DNA from: Heterotrichella gracilis
Lineage: Eukaryota > Sar > Xanthophyceae > Tribonematales > Xanthonemataceae
Direction of reading: 5' to 3'
Length of the DNA stretch: 64,000 nucleotides
Assembly (NCBI GenBank): GCA_032358255.1
Contig: JAULBX010026274.1
Span: 1 to 64,000 of the forward strand
In this document: in pieces, positions 1 through 64,000 of the stretch
Position numbering within the stretch: position 1 is the first letter of the stretch
Layout of the letters: each line of letters starts with the position of its first letter
Notes under the pieces: generated by a model
Database searches by the model: none
What the model was told of the DNA's origin: nothing
The model's input: the letters and a program-made list of their open reading frames with translations, nothing else
Made by a program: the position numbers and the translations under genes

Positions 1-1393
1 CCCGAGCGAAGCGTGGGCGGTGGGCGGCCTGGAAATGGTAGACGCTGTGTGCTGGCTTGTTTGGGGTGGTCAGCACGGACACGGAGGCGGACATGCCTTA
101 GATTTTAGCGCCCTTCACAAGTTGGATGGCTTTCTGTAACCTCCTACTTTTGAATAGAATGATATTTTCACATATTGCGAAACGCAAGAGCCAGTATATA
201 TGAGTATTTACAGTTTGTGTGGCACAAATATATTATGAAATTTTAAAATCGCATGATGGAGTTTAGGGAAACAGGCAGTACTAGGTAATAATGTCAGCAT
301 AACAATGGGTGTGCGGTCAGCGCACAGTGAAGCACTCATGGACAGCACAGCTACATCAGTGGAGTGCTATGAATGGAGCTGAGGATCCGGCGCCAGGGGT
401 TGGAGTGACTCAGGTAGGGAACCACAGGCAGGGCGGCTGCGGCTCCTCGGCTTGGGCAACCGAACCTCAAATAGAGCACGCGCATCCCCAGGCATATGGC
501 CACACACCCCTTGCGGGGGAGATGGTTGATGCCAGCGCGGTAGCAAGCCAGCCTCGTGGCATACCTGTCCTGACACCCAGCCCGGAAGCGCTAGAGATCG
601 AGGAGCTAATGGAAACAGCGAGGCTGGCATACTTTAGGTCAGAAACGGTCAATGCGAGTAGAAAAACTATGCAATATGTTAACATGCTGTCGTGCGCCAT
701 TAAATACAGCTGCGCAATTAGCTACATGCATGCATGCCATCCGCGTCACCCACGAGAAACCAGAGCTTCCTGCCTACCTTATGGCTTGATGGCAGCTCAT
801 GCTAGGGTTGGGCTTGAGAGTGCTCGGTAGATGTATTACAGCTCTGATTAACAGGTTGCGACCCGCAGCGGGCGCTTCCGGACAGCGGGTGGTGAATCAA
901 GTATCAATATCTACAACTATCTCAATCAGCAGCTAGGTGTGCTCCCTAACAGGGTTTACACGGACTTAGGGATGCCTGATCAGCCGGCTCCTTCCCTGTC
1001 ACAAACCTATGCGCTAAACAGCTCAATATCCAAAGTGGGAGGTATCAACTATGTATATCCAAGAAGAAGACGAAAGAAGAAAGTAAGAAAGGGAACGCAC
1101 AGAGGCGTAGGTAGGGGGCCACTGGCTCGCATCAGGACACCACACCAGCCAGAGCGGCTGGTTAAAGATAGGCCTGAGGCTATGATTAGCCAATGCCAGC
1201 AGGCATTGCCACGGCGTGCAGGAGGGTTTGGCGTTTTGTGAACACAGCATAGGAGATTTGAATAGCAAGGAGTTGCAGCGCAGGAATAAGTTGGGTAATC
1301 ACACGTGGGGCTAAACCTATAGCAGTTAGGGCTTCACACGTAGAAACCATGCTGGGACAATGCCGGTGGTGTCAATAACTTGTGCATGGCAGG
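1..1393. other. No recognisable gene; 5' edge of window
   Basis: Open frames here are short and none resembles a family I know. Base composition is AT-richer up to about 300 and mixed afterwards. The stretch next to 1394 could be the 3' untranslated part of the minus-strand LINE fragment that follows, but nothing in the sequence proves it. Confidence 0.4.
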
Positions 1394-2600
1394 TTACCTC
1401 CAACCATCGTTCCTGAGGTGGGTAGCTAGGCCAACAGGTCTGAGATGGGTGGCCTGACAGTGTCCTGTGTGCTGGTTGAGTGCTGCAAGAACTGTGCGAT
1501 GAATTCCAATTTTTTTGGGGCACTTGACCTTTAGGAGATGAATGTGGTGGTCCTTTCGGCGGCGGGCTCGGGACAAGGCTGTGGTCCGAGTATGCAGATC
1601 ATTCTTGGCAGCATTGGTGATCATGATAATATCAGGCTTGGTGGTGTGGTGCTGAGGGGGCATTAGCCAGATTGGTAGTTGTGTGTAACGGGGTGGGTGA
1701 GTTTCTGCGTCTGTAAACAGGAGGCAATTGCCAACGTTGGAACTCTCTATGGTAGTGGAGAAGGAGTGAGCAAGGTTGCCATGCCGGGCCGTGGTAAGGG
1801 CATGGACCTGAGGGTGTGTGCATGCGCCAAGGCAGTGGGCAATGCCATCGGGGAGGCGGCATAATGGGCAAGGGGGAGCCGGGCTGGCTGACTGGCCGCT
1901 GTGCCTTTGTTGCAATGCTGTTGTCCACAATGTGCCATATCGAGTGTTGTTTACAAACCTGCGTTGTTTGTGGGGGAGAGAAGAGCCTTTCATACGTGGT
2001 ATACTGGACTGGCAGAGGCCTTTGCCCGGCAGCATGGTGTCAGCTAGCTTTTTGAGAAATCCAGGATAGTTTTTTACATTCTTTGTAGCTCGCTCCCACA
2101 GGTGTTGGTACGGTGTCTTAGCTGTCAGCTTGTTGACATGGGATTGCAAATCGTCAACTTCCCAAAGTTCTCCGTCAGCCATGTCGTATGACAGCCACGA
2201 GGAGCCTCAACCCGCGATGGGAAAAGGGGTAAACTCAGCATCCGTTCCGGCAGTGCCAGACGGCATGCAGACATGCGGGTTGGTACTGATGTCAGTGTGG
2301 GTGGCCTGTTTGGCGGTCATGTCAGCGATGTCGTTACCCCAGACGTTTGTATGAGCTCGAACTTTGCCACATATGATTCGGCTTTCGCGTAGTAGGATGT
2401 GTGCCATGATAGCGTGGAGCATGTGCTTGTGTTTATGGAAGCGGAGTCGTTCAGGGTTGTAGAGCACTGTGTTGATCAGTTGGAGTGAGGTCAAGCTGTC
2501 AGTGAGAATATGGAGCTGGGTGCGTGCAACTGTGTTGGACAAGGCACAAAATATAGCTGCTTTGATACGGTCCTGGTAGGGTGTATATTACGTGCACAGC
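1394..2600 (-). mobile_element. LINE (non-LTR retrotransposon) fragment: RNase H plus C-terminal zinc-knuckle region
   Basis: Read on the minus strand, about 2600 to 2207 encodes the second half of a ribonuclease H domain. It shows an LTDSLTSLQLI segment (catalytic Asp region) and a KVRAHTNVWGNDIAD segment, typical of the RNase H that follows the reverse transcriptase in some LINEs. The frame then breaks. A second open frame (2182 to 1394, 262 codons) carries a CPLC...D...H...C zinc-knuckle (PCPLCRLPDGIAHCLGAC) and a KPDIIMI segment, both common at the C-terminus of plant, algal and oomycete LINE ORF2 proteins. The frame break, the missing reverse transcriptase and the truncated 5' side mark it as a dead copy. 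Family assignment rests on motif recognition only. Confidence 0.75.
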
Positions 2601-2774
2601 GGAAGTGTCTGTCAGTGTGTATTGTTACAGGACAGATGGCATAGAGTCTGTCGGTGGAGAGCGCACCTTAGGTGCGCTCAGCAGTTCTGGTTAGGCTAAC
2701 CAGAACTGCTCGGAAAGCCAGTCTGCGTCTCCTTATCAACAAGCCACTTGTGGGCTAATATTCTGTTCCACAGT
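2562..2774. repeat. Direct repeat copy 1 (partner at 3779-3962), with internal inverted duplication
   Basis: This block is almost identical to 3779-3962: both begin TTGATACGGTCCTGG and end CTGTTCCACAGT. It lies over the start of the LINE RNase H region. Copy 1 carries an extra segment of about 28 bases at 2667-2695 that is the reverse complement of its own surroundings, giving two abutting hairpins. Copy 2 has the uninterrupted version. The two copies bracket about 1 kb of unrelated sequence, so they are either ends of an inserted element or a recombination scar between two LINE copies. Confidence 0.8.
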
Positions 2775-3778
2775 GTCTGCTACATACTATGCTTGGTTCT
2801 CATATACTAGAACCCCTTGACAAATACTGTATATTTTAAGGCGGCATAAGCTACACCGTAGCATACCTTCACCCTAATTGAAATACGAGTTCCTACGAGT
2901 ACTGTCAGCATCAAACAAGTAAATCAGTCATACGAAATACAAGTGTTGGCATCACAACAGGTAATAGGTCGAGAAAGCTTGTCAATCAAACCTGGTCATA
3001 GAACAGTATGTATGAAAACAAACTGGGCGCACGACCTCGTGCGTACTACATATAGTAGGCAAGCAACAAAAAGGGTGGGAGGGTGGGTAAAAAAATAACA
3101 GGCTACCAGTCAACACGCGGTTAAGAGCACAGTACATATCATAAAAGTCTACTTTATCTACGTATTGTCAAGAACGAAGTTGCATAACAGACCAATTGGG
3201 TTCAAATCAAACGAACACTACTGGACATGTTCCAAACAAAATAGACATCACAGGCTAGTTTGTTCACCAAAACACACCTGCCACAAGCTTGTCCAAAACA
3301 TCTTCGTTCTTTTTTAAATAAAAAGGCTTCACTCGCCTTGAGCGTGCCAACCAGACACCTCTGAGTTGTAGCTGCCCGCCATACCCCAGCTGACGGCGGC
3401 ACACTGCCCAACTCCCAAAACACTCGACTGAAGACCTTTCGGGTCCTCTTTGGTCCAACAGCGCGCGTGCCCATTGCAGAACCTTGAACAAAGCCCCGCA
3501 CTTCGTCGCCGCTTGAAGGAACTCGGGCTATTGCAGTGCGTGTGCCGAGTGATAGTAGGTTCGAAGGCGGTCGAAAACGCATCAACGCGTCCACCCCTTT
3601 CTAACTCGCTGCTTGACGACGCGACCCTTAACGCGAAGGTTCCATGGGCAACGACGGACACCATACTACACTTATCTAAGCAAGACAGTTCGCAACTGTG
3701 GCTAGTGGCCAAACACGCATCTGTGTGTTGACGCATCAGCCGTCCTAGACAGGGATACGACACAACCTCCGAAACCAG
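2775..3778. other. About 1 kb insert between direct repeats; no recognisable gene
   Basis: Unique sequence lies between the two direct repeats. Open frames of up to 144 codons exist on the minus strand (3763-3329, 3594-3202) and one of 93 codons on the plus strand. They overlap one another in different frames and show no family motif. The stretch could be the inside of a small terminal-repeat element or the sequence that was here before a LINE inserted. I see no primer-binding site, integrase or transposase. Confidence 0.4.
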
Positions 3779-3962
3779 TTGATACGGTCCTGGTAGGGTG
3801 TATATACCGTGCTCAGCGGAAGTGTCTGTTAGTGTGTATTGTTACAGGACAGATGGCACGGAGTCTGTCGGTGGAGAGCGCACCTAACCAGAACTGCTTG
3901 GAAAGCCAGTCTGCGTCTCCTTATCAACAAGCCACTTGTGGGCTAATATTCTGTTCCACAGT
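3779..3962. repeat. Direct repeat copy 2 (partner at 2562-2774)
   Basis: Second copy of the roughly 185-bp block. Read on the minus strand it keeps an open frame into the RNase H start, where copy 1 has a TAA, so copy 2 is nearer the ancestral LINE sequence. Confidence 0.8.
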
Positions 3963-4028
3963 CAGGGGGACTAGAATAGGACTATTCTCGTCCTCTAGTT
4001 CTATTCTAGTCCTATTCTAGTCCCCCTG
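3963..4028. repeat. Perfect 21-bp inverted repeat (hairpin)
   Basis: Arms 3963-3983 and 4008-4028 are exact reverse complements, beginning CAGGGGGACTAG and ending CTAGTCCCCCTG, separated by 24 bases that repeat part of the arm. It sits exactly where the second direct repeat ends. Confidence 0.9.
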
Positions 4029-4849
4029 TTTTGTAGCGAGTGAGGAGCTGGTTGAGGTGGGTTGGGAACGGAGGTGCAGAGGTCGAGGGCTGTCTAGTAG
4101 CCATGTAGTCACTGTGTAGGTTGGTCAGCGTGTTAGTGGAAATTTGGAAGAGATGGTGGCCTGTGGGGGCGTACAAGTGGGAGAGGAAAGGGCTTGTGGT
4201 GGTATCGGTGCGGATGCAGTAAGTGCCTGTTGGTTCAATGTCCAGGTCAGGGTTGATTTCTGCTGTTTCAATTTGAAGAGAGTAATCAGGGTTGTTTAGG
4301 ATTGGCTGGAAAGACTTGATGTAGGGGGTGGTAACTTTGGTGTCTTTGGGTGGGGACCTGCTGGGGTGTTTAGGGTGGATCTGGGGTGCCGCAGGGGGGA
4401 CTCAAATGTCCACTGAGCAACTGGAAAGCGTGGAGTTGGTTATGGGTGGCCAGGGGGTATGTCCTTTTGAACTGAGACAATGGTAGGGACACGTGAGGGA
4501 ATGACCAGCCTCCGAGGCTGGCTCTCTCTCACTCTGTCTCTTCCTCAACCAACGCCCTCATTCTTGAGATGAGGAGCGTAGTTATTTATTTATTTATTTA
4601 TGTGAACTGAGAGGTGGTGAGCAAGGACATAGTGGAGAGATTACACACGTCCTGGGTTGTAGAGATGCCTAGCTTCCAAAAGTGCTTGAGGACGTTGTGG
4701 TAGTCGTCTGCGTGTAGGTGGGCCTCAAGGTGTTTGGTGTGGGTGTCTAAGGTTTCATAGATCGTGTCTGATGGCTGGAAGGGGGAGCATAAGGTGCTGA
4801 TATCTGTTGTAAGGGAGGTGAAATGTGTGATGTAGGAGAGTTTTTTCAT
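4029..4849 (-). mobile_element. Possible upstream coding part of the same LINE
   Basis: On the minus strand, 4849-4598 encodes an 83-codon frame containing YHNVLKHFWKLGIST. A further open stretch reads from about 4420 towards 4029 with TGTYCIRTD and SDYMATRQP. Orientation and position match an upstream portion of the LINE whose RNase H lies at 2207-2600. I cannot identify reverse-transcriptase motifs, so this link is an inference from order and strand only. Confidence 0.35.
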
Positions 4850-5781
4850 GTTTATTGATATGTTTTTGAACCGAGGGTGTGGTTCATGCTTTAGTGCAGG
4901 CGGAGCTAGTTGAGGTGGTAAACAAATGGCCCACTATTGGACCTGCGGGGCTTTCATACTAATATGCAGGGGTGGGTAACACAATATGTACAGTTTAGTT
5001 TGTTAGCCTGTATCACTTGATCCTTTACTGACCAGGGTTATGGTAGATGTGGATGGGGCAATTGGGCATGGCAACTTCGTACGTTGCCACCGAGAAAGAC
5101 CTGTGCTACCCAGTTTTATAGCTTGCAAGTAGCTGAAAATATTGGTCAAAATGGCACAAAACGTGTTGCTGGCAAGTGCAGCTTGCAGGGTGCTCCTAAC
5201 GGTGGCTAAGGTGAGTACTAGCAAGGGTGCCATTAAGGCTTATGCACCTACCACCAAGCTACAACAAATGGCCATATGTATGCAACATAGACGAAAGCAG
5301 TGAGCTTGCAGCACATATATAATACCCTTGCAGTGCTTCAAGGAGGATAAGGGGTTCCCGTCGGTAGGCTCAACCGAAAAAGGGGCAGGATTATCAGGCA
5401 TGACGTACCCATGCAACCCCTCGGAAAAAACGCCCATGAACGGGTTCTGTCGCAGCTCCCAAGCATACCCCTTTGTCGTTCGTCTTATTATCACTCAAAT
5501 TGGTGCAAGGCTGGCCAAAGCACCACCGTGTATGTAAGCCGTACACGGGGCGTCATGCGGCATCATGGTGCATCGAGGCATGCGGGGGTGCAACCGCAAT
5601 AGTTGGAAGGCAACCAAAATAGAAGGCTTTTTCACCCGAAACTAAAGGGAGTTGTTTGTGAGGTCTCAATTAATCGTTTTTGCTTTATAAAGCCAACGTG
5701 GCAGCTTTCCACATGGCCGCGAACGGTTACAGGACGAAAAAGGGGTATTACAAGATTACAAGATTTATTTGACAGTCACAT
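4850..5781. other. Spacer without recognised gene
   Basis: Only short overlapping open frames, none with a family signature. Probably further decayed transposon or ordinary spacer. Confidence 0.4.
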
Positions 5782-6060
5782 TCAGGGAGCCAACCCGGGC
5801 TCGCGAGACTGTTGGGGGTGCTTGAAAAAGTCACCCCGCTTACTAAATAAACTGTGAATTAATGGAGCCACATTGGCCCCACATTTACTACCAAAAAAGC
5901 TAAACAGGTTTCTTGAAATGCCATTATAGCAGCTCTGAAATGTTTCTCTAACATCTTGGTATAGTGGACATTCAAAAAGAAAATGGTGTTCATCTTCAAC
6001 GTGACGTTGCCCGATCGTCTCACAATATTTGCACAACCTTGTAGATATTCATATTTATTA
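5782..6060 (-). mobile_element. Second LINE fragment: C-terminal zinc-finger region
   Basis: Read on the minus strand, the frame ending at the TGA at 5782 contains RLCKYCE followed by VEDEHHFLFECPLY and a KRGDFFKHP tail. C-x2-C, then VEDExHFLFxCPLY, is the signature of the zinc-finger segment that closes many LINE ORF2 proteins. A stop lies just upstream, so only the 3' end of the coding part survives. It differs from the element at 1394-2600. It lies about 180 bases from the hexosaminidase start on the opposite strand, close to where that gene's promoter should be. Confidence 0.65.
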
Positions 6061-6238
6061 AAGATATTTAAAAATCTAGGCGCACTTACCGCCAATTCAG
6101 TGGAGTTGCACGACACAAAAGACCACACAATTAAAGACTACACTCATAGCTGGTTGCATCGCACGCTTAAATACCGCAGTTTTACGGTTCTTTTGTTTAT
6201 CACGGTTCAGGGCTATTGTAGATGGGTCCGCTGCTGAA

Positions 6239-9200
6239 ATGTCACTCCCACTAGTACCATTTTTGCCCATTCCAAACGTTGTGGAACCAGGAGCCTCGCA
6301 GTTCACACTATCGAGTGCCTCCGTCATAGCTTGCTTTGGTGAAAATGCGGCAGGAGTTGGGCAGTACCTTCTGGAAACGCTGAACCAGCGGTACGGTTTG
6401 GACTGCGCCATTCAGGACTTGATTGCACCAGAGGCCCAAACCGGTGCTGTGAGCCTGATTTGCGACCGTGCAACAAGCAGTCCTGTATCAGAACTTGACA
6501 ACTGTGACGAGGGCTACGAGCTGACAGTCGGGATAGAGGGCATTGCCATCTGGGCACTGACACCCCACGGCGCCTTCAATGGAGTGCAGACACTGCTCCA
6601 GATGCTGCCTCCTGTTGTCCCAGAAGATGGCCGGATATCCGTGGGAGTCTTGAGGGTAATTTCCCGTCTACTGTTCCAATCAGAAATGCTGTGCTTCGCC
6701 ATTCATGATCTTGACCCTGATTGGCATCATGATGGGCATCATGACAGAAGTGCAATGCATGCATGGCAAGATCTAAGAGGTCTACTTCAAAAGGCACAGT
6801 AGGGTTATTTGCGGCTCACTGGCACTCCATGATGTGGCTGTGCATATATTCCAGGTGCTAGACTCACCGAGGTTTGGCTGGCGCGGCGTGTTGCTAGACG
6901 TAGGGCGGCACTTTTACTCGGTGCAATACATCAAGCGGCTGCTGGATATCATGTGCTTCCACAAGATGAACCGGTTCCACTGGCACTTGACTGAGGACCA
7001 GGTGGGTGCGCTCACATTGGTGCTACTGCTAGTCACAGGTTTGACTGTGCAGTGGCTGCTTCAAATGGATGGTTGACTTTCAGCCAGGCAGACGCGCACA
7101 AGGCTGCCAGGGGTATTCTTATGTCTTGGCGCCCGTCTCACTTGCAGGGTTGGAGGGTTGAGGTCAAAGCATATCCCAAGCTCACACAGCAGGGTGCATG
7201 GAGAGGATGCGGCGAGTCGCAGTATGGCGGCTTCTACTCCCAGGAGCAGGCAAGTGGACACCTGTCAGTCCTGGCTAGTCACAAACAAACAAACAAAAAG
7301 GGCTTCACAGCCGCGATCGGATGGTTGCCTTGTGTGCCCCTGAAGGGCACAATTTTTGAACACTAGGTCCACAAATATTGCTGCCTAGTTGCTATTGTCA
7401 AAATTTCAGGTGCTAACTACAGTCTTTGTGGTGAAATATCAGGTCAAGGACATTTTGGCGTACGCTGAAGAGCGTTTCATCCAAGTGATCCCAGAAATCG
7501 AGCTCCCGGGCCACTGCTGCTCTGCACTGGCCTGCTACCCTCACCTGTCGTGTACGTTGTGCACCCTAAACCCTGAACCCTAAACCCTAAACAATTGGCT
7601 CCTTGGGTGGGCATGGGAACACCATCAGCAATAAGTGCAATTATGTGAAGGGAATGGTTGAATTGCAGTTGAATCATCGCCTCCAATTCTGCACTGAATC
7701 CACAGCTGGTGACCTTGCTGGGGTTGAGCTGTGCATACTGCATCACCACTGTCCTCAACCCTGCATAGGACAGTGGTGATGCAGCATCCTCAGCAGCATC
7801 CTCACTCTGTGCCTCTGACAAAGTGTAAATTTGATGCAGGCACAGGAAACATCGCCGAAGTTTCAACGCAGTGGGGTGTGCATGAGGATGTGTTCTGTGC
7901 GGTACGGAAAAACCCTAAATGATGAACTCTAAATCCCTCCACTGCAATTCTCGACCCTACATGGAGGTCGCCGGCCTGGGGGATGGGATCGCCGGAACTG
8001 GTGCATCCTGCAAAACTCCTGACCCTTTTAACACAACCCTAAGCCCTACCCGTCGGCTTGCCCTTATCACGCAAGGTGTTGCTGGTATTGCCCAATAGCA
8101 TAAAAACTGCCAGAGTGTATCCATAACGGTGTGTGAACCACCCGCTGTACCGCATTGCTTGCTGCAACAATGACCACAGTTGTGGTACAAGGATTTATCT
8201 GTCTCCCATCTGGCGCTGCAGGGCAAGGAAGAAACCTTTGTGTTTTTGGAAACAGTGCTTGAGGAGATGATCGCATTGTTTCCAGGGGAGTACGTGCACA
8301 TTGGGGGAGACGAGGTAATTTTCTTGTTGATGCCAGCTGGCTGATGTACAAGTATGAGGGCATGTGTATCCATGTATCACATCAGAACATTGGGTTCATT
8401 GCGTCCGTAATACATAATCTAGAAGAAAGGTAGGTAGGTATGTGGCTGACCCAGGTTGCTTGTACAGGTTCCGAAGAACCGGTGGAGCCTGTGCAAGCTC
8501 TGCCAGCAGCGCATGCAGGATGAGAGCCTGAGGGACGAATGCGAGCTCCAGAGCTGGTTCATACGGCGCATCAACGCCTTCCTGCGATCAAGGGGCAAGC
8601 AGCTGATTGGCTGGGATGAGATCTTGGAGGGGGGCCTGGCGGAGGGGGCCACTGTGATGTCGTGGAGGGTATGTTTAGGGTTTAGGGTTTGGGGTTTAGG
8701 GTACGCCCTGCAGTGCAGCATGCAGTTTGCTGTGTGTAGGGTTTCAGGGATGGGGCTGAGAGGGCCACTGTGACGTCGTGGAGGGTATGTGTAGGGTTTA
8801 GGATTTAGGGTACACCCTGCACTGCAGCATGCAGTTGGCTCTGTGTAGGGTTTCAGGGATGGGGCTGAGGGGGGCGCTATCATGTCGTGGAGGGTACATT
8901 AGGGTTTAGGAGGTTTAGGATTTAGGGTACACCCTACACTGCAGCATGCATAGATTTTGCGCTGTGTAGGGTTTCAGGGATGGGGCTGAGGGTTGAGGGA
9001 TGCCCCGCATGGCATGTGCATTCCATGTGCGCAGCTACAAGCCTGATCATACTCAAATGTAGGGTTTAGGGTTTAGGGTTTAGGGATGCTGCCCAAAGCA
9101 CATCCCATGGCACAAGGATGGGCAATGTACCAAAGCACCTCGGGCACATTCTCCAAGAATGTGGGTATGGTTATGCATTCCAGTTGGGTTTGCAGTCAAT

Positions 9201-11137
9201 GATCCTGTGTGCCACCCATGCACAGGGAAGTGGGGTTTTAGGGTTTGAGGTTTGCATTCAATGATTTTGTGTGGCACTCACCACAGGGCATCGGGGGCGG
9301 GTTGAAGGCGGCCAAGGCAGGCCATGATGTCATCATGACCCCAACATCCCACTGCTACTTTGACTACAAGCAAGCTCCCAGGTGCGTGCTGAAACCCTTA
9401 GCCCCACATGGTTGGTAAATGCATCCCTGGAGGGGGTGCGGCGGTAGTTGTACTGCCACAATTGACAGTGGCAGAGGGCAGCAGGTCTGCCCTCAGCAGC
9501 AGAGCTGCAGCCCACACGTGCCACAGCTGCGCTGCAGCGCTACAGCTGGTCACGTAACTAACAAACATGAATGTGTAAACGGCTTGCTGCAAATGAGAAT
9601 GATAATTATCTGTGTTTTGTTTTTACACTAAATTTGGGGAATGCAGGCCTGAAGAGCCTGGGACCTGGTACGCTGTGCTTCCCCTGCGGACGGTCTACGC
9701 CTTTGACCCCATCCCGTCGGGCAGTGAGGACCCTCCCTTGGGTGACACCGGAATTGGCAGCACGGCGGCACCCTGCAGCGCAGAACAGGAGGAGGAATCC
9801 GCAGTGCAGTGCGTGGATGATGTCATGGTGCACGCTGAGAGCCCAGAGCTGGCCAGGTAGGCAATTAGGGCCATTGGAGTGCCTTGCGTTTATGTGCTGC
9901 ATGACTGGGAAACATGCCTCGCACCTATGCGACAGGTTCGCATGTAGTTACACTGCCGCAACTGTCAGCGGCAGTGTCTTAATATAGCTGGAATAGCTGA
10001 GACACCTGGCTCGTTGTTGATGACAGCTGGTATCTAAGGTGTCATGTACATGTCTCCTGTTTGACTTCAAGTTGTACTTCTGCTGTGTTCAAGGACCACA
10101 AGCAGTGTGGGTGCATAGCAGGCTGCCATTCCCAGATGCCTAGCTGTAATTTAACCTAATATTGTTTAAAGTTGGTGCTGACCCCACTCTCATCACCTCA
10201 CAGGCAGGGAGAACAGCTGGATCATGACATGATCGAGGGGGAGGAGGTGGGTCCTTCAGCATTGGAAGATGACCAGAACCCCTCTCAGCGCCCCGGCCTC
10301 TCTCCGGAAGAGGCGCAGCACATACTGGGCGGCCAGGTGCGATGCTTGCTGGTGTAGCTGTACCTGTCACGTCTTTCAGGTCTGAACAGCGGTGCAGGGT
10401 CATGTATTACCGCAGCCCCATCTTTTCTAGGTTGAGTATTTGCAACCATTGTTTTTTTTAGAAGCACTTCTTTTCGCCACCCATGAGTATTTGCAACCAG
10501 TTTTTTTTAGAAGCACTTCTCTTCGCCATCCATGTGTGTCGCATCACCCTGCCCTGGTTCCGTGTGGGCACGAAGAGTTTTTAACATTGCTGATGATAAT
10601 ACTTCAGCCACCAACTTCACCGTGTAGGCCAACCTGTGGACTGCGTATTGTGAATAGGATCATTGCATCACTGCAGCCTCATCAAGCCAGGAGCTCCATT
10701 GCATCACTGCAGCCACGCTAAGCCACCACACCTTTGCCACACAGGCCAATATGTGGACTGAGTACATTGGGAATGAGGAGACAGCTGACTACATGATGCT
10801 GCCGCGGCTGTGTGCCATGTCGGAAGCCCTGTGGTCCCACAAAACTGCCAAAAACTGGGATGATTTCCAGGTACTATTTTCTGAAATAAAAGTAAAATTT
10901 GCTCTGTGTGTTGAAGCTGTGCGGAGCCTTGCCAAGATGCCATTGATTGTTCCGAATTGCTATACAATTTCATTGGCACACATTGGCTTGGAAGCCCTTA
11001 ATGATTGCAAATCTTACTGTACCTGTCCAACGCCATTGGCGTGTGCTCAGTTTGTTTTGTGAATTTTGCAGGAGCGCTTGAAATTGGTGGTGACGTCCTT
11101 CGATCGCTGGGGCTGGGGTTACCGGGGTCTGGAATGA
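6239..11137 (+). CDS. Beta-N-acetylhexosaminidase, glycoside hydrolase family 20 (12 exons, about 586 aa)
   Basis: Likely exons: 6239-6655, 6855-7001, 7148-7249, 7443-7551, 7840-7901, 8222-8314, 8468-8668, 9287-9381, 9647-9856, 10204-10336, 10745-10870, 11072-11137; the frame is continuous across all joins. GH20 enzymes release terminal GlcNAc/GalNAc from glycans, chitooligosaccharides or glycoproteins. Residues 1-130 look like the GH20b N-terminal domain. The catalytic barrel starts at RFGWRGVLLD, shows NRFHWHLTEDQ, the general-acid pair in HIGGDE (Asp309-Glu310), LIGWDEILEGG, and ends ILGGQANMWTEY...WGWGYRG. Family alignment forces a GC-AG intron at 7250-7442. There is no clear signal peptide, so a cytosolic or vacuolar site is open. 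An acidic insertion of about 70 residues (late exon 9 and exon 10) separates AFDPIP from HILGGQ, which are nearly adjacent in relatives. The start Met at 6239 is the first in frame. A TGTAA, the usual green-algal poly(A) signal, lies at 11342. Confidence 0.93.
7739..7783. repeat. 17-bp perfect hairpin in GH20 intron 4
   Basis: Arms 7739-7755 and 7767-7783 (core CATCACCACTGTCCT) are exact reverse complements with an 11-base loop. No coding role. Confidence 0.85.
8640..9005 (+). repeat. Threefold echo of exon 7 donor junction inside intron 7 of the GH20 gene
   Basis: The last bases of exon 7 plus its donor (CACTGTGATGTCGTGGAGG, then GTATG) recur as diverged copies near 8765-8786 and 8874-8894. 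Each is followed by telomere-like TTTAGGG runs and a shared CTGCAGCATGCA... stretch. The period is about 120 bases, so the junction has been duplicated in tandem with intron sequence. Confidence 0.85.
9059..9084 (+). repeat. Interstitial telomere-like (TTTAGGG)3 run
   Basis: Three perfect heptamers inside intron 7 of the GH20 gene. Comparable runs occur at 7563-7592, 50573-50613, 53611-53634, 58678-58707, 61105-61132, 62129-62160 and 62453-62470, almost all intronic, in either orientation. Confidence 0.9.
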
Positions 11138-13350
11138 ACTGATGAATATAACGAAATGGATGCCATCTGTGGGGACGCACCGCACAGAAAGCCATTTCTA
11201 ACCAAGGTGCAATGAACCGCGTAGTCACGCCTTGCATTGTCGATATTCTCATTTTTCAGCAAGCACTGACTATTAGTCAGTGTCATGTGCATGTCCTGTG
11301 TATTGTTGTGATGTTTTGGCCAGTACATTCATCCCCACAGTTGTAACTGTATAGAGCTTGCATGCTCTAGAATCTCACTCTTTGGAACGCAACTCCGGTG
11401 TATATCCTTTATCCCTGTAGCTACCTAGGTACATTCAGCATGACGCCAATAAATGGACAATAGTTATGTGGTGCAATTGCCGCTTATCAGGTGGGGATTT
11501 TTTATATTCAGCAGGGCATGCTCGAAATCCCAGCGGTATTCTGGTCCCTGGCAAGGCAGGTACTTCATATAGCATGACATTATAGTTGCAGGCAATATGC
11601 TGCCAGGGTAATGGACGCTTAACATGCATTTTTTCTTTGGGTCCATTTAATGTGCATTTTTGTGTGAACGATGCGATGGTTTCCATAACGTAGCAATGCT
11701 TGATCAGGCCCATTGCTGCTTCATATGAGTTATTTTTACAAAGTACGTCAAATGGGATTGAATTCCGCCTTTGGGGACCACCAACAGTTACTTTTACAGC
11801 TCATCCTTGCACAACTTGTTTTCGATGAGACACTACCCCAAGTTCATCTAGTGCCTGGTTGGCGCACACACAAGCAGCATATTGTAGATGCAGCGCGTCG
11901 GGTCACAGGGGCATTGCCAAGCCTCTTAGTACAATGGCATTGGTAAACAGTTTGTGACCTGTTCCAGGCTCGTGTGGTAGGGTACAGAGGTTTGCACAGG
12001 CGCCAGCACCTGGCAGTGGCTAAGGACAGGATCCTTATTTTTCGGATTTGAATGCCTTCGAATGGGCCATGCCATTGGTTGGTGGATGCAACCCTCAGGG
12101 TTCAGGGGTTCGACCGCTTGTACCTGTAAGTGTAACAGGCAACCTATATCACCATCAGTGTCACCACCACCAAAAAGCTGGCTCGAAGGCACGAGGGTAC
12201 ACCTTGGCAGTGGCTCAACCCTAGTTTAGGGTATTTTCCAGCGTGGATGCTGGGTGAGTGCCACGAATTCGGACCACTGCGTTGACAGGTGCCATCCAGC
12301 TGCGATTCTTTTGGCCGAGCAGGAAACCTCGTTCGAAAGTGCAGCGCCAAAGCCGTCATTCTTGCAGGAAACTGTCGCTTTCACAAAGTGTCGACACTCA
12401 CTTTACAGTTACGGAAGGGATAGCAGACGAGGAGCATCGGAGTATCGGTAAGCCTTACCGCATCGTGCATCCGCACTGCTAACAACTGGCGTCTATAGCT
12501 TCAACCGTGTTCCAGTTTCCGACCTTGTAACACGCAATAGTATTGAGGTGTCAGAATTTGTGAGCCCACTTACAGGTAGAGGCACTCGCCGTTTGTGGTT
12601 TACTGTGCGCAGGCCACTGCATTGCAAGCCATATGCCTCCACTTTATGGTGACCCATAGTCCAGGCAGTCACGTTGTCAATGTAGCAGTGCGCTGCCCGT
12701 AACCTAAGCCTTGCACACTACCTTTTTGTCTAGTTTTCACCTGCGCCGCTAAGTGTTACTGTTGCTGGCATCTCGCCAACTTGTAGCCTGCAATCAAAGT
12801 GCAGCCAGCCAGAACCTCAATGAGTCAGCCATTTGGTCGATTAAAACATTGCTAGGTCGACACCAAAAATACTGAACAGTTTATATATTAGACCTGGGAA
12901 GATAAAGCAATGAAATTTTCTGTCAAGTGCAACACCCGTTTGGTGCACCTGTCACAGGTGTGTGGACAGTTCCCACACTAATAGAAAATTCTCCCCATCC
13001 CCATCCCCCCCATCCCCTCAAACAGCCCCTCCTTTCCCTTTTTGGGTTTGCTAGAGGGAATACTCCCGGTGCAATACCTTCCAGGCGTCATTATAGCCCA
13101 TGGGGACTCAACAAAAATGACTGCAAGCAAGCTGCCTTGTGAATTGCCTAGGCCCTGCGAGGTCATGCAGTGCTAGCAAGATTAACAAGCGGCTCCTTTC
13201 ATGCAGGATTATCAACCCATCTATATGCAACACTGATTGAGAGCGCTTCTGGTATTGGTATCTCACTCAGCAACACAACAGCCGCTTGCTGAGGAGTTGT
13301 TGCAGCCTCTTCTACATTCAACAACTTTGGGGGACCAGGCGATACACACC
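11138..13350. other. Spacer between GH20 gene and DnaJ-X gene
   Basis: 2.2 kb with the presumed 3' untranslated region of the GH20 gene and the 5' region of the J-protein gene. Small open frames (for example 11713-11946 and 12254-12482) show no recognisable motif and no continuation across plausible splice sites. Confidence 0.5.
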
Positions 13351-16300
13351 ATGGTGAAGGAAACAGAGCTCTATCAGCTACTGGGAGTGTCTCCGAGGGC
13401 ATCCCCGGAGCAAATCCAGCAGGCATACTACAACAAGGCGCGACAGGTGCGTCCCGGGGATAGCCATGGCCTAGGATTGGACATTTCAATCATTGCAAGG
13501 ATTGGGCTTGCTTTCCCCATTCTCGTCGCCATCTGGTTAGCACTGTACACACATTGGCAAGGGCATTCTCGCTGCAGCAGGATGCATGCCATTGCAGAGA
13601 CGGCGTAGCTGTAGTCATGCATGGCATACATTTCATGTTGTGCATTGGCGTCGCATGCATGCAGGGTGAGCAACATGGCGCCGCCTCATGCAGTGCAGTG
13701 CATTGACTGAGGCTGCCAACCAGGGGGTTTGCGCGTTGTTTTGCGTTGCGTTGCATTGCAGTAGACTTCAAAATCAAAATCACCATTTGCCGTCAATGCA
13801 TGTAGCAAATGGTATGGAGACGCAAGGGAATGGCCAGCCCTTCAAGGCTTTCCACTCTGTCTCTTTGTCATCAAGAGGGACAAAGAGATGATGGGCCTAG
13901 ATGTGTATCTGCATGCAGCACCACTGCACCCACCGCCCCACCCCTCCCAGTTGGTAATGCCCAGCCCCCTAACGACCAGCACGTGCAGGTGCACCCCGAC
14001 ACCCACCCAGACGACCCACAGGCTGTGTGCGACTTTGAGGACCTCTCAAATGCCTACCAGATCCTGTCTGACCCCTCGCTCAAGGAGCTGTACGACCAGT
14101 TTGGGATTGCAGGTACGAAACCCTACTGGAAAACCCTAAAATAAGGACTGGAACCTACTGGTAAACCCTACACCCTAAAATCCTGCATTTGAAAGCAAAG
14201 GACACTTTCTTAGTCACACGCGTCCAGCCACAGAGCTGGCCTAGCACTCAATCTTGCTCATGTCGCGCCAAGCAATTTTGGTCTGGCATGTTTATACCAT
14301 CTTGCGCGATCCGAGGGCCTGTTTGGACAGGTCAGCCCATGTGGCGGTTGTGACTAGTTCCCACTTAAATAATCTGTTTGGCATTCATATTACGTTTATT
14401 GGAAGGTTTATAATGTTGTTGTGCAGAACCATTGACGAGATTGTCTTCCGCTTACCCCCTTTGCCCCCAGCATCCTACCAGGCCTCAAGGACAGACCTCT
14501 GGCCAATGCCACCATGGTGTCTGATTTATACATATTACTTACCCCCCTTTGCCCCTGTAACCACCCAGGCTTGAAGGACAGGCCCCTGGCAAATGCCGCC
14601 ATGGTGTTTGGATCCGCGTTCGGCAGCGAGTTGTTTGAGGAGTATGTGGGGCAGCTGAGCATGGCTGCGGCTGCGGGGCTGGTGATGCTGCAGCAAGGGG
14701 GGCTGCCTACCCAGCAGGAGGCCAAGCAGCACCTGGCGGTGGTGCAGAAGGTGGGTGCGACACGGGGGCTGGCTGCATACACGATAATATGAAGTGGGCT
14801 GGAGTTTAGGTTGGGGTTTTGGGTTCATAGGAGGCAGCTGCTGGGATGAGTCTGGCAGTAGTGCCATGCACCATGCATGTCTTTCCTGAGGGGCTGCCCA
14901 GTCAGCAGGAGGCCAATCAGCGCTTGGCGGTGGTGCAGAAGGTGGGTCCAACACACTGTGAACCGGTTGCAAGCATGTAGTGCACATGTGGCATTGTCAC
15001 CTGTGGAAAGGACTGGCAAATGGCAACGCGGTGCTGCATATGGGGCCTAGTCAGCAGGAGGCCAAGCAGCACCTGGCGGTGGTGCAGAAGGTGGGTGCGA
15101 CACGTGAGGGTCATGTATGCCTGGGGCCGCAAATGTAGTGTAGCTCTAAGCCTTAAGCCTGAATATCCTAAACCGTAGGCGGTGCATGCAAATACACAAA
15201 TTGAATTACTGCCACGATTGTCATATGTACTAAGACACTCTGGGTGTTGTGGCTCCAGGAGCGTGAAGCGGCTCTTGCGGAGCGCCTCGCCTCCCGCCTC
15301 CAGCTGTATGTTGATGGCCACACCGAGGCATTCAAGGAGCAGGTGGATCAGGAGGCCAGGCGCCTGGTGGCTTCCTCCTTCGGGGAGCCCATGCTGCACA
15401 CCATTGGGTAGGGGGCAAATGATGAAACAACTATTAGATGTTGGATAAAATGGAAACAAATAAATAAAGTTCTGTGTAGAGATTTGAAAATGCTGAGCAG
15501 GAGGCCAGGCGCCTGGCGGCTTCATCCTTTGGAGAGCCCATGCTGCACACCATCGGGTAGGGGGCAAATAAATGAAAAATGCATAAGAGTACTAAAGCCA
15601 ATAATTAAATAGGATACTGTAATGACTGCTTAACGATATCCAACCACACCTTGTCCAAGCACCAGCTGTCCATCCATCAAGGTTTGGTATTCCTGAAATG
15701 ACATTTCATCACACTACATTCAACACCAGCTCCAGATAATGTTTGATTGGGAGTTGCAATATGAAGTTGCAGCCCAGCTAAACATCATCTGGAGGTGTTG
15801 TTCAACGTAGTGTGATGGCATGTAACCATAGAGTCAATAGTCTCACGCCATGATGGATGGACAGATGACGGTTGGGCAAGTTGTGCTTGGAAACGGTACC
15901 AGCGTGGATATTAGGGAAGTCTACGCAGCCTCCACAAGCCTTTCGTGAATACGTGTGATGGTTTTGGAAGAGGATGGGTGGGTGGCAGTGTTGTGGGACC
16001 TGGTGGGAATGGTGGCTCAACTTCGTGGTGCCCCTTAAGTGTGCACCTGTGCTAAGCAATACTGCCAATACCTAAATGCAAGGAAAGAAAAGACGATGGT
16101 GTCATGCTGTGGCGGAGGATTAATTTATGTGCAATCACTAGCTGTCAATCACAGTGAAGGACCCAGAGATCTGTTTCTTGCATCATCAAATCAACCGCTG
16201 GACGCCTCCTATTTTATACCCTTGTTATGGTCTTTGATCAATGGGCACCAGGGGGTATGGCATCAAAGGATAGTGACACTGAGGCAAACAAGGGCGGTTG

Positions 16301-19300
16301 CGGCAGTGTGCCCTGATAAATAAGAATAAAATAAAAAAGAAATATATGTCCCGATGTCATTATGTGCATTAACATTGTTTTTAATGTGGCAGGTACGTGT
16401 ACGAGCGCGGCGCCACCAAGGTGCTGGGCAGGGGGATGCTGGAGTGGTTCAAGCACAAGGGACATGACTTCAACCGCAAGGTGGGAAAGCGTATATCAAT
16501 GTGTAGGGTTTAGGGGGGACCCTAGATGGTGGAGTGGTTCAAGCACAAGGCCACATGATTTGAACGTCAAGGTGTTAACGTGTAGGATCTAAGGTGTAGG
16601 GTTTAGAGGAAAACCCTAGATGGTGGAGTGGTGTAAGCACAAGGCACATGAGTTCAGTTGCAAGGTGGGAATGTGTAGGATCTCAGGTGTAGGGTTCAGA
16701 GGGAAACCCTAGATGGTGGATCGGTTCAAGCACAAGGCACATGGCTTCCAACCCTAAGGTGGGAAAGCAGGGGATTGACTGTGTAGGGTTTAGGGGAAAA
16801 CCCTCAGCGAGGAACTTCAAGCTAGCATTCCGTACACCGTGCACAGTTGTACTTGTCTTGGAGCATGGTAGCATGCTAGTGCACTCCTTCCTGAAAAGAG
16901 CACTGCAATTAGGATTTGTCAACCTCGTGGTTGATTCTGCACCTGAGTAAGCTTGTTGGACATCAGGTTGAATAGGCTGCACTGCTGTTGTGGCAAGCAG
17001 CCTATTCCCACCAGATGGCAAACCAGCTTCCTTAGGCGCACGAGTAACCACCACTTGACAAATGCTGACTGCAGAGCTCGTAAGGGGCAGGAGCAAGGTT
17101 GCAACCAATCATCCTTGACATGTACATTTCATAGGGAACCTCCTTCTCTGTCTGTAACTGATTGGTTGGGATTTCCTCGCGGTGCAGATGGGAGCTGCCA
17201 CCGGCAAGGCCTCGCTGTATGTGATGTACAAGGACCTCAGCAAGCCGCTGGAGACTGGGCAGATCGACCCGGCAAACATTAGAAATTACCTGCAGGTGGG
17301 TGCGGCATCTGTTCAGGGTTTAGGGTTTAGGGGCTTAGGGTATAGGGCAGATCGACCCAGCAAACATACGAAATTATCTGCAGATGGGTGCCGCATCTGT
17401 TTAGGGTTTAGGATTTAAGGTGAGAGTAGCATCCAAGCTGCATACTGGGCGTGGTGGGCCATGTGGATTTAGTGCACTTGTGGCAACCAGCTATGTGATG
17501 TGCTCAGCTCATTTTTACCAGCTGAGCCCAGCATATGTACCATAGCTTGATCATGTAATCTATGCGTGTTGGTTTATGTGTTCGATTTTTATGTGCACAA
17601 GCTTTGCAGGCAAGCATTCTTGACTGACCATTGCAGCCATGTGTGAATGACTCCATTGCCTGCTTGCAATGAGGAAAGCAAGTGTCCTGTGCAAGATCAC
17701 ATGACGCAACAGGGTGATGATAATTTTGATGCTGCTTGGGCGACCACACTGAAAAACTAGCAGTCAGTCCTAGATGCCTTGCGCCAACCACGCCTGGTCT
17801 GCCACTTATAATGTATAAAGATTAATTGCCGAGCAAACCAGCAGCGCAAGCCAATCACATCAAGTGGTGGCTTCCACACGGCATCTATGACTGACTGCTG
17901 CTTGGGCGGCCACACTGAAGCACTTGTACCGTTTAGTTATTATTTGAAAGGTACAAAGTGCTTCGGTGTTGCGGCCAGAGTAGCAGTCAGCCCTAGATGC
18001 CTTGTGCCAACCACACCTGTCCTGGCATGTATGCCCATGATTAGAGGTCAGCTGCATTGCCAACTGCATGCAGATAGATTGGGCAACGCACGGTATTGGT
18101 AGAAGACGTGACATATGTTGATTAACAGGACTGAATGGAGGAGATTTGAATTCAATTTTACACCCCCTCTACCCCTAAACGAGCGGGCCCTGAACAGCCT
18201 GTGGCGCATCATGTAACTCATGCTGGGTGTGATAGATTTAAATGTACTAAATAATTTATGGCAAAACCCACTTCTTCTGCACTGCTAGTTGACATAAACC
18301 CTCCTTCCTGCACTGTTAGTTGACAAAAAGCCTCTTCCCCTTCACTGCAGGAGAACATGAGCGTTGCTCTGGACAGCCTGTGGCGCATCAACGTGGACGA
18401 GATGGAGGGCACCCTGTCCAAGGTGGTGCAGCGCGTGCTGCAGGAGCCTGAGCTGGAGGACGGGGTGAAGCAGCGCAGGGCGGAGGCGCTGAAGATCATC
18501 GGGGACGCCTTCCAGGTACGCCACAAGGATGGCGGTAGGTTTGTTTCCACAGGTCAATTTGGGATTGGGGATTGGGCCAGAGGTCAATTGGGGAATGGGC
18601 CAAAGGCACGCTGTGGATGGGTGACGCAGGCGGTGATGGTGCCACCTATATCAGTGATATTCGCATGGGCCATTAGTGTAACAGTACCAGTCCCTTCACC
18701 CGCCAACCGCGCCTTTACAAGGTAAAGGTGATATTGAGCATTCCTCATCATATGAACCATTCCCTGTGATAAGGACCTGAGATGGCCCCCAAGTCCCTTG
18801 CCTTTACCTGATACGTGCACCCATTCCCAAATACTGACAGTACCCCACCCCTCACCCACAGGCGGCCCACAAGCCCGAGCCCATCCAGCCCCCGCAGCCC
18901 ACCCGTGCTGAGCTGGCAGAGATTGAGAAGGAGAGGCGCATGGATGAGGCCAAGGCCGCTGCCCGGGAGGGGGTCAAGGCCCTGGGACCCGAGGTTGGGG
19001 ATGCCATGGGCCAGTTTCAGCCTGTGGTGGATGCTGTGCGGGAGCAGGTGATCCCCCCCATGGCGGCGACCATGGAGGCGGTGATGGCAGGTGAGGGTGG
19101 TGGAGGGTGGGGGTACTTGGTGGGGTTTGCTGGATCTTCTGGGTGATGGTGGCATATGGTGACATGTAAGGGCTGTGGGTATCAGTGTTTATTGTAGAAA
19201 TCTATGCTCAAGCCTGATATTGTGCTTAACCTTTTGCTCACATTTGTTAAGCCTGCCTTTACTAAGAGCTCTGTACTTTATTAACATCACTGCAAACTGC

Positions 19301-22300
19301 CACCTCATGGGCAGGCCTGTCCATGTCCAGACTGTACACTCCTAAATTACTCTCCGACACACACTGGTTATGATACAAGTGTTGATCTGTTTCACCCCCC
19401 TCTTTTCGCAGGCAAGCCGCCACCCGCAGAGGTGCGCGAGCAGGTCCTCCAGCAGATCACCCCAGCGGTGCAAGCAGCCGCCCAGCAGCTGGGGCCCACC
19501 GCGAACACCCTCGCCCAGGCTGTGCTCACCCCAGGGGGGGCACAGGAGGCGGCGGTGGCTGTGCGGGGTGCGGCCATGGCGGGCGCTGAGCAGATGGGGG
19601 TGACTGACGTTGCTGGCGCGGCGGTGGAGGTTGGGAGGCAGCTGAAGGACGGCGGCCCTGCTCAGGAGGTGGCTGCGCATGCGGCTGAAAGGGTGAGCAA
19701 AACAATTGTAATGATTTAGTTTTGTGTAGCAAATATGGTACTGTGCACAGTGGCTGAACATGGGGTTAAATTGATGAGCATTTCGCGGTATTTTCTGTCG
19801 TGTCATGGGCAAATTTCTGTGTGCTGGTGGTTGCAGCGGGGCGTTCATTTGTAGGACTTGTGCCATGTAGGAAGGGTTGCAATCCATGCTTTGCCGCATT
19901 GACATGGATAGGATAATGCTTATCACCAAGTAGATGCACATGGCATTGACTACTGATCATCTGTTAAGGGTTTAGGGTTTTGTGTTTGCCGCATTGACAT
20001 GGATAGGATATGCTTATCACCAAGTAGTTCCTGGGCCGTTGTCGCAGCTGCACATGGCAGTGACTACTAGTCATATGTTAAGGGTTTAGGGTTTTGTGTT
20101 TGGCGGAGCGTTTCACTGCCAGCAGGAGGGCTTTCTGTGTTGCTTGTTAGGCATCACAGTATCCATTTTAATGTTATATACTAACAGTTGACCTTTGCTG
20201 GGTGTCGCAGGCTGGCATCATCTCCCAGGACGTGACCACCTCAGTCTCGGAGAAGGTGCCCGAGCTGCAGGACAAGGCGCAGCAAGCCGCAGGCCTGGCG
20301 CAGCAAACCGCACAGCACGTGCAATCCACCATGGTTCCCGACATCCAGGAGAAGACCCAGGCCATGGCGTCTGCGGCCGGCGAGTCCGCCACTAGGGTGC
20401 AGTCTAGGGTTCAGCCCGAGGTGGAGAGGGCTGCTGGCGAGCTGTCTAAGTTGGGCCAGGATGCGGCGCACGGCACTGCCCAGAAGCTGGCGCCCAAGGC
20501 GCGGGAGGCGGTGGATGTGGGGGCCACCACTGCCGGGAAGCTGCAGCAGCACCTAGAGAGCATGGAGCAGCAAGCAGGGGACGCATTGGCGGAGTCCACG
20601 CAGGGTGGCGCGGGGGCCAAGGGGGGTGTTTCAGCTGCTGGGGAGGGCAAGCAGGGGTCCACGGGTCAGGTGAAGGAGGGGGTTGATCAAGCAAGCGCTG
20701 CTGCTGGTCAGTTGACGGATGAGGCGGTGGATAAGGCCAGCGCTGTGGCGGGTGAGGCGAAGGAGGGGGTGGATCAGGCGGTGGGACAGGCCAGCGATGC
20801 AGCAGGCCAGGTGGCGGGTCAGGTGAAGAACCAGGCTGACCAGGCAGTGGACCAGGCCAAGGAGAGCATGGCGCAGGCGGAGGAGGTGGTGCGGGAGCAG
20901 GTGGATAAGGCGGGGCCCATCGTTGCAGAGGGGAGGGATGGCCTCCAGAAGGTGTCCAGGGAGACTGAGGAGGTGGTCAAAAGCCAGGTGGTCCCTGACC
21001 TCCACAGCAAGGCGCAGCAGGCAGCGGGGGTGGTGGAGCAGACCGGCGCGACCACCAGGGATACCGTCCTTCCCGAGGTGGATTTCCTGGCGCAGACTGC
21101 TTCAGATCTTGGGCAGGATACCCTCCAGAAGCTCGACACAGAGGTGGTGCCTGTGGTTCAGGAGAACGCGGGCAAGGCAGCTGGCTTGGCAGGCGAGGCG
21201 GGGGCTGTGGTGGCGCGGGATGTGCCGGAGCTGACCCAGAAGGCTGCGCACATGGCGGGGGAGACCGCTGCAGAGGCGCAGGATAAGCTGGCTCCCCAGA
21301 TTGAGCAGGCGCAGCGGGGCATTGCCAAGGGGCAGCAGAAACTCCAGGAGATGGGCACCCCTGCGCAGATGGCTGCTGCGATGGTGAGTTGAAACACACC
21401 TGCATACTTGATATTTGAAAGTGATGGGGATGGCAGAAGAACGCACCCTGGTGGCTGGGTTAGGCTATTGCGCATTGTACCTCCTGGCAGTGGTTGGTAT
21501 TCCTAATGTTGTCAGCTTCTACAGCCGATAAAATCCACAAATGCAATGTTGTTGACTATGCTTTCAACAAGTGTTCCAACAAACCATTCCTGTTGAATGC
21601 ATGCAACCAAGTTGTGTATGGCAGCTGTACATATTTCATTCCCGTTACCTGACCAACTTCCACTTCCTACTCCCCTTGCAGGCCAGCAAGATGCCCACCC
21701 AGGAGGAGTGGATCTCAGCCGCACAGGCAGGCGGAGCAACCCTGGTGGACCAGGTCAGTTTTATAATCAAGTTGTCTTAATTAGAAGGTACTTGAGCAAT
21801 TCAAGCAGATGAGCAGCGTGGACTGTGTATTTATCTTACAATGTGTCGATAAATAGATGAAATGACATGACATGCGCGGTTCATTTGTTGGGCCCTTGCC
21901 AAGGGCTTTGGTAATCACATGAGTGTCACATATTTTATTGCTTGCCCAGGTGGACAGTTAGGGAGTAAAATATTGTTACATAAGTGGGCCTATAAAATAT
22001 GTGACACTCATGTGATTACTATTTTTATATTTTATTGCTTGCCCAGGTGGACAGCTAGTAAGCGACAGACTGCAAGATTGCATTGCTTGCTTATCAACGA
22101 GAATGCAGTATTCAATGTGGTTTGGTGGGCCAAGTGGACAGATTTTGGGCGACAGGCTGCGTAATTTTTTATTCGCTAATTTATAATATATAAATCAATG
22201 TATGTTGGTGGCCCAGGTGAACAGCTCGGTTGAGGACAGCACTGGCGGGAAGCTGAGCGAGCAGGTGGGCCAGGCGGTGCAGCAGCTGGCGGTGCCTGTG

Positions 22301-24971
22301 GACCAGTTTGCTGAGACCATGGGGCCGGGGGTGCGCCAGGCGGTAGGGGCGGTGGCTCCTGGTGCAAGGGAGGCGAGGGAGAAGGCTGACCATGAGCGCG
22401 CAAGGTGGGTGGACAGGGTGGATGGGTGGATCTTGCACAAGGTGGCGGTGTAGACTACTAATACTTTGTTTTCGTACTTTTGAATAACAATGAGTTTACA
22501 GTGGAGTAGTACATGCACTGGCTGATCACCATGACTGAGTCGCTGCTGTTTTGAACCGCAGTGACTGTGATCAACCAGTGCATACTACACCCCTGTAAGC
22601 TCATTGTTATTCACCACTAAAGGACAAAATGTGCGGTCATGTAGTTATTCTTAATTTGTGTGGACCTGGCACTGCTTCTTCCATTTTACTCTTCAGTAAT
22701 GATCATCCAAGGTACTGCTTGGTCATGTGGCCATAGGCTCACCCACATCCCTTTGCCTGCTCTGTCATCCCACTTACCCATCCCCCTTCCCCCCCTCTGT
22801 TATCCGACTTACCCACCCCCCTTTGCCCCCTTTTGTCATCCCACTTACCCACCCCCCTTTGCCACCTCTGTCATCCCACTTACCCACCCCCCTTTGCCAC
22901 CTCTGTCATCCCACTTACCCACCCCCCTTTGCCCCCTCCACCACCCCACAGGAACCTGTTTGCCGAGGCCGAGGAGGGAGTGGCGGAGCGCAAGGCAGCG
23001 ATCGCCCAGCAGGAGCCCCCCAAGCCCATCATGGAGAAGCTGGGTGTCACCCCCATCGTCGAGGCGGTGCGCAACATGACGGGGACCGCCCCGCCCACGG
23101 TCGACATCCCGCGCTCAGCGTCAGACCCCACCGGCGCCGCTGTGAAGAAGCAGCAGGAGAAGGAAAGGGAGGTGGAGCGCATCTCGGAGCAGTTTTCCGC
23201 CCCCGGAAAGGTGCAGAGCAAGGTTGCGGAGCGGCTTGAGGCCACAAGGGAGGCGATGAAGACTGGGGATGCAACCAAGCTGCCGCAGCCCGTGGTGGGC
23301 CAGAGTTCGCTGGACAAGCCTCTGCCTGACGCAGGTAAGCACCCGAAGTTAGGGTTTTAGGGTTTAAAGGTAGGGTTTAGGTAGCTGGATAAGCCTTTGT
23401 CTGAAGCAGGTAAGCACACACATTAGTGACTGTCTTGTGACACTTCTACCATCTTTGCACTAGTTGTTTAAACCTGTCTTGATCCAAATTTGGCTATCAT
23501 CATACCACGGCAGCAGCCCCCACTTATGTAGGTTAAGTATGTAGGGTTTACATTTGTTGCTTGTGCACACTCATGGCCAGCACCACCCTGCTGTGAACCA
23601 TCATCATACTTTGGTAGTAGTCTGCGGCGCCACCCTGCACCCAACTCCTTGCTGCAGCCCCCGCCTTTTAAGGGTTTAGGGTTTACAAGCGTTGCTTGTG
23701 CGCACTCCATGGCCAGCACCATGGTCAGTGCCCTGCAGTGCTGCACCATACACACAGCTAGTAGCTTGCAGCATCACACTGCATCCACTTCCTTGCAGGC
23801 GCAAACCACCTGCTCCGCGAGGACAAAATGCCAGACCTGAAATCCCAGCTGCAATCCCCGGGAGCCGATGCTTCCCTCCCCACCAAGAGCAGCTTCCCCT
23901 CGGGCCAATCAGCTTTCTCAGAGGAATCTTGGGACCGCTCCGCAGGGCCGGGAGTCCCCCCCACTCCGTGGCCCAGTCTGGCTGAGCCCATGCACGGGTA
24001 TGCATCACCCCCTGGTGAGCTACAGGTGCCCGCTCGCCCCATGGGCTCCCTGTCCAAGGGCTTTGCCGCATCTGGGATGGCGGGTGTGGAAGAGGAGGAG
24101 GAGGAGGGGGAGGTGCCGCCGCCACCGCAGCCGGAGGTGCCTCGCCTGGCGGATGAGTCGTCAGATGTGGACATGGCAGACTACCCCCCCCCACCTGAGA
24201 GCAAGATCCCTCGGCCCGCTGACGATGTCCATGACGAGGCTGAGAGTGGTGCGTGGCTTATGTGGATGGGGTTGCTTCCTGTTGGTTGCAGTGCTGCCCT
24301 GTTTAGGGTTTTAAGGTCAAGGGTTTAGTTCACTAATTGCCCTGTAGTAGGGCAGAGGTTGTCTCTCCAGTTTTCCTGCAGTCGGCAGAGCTGGTGTCCC
24401 CATGTGTGAGCTGTCTTATTGGATAGTTGAAAAGGATGGCGGTAGTGACTAAGCTGTGTGTGTATGTGACGCATGTGCTTGTGTACAGGTTGCAGGCGCA
24501 GTTTACACCCATAGCTAGAATAGTGTTGGCAAGCTGTACCAATATGTTGTGTGCAGTGTACTGTGCCTGCTAGATGTATGATGTGCAGCTGTTTGTACAT
24601 CATCAGGTCAACCTGTGTGTGTAGGGTTCAAATTCTCCTCATTGCCATCAAACTTGAGGTGCTGTCTGGTGATTACCTCACGATTATTGGCAACGATGAG
24701 GGTTTGCACGCACCACCCACGCATTGACCTGAGGATGAAAACGACATATCGCATGTCTTACAGGTGCATATGTATTGACGTCATTGTTTGACAATGCTGT
24801 GCAGGTGGCGACAGCCCTGCATCACCTGCTCGTGGGTCAGACCCTTCAAGGGAGAGTGAGCTCACCGAGGAGGAGAAGGGGAAGCTGGCTGGCAGGCTGG
24901 TGAAGCCAACCTCCAAGGAGATCATGGGCACTGCCAAGTTCAATGAGAAGCATGCCACAGAGACAGCGTAA
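13351..24971 (+). CDS. J-domain protein with DnaJ-X domain and long amphipathic helical tail (15 exons, about 1284 aa)
   Basis: Exons: 13351-13446, 13989-14112, 14569-14750, 15259-15407, 16393-16480, 17188-17295, 18351-18515, 18862-19090, 19412-19692, 20211-21383, 21682-21753, 22217-22404, 22952-23334, 23799-24248, 24805-24971; the frame is kept throughout. The J domain (residues 4-70) starts TELYQLLGVSP and has the Hsp70-activating HPD at 34-36, then DLSNAYQILSDP. Residues 75-300 match the DnaJ-X region of plant DnaJ10-like and yeast Caj1-like co-chaperones. Residues 305-960 are Ala/Gln/Glu/Lys-rich helix resembling LEA-4 or apolipoprotein repeats (e.g. EGVDQASAAAGQL, KNQADQAVDQAKESMAQAE). 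The C-terminus is disordered and acidic (six Glu in a row, PPPPxSKIPRPADD). An in-frame Met at 13237 is possible; 13351 has the better context (ACCATGG). Such proteins recruit Hsp70; the tail suggests membrane or desiccation-linked work, which is inference. Confidence 0.92.
14444..14517 (+). repeat. Acceptor-side echo of J-protein exon 3
   Basis: A diverged copy of the acceptor and first ~45 bases of exon 3 (CAAGGACAGACCTCTGGCC against GAAGGACAGGCCCCTGGCA) lies about 100 bases upstream of the real exon. Both are preceded by the same CTTACCCCCTTTGCCCC tract. Confidence 0.85.
14890..15110 (+). repeat. Two donor-side echoes of J-protein exon 3
   Basis: Copies near 14893-14955 and 15045-15105 repeat the exon 3 end (AGCAGGAGGCCAAGCAGC...GGTGGTGCAGAAG) and the following GTGGGTGCGACAC donor. 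The true exon end is at 14750. A similar echo of the exon 4 end plus donor lies at 15494-15570. Confidence 0.88.
15641..15895. repeat. Foldback element of about 250 bp in J-protein intron 4
   Basis: An imperfect inverted repeat has inner arms 15707-15758 and 15766-15816 (CATCACACTAC... / ...GTAGTGTGATG). Outer arms continue to about 15646 and 15890 (CTGTCCATCCATCA / TGATGGATGGACAG). No open frame, so a non-autonomous foldback or MITE-like insertion is the likely explanation. Confidence 0.8.
16515..16800 (+). repeat. Threefold tandem echo of J-protein exon 5 donor junction with telomere-like spacers
   Basis: After the real exon end at 16480, units of about 95 bases starting near 16523, 16618 and 16711 each repeat GTGGAGTGGTTCAAGCACAA... 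through the AAGGTGGGAA donor. Each is separated by TGTAGGGTTTAGGGGAAAACCCTAG-like linkers (TTTAGGG and CCCTA face each other). Confidence 0.9.
17330..17420 (+). repeat. Donor-side echo of J-protein exon 6
   Basis: Repeats the exon 6 end (GGGCAGATCGACCC...) and the donor region through GCATCTGTTTAGGGTTTAGG. The real exon ends at 17295. Confidence 0.88.
17860..18005. repeat. Foldback element in J-protein intron 6, with a deleted relative at 17735-17800
   Basis: Arms 17883-17930 and 17950-17998 (ATCTATGACTGACTGCTGC... / ...GTAGCAGTCAGCCCTAGAT) are imperfect reverse complements, and the match extends outward to about 17860 and 18020. Upstream, 17735-17800 joins the two arm ends without the middle, so at least two copies existed. 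Confidence 0.82.
19880..20110 (+). repeat. Tandem duplication within J-protein intron 9
   Basis: A unit of about 100 bases (GCCGCATTGACATGGATAGG ... TTATCACCAAGTAG ... GTTAAGGGTTTAGGG) occurs twice, each ending in a telomere-like run. Confidence 0.8.
21911..22058. repeat. Inverted repeat nested in duplicated acceptor echoes (J-protein intron 11)
   Basis: Arms 21911-21937 and 21993-22019 (GTAATCACATGAGTGTCACA / TGTGACACTCATGTGATTAC) are reverse complements. A 30-base direct repeat (TTTTATTGCTTGCCCAGGTG...) occurs at about 21932 and 22030. It resembles the true acceptor of exon 12 (GGCCCAGGTGAACAGCT, exon from 22217). Confidence 0.82.
22481..22612. repeat. Foldback element in J-protein intron 12
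   Basis: Arms 22481-22537 and 22561-22612 (TGAATAACAATGAG... / ...CTCATTGTTATTCA) pair with a few mismatches. No open frame. Confidence 0.85.
22762..22940 (+). repeat. Pyrimidine-rich minisatellite before the exon 13 acceptor
   Basis: About five copies of a 35-base unit (CATCCCACTTACCCACCCCC plus TTTGCCACCTCTGT) run up to the CACCACCCCACAG acceptor at 22951. It forms an unusually long polypyrimidine tract. Confidence 0.88.
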
Positions 24972-26203
24972 ATGGGGCTTTGAGCTTTAAGCCGCCACAT
25001 CTGGCAGCCCTGTGACCATGATGTGCACTCCCTTTTAGGGTTTGTGACAGCATGAATGGGGCTTTATGGTCTCAAGTTGGCACATCTGGCAGCCCTGTGA
25101 TCACTCCCTTTTGAGGGGCCTGTGGCAGCAAAGGTGATGAAGAGGAGCTGGGGACAGTGACGGTACCCAGCAGAGGAAGTGTGAAGCTGGGGAGTACAGC
25201 AGACCCTTCAGTGAATATGCAAGTACAATTATGCAGCCTGTATGTGCAATACAGCATAGTTGGAATGTCAAGAGGATGGAAAGTGGATGTTGATCATCAT
25301 GGCCAGTGTTGACTAGAGGCGCCATGCCTGTTGAAAATTACCAGAATGTTGGACTGCCACAGTGCCATGTCGGAGCAGGACTTGCTAGGCAGTGGAGAGC
25401 ATGACCTTTTGTTGGTGGGCCAAAAAAGTGTTATATCCGTTTTATGAACAAATCTCTGCCACTTAGAATGTGTGCAGCTTAGCTGTAGTTTTGTGGCACC
25501 CCATCATGGGGGCATGATGTCCTTAGTCTGTTTGATTTGCACGTGTGATAAGAATATGGTTTTACAGCGCGTTTAAAACTTCAAAATCAAATTTTGTAGC
25601 AAGTAGCACCTTGTTTGATAAGTCATGTTAAAATATATATCCATAAATTTGATGCCATGCGCATGCGCCTTGCGCAAAATTATGTTGCAGAATGTGATCC
25701 CATTGAAAACATAGACTTTGTTCAGAACAAACGAGACTGATCAGCTTGTTACTGATTGCCATTGCACATGTGCAGCACTGGCATTGCTAACCGCGGCGGA
25801 TCGTGGTCCCTAGCCAGACTGGCGATGGCACTGAGTGAGACATTTGTAGACCAAGCCACCTGGCACTCTGCGAAATTCCAAGAGAAAATAAATGCCCCCA
25901 CTCAGTCTGGCGACGGCACACCATACAAAGCAATGCATGTTGACGATGGATTATCCAACTGAAAAGTGCCCCATGCTTTGTCAAACAACAACTGCCATAT
26001 AACAGGACATATCCTTCACGTCATTTGATGCAGCCTACTCAGTATGTATGCCTTTGGACATTGATACTAAACCATGTTGCATGAAACCCGGGGCCTGCAG
26101 CGCACGGCCTCCTCATGTGACAATCCCAATGGATTGACCACAATATGCAGCAGGATGGTACTTTGCGCACCCAGTCCATGATCGCAACTGTTTGGAAGCA
26201 GCA
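24972..26203. other. Spacer between convergent J-protein and F-box/LRR genes
   Basis: Contains the 3' untranslated regions of both genes. A near-duplicate of the stop region (CTTTATGGTCTCAAG...CACATCTGGCAGCCCTGTGA) repeats about 80 bases downstream of the J-protein stop. No gene seen. Confidence 0.5.
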
Positions 26204-29200
26204 TCACATCAGCACAGACAGCATTTCGCATGTCCTGTTTGCAACGGTCTCCTGGCGCGTGAAAAATTGCTCCGCATTCTGCAGGGTCTGCTGGCATGCA
26301 ACCCACTGCTCCTGAGTGAGGTGGGTGCCCTTCTTGTATTTGAGCCCAATTTCCAGCTGTCCGTCCCCATCAAGTGTGCCTGCAGTATTGCAGCAACAAC
26401 ATCATGTCGATCACGCCAAAAAGTTTACAAAAGTCATGCTCCAGATTATTTGCTTCAGCATTCATGAACTTGACGGAAGTGCACCAGAATCGCTTTCGTA
26501 ATGACGCCATGGGCAACGACAGCATGAAGGGGTACCTCAATTGTGCACACAGCAGGCGGCCCATGATGGAAACGCTCATGCGCGCACAAAATTTTGGCCA
26601 TGGAAATTGACATGAAACCGCCAATGGAGGTTGCACCGCGTACCTGTGATGCACACGCCATCCGACACTCGCAGCGTGAGCGACTGGTAGTCCCCGATGT
26701 CGTTTTCCGCCCAGCCAAACACGCTCAGCTCCCGCAGCGTGGTGATGTCTATGGGGAAGTACTTGAGGCAGTTGTAGGACACGTCCAGGGTGCGCAGCTT
26801 GCAGAGCTTGGTCAGGTCGCCACTGGTGAGGTCCAGGTTGTTGTGGGACAGATCCAGCAGGGTGAGGTTGGTGAGCGTGTATATGGACATGGGGAGCTCC
26901 TTCTCCCGCAACACCCTGCAACCAAAGCAGGGTGCCACTGGTTTTATGTGGCGACCAGGTTTGTGCCGATCAGATGTACTTGTGCACATTTTGGGCCAGG
27001 AAGTGTCATATGAGAGCCGGTGAAACAGGAAAAAGGACGGAACAATGATGCATTAAATAAGGAAGTTTGTGAGCGTGCACATGGACATGGGGAGCTCCTT
27101 CTCCCGCAACACCCTGGCAATGATGCAAAAAAACCTATTTGATTAGTTGACATGCATGCCACCCATACAGCAAGCTTTGCAGTCAGCTTTGTACGAGCCC
27201 AGCGCCAGGCATGTCTGTCCTGAATTGTAGGTGCCGATCACAAAGAACACAGAGACTGGCATTGGCACAGCAGTGGCGGTAGCAGCAGTGGCCTACCTAC
27301 TGAGGCAGAGCGTTTCCAACCCGCTCAGCTTGCTCAGATTCTCCATATTGACCAGCACGCTCTCATCCTCTTCCACATCCTCCTGCAGGCATGGGAGAAC
27401 GAGCACTGTGAGCCATGATGCAAGAAGCTTACATGCATGGCATTTGCAGGGTCAGTGTGTCAAGACCTTACCCACTGAATGGGGAATGTGCGCCATGCTG
27501 CTTGGTGTACATGCATGTCAGATGTGAGGATACTATGATAAACACCCTGTGCGCCTACCAACTGAATGAGCACCAGCATCAAGCAGATGCACCGAAGCAA
27601 ACAGCATGATACCAAACTCAACACCAGCTATGGGCTTCCACCGTCACTTAAATGATGCCCTGCCAAGGATCACAAGCTGTACGGCATGGTTCATGCAAGT
27701 CTGGCTGCTGCAATATCCATTCTAATATACCCAAGGTGGGCCCTACTCCGAGTGCCCTTAGGCCCTCACTCGCTTACCCACTGAATGAGCACCAACGACC
27801 TCAACTCCTGCAGGCTGGACATGCCATCGGGTATGACCAGGTTGTCCACCTTGGCACAGAAGTTGAGGGCCAGGCTGTGGAGATTGGACAGCTGCGAGAT
27901 GTTGTAGGGGAACGCCTCATCCACGTCATTCACAAGACTGAGCTCCAGCTTTTTCAGCCCTGCCAGCGCTGTCAGCTTGTCAATGGTGGTCTCAAAATCC
28001 TGCAGGGGTCACACCTTGGGGTGTAAGCGCTGTGCTCAAGGCCAATCGTAAATGATGACAATATTGGCTTGCAGCTCTGGGTTGTGCTCAGGGGTGAGCG
28101 TTGTGCTAACTGACAGCTGGAGTAAAAGATGAAAAAGATGTGTAATCTTGTTTAAATAAGCACACACCCTGAGGCTGTGCTCCCAATAATCGCTACTACA
28201 GCAAATGCTACTCCAAGCCAGCGTTGCACACCCATTTGTGCCCCACAAGGACACCTGCCACCATGTGGTCTTGCGAGGACCCTGTTTAGTGCCCTTCCAG
28301 GTGTGTCATAAGTGCTGTCCTCAGGGTTCACTCATTAATAACTAGGCCCCAGCATTGGCGTGCAGTTCTGTACCTGAGACAGCTTGATCTTGAGGTGCAT
28401 CAGTGACTTGAGAAAAGGGAAGTGGCGCGGGAACATCCAGTGCCGCACGTCCAGCGCATCAGGGATGCCGTAGCAGGCCAACCCCAGTACCTGCAAGTTT
28501 TCAAGCTTGCTGAGGTGCTGGAAGTACTGGTAGTGGTTTGAGTCGCATACATCCACTGCTAGCTCGAGCTGCTTCAGCTGTGTGCAGCCACTCAGCAGGA
28601 CGAGGGTGGAGGCTTGCAGCCGCATCCGCTCAGTGTCTGTGTCAGTATCCACAAACTCCTCCAGCATCCCGTGCTTGAAGAGCATGGAGGCTGACCCCTG
28701 CACACACCACCAAGGCTGGCTGAGCGGCTGCAGGTTTGAGTGGCAGCTGGATGTGGGTGCGACAGGACTACCAGCTATATTATATGCAGGTAATAACCTC
28801 AATAATTGGCGTGGTTACATTGACACCGCTGGAGGAGGCATGACATGAGCAGTGCCAGGACAGGGCTGCTTCGCGCAAGGCATTTACAACGGACTGGCTG
28901 TGCTACCGGAACGCATGTAGCTTACTGACTATATCTGGCTGTATTCTGGAATGCTTGTAACTAGCCAACAATCTGCACACATGGGGTTCACACACGGTGC
29001 ACCTACCCAAAAGTTGGAGCTGAAAAGGTTGCGGTGGACCACAAATCTCTGGATGGCTGCTGCCTTCTCACTGAGCCACACAGTGAACAGGAGCTCGTTG
29101 TAGGAGTTCCAGTGCCCGCGCCCAGGGAAGTAAAAGTCAACCACAAACTCCTCCCAGGCCTTGGAGGGACCCTTGAGGACGTCGTTCCACCGCTTGCACA

Positions 29201-29333
29201 CCAAGGGCAGGTTGGTGATTTTCTGCTCGGTGGGTAGGAGAGCAAACACCCTGACGAGGAGGTCATCAGGGAGGGAGTGCACCCCAGCCTGGTGGCTCCC
29301 CCCCCCTGACCGCTGCTCCAGTCGCTTGGACAT
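26204..29333 (-). CDS. F-box/leucine-rich repeat protein (6 exons, about 468 aa)
   Basis: Exons in transcript order: 29333-29007, 28697-28374, 27999-27778, 27382-27297, 26915-26644, 26379-26204 (stop TGA at 26206-26204); phases agree across every join. Residues 20-57 are an F-box (LPDDLLVRVFALLP...LPLVCKRWNDVL), which binds Skp1 so that the protein serves as substrate receptor of an SCF ubiquitin ligase. Residues ~120-405 hold about ten leucine-rich repeats (LSKLENLQVLGL, LTALAGLKKLEL, LTNLTLLDLSHNNL, LCKLRTLDVSYN). The C-terminal 58 residues are a non-repeat tail (QEQWVACQQTLQNAEQFF). The frame is open upstream of 29333 to 29648; I chose the Met directly before the F-box, but a longer N-terminus is possible. 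It is divergent from the hydrolase gene at 30.5 kb. The substrate is unknown. Confidence 0.88.
27060..27125 (-). repeat. Acceptor-side echo of F-box/LRR exon 5
   Basis: Repeats the start of exon 5 (CATGGGGAGCTCCTTCTCCC on the plus strand) with its splice acceptor. The real copy is at about 26885-26920. Donor-side echoes of exon 3 (TTACCCACTGAATG) also occur near 27468 and 27560. Confidence 0.85.
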
Positions 29334-30540
29334 CGTCTGGCCAAACAGACCAAAAGGGTGACTTACCAAGCACTTTGGGTGTGTATTAAGGTACAATTTG
29401 GTGTGCAATCCAGACGCCTGCTCTTCCAATTGGGCAAGCAAAGCTTTACAGCAAAGAGCCAGGGCCTGAACCAACTGCCCAAGAGCATTGACCAAACTAC
29501 TGGGCACAATCCTAGTCCCGCTAACGTTTATGCGGCAAATGGGAGGACCCAGCTGCCTAAGGTTTATGTTACGTCCAATGGCAGTTGCAGAGGAAGCAAG
29601 GGCTGCCTGAGAGGGGTGTTGACAGGATGCATGGCGGGAAATTGACACGAGGTGCTCTGAAAGGGACTCGCGGCGACGTCATCGCAGAACAGCTTGTAAC
29701 CTCCACGCTAGTAGCACCCTCACCTTGCAAACACTTTTCTGCTCTTCCGAGGAGAATCAAGCAGTCCTGCCAGGCTTTCGACAGTATCCTGTTACAGATG
29801 GGCGTGTGTCGAAACCGAATGTTCAACCCTTGCGACATGCAGTGGCAGTGGAGCGATACAGCACACTCGAATACGCAACACAATAACGGTGGGTTTCCAG
29901 TAGTTGAAGTAAGCTTGGCAGGAGCTTGATAAATAAGCTTGGACAAGACCCGTTTTGCGGCAAAACTTTTGCCCAACCAACCCGAGCCTCAACTGCCTGC
30001 ACAGCAAAAACGACCTCTATTTTCCTGGAATTATTTGTAGCCAACAGCTTGTGGGCACAAGGTCCCTTGAGGTCATTTGCCAACGTTTGAAATGCAGGCA
30101 ACGGTTCTTGTCTGGGTACCGGACCCTCTACTGCGCAACTTGCGTACGCCAGTCAGTGTTTTTTGGTGGCATCATATATCTGATCAGAACCTGGTGGGGA
30201 GGGTATCTGTTACTGTGAGACTGCAAGAGCGACACCGCTTTGTACATCTTCTTATTGATACTGGGAACAATAACCGTACTACGATTGAGCTGTCAGTTGA
30301 GACGGCATGTTGAAATGCATGCATGCATATAGCTTCAACTCACAGTGAGCTTATCACCAACCTGAGTCAGATATTGCCTTAAACAACCGTTGCCATGATA
30401 TCTGGTTCTTGGAGGCGCAGGTGTGTGGCTTCACAACGCGTAAATAAGGTGTGCACTACTTAATTGCTGGCGCTTTGAGCCACAAAGCAAAGTGGGTATA
30501 CCGATCTGGTTTGCCCGACCTTCACAACAGCTTCACTGCG
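29334..30540. other. Divergent intergenic region between F-box/LRR and hydrolase genes
   Basis: Must hold both promoters. It may also hold an unrecognised first exon of the hydrolase gene, whose open frame at 30479-30574 has no ATG. Open frames here have no recognisable motif. Confidence 0.45.
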
Positions 30541-30574
30541 TACGCTGCTTGCAAACTTTATAGATGTCGTGCAG

Positions 30575-33283
30575 GCATTCGGCCCCTCGTTGGGGCTACC
30601 CGCTTGGCTCCTTCAACTAGCTCCATACAGTACAGCAGGCCCACTCCTTGCCCATGAGGTGATTTCAGCTGACCCTCCAGCGCCAGGCGTGGCCAACCCA
30701 CCAGTCACTGCGCTGGTCATCCACGGGCTGCTGGGAGCAGGTAAGAAATGTCCTGACGCCAGTACTGGCGGCCCATGGGTCGTTGGTGTTGCAAGCCCTA
30801 AAACCCTAAAACCCTAAGCTCTGAAGATCTAACGGCTCAGCGCTGAAGTAGCACAGGAGAATGGACATAGAGCGGATGTAGTGTGTGGTTTGCAAGTATT
30901 GTTCATATGCTTGACGATGTAGCAAAATGTATATGTAACACCGCGTTTGCAAGGTAGATAGGGAGGCGCACCCCATGCTAGGGCGACTGCTGGGTTAGCT
31001 GCAACCAGCCACCGTTGGCTGTTCACTTTCACTCCCTAGCGCTTAGTATGGGAACAGCCAGTTCCAATAAAAATTGGTTGCACATGACGGACTGGATTGC
31101 ATTTTCGCATATTAATGGGAGGTTGCGTTGTCACCCCACAGGCAAGAACTGGCGGAGCTTCAGCACCAAGTTGGCGGAGCAAGCTGCAGCGCAGAGCAAC
31201 AGGCAGGTCACCTGAGCACTGGTAGCGCTGTGGACGTGTTGCATAAGCTGTGGGCTTCAGAGGGCATATGGCTTAATAATAGCAGTGCAATTGTGGCAGA
31301 GCAGGACCACGCAACCTGTGCGCACTTGCGCAATTCACAAGCAAATTAACAGTCCTGCATACCACCATCACCACCACACCCTTTCACGGCCTGTGCCCTT
31401 CCGCATGTTTGGCATTGACCTTAGCTGGCTTCTCTTGTTGCCAGAACCCTTTTTTCTCTCCAGTATAGATTTATTACGGAAAAATATAAGAATAACCAAA
31501 ATAGTGTGTTATCACCCAGCCTGTTCCTCGTCGTCACAGGCCCTGGCGCATGGTGCTGGTCGACCAGCGCAACCACGGCGCGTCCTCAACACTTACAGGA
31601 ATGCACCCGCCGCACAACCTGGAGTCCTCCGCAGCGGACGCCATCCGGCTGATGGACAGCCAATTCGGCGGTGTGCCTGAGGTGAAGCTGCTAGCACCAC
31701 TGTATTTATATATTGGCGCAGTTGCGCGCATGCAGTAACGCCTTGTACCCGGATACAACACGTGCAGTGGTAGTAATGTGTTACGGGTCATAACTTCTGA
31801 CTAGAAGTACCAAGAGTTTGAGGATTTTGAAGAAATGGATGGTTTGATAGTTCAAAACATCCATTTGTTTTTCTTTCACAGGTGGTTATCGGTCACTCAT
31901 TGGGTGGCAAGGTGGCACTGGAGCTTCTGAAACAGCTAAGTGAACGTGACGGGGTGGTGCCAAAACAGGTGGGTCCATGCCCTGTGTGAGCAGTGTTTAG
32001 CGCAATGCTTGATGTGCTGCTGCCATTGGCATACATAGCTGGCAATGGCTCTCCCATGAAAACAGCAGCGTTTATGCACAGCAACAGCAGTGCACAAATT
32101 TGGCTGCCGTGCATGACCATGTAATTACCCACGTATGTCCATTGTCAGACGTGCATACAGGCTACGTGGATGCATACAGGTGTGGGTTCTTGACGCCCAG
32201 CCCAACCCCCTGACCACCGCCACCGACTCCGATGTGGACAAGGTGATCAACGAGGTGCAGGAGATCGCACTCCCTGTGCCTACTCGCAATTGGCTGTACG
32301 CATACATGCAGCAGCGGGGGTACTCCCTGGGATTGGCGCAGTGGCTGGGGAGCAACCTGGCTCCTGATGGGCGGGGCCAGCTGCGGTGGGCGTTTAACAT
32401 TTCAGGTGCAGTACGAAGCACAGTGCTCCAAAATGCCACATTTATAGCAAGGCCTTGTCAACAGGCATGCCAGGCATCATCACCACCGGCAAATGATCGA
32501 CCGAATAGATGCTTAGCAGGATGGCGGGGCACGTGTATGCCTCAGCCACTGTGGGCCAACTGCGTTCAAGCTCCCAACTTGTCAATGTACTATGTGCATT
32601 CACTACCATTTTCCTCAATACGCAGGTGCTGCAGCCATGTACCACAGCTACAAGCTCTCCTCATATTGGGACGTGCTGCAGCACCCTCCTCCCGGAACCA
32701 CCATCCACTTAGTGCGGGCAGAGCTTTCGGACAGGTGCGGCTGCTTGAAGGTGGCCTGTGCCAAATGGGGTTAGTCCTCAGAAGGTCGTTTGGCTGTGCT
32801 TGCAGCCTGAGGGCTCCACTGCTTTGCCGGAAGCTTGCAATGCAGCCAAAATTTGCTTGGCTTCAAGCTTCATTTGCCCCCGAGAGGGTTTTGACAATTG
32901 CTGCCTGAATCTTGCACATGTGCTGCAACAGTCAACTGCGGTAATGCTAGGGCGTTGCAATGCAGGATGATGTCCTCGTCCCGCTGTTCTCAGTCATGGC
33001 AAAACGCATAGTACAATTTTGAATATATCATGTTTTGAATTCAATGTTGTGCTGCGGTTTTAAGTGAAAATAATACAAAATCTGCAGGTGGGACCCTCAG
33101 ACCCTGCAGCGCCTGGAGGAGCTCACTGCTGCCCAGGCCCCTCCCGGCACGCCTGGCGTCGGCCACCTGGCAGTGCATGTGCTGCCCAAGGCGGGCCACT
33201 GGCTGCACGCAGACAACCCCACAGGGCTGCAGAAGATGATGCTGCCGCTGCTGGTCAGCGGGGTAACCACACCCGGTGGATAG
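30575..33283 (+). CDS. Alpha/beta hydrolase of plant ABHD11-like type (5' end uncertain; at least 7 exons)
   Basis: Exons: (start unclear)-30740, 31142-31202, 31540-31681, 31882-31968, 32180-32405, 32626-32734, 33088-33283 (stop TAG); 328 residues from 30575. The fold is shown by VTALVIHGLLGAGKNWRSF, VDQRNHGAS, the nucleophile elbow VVIGHSLGGKVALELL (Ser of GHSLGG), VWVLDAQPNPL, AAMYHSYK, and the catalytic His in PKAGHWLHADNP. The order and wording match a plant alpha/beta hydrolase family related to ABHD11, probable esterases or lipases of unknown substrate. The frame is open upstream to 30479 without an ATG, so either a first exon (often a transit peptide) lies upstream or the acceptor is GTGCAG at 30574. 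Exon 2 must end at a GC donor (AG/GCAGGT at 31203) to keep frame. It is convergent with the next gene. Confidence 0.87.
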
Positions 33284-34234
33284 CGGGTGAAGGGTGGAAA
33301 AGGGCCTATGTGGGATGAGTGGGCATTTCATTCACGGCAATGGGTGGGGTGTGTCCCCAGGGATTGAAAATTGGGGTATTAAACTTCATCGCGAGGGATC
33401 TGGTGCAACGGTGTACTTGCCCTGCACAGGAGACTGAGTTTGTGACACTCTATTAAGATGATTTCTCTCTGTGCCTGCAATTGCGGTCAGACTGTGCACT
33501 GTACAGATACGCAGCCTCTCCCTCTATTTCTGCTCACCATCTTACAGCTGTCTCAAACAGTGCCTGCATACTAATCAGTTGTCTCATCTCATTGACAAGA
33601 TTAATCTGCTCAGAATGGATTAGGCTATTCAATTCATTTGCTAGTGAGCGCTTGACGTCCTGTACCACTTGGGTCCCTAAAACCTGGCCTTACTGAAAGC
33701 CAATGGCATGATTTTACTCATGAGGTCAAAACCTATCATGCATGTGACGATACCATCATTGGGCGAGTACCTTATTCAATGTGAACTGTGCGCTGCTCAC
33801 ATCCTCCAATGGATGTGATAATTCATGTGATATTATCTAGCTTGATGATACCTACGCAGATACCTAAGGTTTTCAAATCATTGATTTGACAATTGGCAGT
33901 TCTCGCCTCGACTCCATCTATATTTCAACTCCAATACAAACAAGAAAATGGGCGTGTGAATGTGCGGCACAGCCGGAGACCACGTTAAAAGTGCAAAAAC
34001 AAATACACAGATCATACCCCAGCCAAAGAAAGACATCATGTATGATAATGATATAAACACACATTGTGCCACTGGAACTCAAAGGGCCCCTTCTAGAGAT
34101 ACAGGTTCGGCTCTATATTCTCTGCCCCATCTGGCCCATTGTATGATGGATCTAACAGCAAGTTCGATTATGGTGATATATATACATGTATATACATACT
34201 CTCTCCCAAAATGCCGCGCCGATACAACAGGAGC
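33284..34234. other. Convergent 3' spacer between two hydrolase genes
   Basis: AT-rich, only short open frames. It presumably holds the two 3' untranslated regions. Nothing else seen. Confidence 0.5.
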
Positions 34235-37200
34235 CTACTGCTGTGGGTCATTTTCTCGCAGAGAGTCCACCATGATCCACTCCATGACAGCTCCAACTGA
34301 CATCGTCTTGATGTACCAGTTGCCACTAAACCTGCCAGGCCCGGTCTCGTACGAGTTGAACTGCTTGGCCTCTGTCGCAACCACTGGGCTGGACACCTGC
34401 ACGTAAACAGAATCGAAATATTTTTTTAAATGCATCTATATGGACGTTTGCTGAGTGTGATTCCTTGGGAGTTTGCTACAATCCTGCTGCTGACTATAGG
34501 AGCTGTACCAGATAGCTGTCGGTGGCAGGACATGTAACCAGATGGCGACAAGGTTGGTTGCTGAATGAGATGACGTCACCAACCAGATCGGACAATACAC
34601 TGAGAAATCACTCATGGATTGCAACAAATGGTGATGTGCTTGGCATCATGGTTACGTGCTAGCTCACAGTCAGCCCACCTGCACTGTCTTGCCGTCCTGG
34701 GCTTGCTCCATCTGCAGCGGGTGATCAAGAATCCACTGCTTGGGGCTGGATACCATCTCCTTTGTGACATCCCTGTGCACATGCCAAACCTTGTTACGCT
34801 CCTGCAATGCCTTTGGCAACAAAGGTTGCCTTGCTTGCACAGTGCACCAATGCCCAATTGCAAGAGCTTGCATATGCAAACACCCATGGGATGCCCCAAC
34901 TGTGCTGCCCCTACGAGCTATATGATCGATGATGAGTAAACAGTTGCAATGCAAAATACTTCCCCATGCATGCTCATGATCACCCCAAATGGGAATTGTA
35001 GGGTTTAGAGACAGCAGGCGTGCATCAAGATATACTACATGCTGAGAAGCTCAACATATTTAGATACACAGATAATATACTGGGGATCCTCTTTCACGCA
35101 TGCAGCCGGGTTTCACGACAACCTAGTACTTGTGTGCGGGCAAACAGGCGCATCCAAACCAGCATTAACCCCGGTTACCCAACACTGCATGCACCCACCT
35201 ATCCGGGAGGAACACCAGCTGCCTGCCCCTTTTGAAGTACAGCTCCTTTGCTGCTGCCGGCACCAGGGAGAGTGCCTTGTCGTGCACAGCCTGTGCCACT
35301 GTCTGCGCTGTGGTGGCCTTCCTGGGGGGGTTGGCTGGGTCGTAGATGCCCAGAGCCTGCAGGGCACACTTTGCTGTCAGAAGCCAGTGTTATAGTGTGG
35401 CAAAGCGGTAGATCATCTTGCCTGATGTGCAGGCGGTAGAGTGCAAATTGTGCAGGTACACGCGTGATGGTGGATGGTGGATGCTTGGCAACAAAAAAGT
35501 GTCCTTTCACGGTTTAGGGTTTAGGCGGAGGTGCTCCAGTGTGCAACCAATTGAACACCTCTTTAAAAATATATAAAAACAAACAAAGAAAATAATATCA
35601 TGAGGGTGGTGCTCACCATTTCGATGGCGTCGCTTGCCTTGAGCTTGATGAAGTACTGTGGAGCAAACGCGCTGCGCACGTCGTTCATGCCGGGGCGGTG
35701 GATGTAGACCGGTGTGTTCACCAGCAGCTTGCCACCTGTCATGATTGAATGAAGGATGAGGGCTGAAGGTCCAGGGCTGAAGGTTTAGGGCGACGGAATC
35801 AAACCGGTATCTTCACCCACATGGGCAGGCCTGTTTCAATTCCCATTTATATCAGGATATTGAAAGGCGAGGGCGTAAAGTCTAGGGTTGGGGTCCACCA
35901 ATGGCCGTACCCCATGGCGTGCAAATGTGTACCAAAATAAGAAATCAGCAATGCTTGAGCTTGCATGGTCCAAACTGCCTGTTGTAAAATCATCTTCTTG
36001 CGATGTCCTTTCATGCATACAACTGGGTCTGTCTCACCATTCTACTCAACATCAGTGGTCCTCACAGGAACAGACAACATATACCGCAAAATCGTCCTGC
36101 TTTCCAGAGGTATTTATGCTGCATTGCTTGCATGCTGACTGTACCTCCCATGGGCACAACCGATGGCTGATCATACGGGAACTGATCCACGAATGAGGGA
36201 TTAGGGCTGAAGTTCTTGATCATCACCTATTTGATGACATTCCGTGCATGCAATTGGGTCCATCTCCCCATTCTACTTAATACAAGTGGTGCCTCGCTGG
36301 GATAGACAACATATATGACAGAGAGAGCAGGAGAGAGAGCAGGACAGTATCGCTATACTGCACCCCAGATACTGCACCGCCGCATGTTTCGTTTACCTGC
36401 CATGGGCACAACCGATGGCTGATCATATGTGAACTGATCCACGTCGAGATGTGCAGTCGCCCCAAAGTGCAGCTTTTGCCTGGCTGCCAAGGGAAGGTGC
36501 GCAACCAGGGACGATGCCACCTTGGCTGCAAACCGCTCCGCCTCCTGAATCTCCCCGGGATGGGCAATGAACTTCCTGCGTCGTAAGAATGGATAGGTCT
36601 CTAGCCCGTGGTGCATGTGAACCAACCTGAGCATGCACTCTTATTCACGTGAGCCCACAACAGGCGGTTGCACTGCTCTCAGCCAACATGGGTACAGCAA
36701 CAACAACAACAGAAAAGTACAGGTGCACACATCAGAAACACTGCAATATGACTGCGAAACAACATGAAGATGAGGACCATACTTGAAGCTCGTCCCCATG
36801 TCCGGGAACATGTCATAGCCCACTGCCCCAGGGATGATCCCCCCCAGTGACGAGGGGAGATCAAGCCCATCAAGCGCTGCACTGTCGTACACAGCAGCTG
36901 GATTGCCACGGCCTGCACAGGATGTTATCATTCTTAGTATCATTATTTGGGACGTGCAAATAATTCATTATTGTTACATGAATATGAATACAAGCATTAC
37001 GACCTGCACAGATGCACCACAGCACTTACAACCGGCTGCATCAAAGGCCTACGCCCAAATTGACACCAATGCCAGATGCAAATCAACATCAACACATCAT
37101 GGTGTTGATCTACACCACAGGACGGGGTTTAATCAGGGTAGGCAGCAGTGCACCATGGTAGGTGGCAGTGCACCAGATGCGGACCATACCACTTCCCTTG

Positions 37201-39990
37201 AACCTCACCTAGGGCTTGCGAGTAGGGTCCAACTAGGGCAGCGGTTTCCGCCACCCGTTTCGCCAGCTCATCCACAGCCTTATCCGCCACCTCGGGGCTC
37301 CTGGCGCTGGCCACATGCGCTGTCAGAAAGGCCACAGTGACCTCCGCGATCTGGGCTGCAGCCTCCTCCAAAGGCACCTCGGGCTGTATATCCCCCCTTG
37401 CCACGTTGACCACGCCGTTGCTGAAGTGGCCGTGGTTGATCCCCGGCAGGATGACCACAGGCTTGTACTTGGCCACGTATCTGCAGCACCAATGTCCACA
37501 GTCAGAAAATATCTTATTTATATGTTATCTTTTACGCATATTATTGACTTTTTATAAATGTCCTTGCTCAGCAGCTCACTGGCATCAAGCTTGCAACATG
37601 TGCGCTGCAACATGACACCGGAACCAGAGCACCAAATTGGGGCTTAGCCCATGATTAAAAAATGCCATTGGAACGTGCATGCCCTACACGACACACTCTT
37701 GCGCACTACTGCCATACATGCGCCCAACTCACCAGCATGATCCACATAACTCAAACCAGCAGCTCTTATCAAAAATCCAACCCCACCCTCCCAGCGACAA
37801 ATCCCCACCTCACTCCCAGCCTCGCCGCACTAGCAGCCGGCTCCACTGCAGATAGCGCCAGCCTGGTGGGGTGCATGAGCCCATCCAATGCTAATTAGAC
37901 ACACGCACGCTCCAGTGCCAAACAAGCCCCACCCAGACCTCACCAGCATGCATCATCAAGGCTCAAACCAGCAGCTGCAAGTACGAATCCGGCCCCACCC
38001 TCCCAGCAACAAATCCCCACCTCACTCCCAGCTTGGCCGCACTGGCCGCCGCCTCAACTGCAGACAGCGCCAGCCGGGTGGGGCGCATGAGCCCATCCAG
38101 CGCCCCGCCAATGATGCAAATCGGGCGTGCCCACTGCGCCATGGACGCCCAGATGTCATCCGTCAGAGGCTGGATGCGGGACGCAAGCAGGAGGTAGCCG
38201 CCGGTGCGCTCGTAGGCGTAGCGCCGCGCGTAGAGCGTGCCGGCGCTGTGTGCTGCCATGTACACGTTCCCGAAGCGGGCTGCACGGGCCACATTTAGTT
38301 ACTTGATAGTTGATCAACTGGAAAGTTCCTGGAATGCAAGTAATGAAGTAATTAACTAACAAATCAGCTGTACTGCTGAAACGCATGTGCATAAGTAGGA
38401 AGTCGTTTGTACATAGTACGTAATACGCTACATTATGTGACACAGGTCATGCTCAGCCGAGTTCCAGAAATACAGCCAGATCAGCATGAGCGACCCCTTG
38501 TCCCTCCCACTCCCAAGCAAAATTCCATTGATAGCTGACTGAGCATCAAGCAAACAATGCGCCCTCATGCACAGACTCACCTGAGCTGCCATGTGCCTTG
38601 AAACCCTTTTCCTTCGCCTTCTCAATGATGATGTCAAATGCTGCCTCTGCCTGTGAGGTGATTCCGTCTACTTTCTCCTTGACGAAGCCGCCCTTGACCA
38701 CTGCACCCCAATCCACATCTGCAAATGCCACCCAGAGCTGCACTTTCCCTTTGGAAGCAGCCTGCATGCAGCAGCATGTACGGCTTCTTAAGCGAACCCT
38801 AAACTATATTCCCTATATCCTAAACCCTGAAGTCTAAACCCTAAACCCTGCATGCAGAAGCATTGAGCGACATCATAGACAAGTGCCACTGCTGATTGTG
38901 TGTACATTTGCAGTGCTAGTGTAGAAATGCAATCATACATTTCTCAATGTCATGATACCGGTGTATGCCCGGGTTTGATGCACAGTAAGGCGTTGCAGAC
39001 CGGCAACGCCCAAGACGAGAAGGATGCCAACCATTTGTGCGCTGGTCAAACGCAGTGCCCACAGGCCAGCATCCTTACAGTTGATTTTCAACACCAAACC
39101 CGTTGCCGGCAAGCCCTCAAACCACCCCTTGCTCACCTGGAGCGCGCCCACATACTCCTTGTAGTCTGCGCTGCCCAGGAAGGCTCCGGGCACCAGCAGC
39201 AGCAGCGCCTCTGGCACACTGTCATCCTGGCTTGGGGGGCCTGTGGGCCAGTGAGACATGTGTCCAAAACTCCCATAACCATGCTGCGAAGGGTACATGG
39301 TAGAGGGTACAGGGTACAGTGTACAGTTGCAAGCGTGCAGTTGCTGGGGTTGTCAGGGTTCCCAACCCTTAGAAGCAGCCAAAAACATATGGTGTAGCAC
39401 CCAAGGCTTCAAAGTATGTGGATGGTTCGCAAACTACGCCCATCTGGCAACGACGAGGTAAGGGTGCCAGTGCCACTAGGTTTGGGTGTACTATCCGTCG
39501 GGACCTGGAACCTTTGGTGTTGCAAGTGAGAGCCCTTCTCCAATACTTGTAAACAGAATACAGGCTGCCTCTTTAAAGAGGTCATTGAGAGCTGACTGGC
39601 ATCTAGTGGGTGGTGTCATGACATCAGGCCACATCACAGCGCACTTTGCAATGCACATTCCAATGCCTTGGATGGTGATGGGCAGTGGCGCAACCTACCA
39701 ACGATGACCGTCTTGAACAGGTCGTTGACGACCTCAGGCTGGCTCATGTCTGTGACTGCTGCCCTAAGGCGTGTAGCCTGTCTACTACCACTACCACTGA
39801 GCCTAGTTGGGCGAGAGGGTGTGCCTGTGCCCGCTGCTGTATAGCTGGTATAGCCCAGAGTTCCACACGTTGGGTTGCTTTGAGTTGAGAGCGGTTTCCC
39901 AGTACGGTTCAGCGCATTGGTTGCTCTGCGAGGATGCGAGGTGGCGAGAGTACCCACGGTGACATGGGGAGATGTGGACGAGGTCTGCAT
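34235..39990 (-). CDS. Alpha/beta-hydrolase-fold protein, probably plastid targeted (11 exons, about 649 aa)
   Basis: Exons in transcript order: 39990-39699, 39240-39137, 38761-38581, 38279-38021, 37480-37209, 36912-36783, 36575-36397, 35735-35617, 35356-35199, 34772-34679, 34396-34235 (stop TAG); every phase agrees. Residues 1-75 are Ser/Thr/Arg-rich with few acids (MQTSSTSPH... to RLRAAV), as in chloroplast transit peptides. The mature part opens EALLLLVPGAFLG, then NVYMAAHSAGTLYARRYA with a nucleophile elbow of form AHSAG (Ser204), IGGALDGL, and LPGINHGHFSNG with the probable catalytic His295 or 297. The C-terminal half (TYDQPSVVPMAGGKLL, VNTPVYIHRPGMNDVR, GRFSGNWYIKT) matches nothing I recognise. 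Substrate unknown; a plastid lipase or esterase is inference. The frame is open to a Met at 40209, so a longer N-terminus is possible. Introns contain echoes of exon ends. Confidence 0.84.
36010..36330 (-). repeat. Tandem duplication including the donor end of hydrolase exon 36397-36575
   Basis: 36130-36195 repeats the exon end and donor seen at 36395-36450 (plus-strand TACCTGCCATGGGCACAACC and GGCTGATCATA). The flanking intron (CAACTGGGTCTGTCTC...GACAACATAT) is likewise present twice, near 36020 and 36250. Confidence 0.88.
37777..37895 (-). repeat. Echo of the 3' 110 bases of hydrolase exon 38021-38279
   Basis: The plus-strand stretch CCCACCTCACTCCCAGC through GGGGTGCATGAGCCCATCCA repeats 38013-38102 at about 88 percent by eye, donor included. 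Confidence 0.88.
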
Positions 39991-40969
39991 TGCAGTAGGG
40001 CCGATTCTTAAAAGAAAGTATCGTTTGATCAACCGCTTGTGAAACGTGCTTCTCACAGTCCGCGTTGAAGTGAAAGGAATCCGTCCACGGTTGAAACTGG
40101 GTACCCTCTGGCAAGAGAAGCTGCTACGTCGTTCTTGGAATAGCAGAAACGGCGTCCGCAGTTTCCTATCTATGCAACAGCCTTGTGGCCATAAACCCAA
40201 GTGACACAAAAGTGGTGAACAACCTTAGAGTCTTCAACTTGGCCAGTGACTTGTCTCAAAAGGCATGCATATGGCAGTTGGTTCCAGAGCTCTTATGCAG
40301 GGGGGGTATTCGACTGTACGAGGAACACAGGTCCCAGGGACGCGCGCTGTAAGAAAGAGGGACGCCTGGGGACGCAGCACAACTATTTGGGGCCCAAAAC
40401 AGGTCGAAGGGACCACAATGACGTAGTTTCAGGCCGCTTTAACGTCGCACGTGTCTGCACATCTCTGCTGCCCGCCCTGCGCAGGATGACGCCATCAGAT
40501 GACAATGCAGGTGCGTCACGATTGGGTGCCTTGCCTACTAGGAACCCGACTGCTGGGCTGCCCTCACAGGCAACCAGCTTCGAAGCTGGCCTTCCATGCT
40601 TGGCGCTCGAAACGAGCTTGAAGACCGTGAAACGAGCTGCATACGCCACCTACGAACATGTCAGGTTGCGAGTCTTGCAGCCCTAGCGTGCATGCAGCCT
40701 CCCTGCTACCGGTACCAGTACTGCACTGGTGACTGGGTGTCCGAAACTCGAAACCTGCCACGAGAAACGTTCGCCAGCAGCCAAAACATACAGCCCTAGT
40801 TTAACAAGCCACAGGCGCCCCAATGCCAAGCACCCAACCAGCCTTTGTGGGTCGCCACCCACCAAATTGGCCTCAGGCATGCACCTGTTCAAGCAGCCGC
40901 GAATGAAAAACAGCTAGCTGAATCACCCTTGTCACTGGCATTCTCTCATTCACGTTTTCGTGTGCAACT
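39991..40969. other. Divergent intergenic region, plastid hydrolase / kinase-globin gene 1
   Basis: About 1 kb holding both start regions. Open frames on both strands (for example 40246-40686 plus and 40649-40383 minus) lack any motif. The region probably contains 5' untranslated sequence and promoters; no TATA-like box is convincing. Confidence 0.5.
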
Positions 40970-43900
40970 ATGGCGGAGTCTGGGTACAGCGTACAGTGGA
41001 CCGCATCGCTTGTCGGGGCAGCGCTGGTTGCTTCGGGGGTGGTGTGCTACTCAATCTGGCACCATCGGAAGCGAGAGCCTTCGGAAAGCTTCGATGACGG
41101 TGCGTTCCAAGCCATGTTAGCTCAACAGTTGTAGCCTTTACCCGCTCCCACGGCACGCACTTGCACGCAGGTGGCAAGGCCACTTGCGGGCAAACGCAAT
41201 TGCAACCCATGTAGTGAACGTTGCGAGCCCGCTCTGCCATGGAAGGTTGCCCTCATGAAAACCAGGCACTTGTGTGCACAGAATGATCATGAAGGTTCTC
41301 AATGTCCACGACACCACCCGTTCACCCGCCCTGTGTGCCTGGCGCAGGTACCGACGTGTACGACACCGCTGCCGGTTCCTTTTTCAAGAAGCGTGGCATC
41401 AGCGCCCCGGAGCGGGGCAATGAGGACAGCGCCAACTTGAACCCTTCAAATTCGCTGAGCGAGCCCTACAACAGCTGTCACAACGCCCTCACCAACAAAC
41501 TGACTCAGGTATGGGGCTGTGCATACCACAATTGCTCTAAAGGAAATTCCTGTGCCTTTGCTCCGGTGTCCCTCACCGGCGTGGGAGTGGGTAATGGCAA
41601 CGTAGGTGCACAGTCAGTTTCACAGAGTGATCCACGGCATGAACCTTGTATCAAAAGGGGTTCATACACACTATTGATAACTCCAAGCGTAGGGCGCGCA
41701 CAATGGCAGAGTTACAACTGTGCACACACCAACTCCAGTACTTGGTACCCTAAACAAGGGTTTGGGCCATAGTGCTCACAAAGCACCCACCCACCCACTG
41801 GCCCGCTGTAGCCGAATAAGAATTAGCTTACCCGCCGCGGCTTGAAAGACAATGTAGCTAAACCCTAGGCTGGTTGGTACCCTAAGCAAGGGTTTGGGCC
41901 CGCATGGCTGCAGCCAACCCTAGGCTGGGATGAGATCTGTCCCCAGTCTCTTTTCTGACAGCTTAACTACTGCAGGAGCTCACCAAAGTGACCAAGCAAC
42001 TGGGTTGGACTCAGGGGGTGCTCTGCCCAGCCGACATCAAGATCTCCAAGCGGCCCGATGGCAAGGACTGGCTGCTGGGTGAAGGGGCTTTTGGAAAGGT
42101 GGGTGCGGCTTGGAAGGAGTGGCTGCCAAGGTCATGATACCTTCCATAGCGACTTGTGGTCTACCATGGGCCATAAACCCTAAACTCTGAACCCTAGACA
42201 GTTGGACCTACAATTCTCCAGGTGTAGTCGGCTCCTTCTTGCAAACCCTAAACCATGAAAGTGCACACCCTAAACCCTAAAAGTGCAAGCAGTTATACCT
42301 GTCATTTCCCCACTGCGTTCGGCATCCCAAGTCCCAAACCTTGAGCAATTGAAACCTCCCCTTCCTCCAGGTGTACCGCGCCACGGTATACGGCGAAATG
42401 CCTGTGGCTGTCAAGGTCATGAACCCCTCCACAGCCACCGGCATCGACGCCATAGCGGTGCGCGAGATTGCCTTCCTGCGCAACCTGCAGAGCCCCAACA
42501 TCGTGCAGTTTTTGGGCGCAGCCATATGCGACAACGGGTCTCTGATGATGGTGACGGAGTTGATGGCGGGGGGTGACCTGCGCTCTGCGCTCAGCAGCGG
42601 GGTGGCTCTGTGGAAGAACAGGTGTGCAGAAGGGCGGAATCGGATTGTTTAGGGTGTAGGGTTTAGGATGACCTGTGCTCTGTGGTCAGCAGCGTGGTAG
42701 CCCTGTCAAAGTACAGGTGGGTGATGGATAGCATGTATACACGATTGCATACATGCGTAAATACATGCTTGCACAGGTCGGCACCTGGGAGGGCCCAGCG
42801 GCCTTTGGCATACCAAATCATATGTGTTTCCTTGCTGGAACGCATTTACGTAAATCAAGCAATATTTTGCTTCCTTGCTTTATTTTACAATATTCACTTC
42901 CTTGCTGCAGGGGTAACCGCATCGCCTTGGACATCGCCATGGGCCTCCACTTCCTGCACAACAGCCACATCATGTGAGTCACAGGGGTTGTTTTCTTGAC
43001 ACACTGCAGTTTCCCTGTGACCATACACATGCTTCAGCTATGCGCACTCCTTTTTGCAGCTCTTAACTCTGCTCATAGTATCCTTGTGACTGTAAAACCT
43101 GGTTGGGGTTTCAAAAGCTTAGTTCACTGTAGCTCTCAACTCTGCTCTCTGCTCATAGTATCATCGTGATTGTCAAGCTTGGTTGGTGTCTCACAAGCTT
43201 GGTTCACTGCCCAGCCACTTTGACCTCAAGCCCGCCAACGTGCTCCTGACCAAGACTCTGCAAGCCAAGATAGCGGACATTGGTCTGGCCAAGGTGGCGC
43301 AGCGCACGCAGGTGAGGGCTCCCTGCCCCAAATCATGCGTGTGTGATCTGTAAGGAAGGTTGTGGTGACTTGTGGACAATCAACTTATGCCATGCGAGCT
43401 TTTGACCTCTATGCCTCTGGCTGCAGATCATTGTGCCATGACCTGCACACATCTGGGCACCTTCACCTATATGGCCCCCTGAGGTACTGCAAGAGTCCAA
43501 AGTCAACTAATTTTACTTATGTTGTTGCAGATCACCGCGCATCTGGGCACCTTCTCCTACATGGCCCCGGAAATCCTGCAGGGGTCCAAAGTGGGCGCCA
43601 TGGTTGACATCTACAGCTTTGGGGTGCTGCTGTGGGAAATAGCAACAGGGGAGGTACCCCGGAGGAGCATGATGCGCGACATCGAGTAAGGCTCTTGCGC
43701 AATGCGCAAATCCCCCCGTGCATTGCATTTTAATCCCTGGGTTATTTTACTTATTTCTTGGATTCCTGTGTGCCCTGCAGGATCCCCAACTGCCCCAGGA
43801 CATCGATGACTTGGTGTCATTAATGTCAATATTGCTTCATCCCCAAGGATAAACCCCCGACCTTGGTTGAATATATGTTACTTACTTATTTTGCATCCCT

Positions 43901-46900
43901 GCAGGGTCCCCGACGACTGCCCCCAGGACGTCGTTGACCTGGTGACAGCCTGTATGTCCCAGGACCCCGCCGCGCGCCCCACTGCAGCGGAGTGCATGGA
44001 GACTATCAAGAGGCACACCACGCAGCCCCTGAAGCATGTACGGAGCATTGTACTCATGCAAACCAGTTAACTTGAAAGAATTCTGCAGCTGTGCCCGGCA
44101 AGTTTTAGTGTTTAGTTGATTGCATGCATCCCAGCAAATCAGCCAGATTAGCAGTCTGTCTTGCACTTGGCACTGCACTGCACAGCATTGGCAGCCAGTG
44201 CTCCACAAAACAGTCTAGTAAGCCTTCTGGTTGTGCCATGCATCTGACTAAATAGTTAATTGCCCCTCTGCAGGGTTTTGGAGAAGGCGCTGGCACAGGC
44301 CTGCTGATGAGGAGCTCCCTGGGGCAGTTCTCTGTCATTGGGCAAAACCCCTACACCCTAAACCCTAAAGCCTAATTATAAACCCTAAAATTGCAGGGTT
44401 TTGGAGAAGGCGCTGGCACAGGCTTGCTGAGGAGGAGCTCTCTGGGACAGTTCTCTGTGGGTGGGCAGAGGCCTGGCCTGTTGAAGACCCTCAAGGCGCA
44501 GCAGAACCGTGACCTGCTCCTTGCTAGCATGAAGCTCATAGACCACAAGACCAGACCGGTAAGGCGCCAGCGTGTGGTGAAAGAGGATTTTGTGGTGGTA
44601 GCGGTGTTGCTTGCGTTCATTAACAATCCGGACCGGGGCGCTGACTATGGGTAATACATGATAATCTCGTAGGCGCAGCTGATCCGTGACCAGCTCCTTG
44701 CCGACACGAAACCAAGAATGTCGAGACCATGCACACAGCCGCACTGACAGTTGCTTTCTTGGCATGCAGTGATCACCTTAAACGATGTATATTGTTTTAT
44801 CTCCTGTATGTATCTTCTCATCTGTTTCTCTATCTATTGGAATTAATCCCATTTGTTTGGCATGCAGAGCGAGGAGGGCCTGGTGCGGCGCCTGGGCGGC
44901 GACCGCCGCACCTCCCACCTCACCGAGGCGGTGTGCTCCAGCATGAGGGCCGACCCCGAGCTGGCTGGCCTCATGGCACCGCTGGATGCCCTCAGCGCCC
45001 AGCAGCTCAAGAGCAGCATATTCTCATACGTGGTGGCGGGGCCCCTGGCGTACACGGTGAGCGGTGGTGGAAGTGGCGCAATGGTGGGTTTTGCATGCAG
45101 ATGGCACTTGGGATGATCTTATGGTGTCCGTTCAGTGCAAACCCTAAACCCTCTTGGCCAACTCCACTTCCTTGACCAACGAGCTTGTTCACGGACAGGG
45201 TTTGTACATATTTATATACTTATTTATTCTTGATTTTGCGCTGGCCTAGGGCCCAGACATCCACCCGCTTGAGTATTAATTAATGCAAGTAAATAAACAA
45301 TGAGTATGAAGTAATTCAAGTAAATAAACAATGTTTGTTTTGCACTGGTGTAGGGCCCAGACATCCACCCCCTGGTGGCTGACGCTGTTGCGCGCTGCGG
45401 TCTGACTGTGCGCCACTTTGAGCTGGTGATGGCACACGTCATGGAGGTGCTGGGGAGCGTTGAAGTCCCAGAGGTAGGATTTTGGGTTTAGGGGGAAATT
45501 CCTAAACGTGTTCAATGGGGTTTTTAAAGGGGTTTGCTACTGGTTGAAGGTTGACTCAGCTGGTGCACGATTGAACGCTGCATGCACATCTGTTCCATTT
45601 GATATCCAACCGTATTGGTGAACCTGTAAGCATCCCTGGAAGATGGATCCTTAAGGTTACCACCTTGCCAGGTGGGTTGATGTGGAAAAGACGTATCTGC
45701 AGATTGTCTGCAATCAGCCTCGGCAATGGCACCAAACCCATAACCTTCCGCATCTCTGCTGGAGCGGGCTGGGAGGGTTTTCAGCGGCCCTAAAACCTGC
45801 AGACCTAAACCTCCAGCAGAGATTTCGAAGGTTCCGGGTTTTATGGCCTCTAAAAACCCTCCCAGGCTGCTGCACGTAGCAGGAGTGCTGAGGGATCTCA
45901 CGTTGGTGTGTGCCCACCTTGCAGGAGTTGATCGAGGAGGTCCTTGGCAATATGAACACCGTCCAGCACCACTTCTACAAGGCTCCCGCAAGCCCAAGCC
46001 CAAGCACCGCACCACCAGCCAGCCAGCCCCCACTCATGGATCTGGTATGGACACTGCGGCACATTATGCCTGAAAACCCTTGCACCAATGGTCAACCCTA
46101 AACCCTAAACCCTCAAACAGCCCACTCATGGATCTGGTATGGAAATTGCGGCACAGGGTTACAAGGTGGCAGGCATATGCATCTTGGTCACAGTATGCCG
46201 TCAAGGTGGTACCCTAAAACCCTAAACCATCAAATCCTAAATTATGCACCCCGAAACCCTAAATCAGCCACAGTGGCTTCCCTGAGGCCAGCCGCTATCT
46301 GGACACATTATGCCTGAAACCCTTGTGCCAGTGGTCGACCCTAAACCCTAAACATCAGACCCAAAAATAGTTAATGCGTGCCTGCTGCAGGTTGGCGGTT
46401 TCTCTGAGGCCAGCCGCATTCTGGATGCTGTGTATGACCTTGTGTGGGACGATCCCCTGCTGGGCCCCCTCATCAACAAGACACAGAGCGATCCTCGCAT
46501 GATCATGAAGCAGAAGGTGAGCATCCGATCATGCACTGATCAGACAAACAATCATGCCATTGGGGACCATGTAACATGATCACATCTGATTATATGCTGC
46601 AGCAAACTGCCATGCAGACTCAGTTGATGAGCTGGCTGGCTGTCGTCTAATCCGCCCAACTAAACACATCAACATGAGCACATCTGATCTACGACTGCAC
46701 CAAATGCTTTACAGACCCAATTCATGAGCTGGCTGTTTGGCAACCTATCATCCAACATGATCACATCTGATCTAAGCCTGCACCAAAATGTCTTGCAGAC
46801 TCAGTTCATGAGCTGGTTGTTTGGCAAGCCGAGTGAGTACAAGGGGTCGACCGTGGAGGCCGCTCACAAGCAGGCCATACTCACCAAGGGGCTCAACCGG

Positions 46901-49900
46901 CGCCACTTTGACGCATTCCTGGGCCACCTTGAGGCCACCCTACTGGTGTACAAGACACCAAAGGTATACCCTCCTTGAACCCTACAGCCCTGTAGCAAAC
47001 ATAGTTGTGGTACAGTAATCCCGGAGATAGATGTGGCATGGTGGTGGCCAACTGATACGCTTGATGGACCCTAAACCGTAAACCCTAATCCCCAAACCAC
47101 CCTGTGCAGGAGGCAGGGGACATGGTGGTGGCCAACCTATGTTTCGATTGATAACCCTAAACCCTAAACCCTAAACCACCCCGTGCAGGAGGCAGGGGAC
47201 ATGGTGCTTGCCAACCTGCGCCAGGCAATGCACGCCTTCCCCGGGGCCCGTGGCGGGCACAACATGATGCAGCGCGTGGGTGGCATGGCGGCAGCGGGGC
47301 GCATCATCGACCTCCTCTACCAGAAGATCTGGGATGACAAGGAGCTAGCTACCTTTTTCGAGGTGTCCATGTCCAAGAACCCGCACACCTTCATGGCAAT
47401 GAGGGTACGTTGACCATAAAAATAAACCCTAAACCCAATTTTGAGGTGTCCACGTCCAAGAACCCGCACGCCATGAGGGTATGCACAGTGCTGCATCGAA
47501 AACCTATACCCTACATCCACACACCTTTGTGGCCACGGCCTCCACTATTCCTGAATCTCTCACAGACCCCAGTAGCCATGCCGGTGTTTTGAAGCCGGTG
47601 TTATCTTGTGCTGTGGCGCAGACCGAGATCCTGGCCTATCTATTTGAGGGTCCGGGCAACTACCACGGGAAGGACATCATCCGCCTGCACGGGCCAATCA
47701 TCTCCTCAGCAAAGCTCAACCGCGACCACTTTGAGAGCTTCAAGGGACACCTGCACGAGGCCCTCAGGTATTACCCTAAACCAAAACCCTAAACCCTGAA
47801 CGCTGAGCCCTCAAGCCTAAACCACTACGAGCAATTCAAGGCCATGAGGCTCTGTGGTAATCCAACCCGATCTCTAAACTCTGATCAGGTCATGAACCAC
47901 TTTGAGCGCTCAAGGGCCACTTCCTTGTGGGATACTTCATCACATCCATTGCATATTTTAACATCTATAAAAGTACTATTAAAACTTCTACTTTTTGTGG
48001 TGCAGGGAGGCCAAGGTTGTGGAGGACATTGCAGCCACTGTGCTGGAGAACCTCTCCTCGATCTCCCACATGTTCCCCAAGGCCCCCGAGAGCATCCTGC
48101 ATGACCTGGGGGGCCTCATGCGGGCTGGCCGCATCATCGACACGCTCTACGACAAGGTATAAATATTGTTAAGATTTCAGTTTTGCCGTCCATGCGTTGA
48201 TGGCATTGCAAGGTGTGCATTATTATTCACATCACAGTTTTACTGTCCATGACGGAACCAGGGCAGGGTATGGGATGCAAAATGATTGCAAATGCAAAGT
48301 GCCTCTCGGAGGAAAAGCTTGCCTTCTGTATCCTATCTCCACCGGCAATGCCAACTCCGCAAAATCATGTTCCGCAAGGTCGCCTCCTGACTGCCCCTAA
48401 TTAGCACCAAAACACAAGTGGCCTAAATCAACCGTGTGCTGTGGCTCAGATCTGGCAGGATCCCACCATCAGCAGCAAGTTTGCAACTGCCATGGCCCAG
48501 TCTCCACACAAGTTCATGTCAATGCGGGTACGCAACACGACATGATCTTACCACATCGTTTGGCCTGAGAATTGTATGGCGCAACAGTGCACTGAGTTTG
48601 ACCAGGCGTGTTCATATATAAACCAGGAATATATATTAACACCCCTGGTTTGACTGAATGGTGTGCTGTTGCATGTGGCGCTCTGAAAATGAAAGTAGTT
48701 TGTAAATATGTCCTGGTCAGCAACTGCTCGTTGACGGTTTTGCTGCTAGATGCTGCAACTTGCACTGTCACCACTACTAGTGTTAGTGGCTAACATTGCT
48801 TGCAATGTGGCGCAGACTGAGCTGACTGGGTTCCTGTTTGAGGGATCTGCACCCAACACCGGCAGCGAAGGGCTCCTGCAGATGCACAAGAGGATCATCA
48901 AGCAGCAAGGACTGGACAGAGGCCACTACAGGACCTTCACCAAGTACCTGGAAACGGCAATGAGGTGCGGCACTTGCATTGCGGAGAAAGCATTGGCTTG
49001 CAGCAGAAAGTAGCCATGCATGGCAGTAAAATGCTTGCTGCAGTTACACTTCCCTGGAAAGGATGCAATCACCAATGGTGGCCAAACGCTATGCATTGCT
49101 GTCTATGTTAAACATGTTGCAACAGGAATGTGTTCATTGGTGCGTCCTTAATGTGTTTCTCTTTTTTCCTTCTTGAGACCTCAGAACTACTGTCCCATGT
49201 AAAACTCAGCCAGACATTGCTGTGACACAGCTGTGTGCGTCTCCTGTCCCCCATGTACATCAACAGTCCAGCATGTTTTCAACTCAGCCAGACGATGCCG
49301 TGACATTGCTGTGTGCCTCCTGCAGGGAGCACAAGGCCTCCGAGGGCGCCATGGCTGCTGTGCTCAAGAAGATCTCCATCCTGGAGACCATCTTCCCGGA
49401 GGTCAAGAAGCACGACCCTGGCCTGCAGATGCTCAAGAACAGCCCGGTGGGATCGAGGGTGATCGAGGAGCTGTACATCAAGATCTGGGAGGACGAGTCC
49501 CTGGTGGGGTTCTTCAAGGGTTCGGTGACGTCCAACCCAAGGAAGTTTTTGGCCATGCGGGTACGTGTGTAATATTGATAAAGTATGGGCAGGGGTACGT
49601 ATGCAATATATTATAATATGCGCAGGGGTGGTTTATGGCTTGTGTGGGAAGGGTCCAAAGCAGTTACTTTTACCTCCATTGCGTGTATGTGGTTTGCGAG
49701 TGGTATTACTCGTGTTACGTGTTACTTATAACAGGAAAAGTTGCTGATGGCACAAGCGATCAAGCTTAGACGGCGCTAGACCACCACCTTCAAGTCTGGA
49801 GATCACCTCTTGGCATCCAGCACCCGGCACAGTTCCCACCTAATCCATTGCTGCGTTGCACATTCAATACAGAAACCTAATGTGACCACCACCCTCTCTA

Positions 49901-52900
49901 TCACTTCAATTAGGGGACCATCTACACTTGGTGTGCCATCTATCAGATGATCATAGAGCATATATCAGACATGCATTGCCTAATCAGTCCAACGCGTCTG
50001 CAGACGGAGCTTTCCGGCTTCCTGTACGAAGGCCCCTCCGCCTACGCGGGCGCCAAGGATGTGATTCGCCTGCACCAGCCCATCATCAAGGCCCACGCCC
50101 TCAACCGCGACCACTTTGACTCCTTCGCCAGGCACCTGGAGGCCTGCTTGAGGTGGGTCAGGGTTTAGGGTTAGGGTTTAGGAGTTAGGGACCTGGCGGC
50201 CTGCTTGAGGTGGGTGGTGGTGCGCTAGCCACTACTGTTCAGAGCAGTGCAGGAACCAGGAACGCACCCAGTTGAGTGGTGAATACAACAGACAACAAAT
50301 TACGTGTATTAAGAGGCTACGCCGCCTGTCCATGAACAAGCGCTGGTTGAGCATTGAGTGGAGAATGCCAGTGTTCAGCGCTGCACCGTCATGCACTCTC
50401 TGCCTGGTGCCAGGCTTGACCCTTAATTGCAGTTGCGCAGTAATCGCATAGCTTAAATAGTACCAGTGTCCCTGACTTGTTTCAAATCCCACCGTCTGTG
50501 CAGGGATCACAAGGCAGAGATTGGGGAGCCAGCAATCGTCCAGGTGATGGAGCACGTGCGCAGGTACTGTTCTAGGGTTTAGGGTTTAATGTTTAGGGTT
50601 TAGGGTTTAGGGCTAGGCGGGTATGACGTGCAGATAATGCAGCACGTGCGCAGGTATGCCAGCACAGGCGTTATGTACTGGCAATCACATGATTTGGGAT
50701 CTCTTAGCAGTACCCATTGTTTGGCCATATGCATGTTGCAATCCAGGTTGGGGAAGCGAAGAGACCCTGCGCAGCTCAATGTATCACTAGAATGCATGCA
50801 ACTGCACGCTAACTGATTGCACACTCCCTTGCTGTGCAGCATTGAGCACATCTTCCCTGACCATCACTGACGTGCACGCACCATTGATTGATGCATTAAA
50901 TTGGTTGTGGAAAGTTGATGCAATTGACAATCACTGACATGCAACCATCTACTTGATGCAGCATTCCCTGAGACCTCTATCAACGGCAGCGTAGGCATAT
51001 GGCATGTTGCAATCCATAACCAGAAAACCAAGGGAGCCTGCGCAGCTCAATGATTACTCAATGTATTGCTGGAATGCATGCAATTGCAGTTAGTTGATCA
51101 CACACCCCCTTGCTGCGCAGCATCGAGCACATCTTCCCCGAGACCTCCAGCGACAGCAGCGTGGGTGGCATGATCCAGCGCCTGGGCGGCATGACTGCAG
51201 TGGGGCGCATCATCGACTGCCTGTACGACTTCATATGGGCGGATCCAAGCCTGGGCAAGCGCTTTGTGCGCACGCTGAGCGGCAACCCCCACAAGTTCAT
51301 GGCCATGCGGGTACGCGCGTGGTGATTCAGTGGCGCAAATTATATGTATACTACGCCTTTCTTTTGTGGGAATAATGAATGATCATATGAAATGAAGTTA
51401 CGGGTTGTTTACGACAATGGGGGTACGTAACACACACACGCGAGGACGCTGAGCTGGAACCCCACAAGTTCATGGCCCTGCAAGGACTTTCAGTCCACAA
51501 CTAAACCCTACATCCTCCATTGGTCAGTGAATTGTCCCTCTTCCGCATGTCAACCCACCTAAACTTAGGACCATAAGGGGTCAACCCATGTCAATGTCCA
51601 ATGCTAGGCAGCTATGGCTGTACAGGCAGCGCAGTGCAGAGCAGCGAACCTTTGAACCCTACACCCACCCTTGACCTGAAACGTAAACCTTAAACAAATG
51701 CCCCACCTTTGCAGACCGAGCTCACTGGCTTCCTCTTTGAGGGACCGGGGAGGTACTCTGGCGCACAGGACGTGATTGCCCTGCACATCCCCATCGTCAA
51801 GGCGCACGAGCTCACTCGGGACCACTACAGGCACTTTGTGACCCACCTGGACTCTGCGCTCAGGTACCTATGCTTTGCAACTCATGCACTGGGAGGGAAA
51901 GGCTGTTTTTAGGGTTTATTTTGTGACCCACCTGGACTCTGCGCTTAGGTATGCCACTCATGCCTTTGAAGGAAAAGGCTTTTTAGGGCCATGGGTCATG
52001 CTTTAGGGGCTTAGGGTGTAGGACTCGCTGTCATTTGAGCGTGGTTGCCCAACCATCTCCACCAATGCAGGGAGCAGCGTGCCTTGCAATGCCATCCTGG
52101 TGATCCTCAAAAACCCTAAATCCCAAATTATAAACCCTAAACTCCCCCACTGCAGGAAGCACGGCGTGCCCGGCGACGCCATCCTAGTCATCCTGGCCAA
52201 CATCGCCACCCTGGAGCACATCTTCCCGGAGCCCACCCCCGGCCAGGCCCTCAGAGCCTCCCGAACCAGCACCAATAGGGCAGCACCCACCACATCAAGC
52301 TCGGGGAGCAGCTCACCTCTCAACTCCCTTGAGCTTGAGGATACACCCACAGCTGTGGCTATGGCTGTGGCCAGCGCGGACCCTGGGTGCCCCTACCCCT
52401 TCAAGCCCACTCCGAATCCCCCGGAGGAGTTCCGGGGATTGGCGGCAGTGGAGGAGGCCCTGACATCGCCCGCTGCGCGCGCGCCCACCAGCATCACCTT
52501 GGCGCGCGGCATCGCGGAGCGCAACCCGTCCTACGTGATTGACTCCGTCGCATCCGGCCAGCTGGCGGCGGCCATCCAGGGCCATGTGCAGGTGCAGGAG
52601 CGTATTTATATTTTGTATATTTTATTTGTTTATCTATTTATTAATTTATTTTTAATTGATCTGTTTGTGTGTTTATGTGTTTATTTATTCATTTATTCAT
52701 CTAATTACTTCCATGCGCAGGTGCCTGGTAACCCAGGGATAGCCAGCGACGAGGCCTTCGAATTCAAATCAAACTCCCCCCCTGTACATACTGGCAGGAC
52801 GTTGGGCACAGCAATCAGTGCTGACCTGGCAAAGAAAAGGCCATCCAGCATGGAGGCCACCCGCGCCACGCAGCCGCCCATCCCCATGCGCTCACCGGGG

Positions 52901-53407
52901 ACCCAGGGAGCTGCGGCAGTCCTTGCGAAGGAGCTGGCGCCCACCGGCGCAGCGCCCGCCGCCGCCGCCGCCGCCGAGGCGGAAATCCCCAACCCGCGCC
53001 GCACAGCCGCCATTGTCGGGTCGCCGCCGCTCCGCCGCCCCGCCAAGAAGAGCATCAGCCTGGATGGCGGCTTGCCGAGGCTCGGCAGCCTGGAGCAAGC
53101 TGCTGCAACCGCCCTTCAGAAGGGCAGAGTGCCAGGGGTTGCAAAGGAGAACCCATACCCTGACCTGCCTGACCTCGGCTTTGAGTACTTCGCGGAGGAC
53201 CATCCCAAGGCCGTCTCCCCGGGGTCGCTGTCCACGGGGGGCAGCCGCCACGCCTCTCCCTTTGCCAAGCGGCTGTCGCTGGATGGGAGCTTTGCGCGGG
53301 AGGTGTGTTCCCCCTTGCTTGAAGCGGAGGGTGCCAAGGGGGTGGTTGCAGCAGCGGCCCACGCCAAGGATTCAGGGGAGGTCACTCTAGAGCAGAGTGG
53401 CTGGTAG
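40970..53407 (+). CDS. Membrane-anchored protein kinase with six tandem truncated-haemoglobin domains (26 exons, about 1546 aa)
   Basis: Exons: 40970-41099, 41348-41508, 41976-42098, 42371-42621, 42911-42973, 43215-43311, 43531-43685, 43905-44037, 44397-44558, 44868-45056, 45354-45473, 45925-46044, 46391-46516, 46799-46963, 47189-47404, 47622-47767, 48006-48156, 48450-48527, 48816-48964, 49326-49560, 50004-50152, 50504-50563, 51121-51310, 51715-51863, 52156-52591, 52721-53407. Residues 11-29 form one hydrophobic helix followed by HHRKR, a signal anchor leaving the rest cytosolic. The kinase spans ~126-365: GEGAFG (132-137), Lys153 in VAVKVM, Glu170, HFDLKPAN (Asp246), DIG for DFG (264-266), MAPE, IYSFGVLLWE; it looks TKL/Raf-like, non-RD. 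Six globin units follow (~426-1173), then a disordered 370-residue tail with two K/R-x-x-S-LDG motifs. A tandem paralogue lies 2.2 kb downstream. A haem-based sensor kinase is inferred; haem binding is untested. Confidence 0.9.
42664..42722 (+). repeat. Donor-side echo of kinase exon 4
   Basis: GATGACCTGTGCTCTGTGG...TACAGGTGGG repeats the end of exon 4 (GGTGACCTGCGCTCTGCG...GAACAGGTG) directly after a TGTAGGGTTTAGG linker. Confidence 0.85.
43421..43505 (+). repeat. Acceptor-side echo of kinase exon 7 (broken)
   Basis: Copies GCAGATCA...CATCTGGGCACCTTC..CTA.ATGGCCCC from 43528-43590 but contains a TGA in frame, so it cannot replace the exon. A similar echo of exon 8 lies at 43771-43825. Confidence 0.85.
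44270..44340 (+). repeat. Acceptor-side echo of exon 9 in gene 1
   Basis: GCAGGGTTTTGGAGAAGGCG and the next ~45 bases are repeated with few changes. The real exon starts at 44397, after a CCCTAAACCCTAAA linker. This copy is intact enough to act as an alternative acceptor. Confidence 0.88.
46590..46790 (+). repeat. Two acceptor-side echoes of exon 14 (globin unit 1, E-H part)
   Basis: CAGACTCAGTTGATGAGCTGG near 46616 and CAGACCCAATTCATGAGC near 46713 precede the true CAGACTCAGTTCATGAGC at 46796. The intervening ATGATCACATCTGAT sequence repeats as well. Confidence 0.88.
47100..47165 (+). repeat. Acceptor-side echo of exon 15
   Basis: TGTGCAGGAGGCAGGGGACA and the next 20 bases repeat the start of exon 15 (real acceptor at 47188). 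The two are separated by CCCTAAACCCTAAACC. A donor-side echo of the same exon is at 47440-47482. Confidence 0.88.
48596..48654. mobile_element. 45-bp palindromic mini-element with 7-bp target duplication (copy 1)
   Basis: A near-palindrome 48603-48647 (CAGGCGTGTT... / ...AACACCCCTG) is flanked by exact copies of GTTTGAC at 48596-48602 and 48648-48654. It lies in the intron between exons 18 and 19 of gene 1. It shares termini with the element at 54815-54868. Too short to code; must be moved in trans if mobile. Confidence 0.75.
52063..52112 (+). repeat. Acceptor-side echo of exon 25
   Basis: ATGCAGGGAGCAGCGTGCC...CCATCCTGGTGATCCTC mirrors the start of exon 25 (real acceptor at 52155), followed by CCCTAAA. 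Donor-side echoes of exon 24 and exon 23 lie near 51917-51965 and 51440-51485. Confidence 0.85.
52592..52720 (+). other. Stop-free, frame-preserving intron 25 of gene 1
   Basis: 129 bases (43 codons), GT-AG, AT-rich TTTATTTA-type sequence with no stop in the host frame. If retained it would add a very hydrophobic stretch (YILYILFVYLFINLF...) able to form a membrane helix inside the tail. AT content and splice consensus favour an intron; retention is only a possibility. Confidence 0.7.
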
Positions 53408-54510
53408 AATATTGTGAAATAAGTAGAATAGGTAGGCTTCAAGGTGTAGCCATGCCATCGGGATGGGGGACATGGGAGGGGTATCCTGGTTTTCAGTGAC
53501 TTGTACCTGGATCAGAAGCGTTGGCCTAGGTCTTGCTGTTTTTCCTGTGTGTTGACCGGTACTTTTCCCGCATGCATTGAGTGTGTATGTGGACAATGCT
53601 AATGTTGCATGTTTAGGGTTTAGGGTTTAGGGTTGGAGCATGTTCAAGAGGGCCCATGTGCATGCCCACAGGGCAGAGGCCTTGTGAACCCTACGGTAGG
53701 TAGGGTTTCAATGATTGCATGAACCCCTACCAATTTTGCACCACTGGGTGCCACTGCCCTTTTAGGTAGTTTTGCTGTTGCTTGTTACCTGTTTTCCACA
53801 CAAGAATAGTGAAGGGACTTGCCGCAACGTCAGTGTACACTAGGACAGCTGTCTGTTTACTTGTTTTTGTGCTTTCCAGTCTGATATTGTAGAGTGACAC
53901 CACCGCTTTGCCCCAACCACTGGCACACAGGTACCACAGGTAAGCCTTAGTGGTGCATGAGATGTGCTACCGCACTGGTGGCGTCTGCTGCACAGCGACA
54001 GGCAACCTGTTCAAGAGCTCGAGTTTAAACACATGAAATATATATACAGAATTACATGGCGCTAAGGCGCCCACTGGATTTGTTCAATTGGGTGCCACTG
54101 TGCCATTGTTGGGTATATTGACTATAGAGCGTCTGGTAGAGTCCTTTGTTTGTGCCGGCAGCGCTCGCATTTTTGCTTGAATGGTTACGATTTTACAGTG
54201 CTGTCAGTATAAGTTGGCACCCACTTCTGAGGCTGCAGGTTTGCTTTGCTGTTTGTGGGTTGCAGCTTGATTTTTGTTCTAGAGATCGCTGGACGCTAGT
54301 GTGTGCTAGTGTCCCTATCCACACACGATGTGTTTGGCCTATCGGCAGCCCCTGCAGAAGCAGACAATGGCTAGTAATATTTGTGTAGTGCCATGCACTG
54401 CGATGATCGTTGGAAGTGTCATATTGTGGCTGATGTGGTGTTGTGACTGTCAAATAAACCTTGTAATCTTGTAAGTATGTGGCCCCCGATGTGATGTTGT
54501 GGCACACAGA

Positions 54511-54599
54511 CTTAGCCAATGCCAGCATTGAATGAGTTTCAGAATCAAAGTTGCAGTTGCTCTGCTTCTGAAACTCATTCAATGCTGGCATTGGCTAAG
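54511..54599. repeat. Perfect 34-bp inverted repeat
   Basis: Arms 54511-54544 and 54566-54599 (CTTAGCCAATGCCAGC... / ...GCTGGCATTGGCTAAG) are exact reverse complements with a 21-base loop. Perfect pairing over 34 bases implies recent origin or active maintenance. Confidence 0.95.
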
Positions 54600-54807
54600 A
54601 CCTGTCCTTGACTGGGCCAGCCGTTTTGGCTGGTGTGGTGTCCTGGTGCGAGCCAGTGGCCCCATAACTACGCCTCTGTGCTTTCCCTTTCTTTCTTCAG
54701 AAAAGAATCCTTCTTTCAATGCTGCATTGAGTTCGCAGGTCTCCCACGCTAGCGGTAGCTACCCCCCCCAAGCAACACCACCCTCCTCCTCCCCAAGTGG
54801 TGATCAC

Positions 54808-54875
54808 ATAACACCAGGGGTGTTAATATATAAACTAGGAATTCCTGGTTTATATATTAACACCCCTGATAACAC
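54808..54875. mobile_element. 54-bp palindromic mini-element with 7-bp target duplication (copy 2)
   Basis: 54815-54868 is a palindrome with one mismatch (CAGGGGTGTTAATATATAAA / TTTATATATTAACACCCCTG). It is flanked by exact ATAACAC at 54808-54814 and 54869-54875. Ends and AT-rich arms match copy 1 at 48603-48647. Confidence 0.8.
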
Positions 54876-55561
54876 CACGCCGCCCATTATTTATGGTGCC
54901 ACCACGGTGGTGCCACCACAGGCTTTCCTAAAAGTTTTAGCAAGGGATTTCCAGCAAGTAATGTGATGTAATTTTATAAATATACATTTCATTTACTAAA
55001 AAAACGTCCCCTTATTTTTCTCAGCAAGTGCTTCCCCCTGGCGATTGGCCTTTTCGGGGCACGTTGGGGCCTGTTTTTGGGATTTGCATCACCAAACTTT
55101 TGTGACAAAGACCCGATTTTAAATCCTTCTGAGCACGCCAGGGATTCTGGCTGACCCGCCCGCGTGACGACACAGACTTGTCGTGCAGGCATACACAGTG
55201 CTGGTTTTGACTGTGCAATTGCCTCATTGTACTCGTTCAGGCAAATCGCAACCCCTGGTCCCTTGTCCGCAGAGCGTTGACGTGCATTTAACTTGCAACG
55301 TTTGTCACCAGCTAGCTAGCAAGCCACTAGAGGACACCCACGTCCACCCCGAGTTGGTTTCAGTAGAAACTGCACTCTAGTCAATACTGTCGCCACCAGC
55401 AAGACTAGAAGCGGCGTAAGAAGCCACTCACTTGACAGGCCTGGAGGTTGTTGCAATGGTTCTGCCGTATTGAAGGAACCCTTTGCTCGCGCTGTGCCGC
55501 AGAAGCGCCTCCCTACACGGTGCCAGTAACAGTACCAGTAACAGTACCGCCTGAATCCCAA

Positions 55562-58500
55562 ATGGGGTACTCACAGCAGACGTTGATAACAGCGGGTATC
55601 TCTGCAACTGCGCTGGTGGCGTCTTCTGCGGCTGTGTATTATGGCTGGCGCAGGCTGCAACGCATGGAGCGCGAGCTTTTGAGCCATCGTTCACTCCCAG
55701 CCGATGATGAAGGTGCAGGCATAACGGTGCACGTCAAGTCTGTGCTAGGCCTTGCGAGTCGGTATATATGCGCGTGAGCTGTTGGGTTCGCAGTGTGTTT
55801 GCCTGCCAATACGTGCTGTAGCGTGGCAGTGGTGTCGCAGTGGCGGAACAGCCTGGCTGTCATGCGGGGGACGCTCTCGACCCGTTGCCAGGCCTGGTAC
55901 AGCAAGTTGCCACAGCTGCGCCCCATATGCTGCCCCTATGTGTGTCCTGTCTGATCAAGTTGCCCCGCCTTGTGACAATTCGCGCCGCTGTGCACGCACG
56001 CTGACTACCCCTGCCATTTGATGGGTGGTGGGGCCAGTGCATGTCCATATAGTGGTGGTCAGCAATTCTGTGCCCATACAGACGAACAAAGGCAGACCGG
56101 TGGCTCTTGCCACCGATCACAAGGCGGCCAGAGTGAACGCTCGGTAGCTTCCGCCTCACAAGGCCAAGCGCATACCAAAGCCCCGGGGATAGACGTCATG
56201 ACTGATATGCTGCAGCAGGTGGGGGAAGTGTTGGCTTTTGTGACGACTGCTTGAGCTGTGAGTGTCCTATGAGCAGCCTCAGGATAGCAGTAGCAATAGT
56301 ATATCATAGCATAGCAACTATCTTTTCTGGCGTGGATAGCATAGCAACTACCAACTCTGGTGTCTTGCAATCACCCAAGCAACGCATCACACTTGGTGAC
56401 TGCAAGGAACCAGAGTAGGTAGTGCTAGCAGCACCTGCATACCGACATCTGCATACCGACACTCTGCATAGCCTGCACCCATCTAAAACTGGCTGTGCCT
56501 GACAAGCAGTCTGTTGGGTGTGCTATTGAAGGCATACCATGGTAACCCCAAACCCTAAGCCCTAAACCCTAATCCTTGTGCCTGCAGGAGCTGTCAAAGG
56601 TGACGCAGCAGCTCGGGTGGGCCCAGGGGGTGCTTTCCCCCGCCGACATCCAAATAGCGCACCGGCCCAACGGCAAAGAGTGGCTCCTGGGTGAAGGGGC
56701 TTTTGGAAAGGTGCGTGCGGCTTGGAATACTTGGAAGGGGTGGCTGTCAAGGTCATGGAATTTTCCATGGCAACTTGTGGTCTACCATGGGCCTCTCAGA
56801 AACCCTAACCCTGAACCCTTAACAGTTGGACCTGCCGTTCTCCAGCTGTAGTCGGCGTTCCTTGCAAAACCCTAAACCCCAAACCCTAAACGGTTGAAAC
56901 CTTCCCTGATGGCAAGGAGTGGCTCCTGGGTGGAGAGGCTTTTGGAAAGGTGGGGACCCAGACTACTGCTGACAGTGTGTTGGGGCTGCTGGTGCCCTCT
57001 AGGACACCCTAGAGGGTGTCTGCCCACCTGGCCAGGGCTTGCTAAGGGTGTACCCAGACTATTGCTGACAGCGCATTGGGGCTGCTGGTGCTCTTCGAGG
57101 GTAGGGTATTTGCCCACCTGGCAGGGCTTTGCTAAGGGTGTACCCAAACACTTGACCAAGTGCACAGATGTGGCATTGCCTAAGGCCACACGCAGAAATA
57201 AACGTGGTTGGGGTGCCCCCCCCCGTCCGAATTTTCGAAAAATGCATGCAAACGATCGGATTTTTGGGGGTCGAAAAAAGCAACACTAGAGGCCCCTAAA
57301 TGCTCGGGAGGCAATTGAAATGGGTCAAGCACCTCGAAACGAATCCAAAACCACCCTCAGAAGCAAAATACATCCCCGGAGGAAAGCAAATGGTGGTGGG
57401 ATTGGTATTATAGTCTGGGGATTAGACTTGGGGATGGGGATTGGCATCTGGGGATTTGGGGTGTTTGAGATTTAAATCTGGTTGTGAGTGGTGCAGGAAA
57501 TCTGGATATCAAAATCCCCAATTTTTTATGATGGGACAGGAACATCATGAGTTTAAGGGGTGGGGAGCAGTCTGGGCACTGAGAGAGTCACTTCGGGACT
57601 TGTTACACCCCCAAGGAGACCCAAAATGACCCTGGATGGGCCTTGTAAACATCCGACCAAATACAGTAAACCGATCAAATTTCAGCCCCCCCCGTGGTCC
57701 CCACCGGCCCTACCGGCACCCCAACCACGTTTGTTTCTGCGTGTGGCCTGACTGTACAGATGTGGCACTGCTCTTGCCGATGCACTGGAGATGCAAGAGT
57801 ACTTGCTGCCACACAACGTGGACAAAACCCCTACACTCACCACCTGGTGAAGCTCGCACGTGCTTCACCCTACACCCTACACCCTACACCCAGACACCAC
57901 CCGCTGCAGCGCACACCCAGCTGCTGTGCCCAGGTGTACCTTGCAAACCCTAACCCCAAACCCTAATCAGTTAAGGTGTACCTTGCAACCCCTAACCCCA
58001 AACCCTATCTGTTAAACCTTTCCCTTGCCCAGGTGTACCGCGCCACGGTGTACGGCGAGATGCCGGCAGCTGTCAAGGTCATGAACCCCTCAACCTCAAC
58101 CGGCATCGACGCGACAGCGGTGCGCGAGATCGCATTCCTGCGCAACCTTCAGAGCCCCAACGTGGTCCAGTTCATAGGCGCGGCCATCGGCGATGGCGGC
58201 ACCCTCATGATTGTCACTGAGCTCATGGCGGGGGGTGACCTGCGCTCAGCCATCACAGCGGGGGTGGCGCTGTGGAAGAACAGGTACGTGGAGCGATTCA
58301 TTGATTGTGTGTGAAATAGGGTTTAGGGTTCACACACAGTGGAGGCAAAAACCCTGTTTGAGGGATATTCAACTATACTGACTCAGTACTACGTTACTAT
58401 TATTAGTACACCCCTGATGTAATACTCCCTCCCGTCCACTGGATGGTGGCTGTGGTCATGAGGCGCCCAGTTAATCATGATTGGCAGTCACTGCGTCACC

Positions 58501-61500
58501 CACAGCGCCTCATTGTGAGGCAGGCATTGGGTTCAAGACCCGGGCGGCCCAATGAGTCTGAAAAGCAACTGTGGCAACATGCAGGGGACCAAGGATTCTA
58601 CTGGACGTGGCCATGGGGCTCCACTTCCTCCACACAAGGCGCATCATGTGAGTCACAGATGGCATTTCTCAGTGTAGGGTTTAGGGTGTAGAGTTTAGGG
58701 TTTAGGGTTGCAATGCAGTTTTTGAATGCGGCTATCCTGTGACCTGTACACCCGGTGCAGCTCTGCTCACTCGTTTTTGGCAACTCCCAACTCTGCGCAT
58801 ACTATCCGTGTGACTGTAAAACATGGTTGGTGTCTCACAAAATTGGTGTCTCGCTGCCCAGCCACTTTGACCTCAAGCCCGCCAACGTGCTCCTGACCAA
58901 GACCCTGGCAGCCAAGATAGCGGACATCGGCCTGGCCAAGGTCTCGAACAAGACACAGGTGGGTGTGTTTAACACCTGCACATGCATACACTGACTGGTT
59001 TGATGGGGATTAGGGAGAACAGGGATATAGCATTGTCAAAATTGGATATTTTGGGGCTGTTTGGGCCAGGGGGCGCGCCTGCATATGGGTGGCAAACCAC
59101 ACATCTAGCATGCTCAACACTGCACATACGCTCACCTGTACTATTTGCTTCAGATCACTGCTGCGCTAAATTCCTAATCCCTCTCGCCGGGGAGGCAATA
59201 CTCTTCTCAAACCTGAACCTAAAACACACACCTTGCGTACTCAACCCACAATGCTGAGTTACACACCTTCCTTTCTACCTGCACTAGGCCACGGCCTGCG
59301 GGTGGACGTGAAAGTTGACATGTACAGCTGAATATGTACAGCGCAGCCATGGAGGGGACACTACCCTACACCCTGAACCCTAAACCACACTCCTGGCATG
59401 CGCAACACTGCCCCCTTACCCACTGCCCACTTACACGCGTCCCTACCTGCCCTAGGTCACGGCCGCCCTGGGCACCTTTGCCTACATGGCTCCCGAGATC
59501 CTGCAAGGCCTGCGGGTGGACGTTAAAGTGGACATGTACAGCTTTGGGGTGGTGATGTGGGAGGTGATCACTGGGGAGGTACCACAGAGGGGCATGATGC
59601 GGGAGCTCAGGTGGGTGACAATGGCATGCTGCATGCACCTGTATACAGCAAGGGGTGTACCGTACAGGTTGCTTTTTAACCACTTGGGAGGTCATGATTG
59701 GGGAGGTGCCACAGAGGGGCATGGTGCAGGAGGTGAGGTGGGTGCCAGCCATTGGCATGCACCTGTATGCCGTGATCGGCGGTTATCGTATACAATAAGT
59801 ATAAAGTTGTTTTAATAAAAGGTATTTGAGGTTACCTTTTATTACCCTGTACTCATGATTGTCCCCGGGGAGTGCCCCCCCGAGCTGGCCCAGCTGCCAT
59901 ATCTCCAATCCCCACATAAAGTATCCATCCCCAATGGCTCATATATGACAAAAATCTCGCAGGGTCCCCGGGGAGTGCCCCCCCGAGCTGGCCCAACTGG
60001 TGAACGCGCTCATGTCCCAGGATCCCACAGCCAGGCCCTCTGCATCCCAGTGCATGGAGGCCCTCAAGCCCTTCATCCCCGGGACCAACAAAAAAGTCAC
60101 GGTGGCGGACGAGGCGGGGGCGCTGGCGGCCGCCAACCGCAACTCCAGCCACCCTGGTGGGCGCAGCCTGGGGACCGACACACGCAAGCTGGAGGTGGTG
60201 AAGTTCAAGGAGCGCGCCAAGTCCATGGCGCCGCACAACCGGCACAAGGTGCGTTCCCCAATACACCTTAAACCCTAACCGTAAACCCTAAAGCCTTCAA
60301 GGACCTTGGCCAGTCCATGATGCCTCACGACCGGCACAAGGTGGTGCGTTCCGGAGTATAACCAAAACCCTGAATCCTATACCCTTCATGTCTGCGCCAA
60401 GTCCATGATGCCTGTAGACCGGCACGAGGTGCGCTCCCGAGTAAACCCTAAACCCTAAGCGTAAACCTTCATGTCCGCGCGAAGTCCGTGATGCCGGCGA
60501 CCGGCACAAGGTGCGCTCTTGATTCAACCCTATACTTGAACCCTAAACCCTTCAAGGGACGTGTCTAGTCCTTGATACCTTCAATACCGGCACAAGGTAT
60601 TTGACCCCGCTCTCCTCCTCCACAGTCGCAGTCGACGCTCGGCTTGAAGGAGCGCATGGGCGGGGAGTTCAGGATCTACCTGCTGGCGGAGGCTGTGTTC
60701 CAGAGCATTTCTGCTGACCCTGAGTTCACCCCCTTGCTGGACAGCCTGGATGCCAGGCAGCTAGGCAGGGTGAAGATCGATGCCGCCTCGTTCATCTTTG
60801 ACGGGCCGCATGCGTTCAAGGTACAGTGGCTGCACTCCCATGTGCTCCAATCCTTAACCACTAAACCCTAAACCCTAAACAGTCGCTTCTTTGATCGTTG
60901 ATGGGCCCCATGCGTTCAAGGTATAGTGGCGGCACTCCCATGTGGAATCCCATGGCGGTGCTCACACATGTGTGCTACAACCCCAAAACCCTAATCCCCC
61001 CAATGCACGGCATGGTGAAGATCGATGCCGCCTCATTCATCTTGGACGGGCCCCATGCCTTCAAGGTACAGTGGCTGTACCCCCATGTGCTCCAACCCTG
61101 AACCACTAAACCCTAAACCCTAAACCCTAAACAGTCGCTGCATTCATCTGTGATGGGCCCCATGCGTTCAAGGTATAGTGGCGGCACTTCCAAGTGCTCA
61201 AAAAGCTAGGGCAATGGCACTTGTGCAACCCCATGGCAGTGCTGAAGCATGCATGCAAACGCCATGCCAATGCCAATGAACATGTGCTCAAGCGTGCTAA
61301 GCAGCTGCTTACTGCCGTGCCAGTGTTAAATGTGTGTGCTAAGCGTGTGCGCAATCCCATGGGCAGTACTGAGCCATGTGGGCAAAGGGGGTGTGCAATC
61401 CCATGGGCGCCACTCAGCCATATGTGCAACAAACCTTTTCTGAAGCATGTGTGCCATGGGTGCAGGGAGGCAACGCCCTGGAGATCGTGGATGGCCTGGT

Positions 61501-64000
61501 GCAGCGCTATGGCCTCACATCCCGCCACTACAACGAGCTCGTGGGGCACCTCATCGGCGCACTGCTGGACGCAAAGATAGCAGATGTGCGTGTCTAGGGT
61601 CTAGGGGCTCAGGGTTTTGCTGGATGCAAAGACAGCAGATGTGCGTAGGGTATTGCTGCACGCCCACTTGCCGCTGTCGGCCCCTGATTACCATCACATG
61701 GACGCCAGACGACCATGCATGATGCAATCCTCCCATGACCACCGCTGGACTGCGCATCAGCCAGAGCACGAGTTGGCTGCAGGAGGGCGCGTACTGATGG
61801 ACTTGGTAGTGAAAAACGCCAGTAGCACGAAAAGGTGGGCGCTGATTCGTGTGTGCACCACTCCCGCAGGACCTGGTTGAGGAGGCGATAAACAACATGG
61901 TGGCTGTGGAGCACTTGTTCCCGGATGTGGGCGATATGTTCCCCTCTGCCTCCAGGCCCAGCTCGTCTGGAAGGATCCCAACCGCGATGCAGCAGGTAAA
62001 CCTTAAACCCTAACCAGTTCGGTAAACCTTGCAACCCTCAGCATGTCACCTGAAACAACTCACGCATGCTACCCTAGGCTCTTGGCTTCTCTACGGCCAG
62101 CCGCATCATGGGCACAACATGTATAAACACCCTTAAACCCTAAACCCTAAACCCTAAACCAGCCCACGCCATGCCCTGCTGCAGGTCGGTGGTTTTTCTG
62201 AGGCCAGCCGCATCATGGACACCATGTATGACTTTGTGTGGGAGGACCCAGTGCTTGCGCCGTTCTTCACAAAGTCAAAGAGCGACCCCCGGGCCTTCAT
62301 GCGCCAAAAGGTAGGCATGGCCCATGTGGGGGGAGGGGGGAGAAAATGGGGAGAAAAAGTTAAAGGGGAGGGGAGGCGCACGCAGGCTCTTGAGATACGG
62401 TCAGGCGCTCAACTGCTGCAGACCAAGGCCACGTCATGTGTGTTTGAGGCCCCTAAACCCTAAACCCTAAACTGAAAACCTCGTTCAACTGCTGCAGACC
62501 GAAATCACGTCGTGGGTGTTTGAGGGGCCCACTGCAGAGGCCACCGCCCGCATGCAGGCGGCGCATGTGCAGCCAGTCAGGCGGGGGCTCAATCGGGGCC
62601 ACTACACTGCCTTTGAAAAGTGCCTGGAGGCCGCACTGGGCAAGCACAAGTGCTCGCAGGTGGGGGGTTCAAAAGGGCAGCTGGAGCTAAGCAGGGGAAC
62701 TGTGGTTATATGACAGCAACATGCGCAACAGTTGAGAGCACTCCCTCCTACCCTCCATGTTGGTCTGGCAGCCCTCCTGGGTATCCAGTCCTTTACAAAG
62801 TAATACTCTTTATCCCCACCACCATCTGCTTGCCACCTAGCGCCCACCACCACCACCTGACCCCCCCCCACCCCCCACCCCCCCCCCACCCACACCCACA
62901 CCCACACTACCAACACACCACCACCGCCACCCGCCCACCACCACCAACCCCCCACACAGGAGGTCACCCAGGCACTCCTGGGCAACCTGCGCAAGTGCAT
63001 GGCCCATTTCCCGGAGGCCCAGCAGGCACAGGAGTCAGTGGTAGCGCAGCTGGGCGGCCTGGCTGCTGTGGGGCGCATCATCGACAAGCTGTACGAGCGC
63101 ATATGGGCGGACCGCCAGCTGGCGGGTTTCTTCCAGAGCTCCATGACCTCCTCCCCGCACAAGTTCATGGCAATGCGGGTAAGTTAATAAATTAAAAATT
63201 GGAAAAATCTATGCGGCCTGCTGGTAGGTGCTTGTGTAAGGCTGGTTCATAACTGTGGGTGGGTTGGGTTAGATTACCATTTTTGTGCTGCTGCTTTGTC
63301 ACCTTTTCCTCAATAACAACATTCCTGGTATACAAATTGTTGGAAAATACTGTAGTTCTTTGGTTCTAGATGATAGCGCTGCATTCATCAGATGCATGGA
63401 TGATCCGTGCATCCAGAGCACGACCCAGCATTGGCAACGCATTGCGGGTAAGCGTCTGTCAATATGCGGTCCTGAAAAGCATCATCTCTGTGTGTGCAGA
63501 CTGCCTTCATGAGCTATGTGTTTGAAGGGCCCCATGCCCACAAGGGGGAGGATGTTGTCAAGCTGCACGCACCCATTGTTGCCCAGCACAAGCTCACAAG
63601 GGACCACTTCGACCTCTTCAGGAACCACTTCATCCAAGCTATGAGGTACGCTGCCCTAAACCCTAAACCCTAAACCATTGTGCTTTGCTGTTTGCACCAG
63701 TGGCAGCAAGTCAAAATCTTAGGAGGTGCCGGCACCGTGTATCTGCACCAAGGCTCTCCACAATATTCTCCCTTCAACAACCGCAATCATATGCATGCAG
63801 CTCCTTATTGCCACGCTGCGGATGAACAAAACCGCCACCCATTTTGGCAACAGCACGTGTCAGTTGTGAGATTCAGTAATGGTGGATCCTGACCACGTAA
63901 AGCGTATGCACGCCCTAAGCAAAACCTTTTGAAGATAAAATGCATTTCTTTGCAGGGAGTTTTCTGTGCCCCAGAGCGTGGTGGATGAAGCTGTGAAGAA
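55562..64000 (+). CDS. Second membrane-anchored kinase / truncated-globin protein (16 exons seen, runs off the window)
   Basis: Exons: 55562-55712, 56082-56218, 56588-56710, 58033-58283, 58585-58647, 58862-58958, 59456-59610, 59963-60248, 60626-60820, 61466-61585, 61870-61995, 62185-62310, 62498-62659, 62960-63178, 63500-63645, 63956-end. Exons 3-7 have exactly the lengths of those in gene 1 (123, 251, 63, 97, 155). Residues 7-27 form a membrane helix followed by WRRLQRMER. Kinase: GEGAFG, Lys152, HFDLKPAN (Asp245), DIG, YMAPEILQG, MYSFGVVMWE. Globins: a degenerate unit (422-526), then Tyr583/His633 and Tyr709/His760 units with FF at CD1, and the start of another. Exon 8 corresponds to gene 1 exons 8 plus 9, so one intron was gained or lost. 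Exon 2 is supported only by frame and splice sites. Function as for gene 1, an inferred haem-sensing kinase. Confidence 0.88.
56341..56427. repeat. Imperfect hairpin in intron 2 of gene 2
   Basis: CAACTACCAACTCTGGTGTC / CCAGAGTAGGTAGTGCTAG arms with TTGCAATCACCCAAG pairing to CTTGGTGACTGCAA. About 40-base arms with several mismatches. Confidence 0.7.
56900..57160 (+). repeat. Exon 3 echo followed by a tandem duplication
   Basis: 56905-56955 copies the end of exon 3 (AAGGAGTGGCTCCTGGGTG...TTTTGGAAAGGTG). It is followed by two copies of a roughly 95-base unit (ACCCAGACTA.TGCTGACAG... to GCTAAGGGTGTACCCA) at about 56957 and 57051. Confidence 0.87.
57183..57749. mobile_element. Non-autonomous element with 35-bp terminal inverted repeats in intron 3 of gene 2
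   Basis: 57183-57217 and 57715-57749 are reverse complements with one mismatch (AGGCCACACGCAGAAA...GGTTGGGGTGCC / GGCACCCCAACC...GCGTGTGGCCT). A 14-of-15 direct repeat, ACAGATGTGGCATTG / ACAGATGTGGCACTG, lies just outside at 57164-57178 and 57756-57770. The interior (G-runs, CCGAATTTTCGAAAAATGC) is unlike the surrounding intron and has no long open frame. This fits a MITE-like cut-and-paste derivative; superfamily unknown. Confidence 0.68.
60290..60600 (+). repeat. Fourfold echo of gene 2 exon 8 donor junction
   Basis: Units near 60305, 60395, 60475 and 60560 each repeat the CAAGTCCATG...GACCGGCACAAGGTGCG exon end plus donor, separated by CCCTAAACCCTAA-type linkers. The real exon ends at 60248. 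Confidence 0.9.
60885..61185 (+). repeat. Three donor-side echoes of gene 2 exon 9
   Basis: GGGCCCCATGCGTTCAAGGTA recurs near 60903 and 61153. A longer copy at 61012-61075 covers the last ~50 bases (AGATCGATGCCGCCTCATTC) and donor. CCCTAAACCCTAAACCC separates them. Confidence 0.9.
62060..62160 (+). repeat. Exon 12 acceptor-side echo plus (CCCTAAA)4 run
   Basis: TCTCTACGGCCAGCCGCATCATGGGCAC (split here as CCAGCCGCATCATGG) echoes the exon 12 start at 62185. It is followed by a telomere-like run at 62129-62160. A similar echo of exon 13 lies at 62413-62455. Confidence 0.85.

Follow-up and report, generated by a model that had tools for sequence, protein, structure and literature searches.

The gene at 40970..53407 of the window, the 64,000-nucleotide stretch of Heterotrichella gracilis DNA that was analysed, appears to encode a membrane-anchored, TKL-like kinase carrying an array of six globins. 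It is one of at least nine related genes in the genome, and its product is most likely a haem-based sensor kinase, a reading to which we give a probability of roughly 0.55. Direct reading of the sequence gave the fused frame without stops, the two kinds of domain, the gene family, the residues of the globin pockets and the intact catalytic residues. On this basis the kinase-globin fusion is well supported, and sensing of O2, NO, CO or redox by the encoded protein is plausible. Cooperativity or ligand storage through the repeats, as also proposed in the original prediction, was neither favoured nor disfavoured by the sequence data. The features of the region were as follows.

40970..53407, + strand: whole gene, kinase-globin fusion of 1546 aa in 26 exons, with GT-AG borders in 25 of 25 introns and consistent phases
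41000..41056, + strand: predicted single membrane helix (residues 11-29), from Kyte-Doolittle 19-residue windows
42072..44004, + strand: protein kinase domain (residues 130-360), TKL-like; PF00069 6.2e-52 (residues 130-359), PF07714 8.2e-49
44005..44558, + strand: linker from kinase to globin array (last part of exon 8, then exon 9); open frame, exon 9 of phase 0 at both ends, exact splicing uncertain
44868..46032, + strand: globin unit 1, without B10 Tyr (Cys) and F8 His (Val), predicted haem-less; PF01152 32.4 bits
46033..47257, + strand: globin unit 2, with Tyr at B10, His at F8, Gln at E10 and Lys at E11; PF01152 22.1 bits
47258..48084, + strand: globin unit 3, with Tyr at B10, His at F8, Met at E10 and Arg at E11; PF01152 27.4 bits
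48085..49416, + strand: globin unit 4, with Tyr at B10, His at F8, Met at E10 and Arg at E11; no PF01152 match alone, 43% identity to unit 6
49417..51157, + strand: globin unit 5, with Tyr at B10, His at F8, Met at E10 and Arg at E11; alone PF01152 18.3 bits, under the cut-off
51158..52243, + strand: globin unit 6, with Tyr at B10, His at F8, Met at E10 and Arg at E11; alone PF01152 18.8 bits, under the cut-off
52244..53404, + strand: C-terminal tail from the translation, rich in Pro, Ala and Ser and carrying the basic Ser motifs KKSISLDGG and KRLSLDGS
55562..64000, + strand: second kinase-globin gene (C376b) with an anchor-like segment, a kinase and the first few of its six globins, from a tblastn exon map and a spliced model

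All exon phases of the 26-exon model connected into a single frame of 4641 nt, free of internal stops and closed by a stop codon at 53405-53407. From its N-terminus the protein comprises a predicted membrane anchor, then the kinase domain, then the six globins, of the group-1 2/2 type, and finally the tail. Continuous phases from a membrane helix through a kinase to six globin-like units had been claimed in the original prediction, and this claim was borne out by the single frame and by the GT-AG borders of all 25 introns. Introns measured 129-557 nt (median 292); partial exon copies and telomere-like repeats were observed within them. Spliced alignment with a profile that included the gene itself regained 24 of the 25 modelled introns, the missed one lying in the tail, outside the profile. 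When every residue of the gene was removed from the profile, 23 of 25 introns were still regained, the two lost being one that adjoins linker exon 9 and the one in the tail. With this gene-free profile the region scored 2449, 19 times as high as the best-scoring of four controls (reverse strand, 114; two other stretches of the window, 84 and 129; shuffle, 67), a comparison in which the splice-site weights were taken from the gene's own introns and the paralogues of the profile had themselves been modelled via a profile based on the gene.

A Pfam scan of the spliced protein matched both Pkinase (6.2e-52) and PF01152 (Bac_globin; 1e-25, 90.7 bits, with five stretches at the lax limit of E <= 1), and assigned the C-terminal tail to no family. 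The kinase domain had HFD in place of HRD and DIG in place of DFG; the beta3 Lys, the HRD Asp and the DFG Asp were all present. Its best PDB matches were an EGFR chain, then CTR1 and MLK4 at ranks 2-4 and Csk at the fifth, closeness being judged here by rank. For the putative membrane helix, the Kyte-Doolittle 19-residue mean exceeded 1.6 only in windows starting at residues 8, 11 and 12 (maximum 1.76), and the helix was directly followed by Trp-His-His-Arg-Lys-Arg. In C376b, the first exon of the model contains a similar anchor-like segment. Hydrophobic frames starting with ATG were also seen upstream in loci C277 and C150, but such frames occurred in all five loci scanned and may in part be due to chance.

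Scored singly against the PF01152 cut-off of 21 bits, three of the six globin units were above it, two just under it and one was unmatched. Every unit spans an intron. Because introns split each unit, no globin frame was matched when nine single open frames were compared with Pfam, the kinase alone being recognised; for the same reason a PF01152 search of the organism's own genome overlooked the window gene and returned five exon matches at four loci. A profile built from all six units had its best PDB matches in Chlamydomonas reinhardtii THB1 (9.4e-22), cyanoglobin and THB11, followed by a Geobacillus chain (0.0021) and a group III chain (0.012). Absence of Trp at G8 distinguishes group 1 from groups 2 and 3, and Trp was absent from the column assigned to G8 in all six units. 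By PF01152 match, nearest solved relatives and G8 residue, the units are thus classed from their sequence as group-1 2/2 haemoglobins (TrHbN). Five of six units had been described as retaining B10 Tyr and F8 His; this was confirmed for units 2-6, unit 1 having Cys and Val instead. The EGPGxYxG turn that had been described held literally in only two units (3 and 6), the others showing variants such as EGPSAYAG and GKPSEYKG.

At least nine loci of the genome carried a kinase followed by one or more globins, with globin counts of 6, 6, 6, 2, 2, 1, 1, 1 and 1. All nine passed the Pfam cut-offs for both domains and had intact catalytic Lys, Asp and Asp in the kinase. The presence of eight paralogous kinase-globin loci strengthens the proposal that the kinase is fused to an array of 2/2 globins and probably anchored in a membrane. 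The three long genes were the window gene, C376b and C277. C376b starts at about 55562 and extends beyond the end of the window to about C376:67439; it matched Pkinase (4e-49) and Bac_globin (2.7e-27). At E <= 0.01, PF01152 recognised only three stretches in C376b and two in C277, so that the count of six units in these genes rests on alignment, and linkers and N-termini of the paralogue models are uncertain. Globins without a kinase match within 20, 10, 10 and 10 kb were present at C161, C141, C556 and C306, respectively.

The distribution of pocket residues followed unit position in the long genes. Unit 1 lacked B10 Tyr and F8 His in all three, with Val at F8 each time, unit 2 had Gln-E10/Lys-E11 in all three, and units 3-6 had Met-E10/Arg-E11 in 12 of 12 cases. 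Lys-E10, as in Chlamydomonas THB1, was kept in five of the eight globins of short genes. Two of the eight had an altered haem residue, that of C106 with Tyr at F8 and that of C413 with Leu at B10. Units 3-6 shared a mean identity of 44% and only 13 of 125 columns were invariant; these included Tyr at B10, Met at E10, Arg at E11 and His at F8, whose invariance across such diverged units suggests that the pocket is under constraint. In the tree, grouping by position was recovered for unit 1 (100/98) and unit 2 (100/99), without resolution by position for units 3, 4 and 6.

Four other explanations were weighed, two of which concern the gene itself. Partial exon copies and telomere-like repeats in the introns could mislead a hand-made model, but the second model shared 23 of 25 introns at 19 times the best control score, and the joined frame is stop-free with intact catalytic residues and intact haem residues in units 2-6. 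A pseudogene or model artefact is extremely improbable, and was rejected on the gene-free-profile result (2449 versus 67-129). It is also very unlikely that a kinase gene and a globin-array gene are two neighbours duplicated jointly as a block. The weak joint is linker exon 9 (44397-44558): the second model spliced it differently and did not regain it as such. Since the end of exon 8 and the start of exon 10 are both in phase 0, the frame survives with or without it. An in-frame ATG stands just ahead of the first globin exon at four of the nine loci (the window gene, in the frame SHLFGMQ, C749, C413 and C427), and kinase-to-globin gaps of 938 nt (C150), 901 nt (C749), 871 nt (C106) and 1436 nt (C413) would be enough for a gene boundary. 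Against two genes, the other five loci (C376b, C277, C150, C272 and C106) have no in-frame ATG in the stretch that runs from the stop upstream to the first modelled globin-bearing exon, and the gap from the kinase to the next exon is intron-sized in C376b (383 nt), C272 (323 nt), C277 (306 nt, to a linker exon) and C427 (196 nt, to a small modelled exon). Moreover, reading through past exon 8 of the window gene meets its first stop only within the intron, 10 codons on, and the kinase lies 5' of the globin on the same strand at nine of nine loci.

The two remaining explanations accept the fused protein and concern the role of its globins. These could be membrane-tethered NO dioxygenases or an O2/NO buffer, the kinase being merely localised or protected by them. 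The closest solved relative, THB1, is described in the relevant passages of PMC4620153 as an NO dioxygenase receiving electrons from nitrate reductase, and five haem sites per chain fit a capacity function as well as signalling. We nevertheless regard this role as rather unlikely: the pocket differs from that of THB1 in all 12 copies of units 3-6, Pfam found no reductase domain on the chain of the window gene, the unit devoid of haem residues is retained in all three long genes, and six of nine genes have only single or paired globins (four of them single). The globin fold could otherwise serve as a scaffold or protein-docking repeat, with a signal other than haem, as might be suggested by the loss of both haem residues from unit 1 of the long genes, by the altered residues of C106 and C413 and by a copy number varying from 1 to 6. 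A bare scaffold, however, would not need B10 Tyr, E10, E11 and F8 His to be invariant in 12 diverged units, and this possibility seems to us distinctly improbable.

For the haem-based sensor kinase that we favour, the gene would be expressed as a single transcript and its protein would be held at a membrane, probably facing the cytosolic side. Units 2-6 would bind haem and alter their state with NO, O2 or redox potential as candidate ligands or cues, and the haem-less unit 1, which adjoins the kinase, would relay this change. Gating of the kinase, which lacks the RD arginine, may then occur by contact with unit 1 instead of the usual loop phosphorylation. A more specific and rather doubtful version is that six-globin kinases are redox-gated rheostats that report redox state or NO/O2 balance in graded steps. 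The distal Lys-E10 of THB1 type would have become Met in units 3-6, with a pocket shut when reduced and open when oxidised, and four tandem haems plus unit 2 would signal via haem-less unit 1 to the membrane kinase. In an engineered K(E10)M variant of THB1, the Met reportedly binds ferrous haem alone. Such a rheostat would represent a eukaryotic multi-haem sensor kinase made by stepwise globin duplication. To our knowledge, direct haem sensor kinases of eukaryotic type are few, and NO and O2 detection in green algae and plants is largely an open question. Related kinases of a single genome, bearing one, two or six globins, offer ready-made steps for comparison, from THB1-like single- and two-globin forms to six-globin forms with loss of haem residues in one unit and a changed distal pocket in four. 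It thereby becomes directly testable whether a eukaryotic kinase is gated by 2/2 globins and what the length of the array contributes.

Searches of the protein database depended on shared five-residue words and were limited in length. Residues 425-1220 of the window gene gave no match at E <= 0.001 among the 7989 candidates sharing most words. The globins of C150 had 10 matches, none with a Ser/Thr kinase domain. Its kinase had 426 matches, the best 120 of which included proteins from Chlorella, Trebouxia, Myrmecia, Apatococcus and other green algae; PF01152 was absent from the precomputed annotation of these 120 and from 10 of 10 proteins rescanned with Pfam. Our own unit profile at E <= 1 matched all 10 globin proteins and none of the same best 120 of 426 kinases. 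Neither a kinase with a six-globin array nor any fused relative was thus found in the protein database by these word-sharing searches, which do not prove absence.

The original prediction knew of no eukaryotic kinase with a multi-globin array. This was uncontradicted by the protein searches, but the arrangement is less new than assumed, since a statement in PMC7082302, citing four papers (including Hade et al. 2017 and Vinogradov et al. 2011), mentions both 2/2Hb-protein kinase fusions and chains with several 2/2Hb domains. As far as this statement goes, kinase-2/2Hb fusions and multi-2/2Hb chains are already known as kinds, and the window gene is a variant thereof. The literature passages covered give no account of a family of nine such genes, of six globins arrayed on one kinase or of pocket residues that follow unit position.

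Among known systems, the window gene resembles multidomain truncated haemoglobins in its apparent joining of six 2/2Hb units and a kinase in one frame. Its units belong to the same globin group as THB1 to THB12 of C. reinhardtii, and THB1 (structure 4xdi) is their best solved relative, with E10 Lys and E11 Gln where units 3-6 have E10 Met and E11 Arg. The C. reinhardtii proteins include single-domain, extended (with extensions of unknown function), four-domain and split forms, none of which is tied to a kinase in the passages available. Bacterial globin-coupled sensors typically consist of a single N-terminal 3/3 sensor globin and a C-terminal output. One of them, the histidine kinase AfGcHK (PMC8697598, as excerpted), likewise combines a globin sensor with a kinase output. 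Such sensors are given as 3/3 globins in the corresponding part of PMC7082302, whereas the window gene has several 2/2 globins C-terminal to a eukaryotic-type kinase. A canonical bacterial globin-coupled sensor was excluded, the globins matching PF01152, lying C-terminal to the kinase and being six in number. Unlike the window gene, metagenomic protein P0001, with seven PF01152 stretches on one chain, is without a kinase domain. Of the ten proteins matched by the C150 globins, P0003-P0010, presumably bacterial, carry chemotaxis domains and no Ser/Thr kinase domain, in which they differ from the window gene; they share with it a 2/2-type globin on a signalling protein, and since their PF01152 globins are fused to CheW, CheA or MCP domains, globins of this type are linked to signalling outputs in other proteins too.

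A single gene encoding a protein kinase followed by six globin units was read in the window, as the original prediction had claimed: the exons of the kinase and of the six units are joined in continuous phase in a hand-made model, all 25 introns being GT-AG with consistent phases, and a Pfam check on the spliced protein matched both Pkinase and PF01152 (Bac_globin). The order is hydrophobic segment, kinase domain, linker, six globin units and tail.

40970 to 53407, forward strand: the window gene, hand-made model from sequence, 26 exons, 1546 residues
Residues 11-29 of the window protein: moderately hydrophobic segment (Kyte-Doolittle 1.76), WHHRKR next
Residues 130-360: kinase domain (PF00069 6.2e-52, PF07714 8.2e-49)
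Residues 426-1202: six globin units (PF01152 1e-25)
C-terminal end: tail rich in Pro, Ala and Ser

Five PF01152 stretches were found in the whole spliced protein (limit E <= 1). Taken alone, units 1-3 (unit 1 being nearest the kinase) were above the PF01152 cut-off and units 5 and 6 slightly under it, and no PF01152 match was obtained for unit 4 as a single unit. These globins were assigned to group 1 because the six-unit profile matched THB1, a group-1 2/2 haemoglobin of Chlamydomonas reinhardtii (4xdi, 9.4e-22), followed by cyanoglobins and THB11.

The model was re-derived with a purpose-written spliced protein-to-DNA aligner. With a profile including the window gene, 24 of 25 introns were recovered, the missed one being that of the tail, beyond the profile. 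A second profile, holding no window-gene residue, combined globin units from other loci with the kinase of C376b, a six-globin gene starting at about 55562. It scored 2449 on the window-gene region, against 114 on the reverse strand, 84 and 129 on other window stretches and 67 on a shuffle, and agreed with the hand model on 23 of 25 introns, as a control short of full independence in that the window gene's own introns supplied the splice-site weights and a profile derived from that gene had served to model the paralogues in the first place. The second model missed the intron of the tail and the one preceding linker exon 9, and it placed three other introns near that exon; since the end of exon 8 and the start of exon 10 are both in phase 0, the frame is intact with or without exon 9.

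Telomere-type CCCTAAA/TTTAGGG units were observed in 13 of the 25 introns (41509-52155) and elsewhere, the two forms totalling 60 and 42 over the whole window, where five Markov simulations gave 1-5 and 1-6. By eye, introns contain, at about 43425-43500, 43779-43822, 44275-44340 and 45250-45275, incomplete repeats of the first part of the next exon, which look like duplicated exon starts. Also by eye, a near-perfect inverted repeat with arms of ~30 bases, possibly a small hairpin element, lies 3' of the gene at about 54515-54600, and three frames resemble an LEA-type protein (20172-21392, 406 aa, Ala/Gln/Lys-rich repeats), the terminal part of a reverse transcriptase from a retroelement (1394-2206, reverse strand) and an F-box protein (28929-29678, reverse strand).

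A tblastn search of the genome (68.5 Mb, 903 contigs) with the window array revealed C376b as a tandem copy close downstream, and globin exons on contigs C277, C150, C749, C141, C161 and C556; C272 and C306 were added by a PF01152 search, and C106, C413 and C427, with one globin each, by a second search with short-gene globins. Several globin-bearing contigs also matched in a kinase search, and exon maps of C376b, C277, C150, C749 and C272 gave the order kinase then globin on a single strand, with six, six, two, two and one globins, respectively, in spliced models. N-termini and linkers are unreliable in all the paralogue models. The six units of C376b and of C277 come from our own alignment, beyond the Pfam count of only three and two stretches at E <= 0.01. 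Including the window gene, at least nine kinase-globin loci exist, all nine above Pfam cut-offs for both domains, 17 other regions standing outside this count. No kinase match was found in the DNA fetched for the globin loci of C161, C141, C556 and C306 (20, 10, 10 and 10 kb). Kinase exons of the same type lie near the C277 gene on the opposite strand (C277:215828-218237, forward).

Could the globins be separate genes from the kinases? In the models, the final exon of the kinase domain is separated from the following globin-residue exon by 383 nt in C376b, 323 nt in C272, 306 nt in C277 (measured to a linker exon) and 196 nt in C427 (where a small modelled exon is the end point); window-gene introns measure 129-557 nt (median 292). 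Longer gaps were found in C150 (938 nt), C749 (901), C106 (871) and C413 (1436), the last three containing small modelled exons of uncertain standing. An in-frame ATG is present upstream of the first globin exon in the window gene, C749, C413 and C427, and none was found there in C376b, C277, C150, C272 and C106. Gap sizes and this absence make separate globin genes unlikely, and fusion is the reading retained here; the longer gaps and the limits of the aligner control add slightly to the small odds of two genes or of a model artefact.

Haem-pocket residues differ by position. In the three long genes (window gene, C376b, C277), unit 1 lacks both haem residues (Cys, Phe or Val at B10; Val at F8 in all three) and unit 2 has Gln-E10 and Lys-E11 (3/3), while Met-E10, Arg-E11, B10 Tyr and F8 His occur in 12/12 of units 3-6. 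These four residues are among the 13 of 125 columns invariant in the twelve units at a mean identity of 44%, which suggests constraint on the pocket. Five of the eight short-gene globins have Lys-E10, combined with Gln-E11 as in THB1 in both C749 globins, C272 and the first C150 globin; E11 of the second C150 globin falls in a modelling gap. C427 has Gln/Gln at E10/E11. Haem residues are altered in the single-globin kinases C106 (Asn/Gln, Tyr at F8) and C413 (Tyr/Lys, Leu at B10).

In a tree of 28 globin units, leaving out C106, C413 and C427, the 18 long-array units formed one group (96/100), within which units 1 (100/98), units 2 (100/99) and, more weakly, units 5 (91/76) grouped by position; the unit 4 grouping was unsupported (42/0), and units 3 and 6 did not group by position. 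Intron positions agree with this grouping. A phase-0 intron follows E11 in 23/23 units other than unit 1, where its equivalent lies at the E-F turn (3/3). Another, near the G-H turn, is present in 14/14 of long-gene units 1 and 2 and short-gene globins, and is replaced in 11/12 of units 3-6, all but the differently modelled C376b unit 4, by an intron of phase 2 that lies some ten residues closer to the N-terminus; extra introns occur in unit 5 of both the window gene and C376b, and in unit 4 of the window gene. Units 3-6 would thus be tandem duplicates of one unit. Units 1 and 2 at least, and probably unit 5 too, would be older than the copying of the long genes.

The catalytic Lys, Asp and Asp are conserved in 9/9 kinases, the HRD arginine is replaced by Phe in all nine, and the DFG motif reads D(I/V/L)G; in the C413 model the second loop glycine is Ala. 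The kinase is likely of TKL type, short of proven because an EGFR chain ranks ahead of CTR1 and MLK4 among its best solved relatives. Architecture and residues are read in the sequence. The protein may be membrane-located and face the cytosol, since positive residues come after the predicted helix; units 2-6 would hold haem, haemless unit 1 would act as a coupler, and the array would gate a kinase devoid of the RD arginine. Met ligation of haem is possible in the units with Met-E10. A passage of PMC7082302 states that THB1 E10 variants point to a structure favouring bis-coordination.

The original prediction had named no known eukaryotic precedent for a multi-globin kinase. No match to the window array was found in a collection of 5.8 billion protein sequences (candidates sharing most words, E <= 0.001). 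In the same collection, 0/10 matches of the C150 globins carried a Ser/Thr kinase and 0/120 among the matches listed (of 426) for the C150 kinase carried a globin, so that no kinase-globin protein was among the database matches listed. The kind of protein is nevertheless already known: according to its introduction, PMC7082302, which cites four papers including Vinogradov 2011 and Hade 2017, counts fusions of 2/2Hb domains to a protein kinase, and single chains with several such domains, among the forms found earlier. A metagenomic protein of 822 aa (P0001) has seven tandem PF01152 stretches. Matches of the C150 globins included eight presumably bacterial proteins (P0003-P0010), possible 2/2-globin chemotaxis sensors, in which PF01152 globins are fused to CheW, CheA or MCP domains, and such fusions make a sensor use of this type of globin credible.
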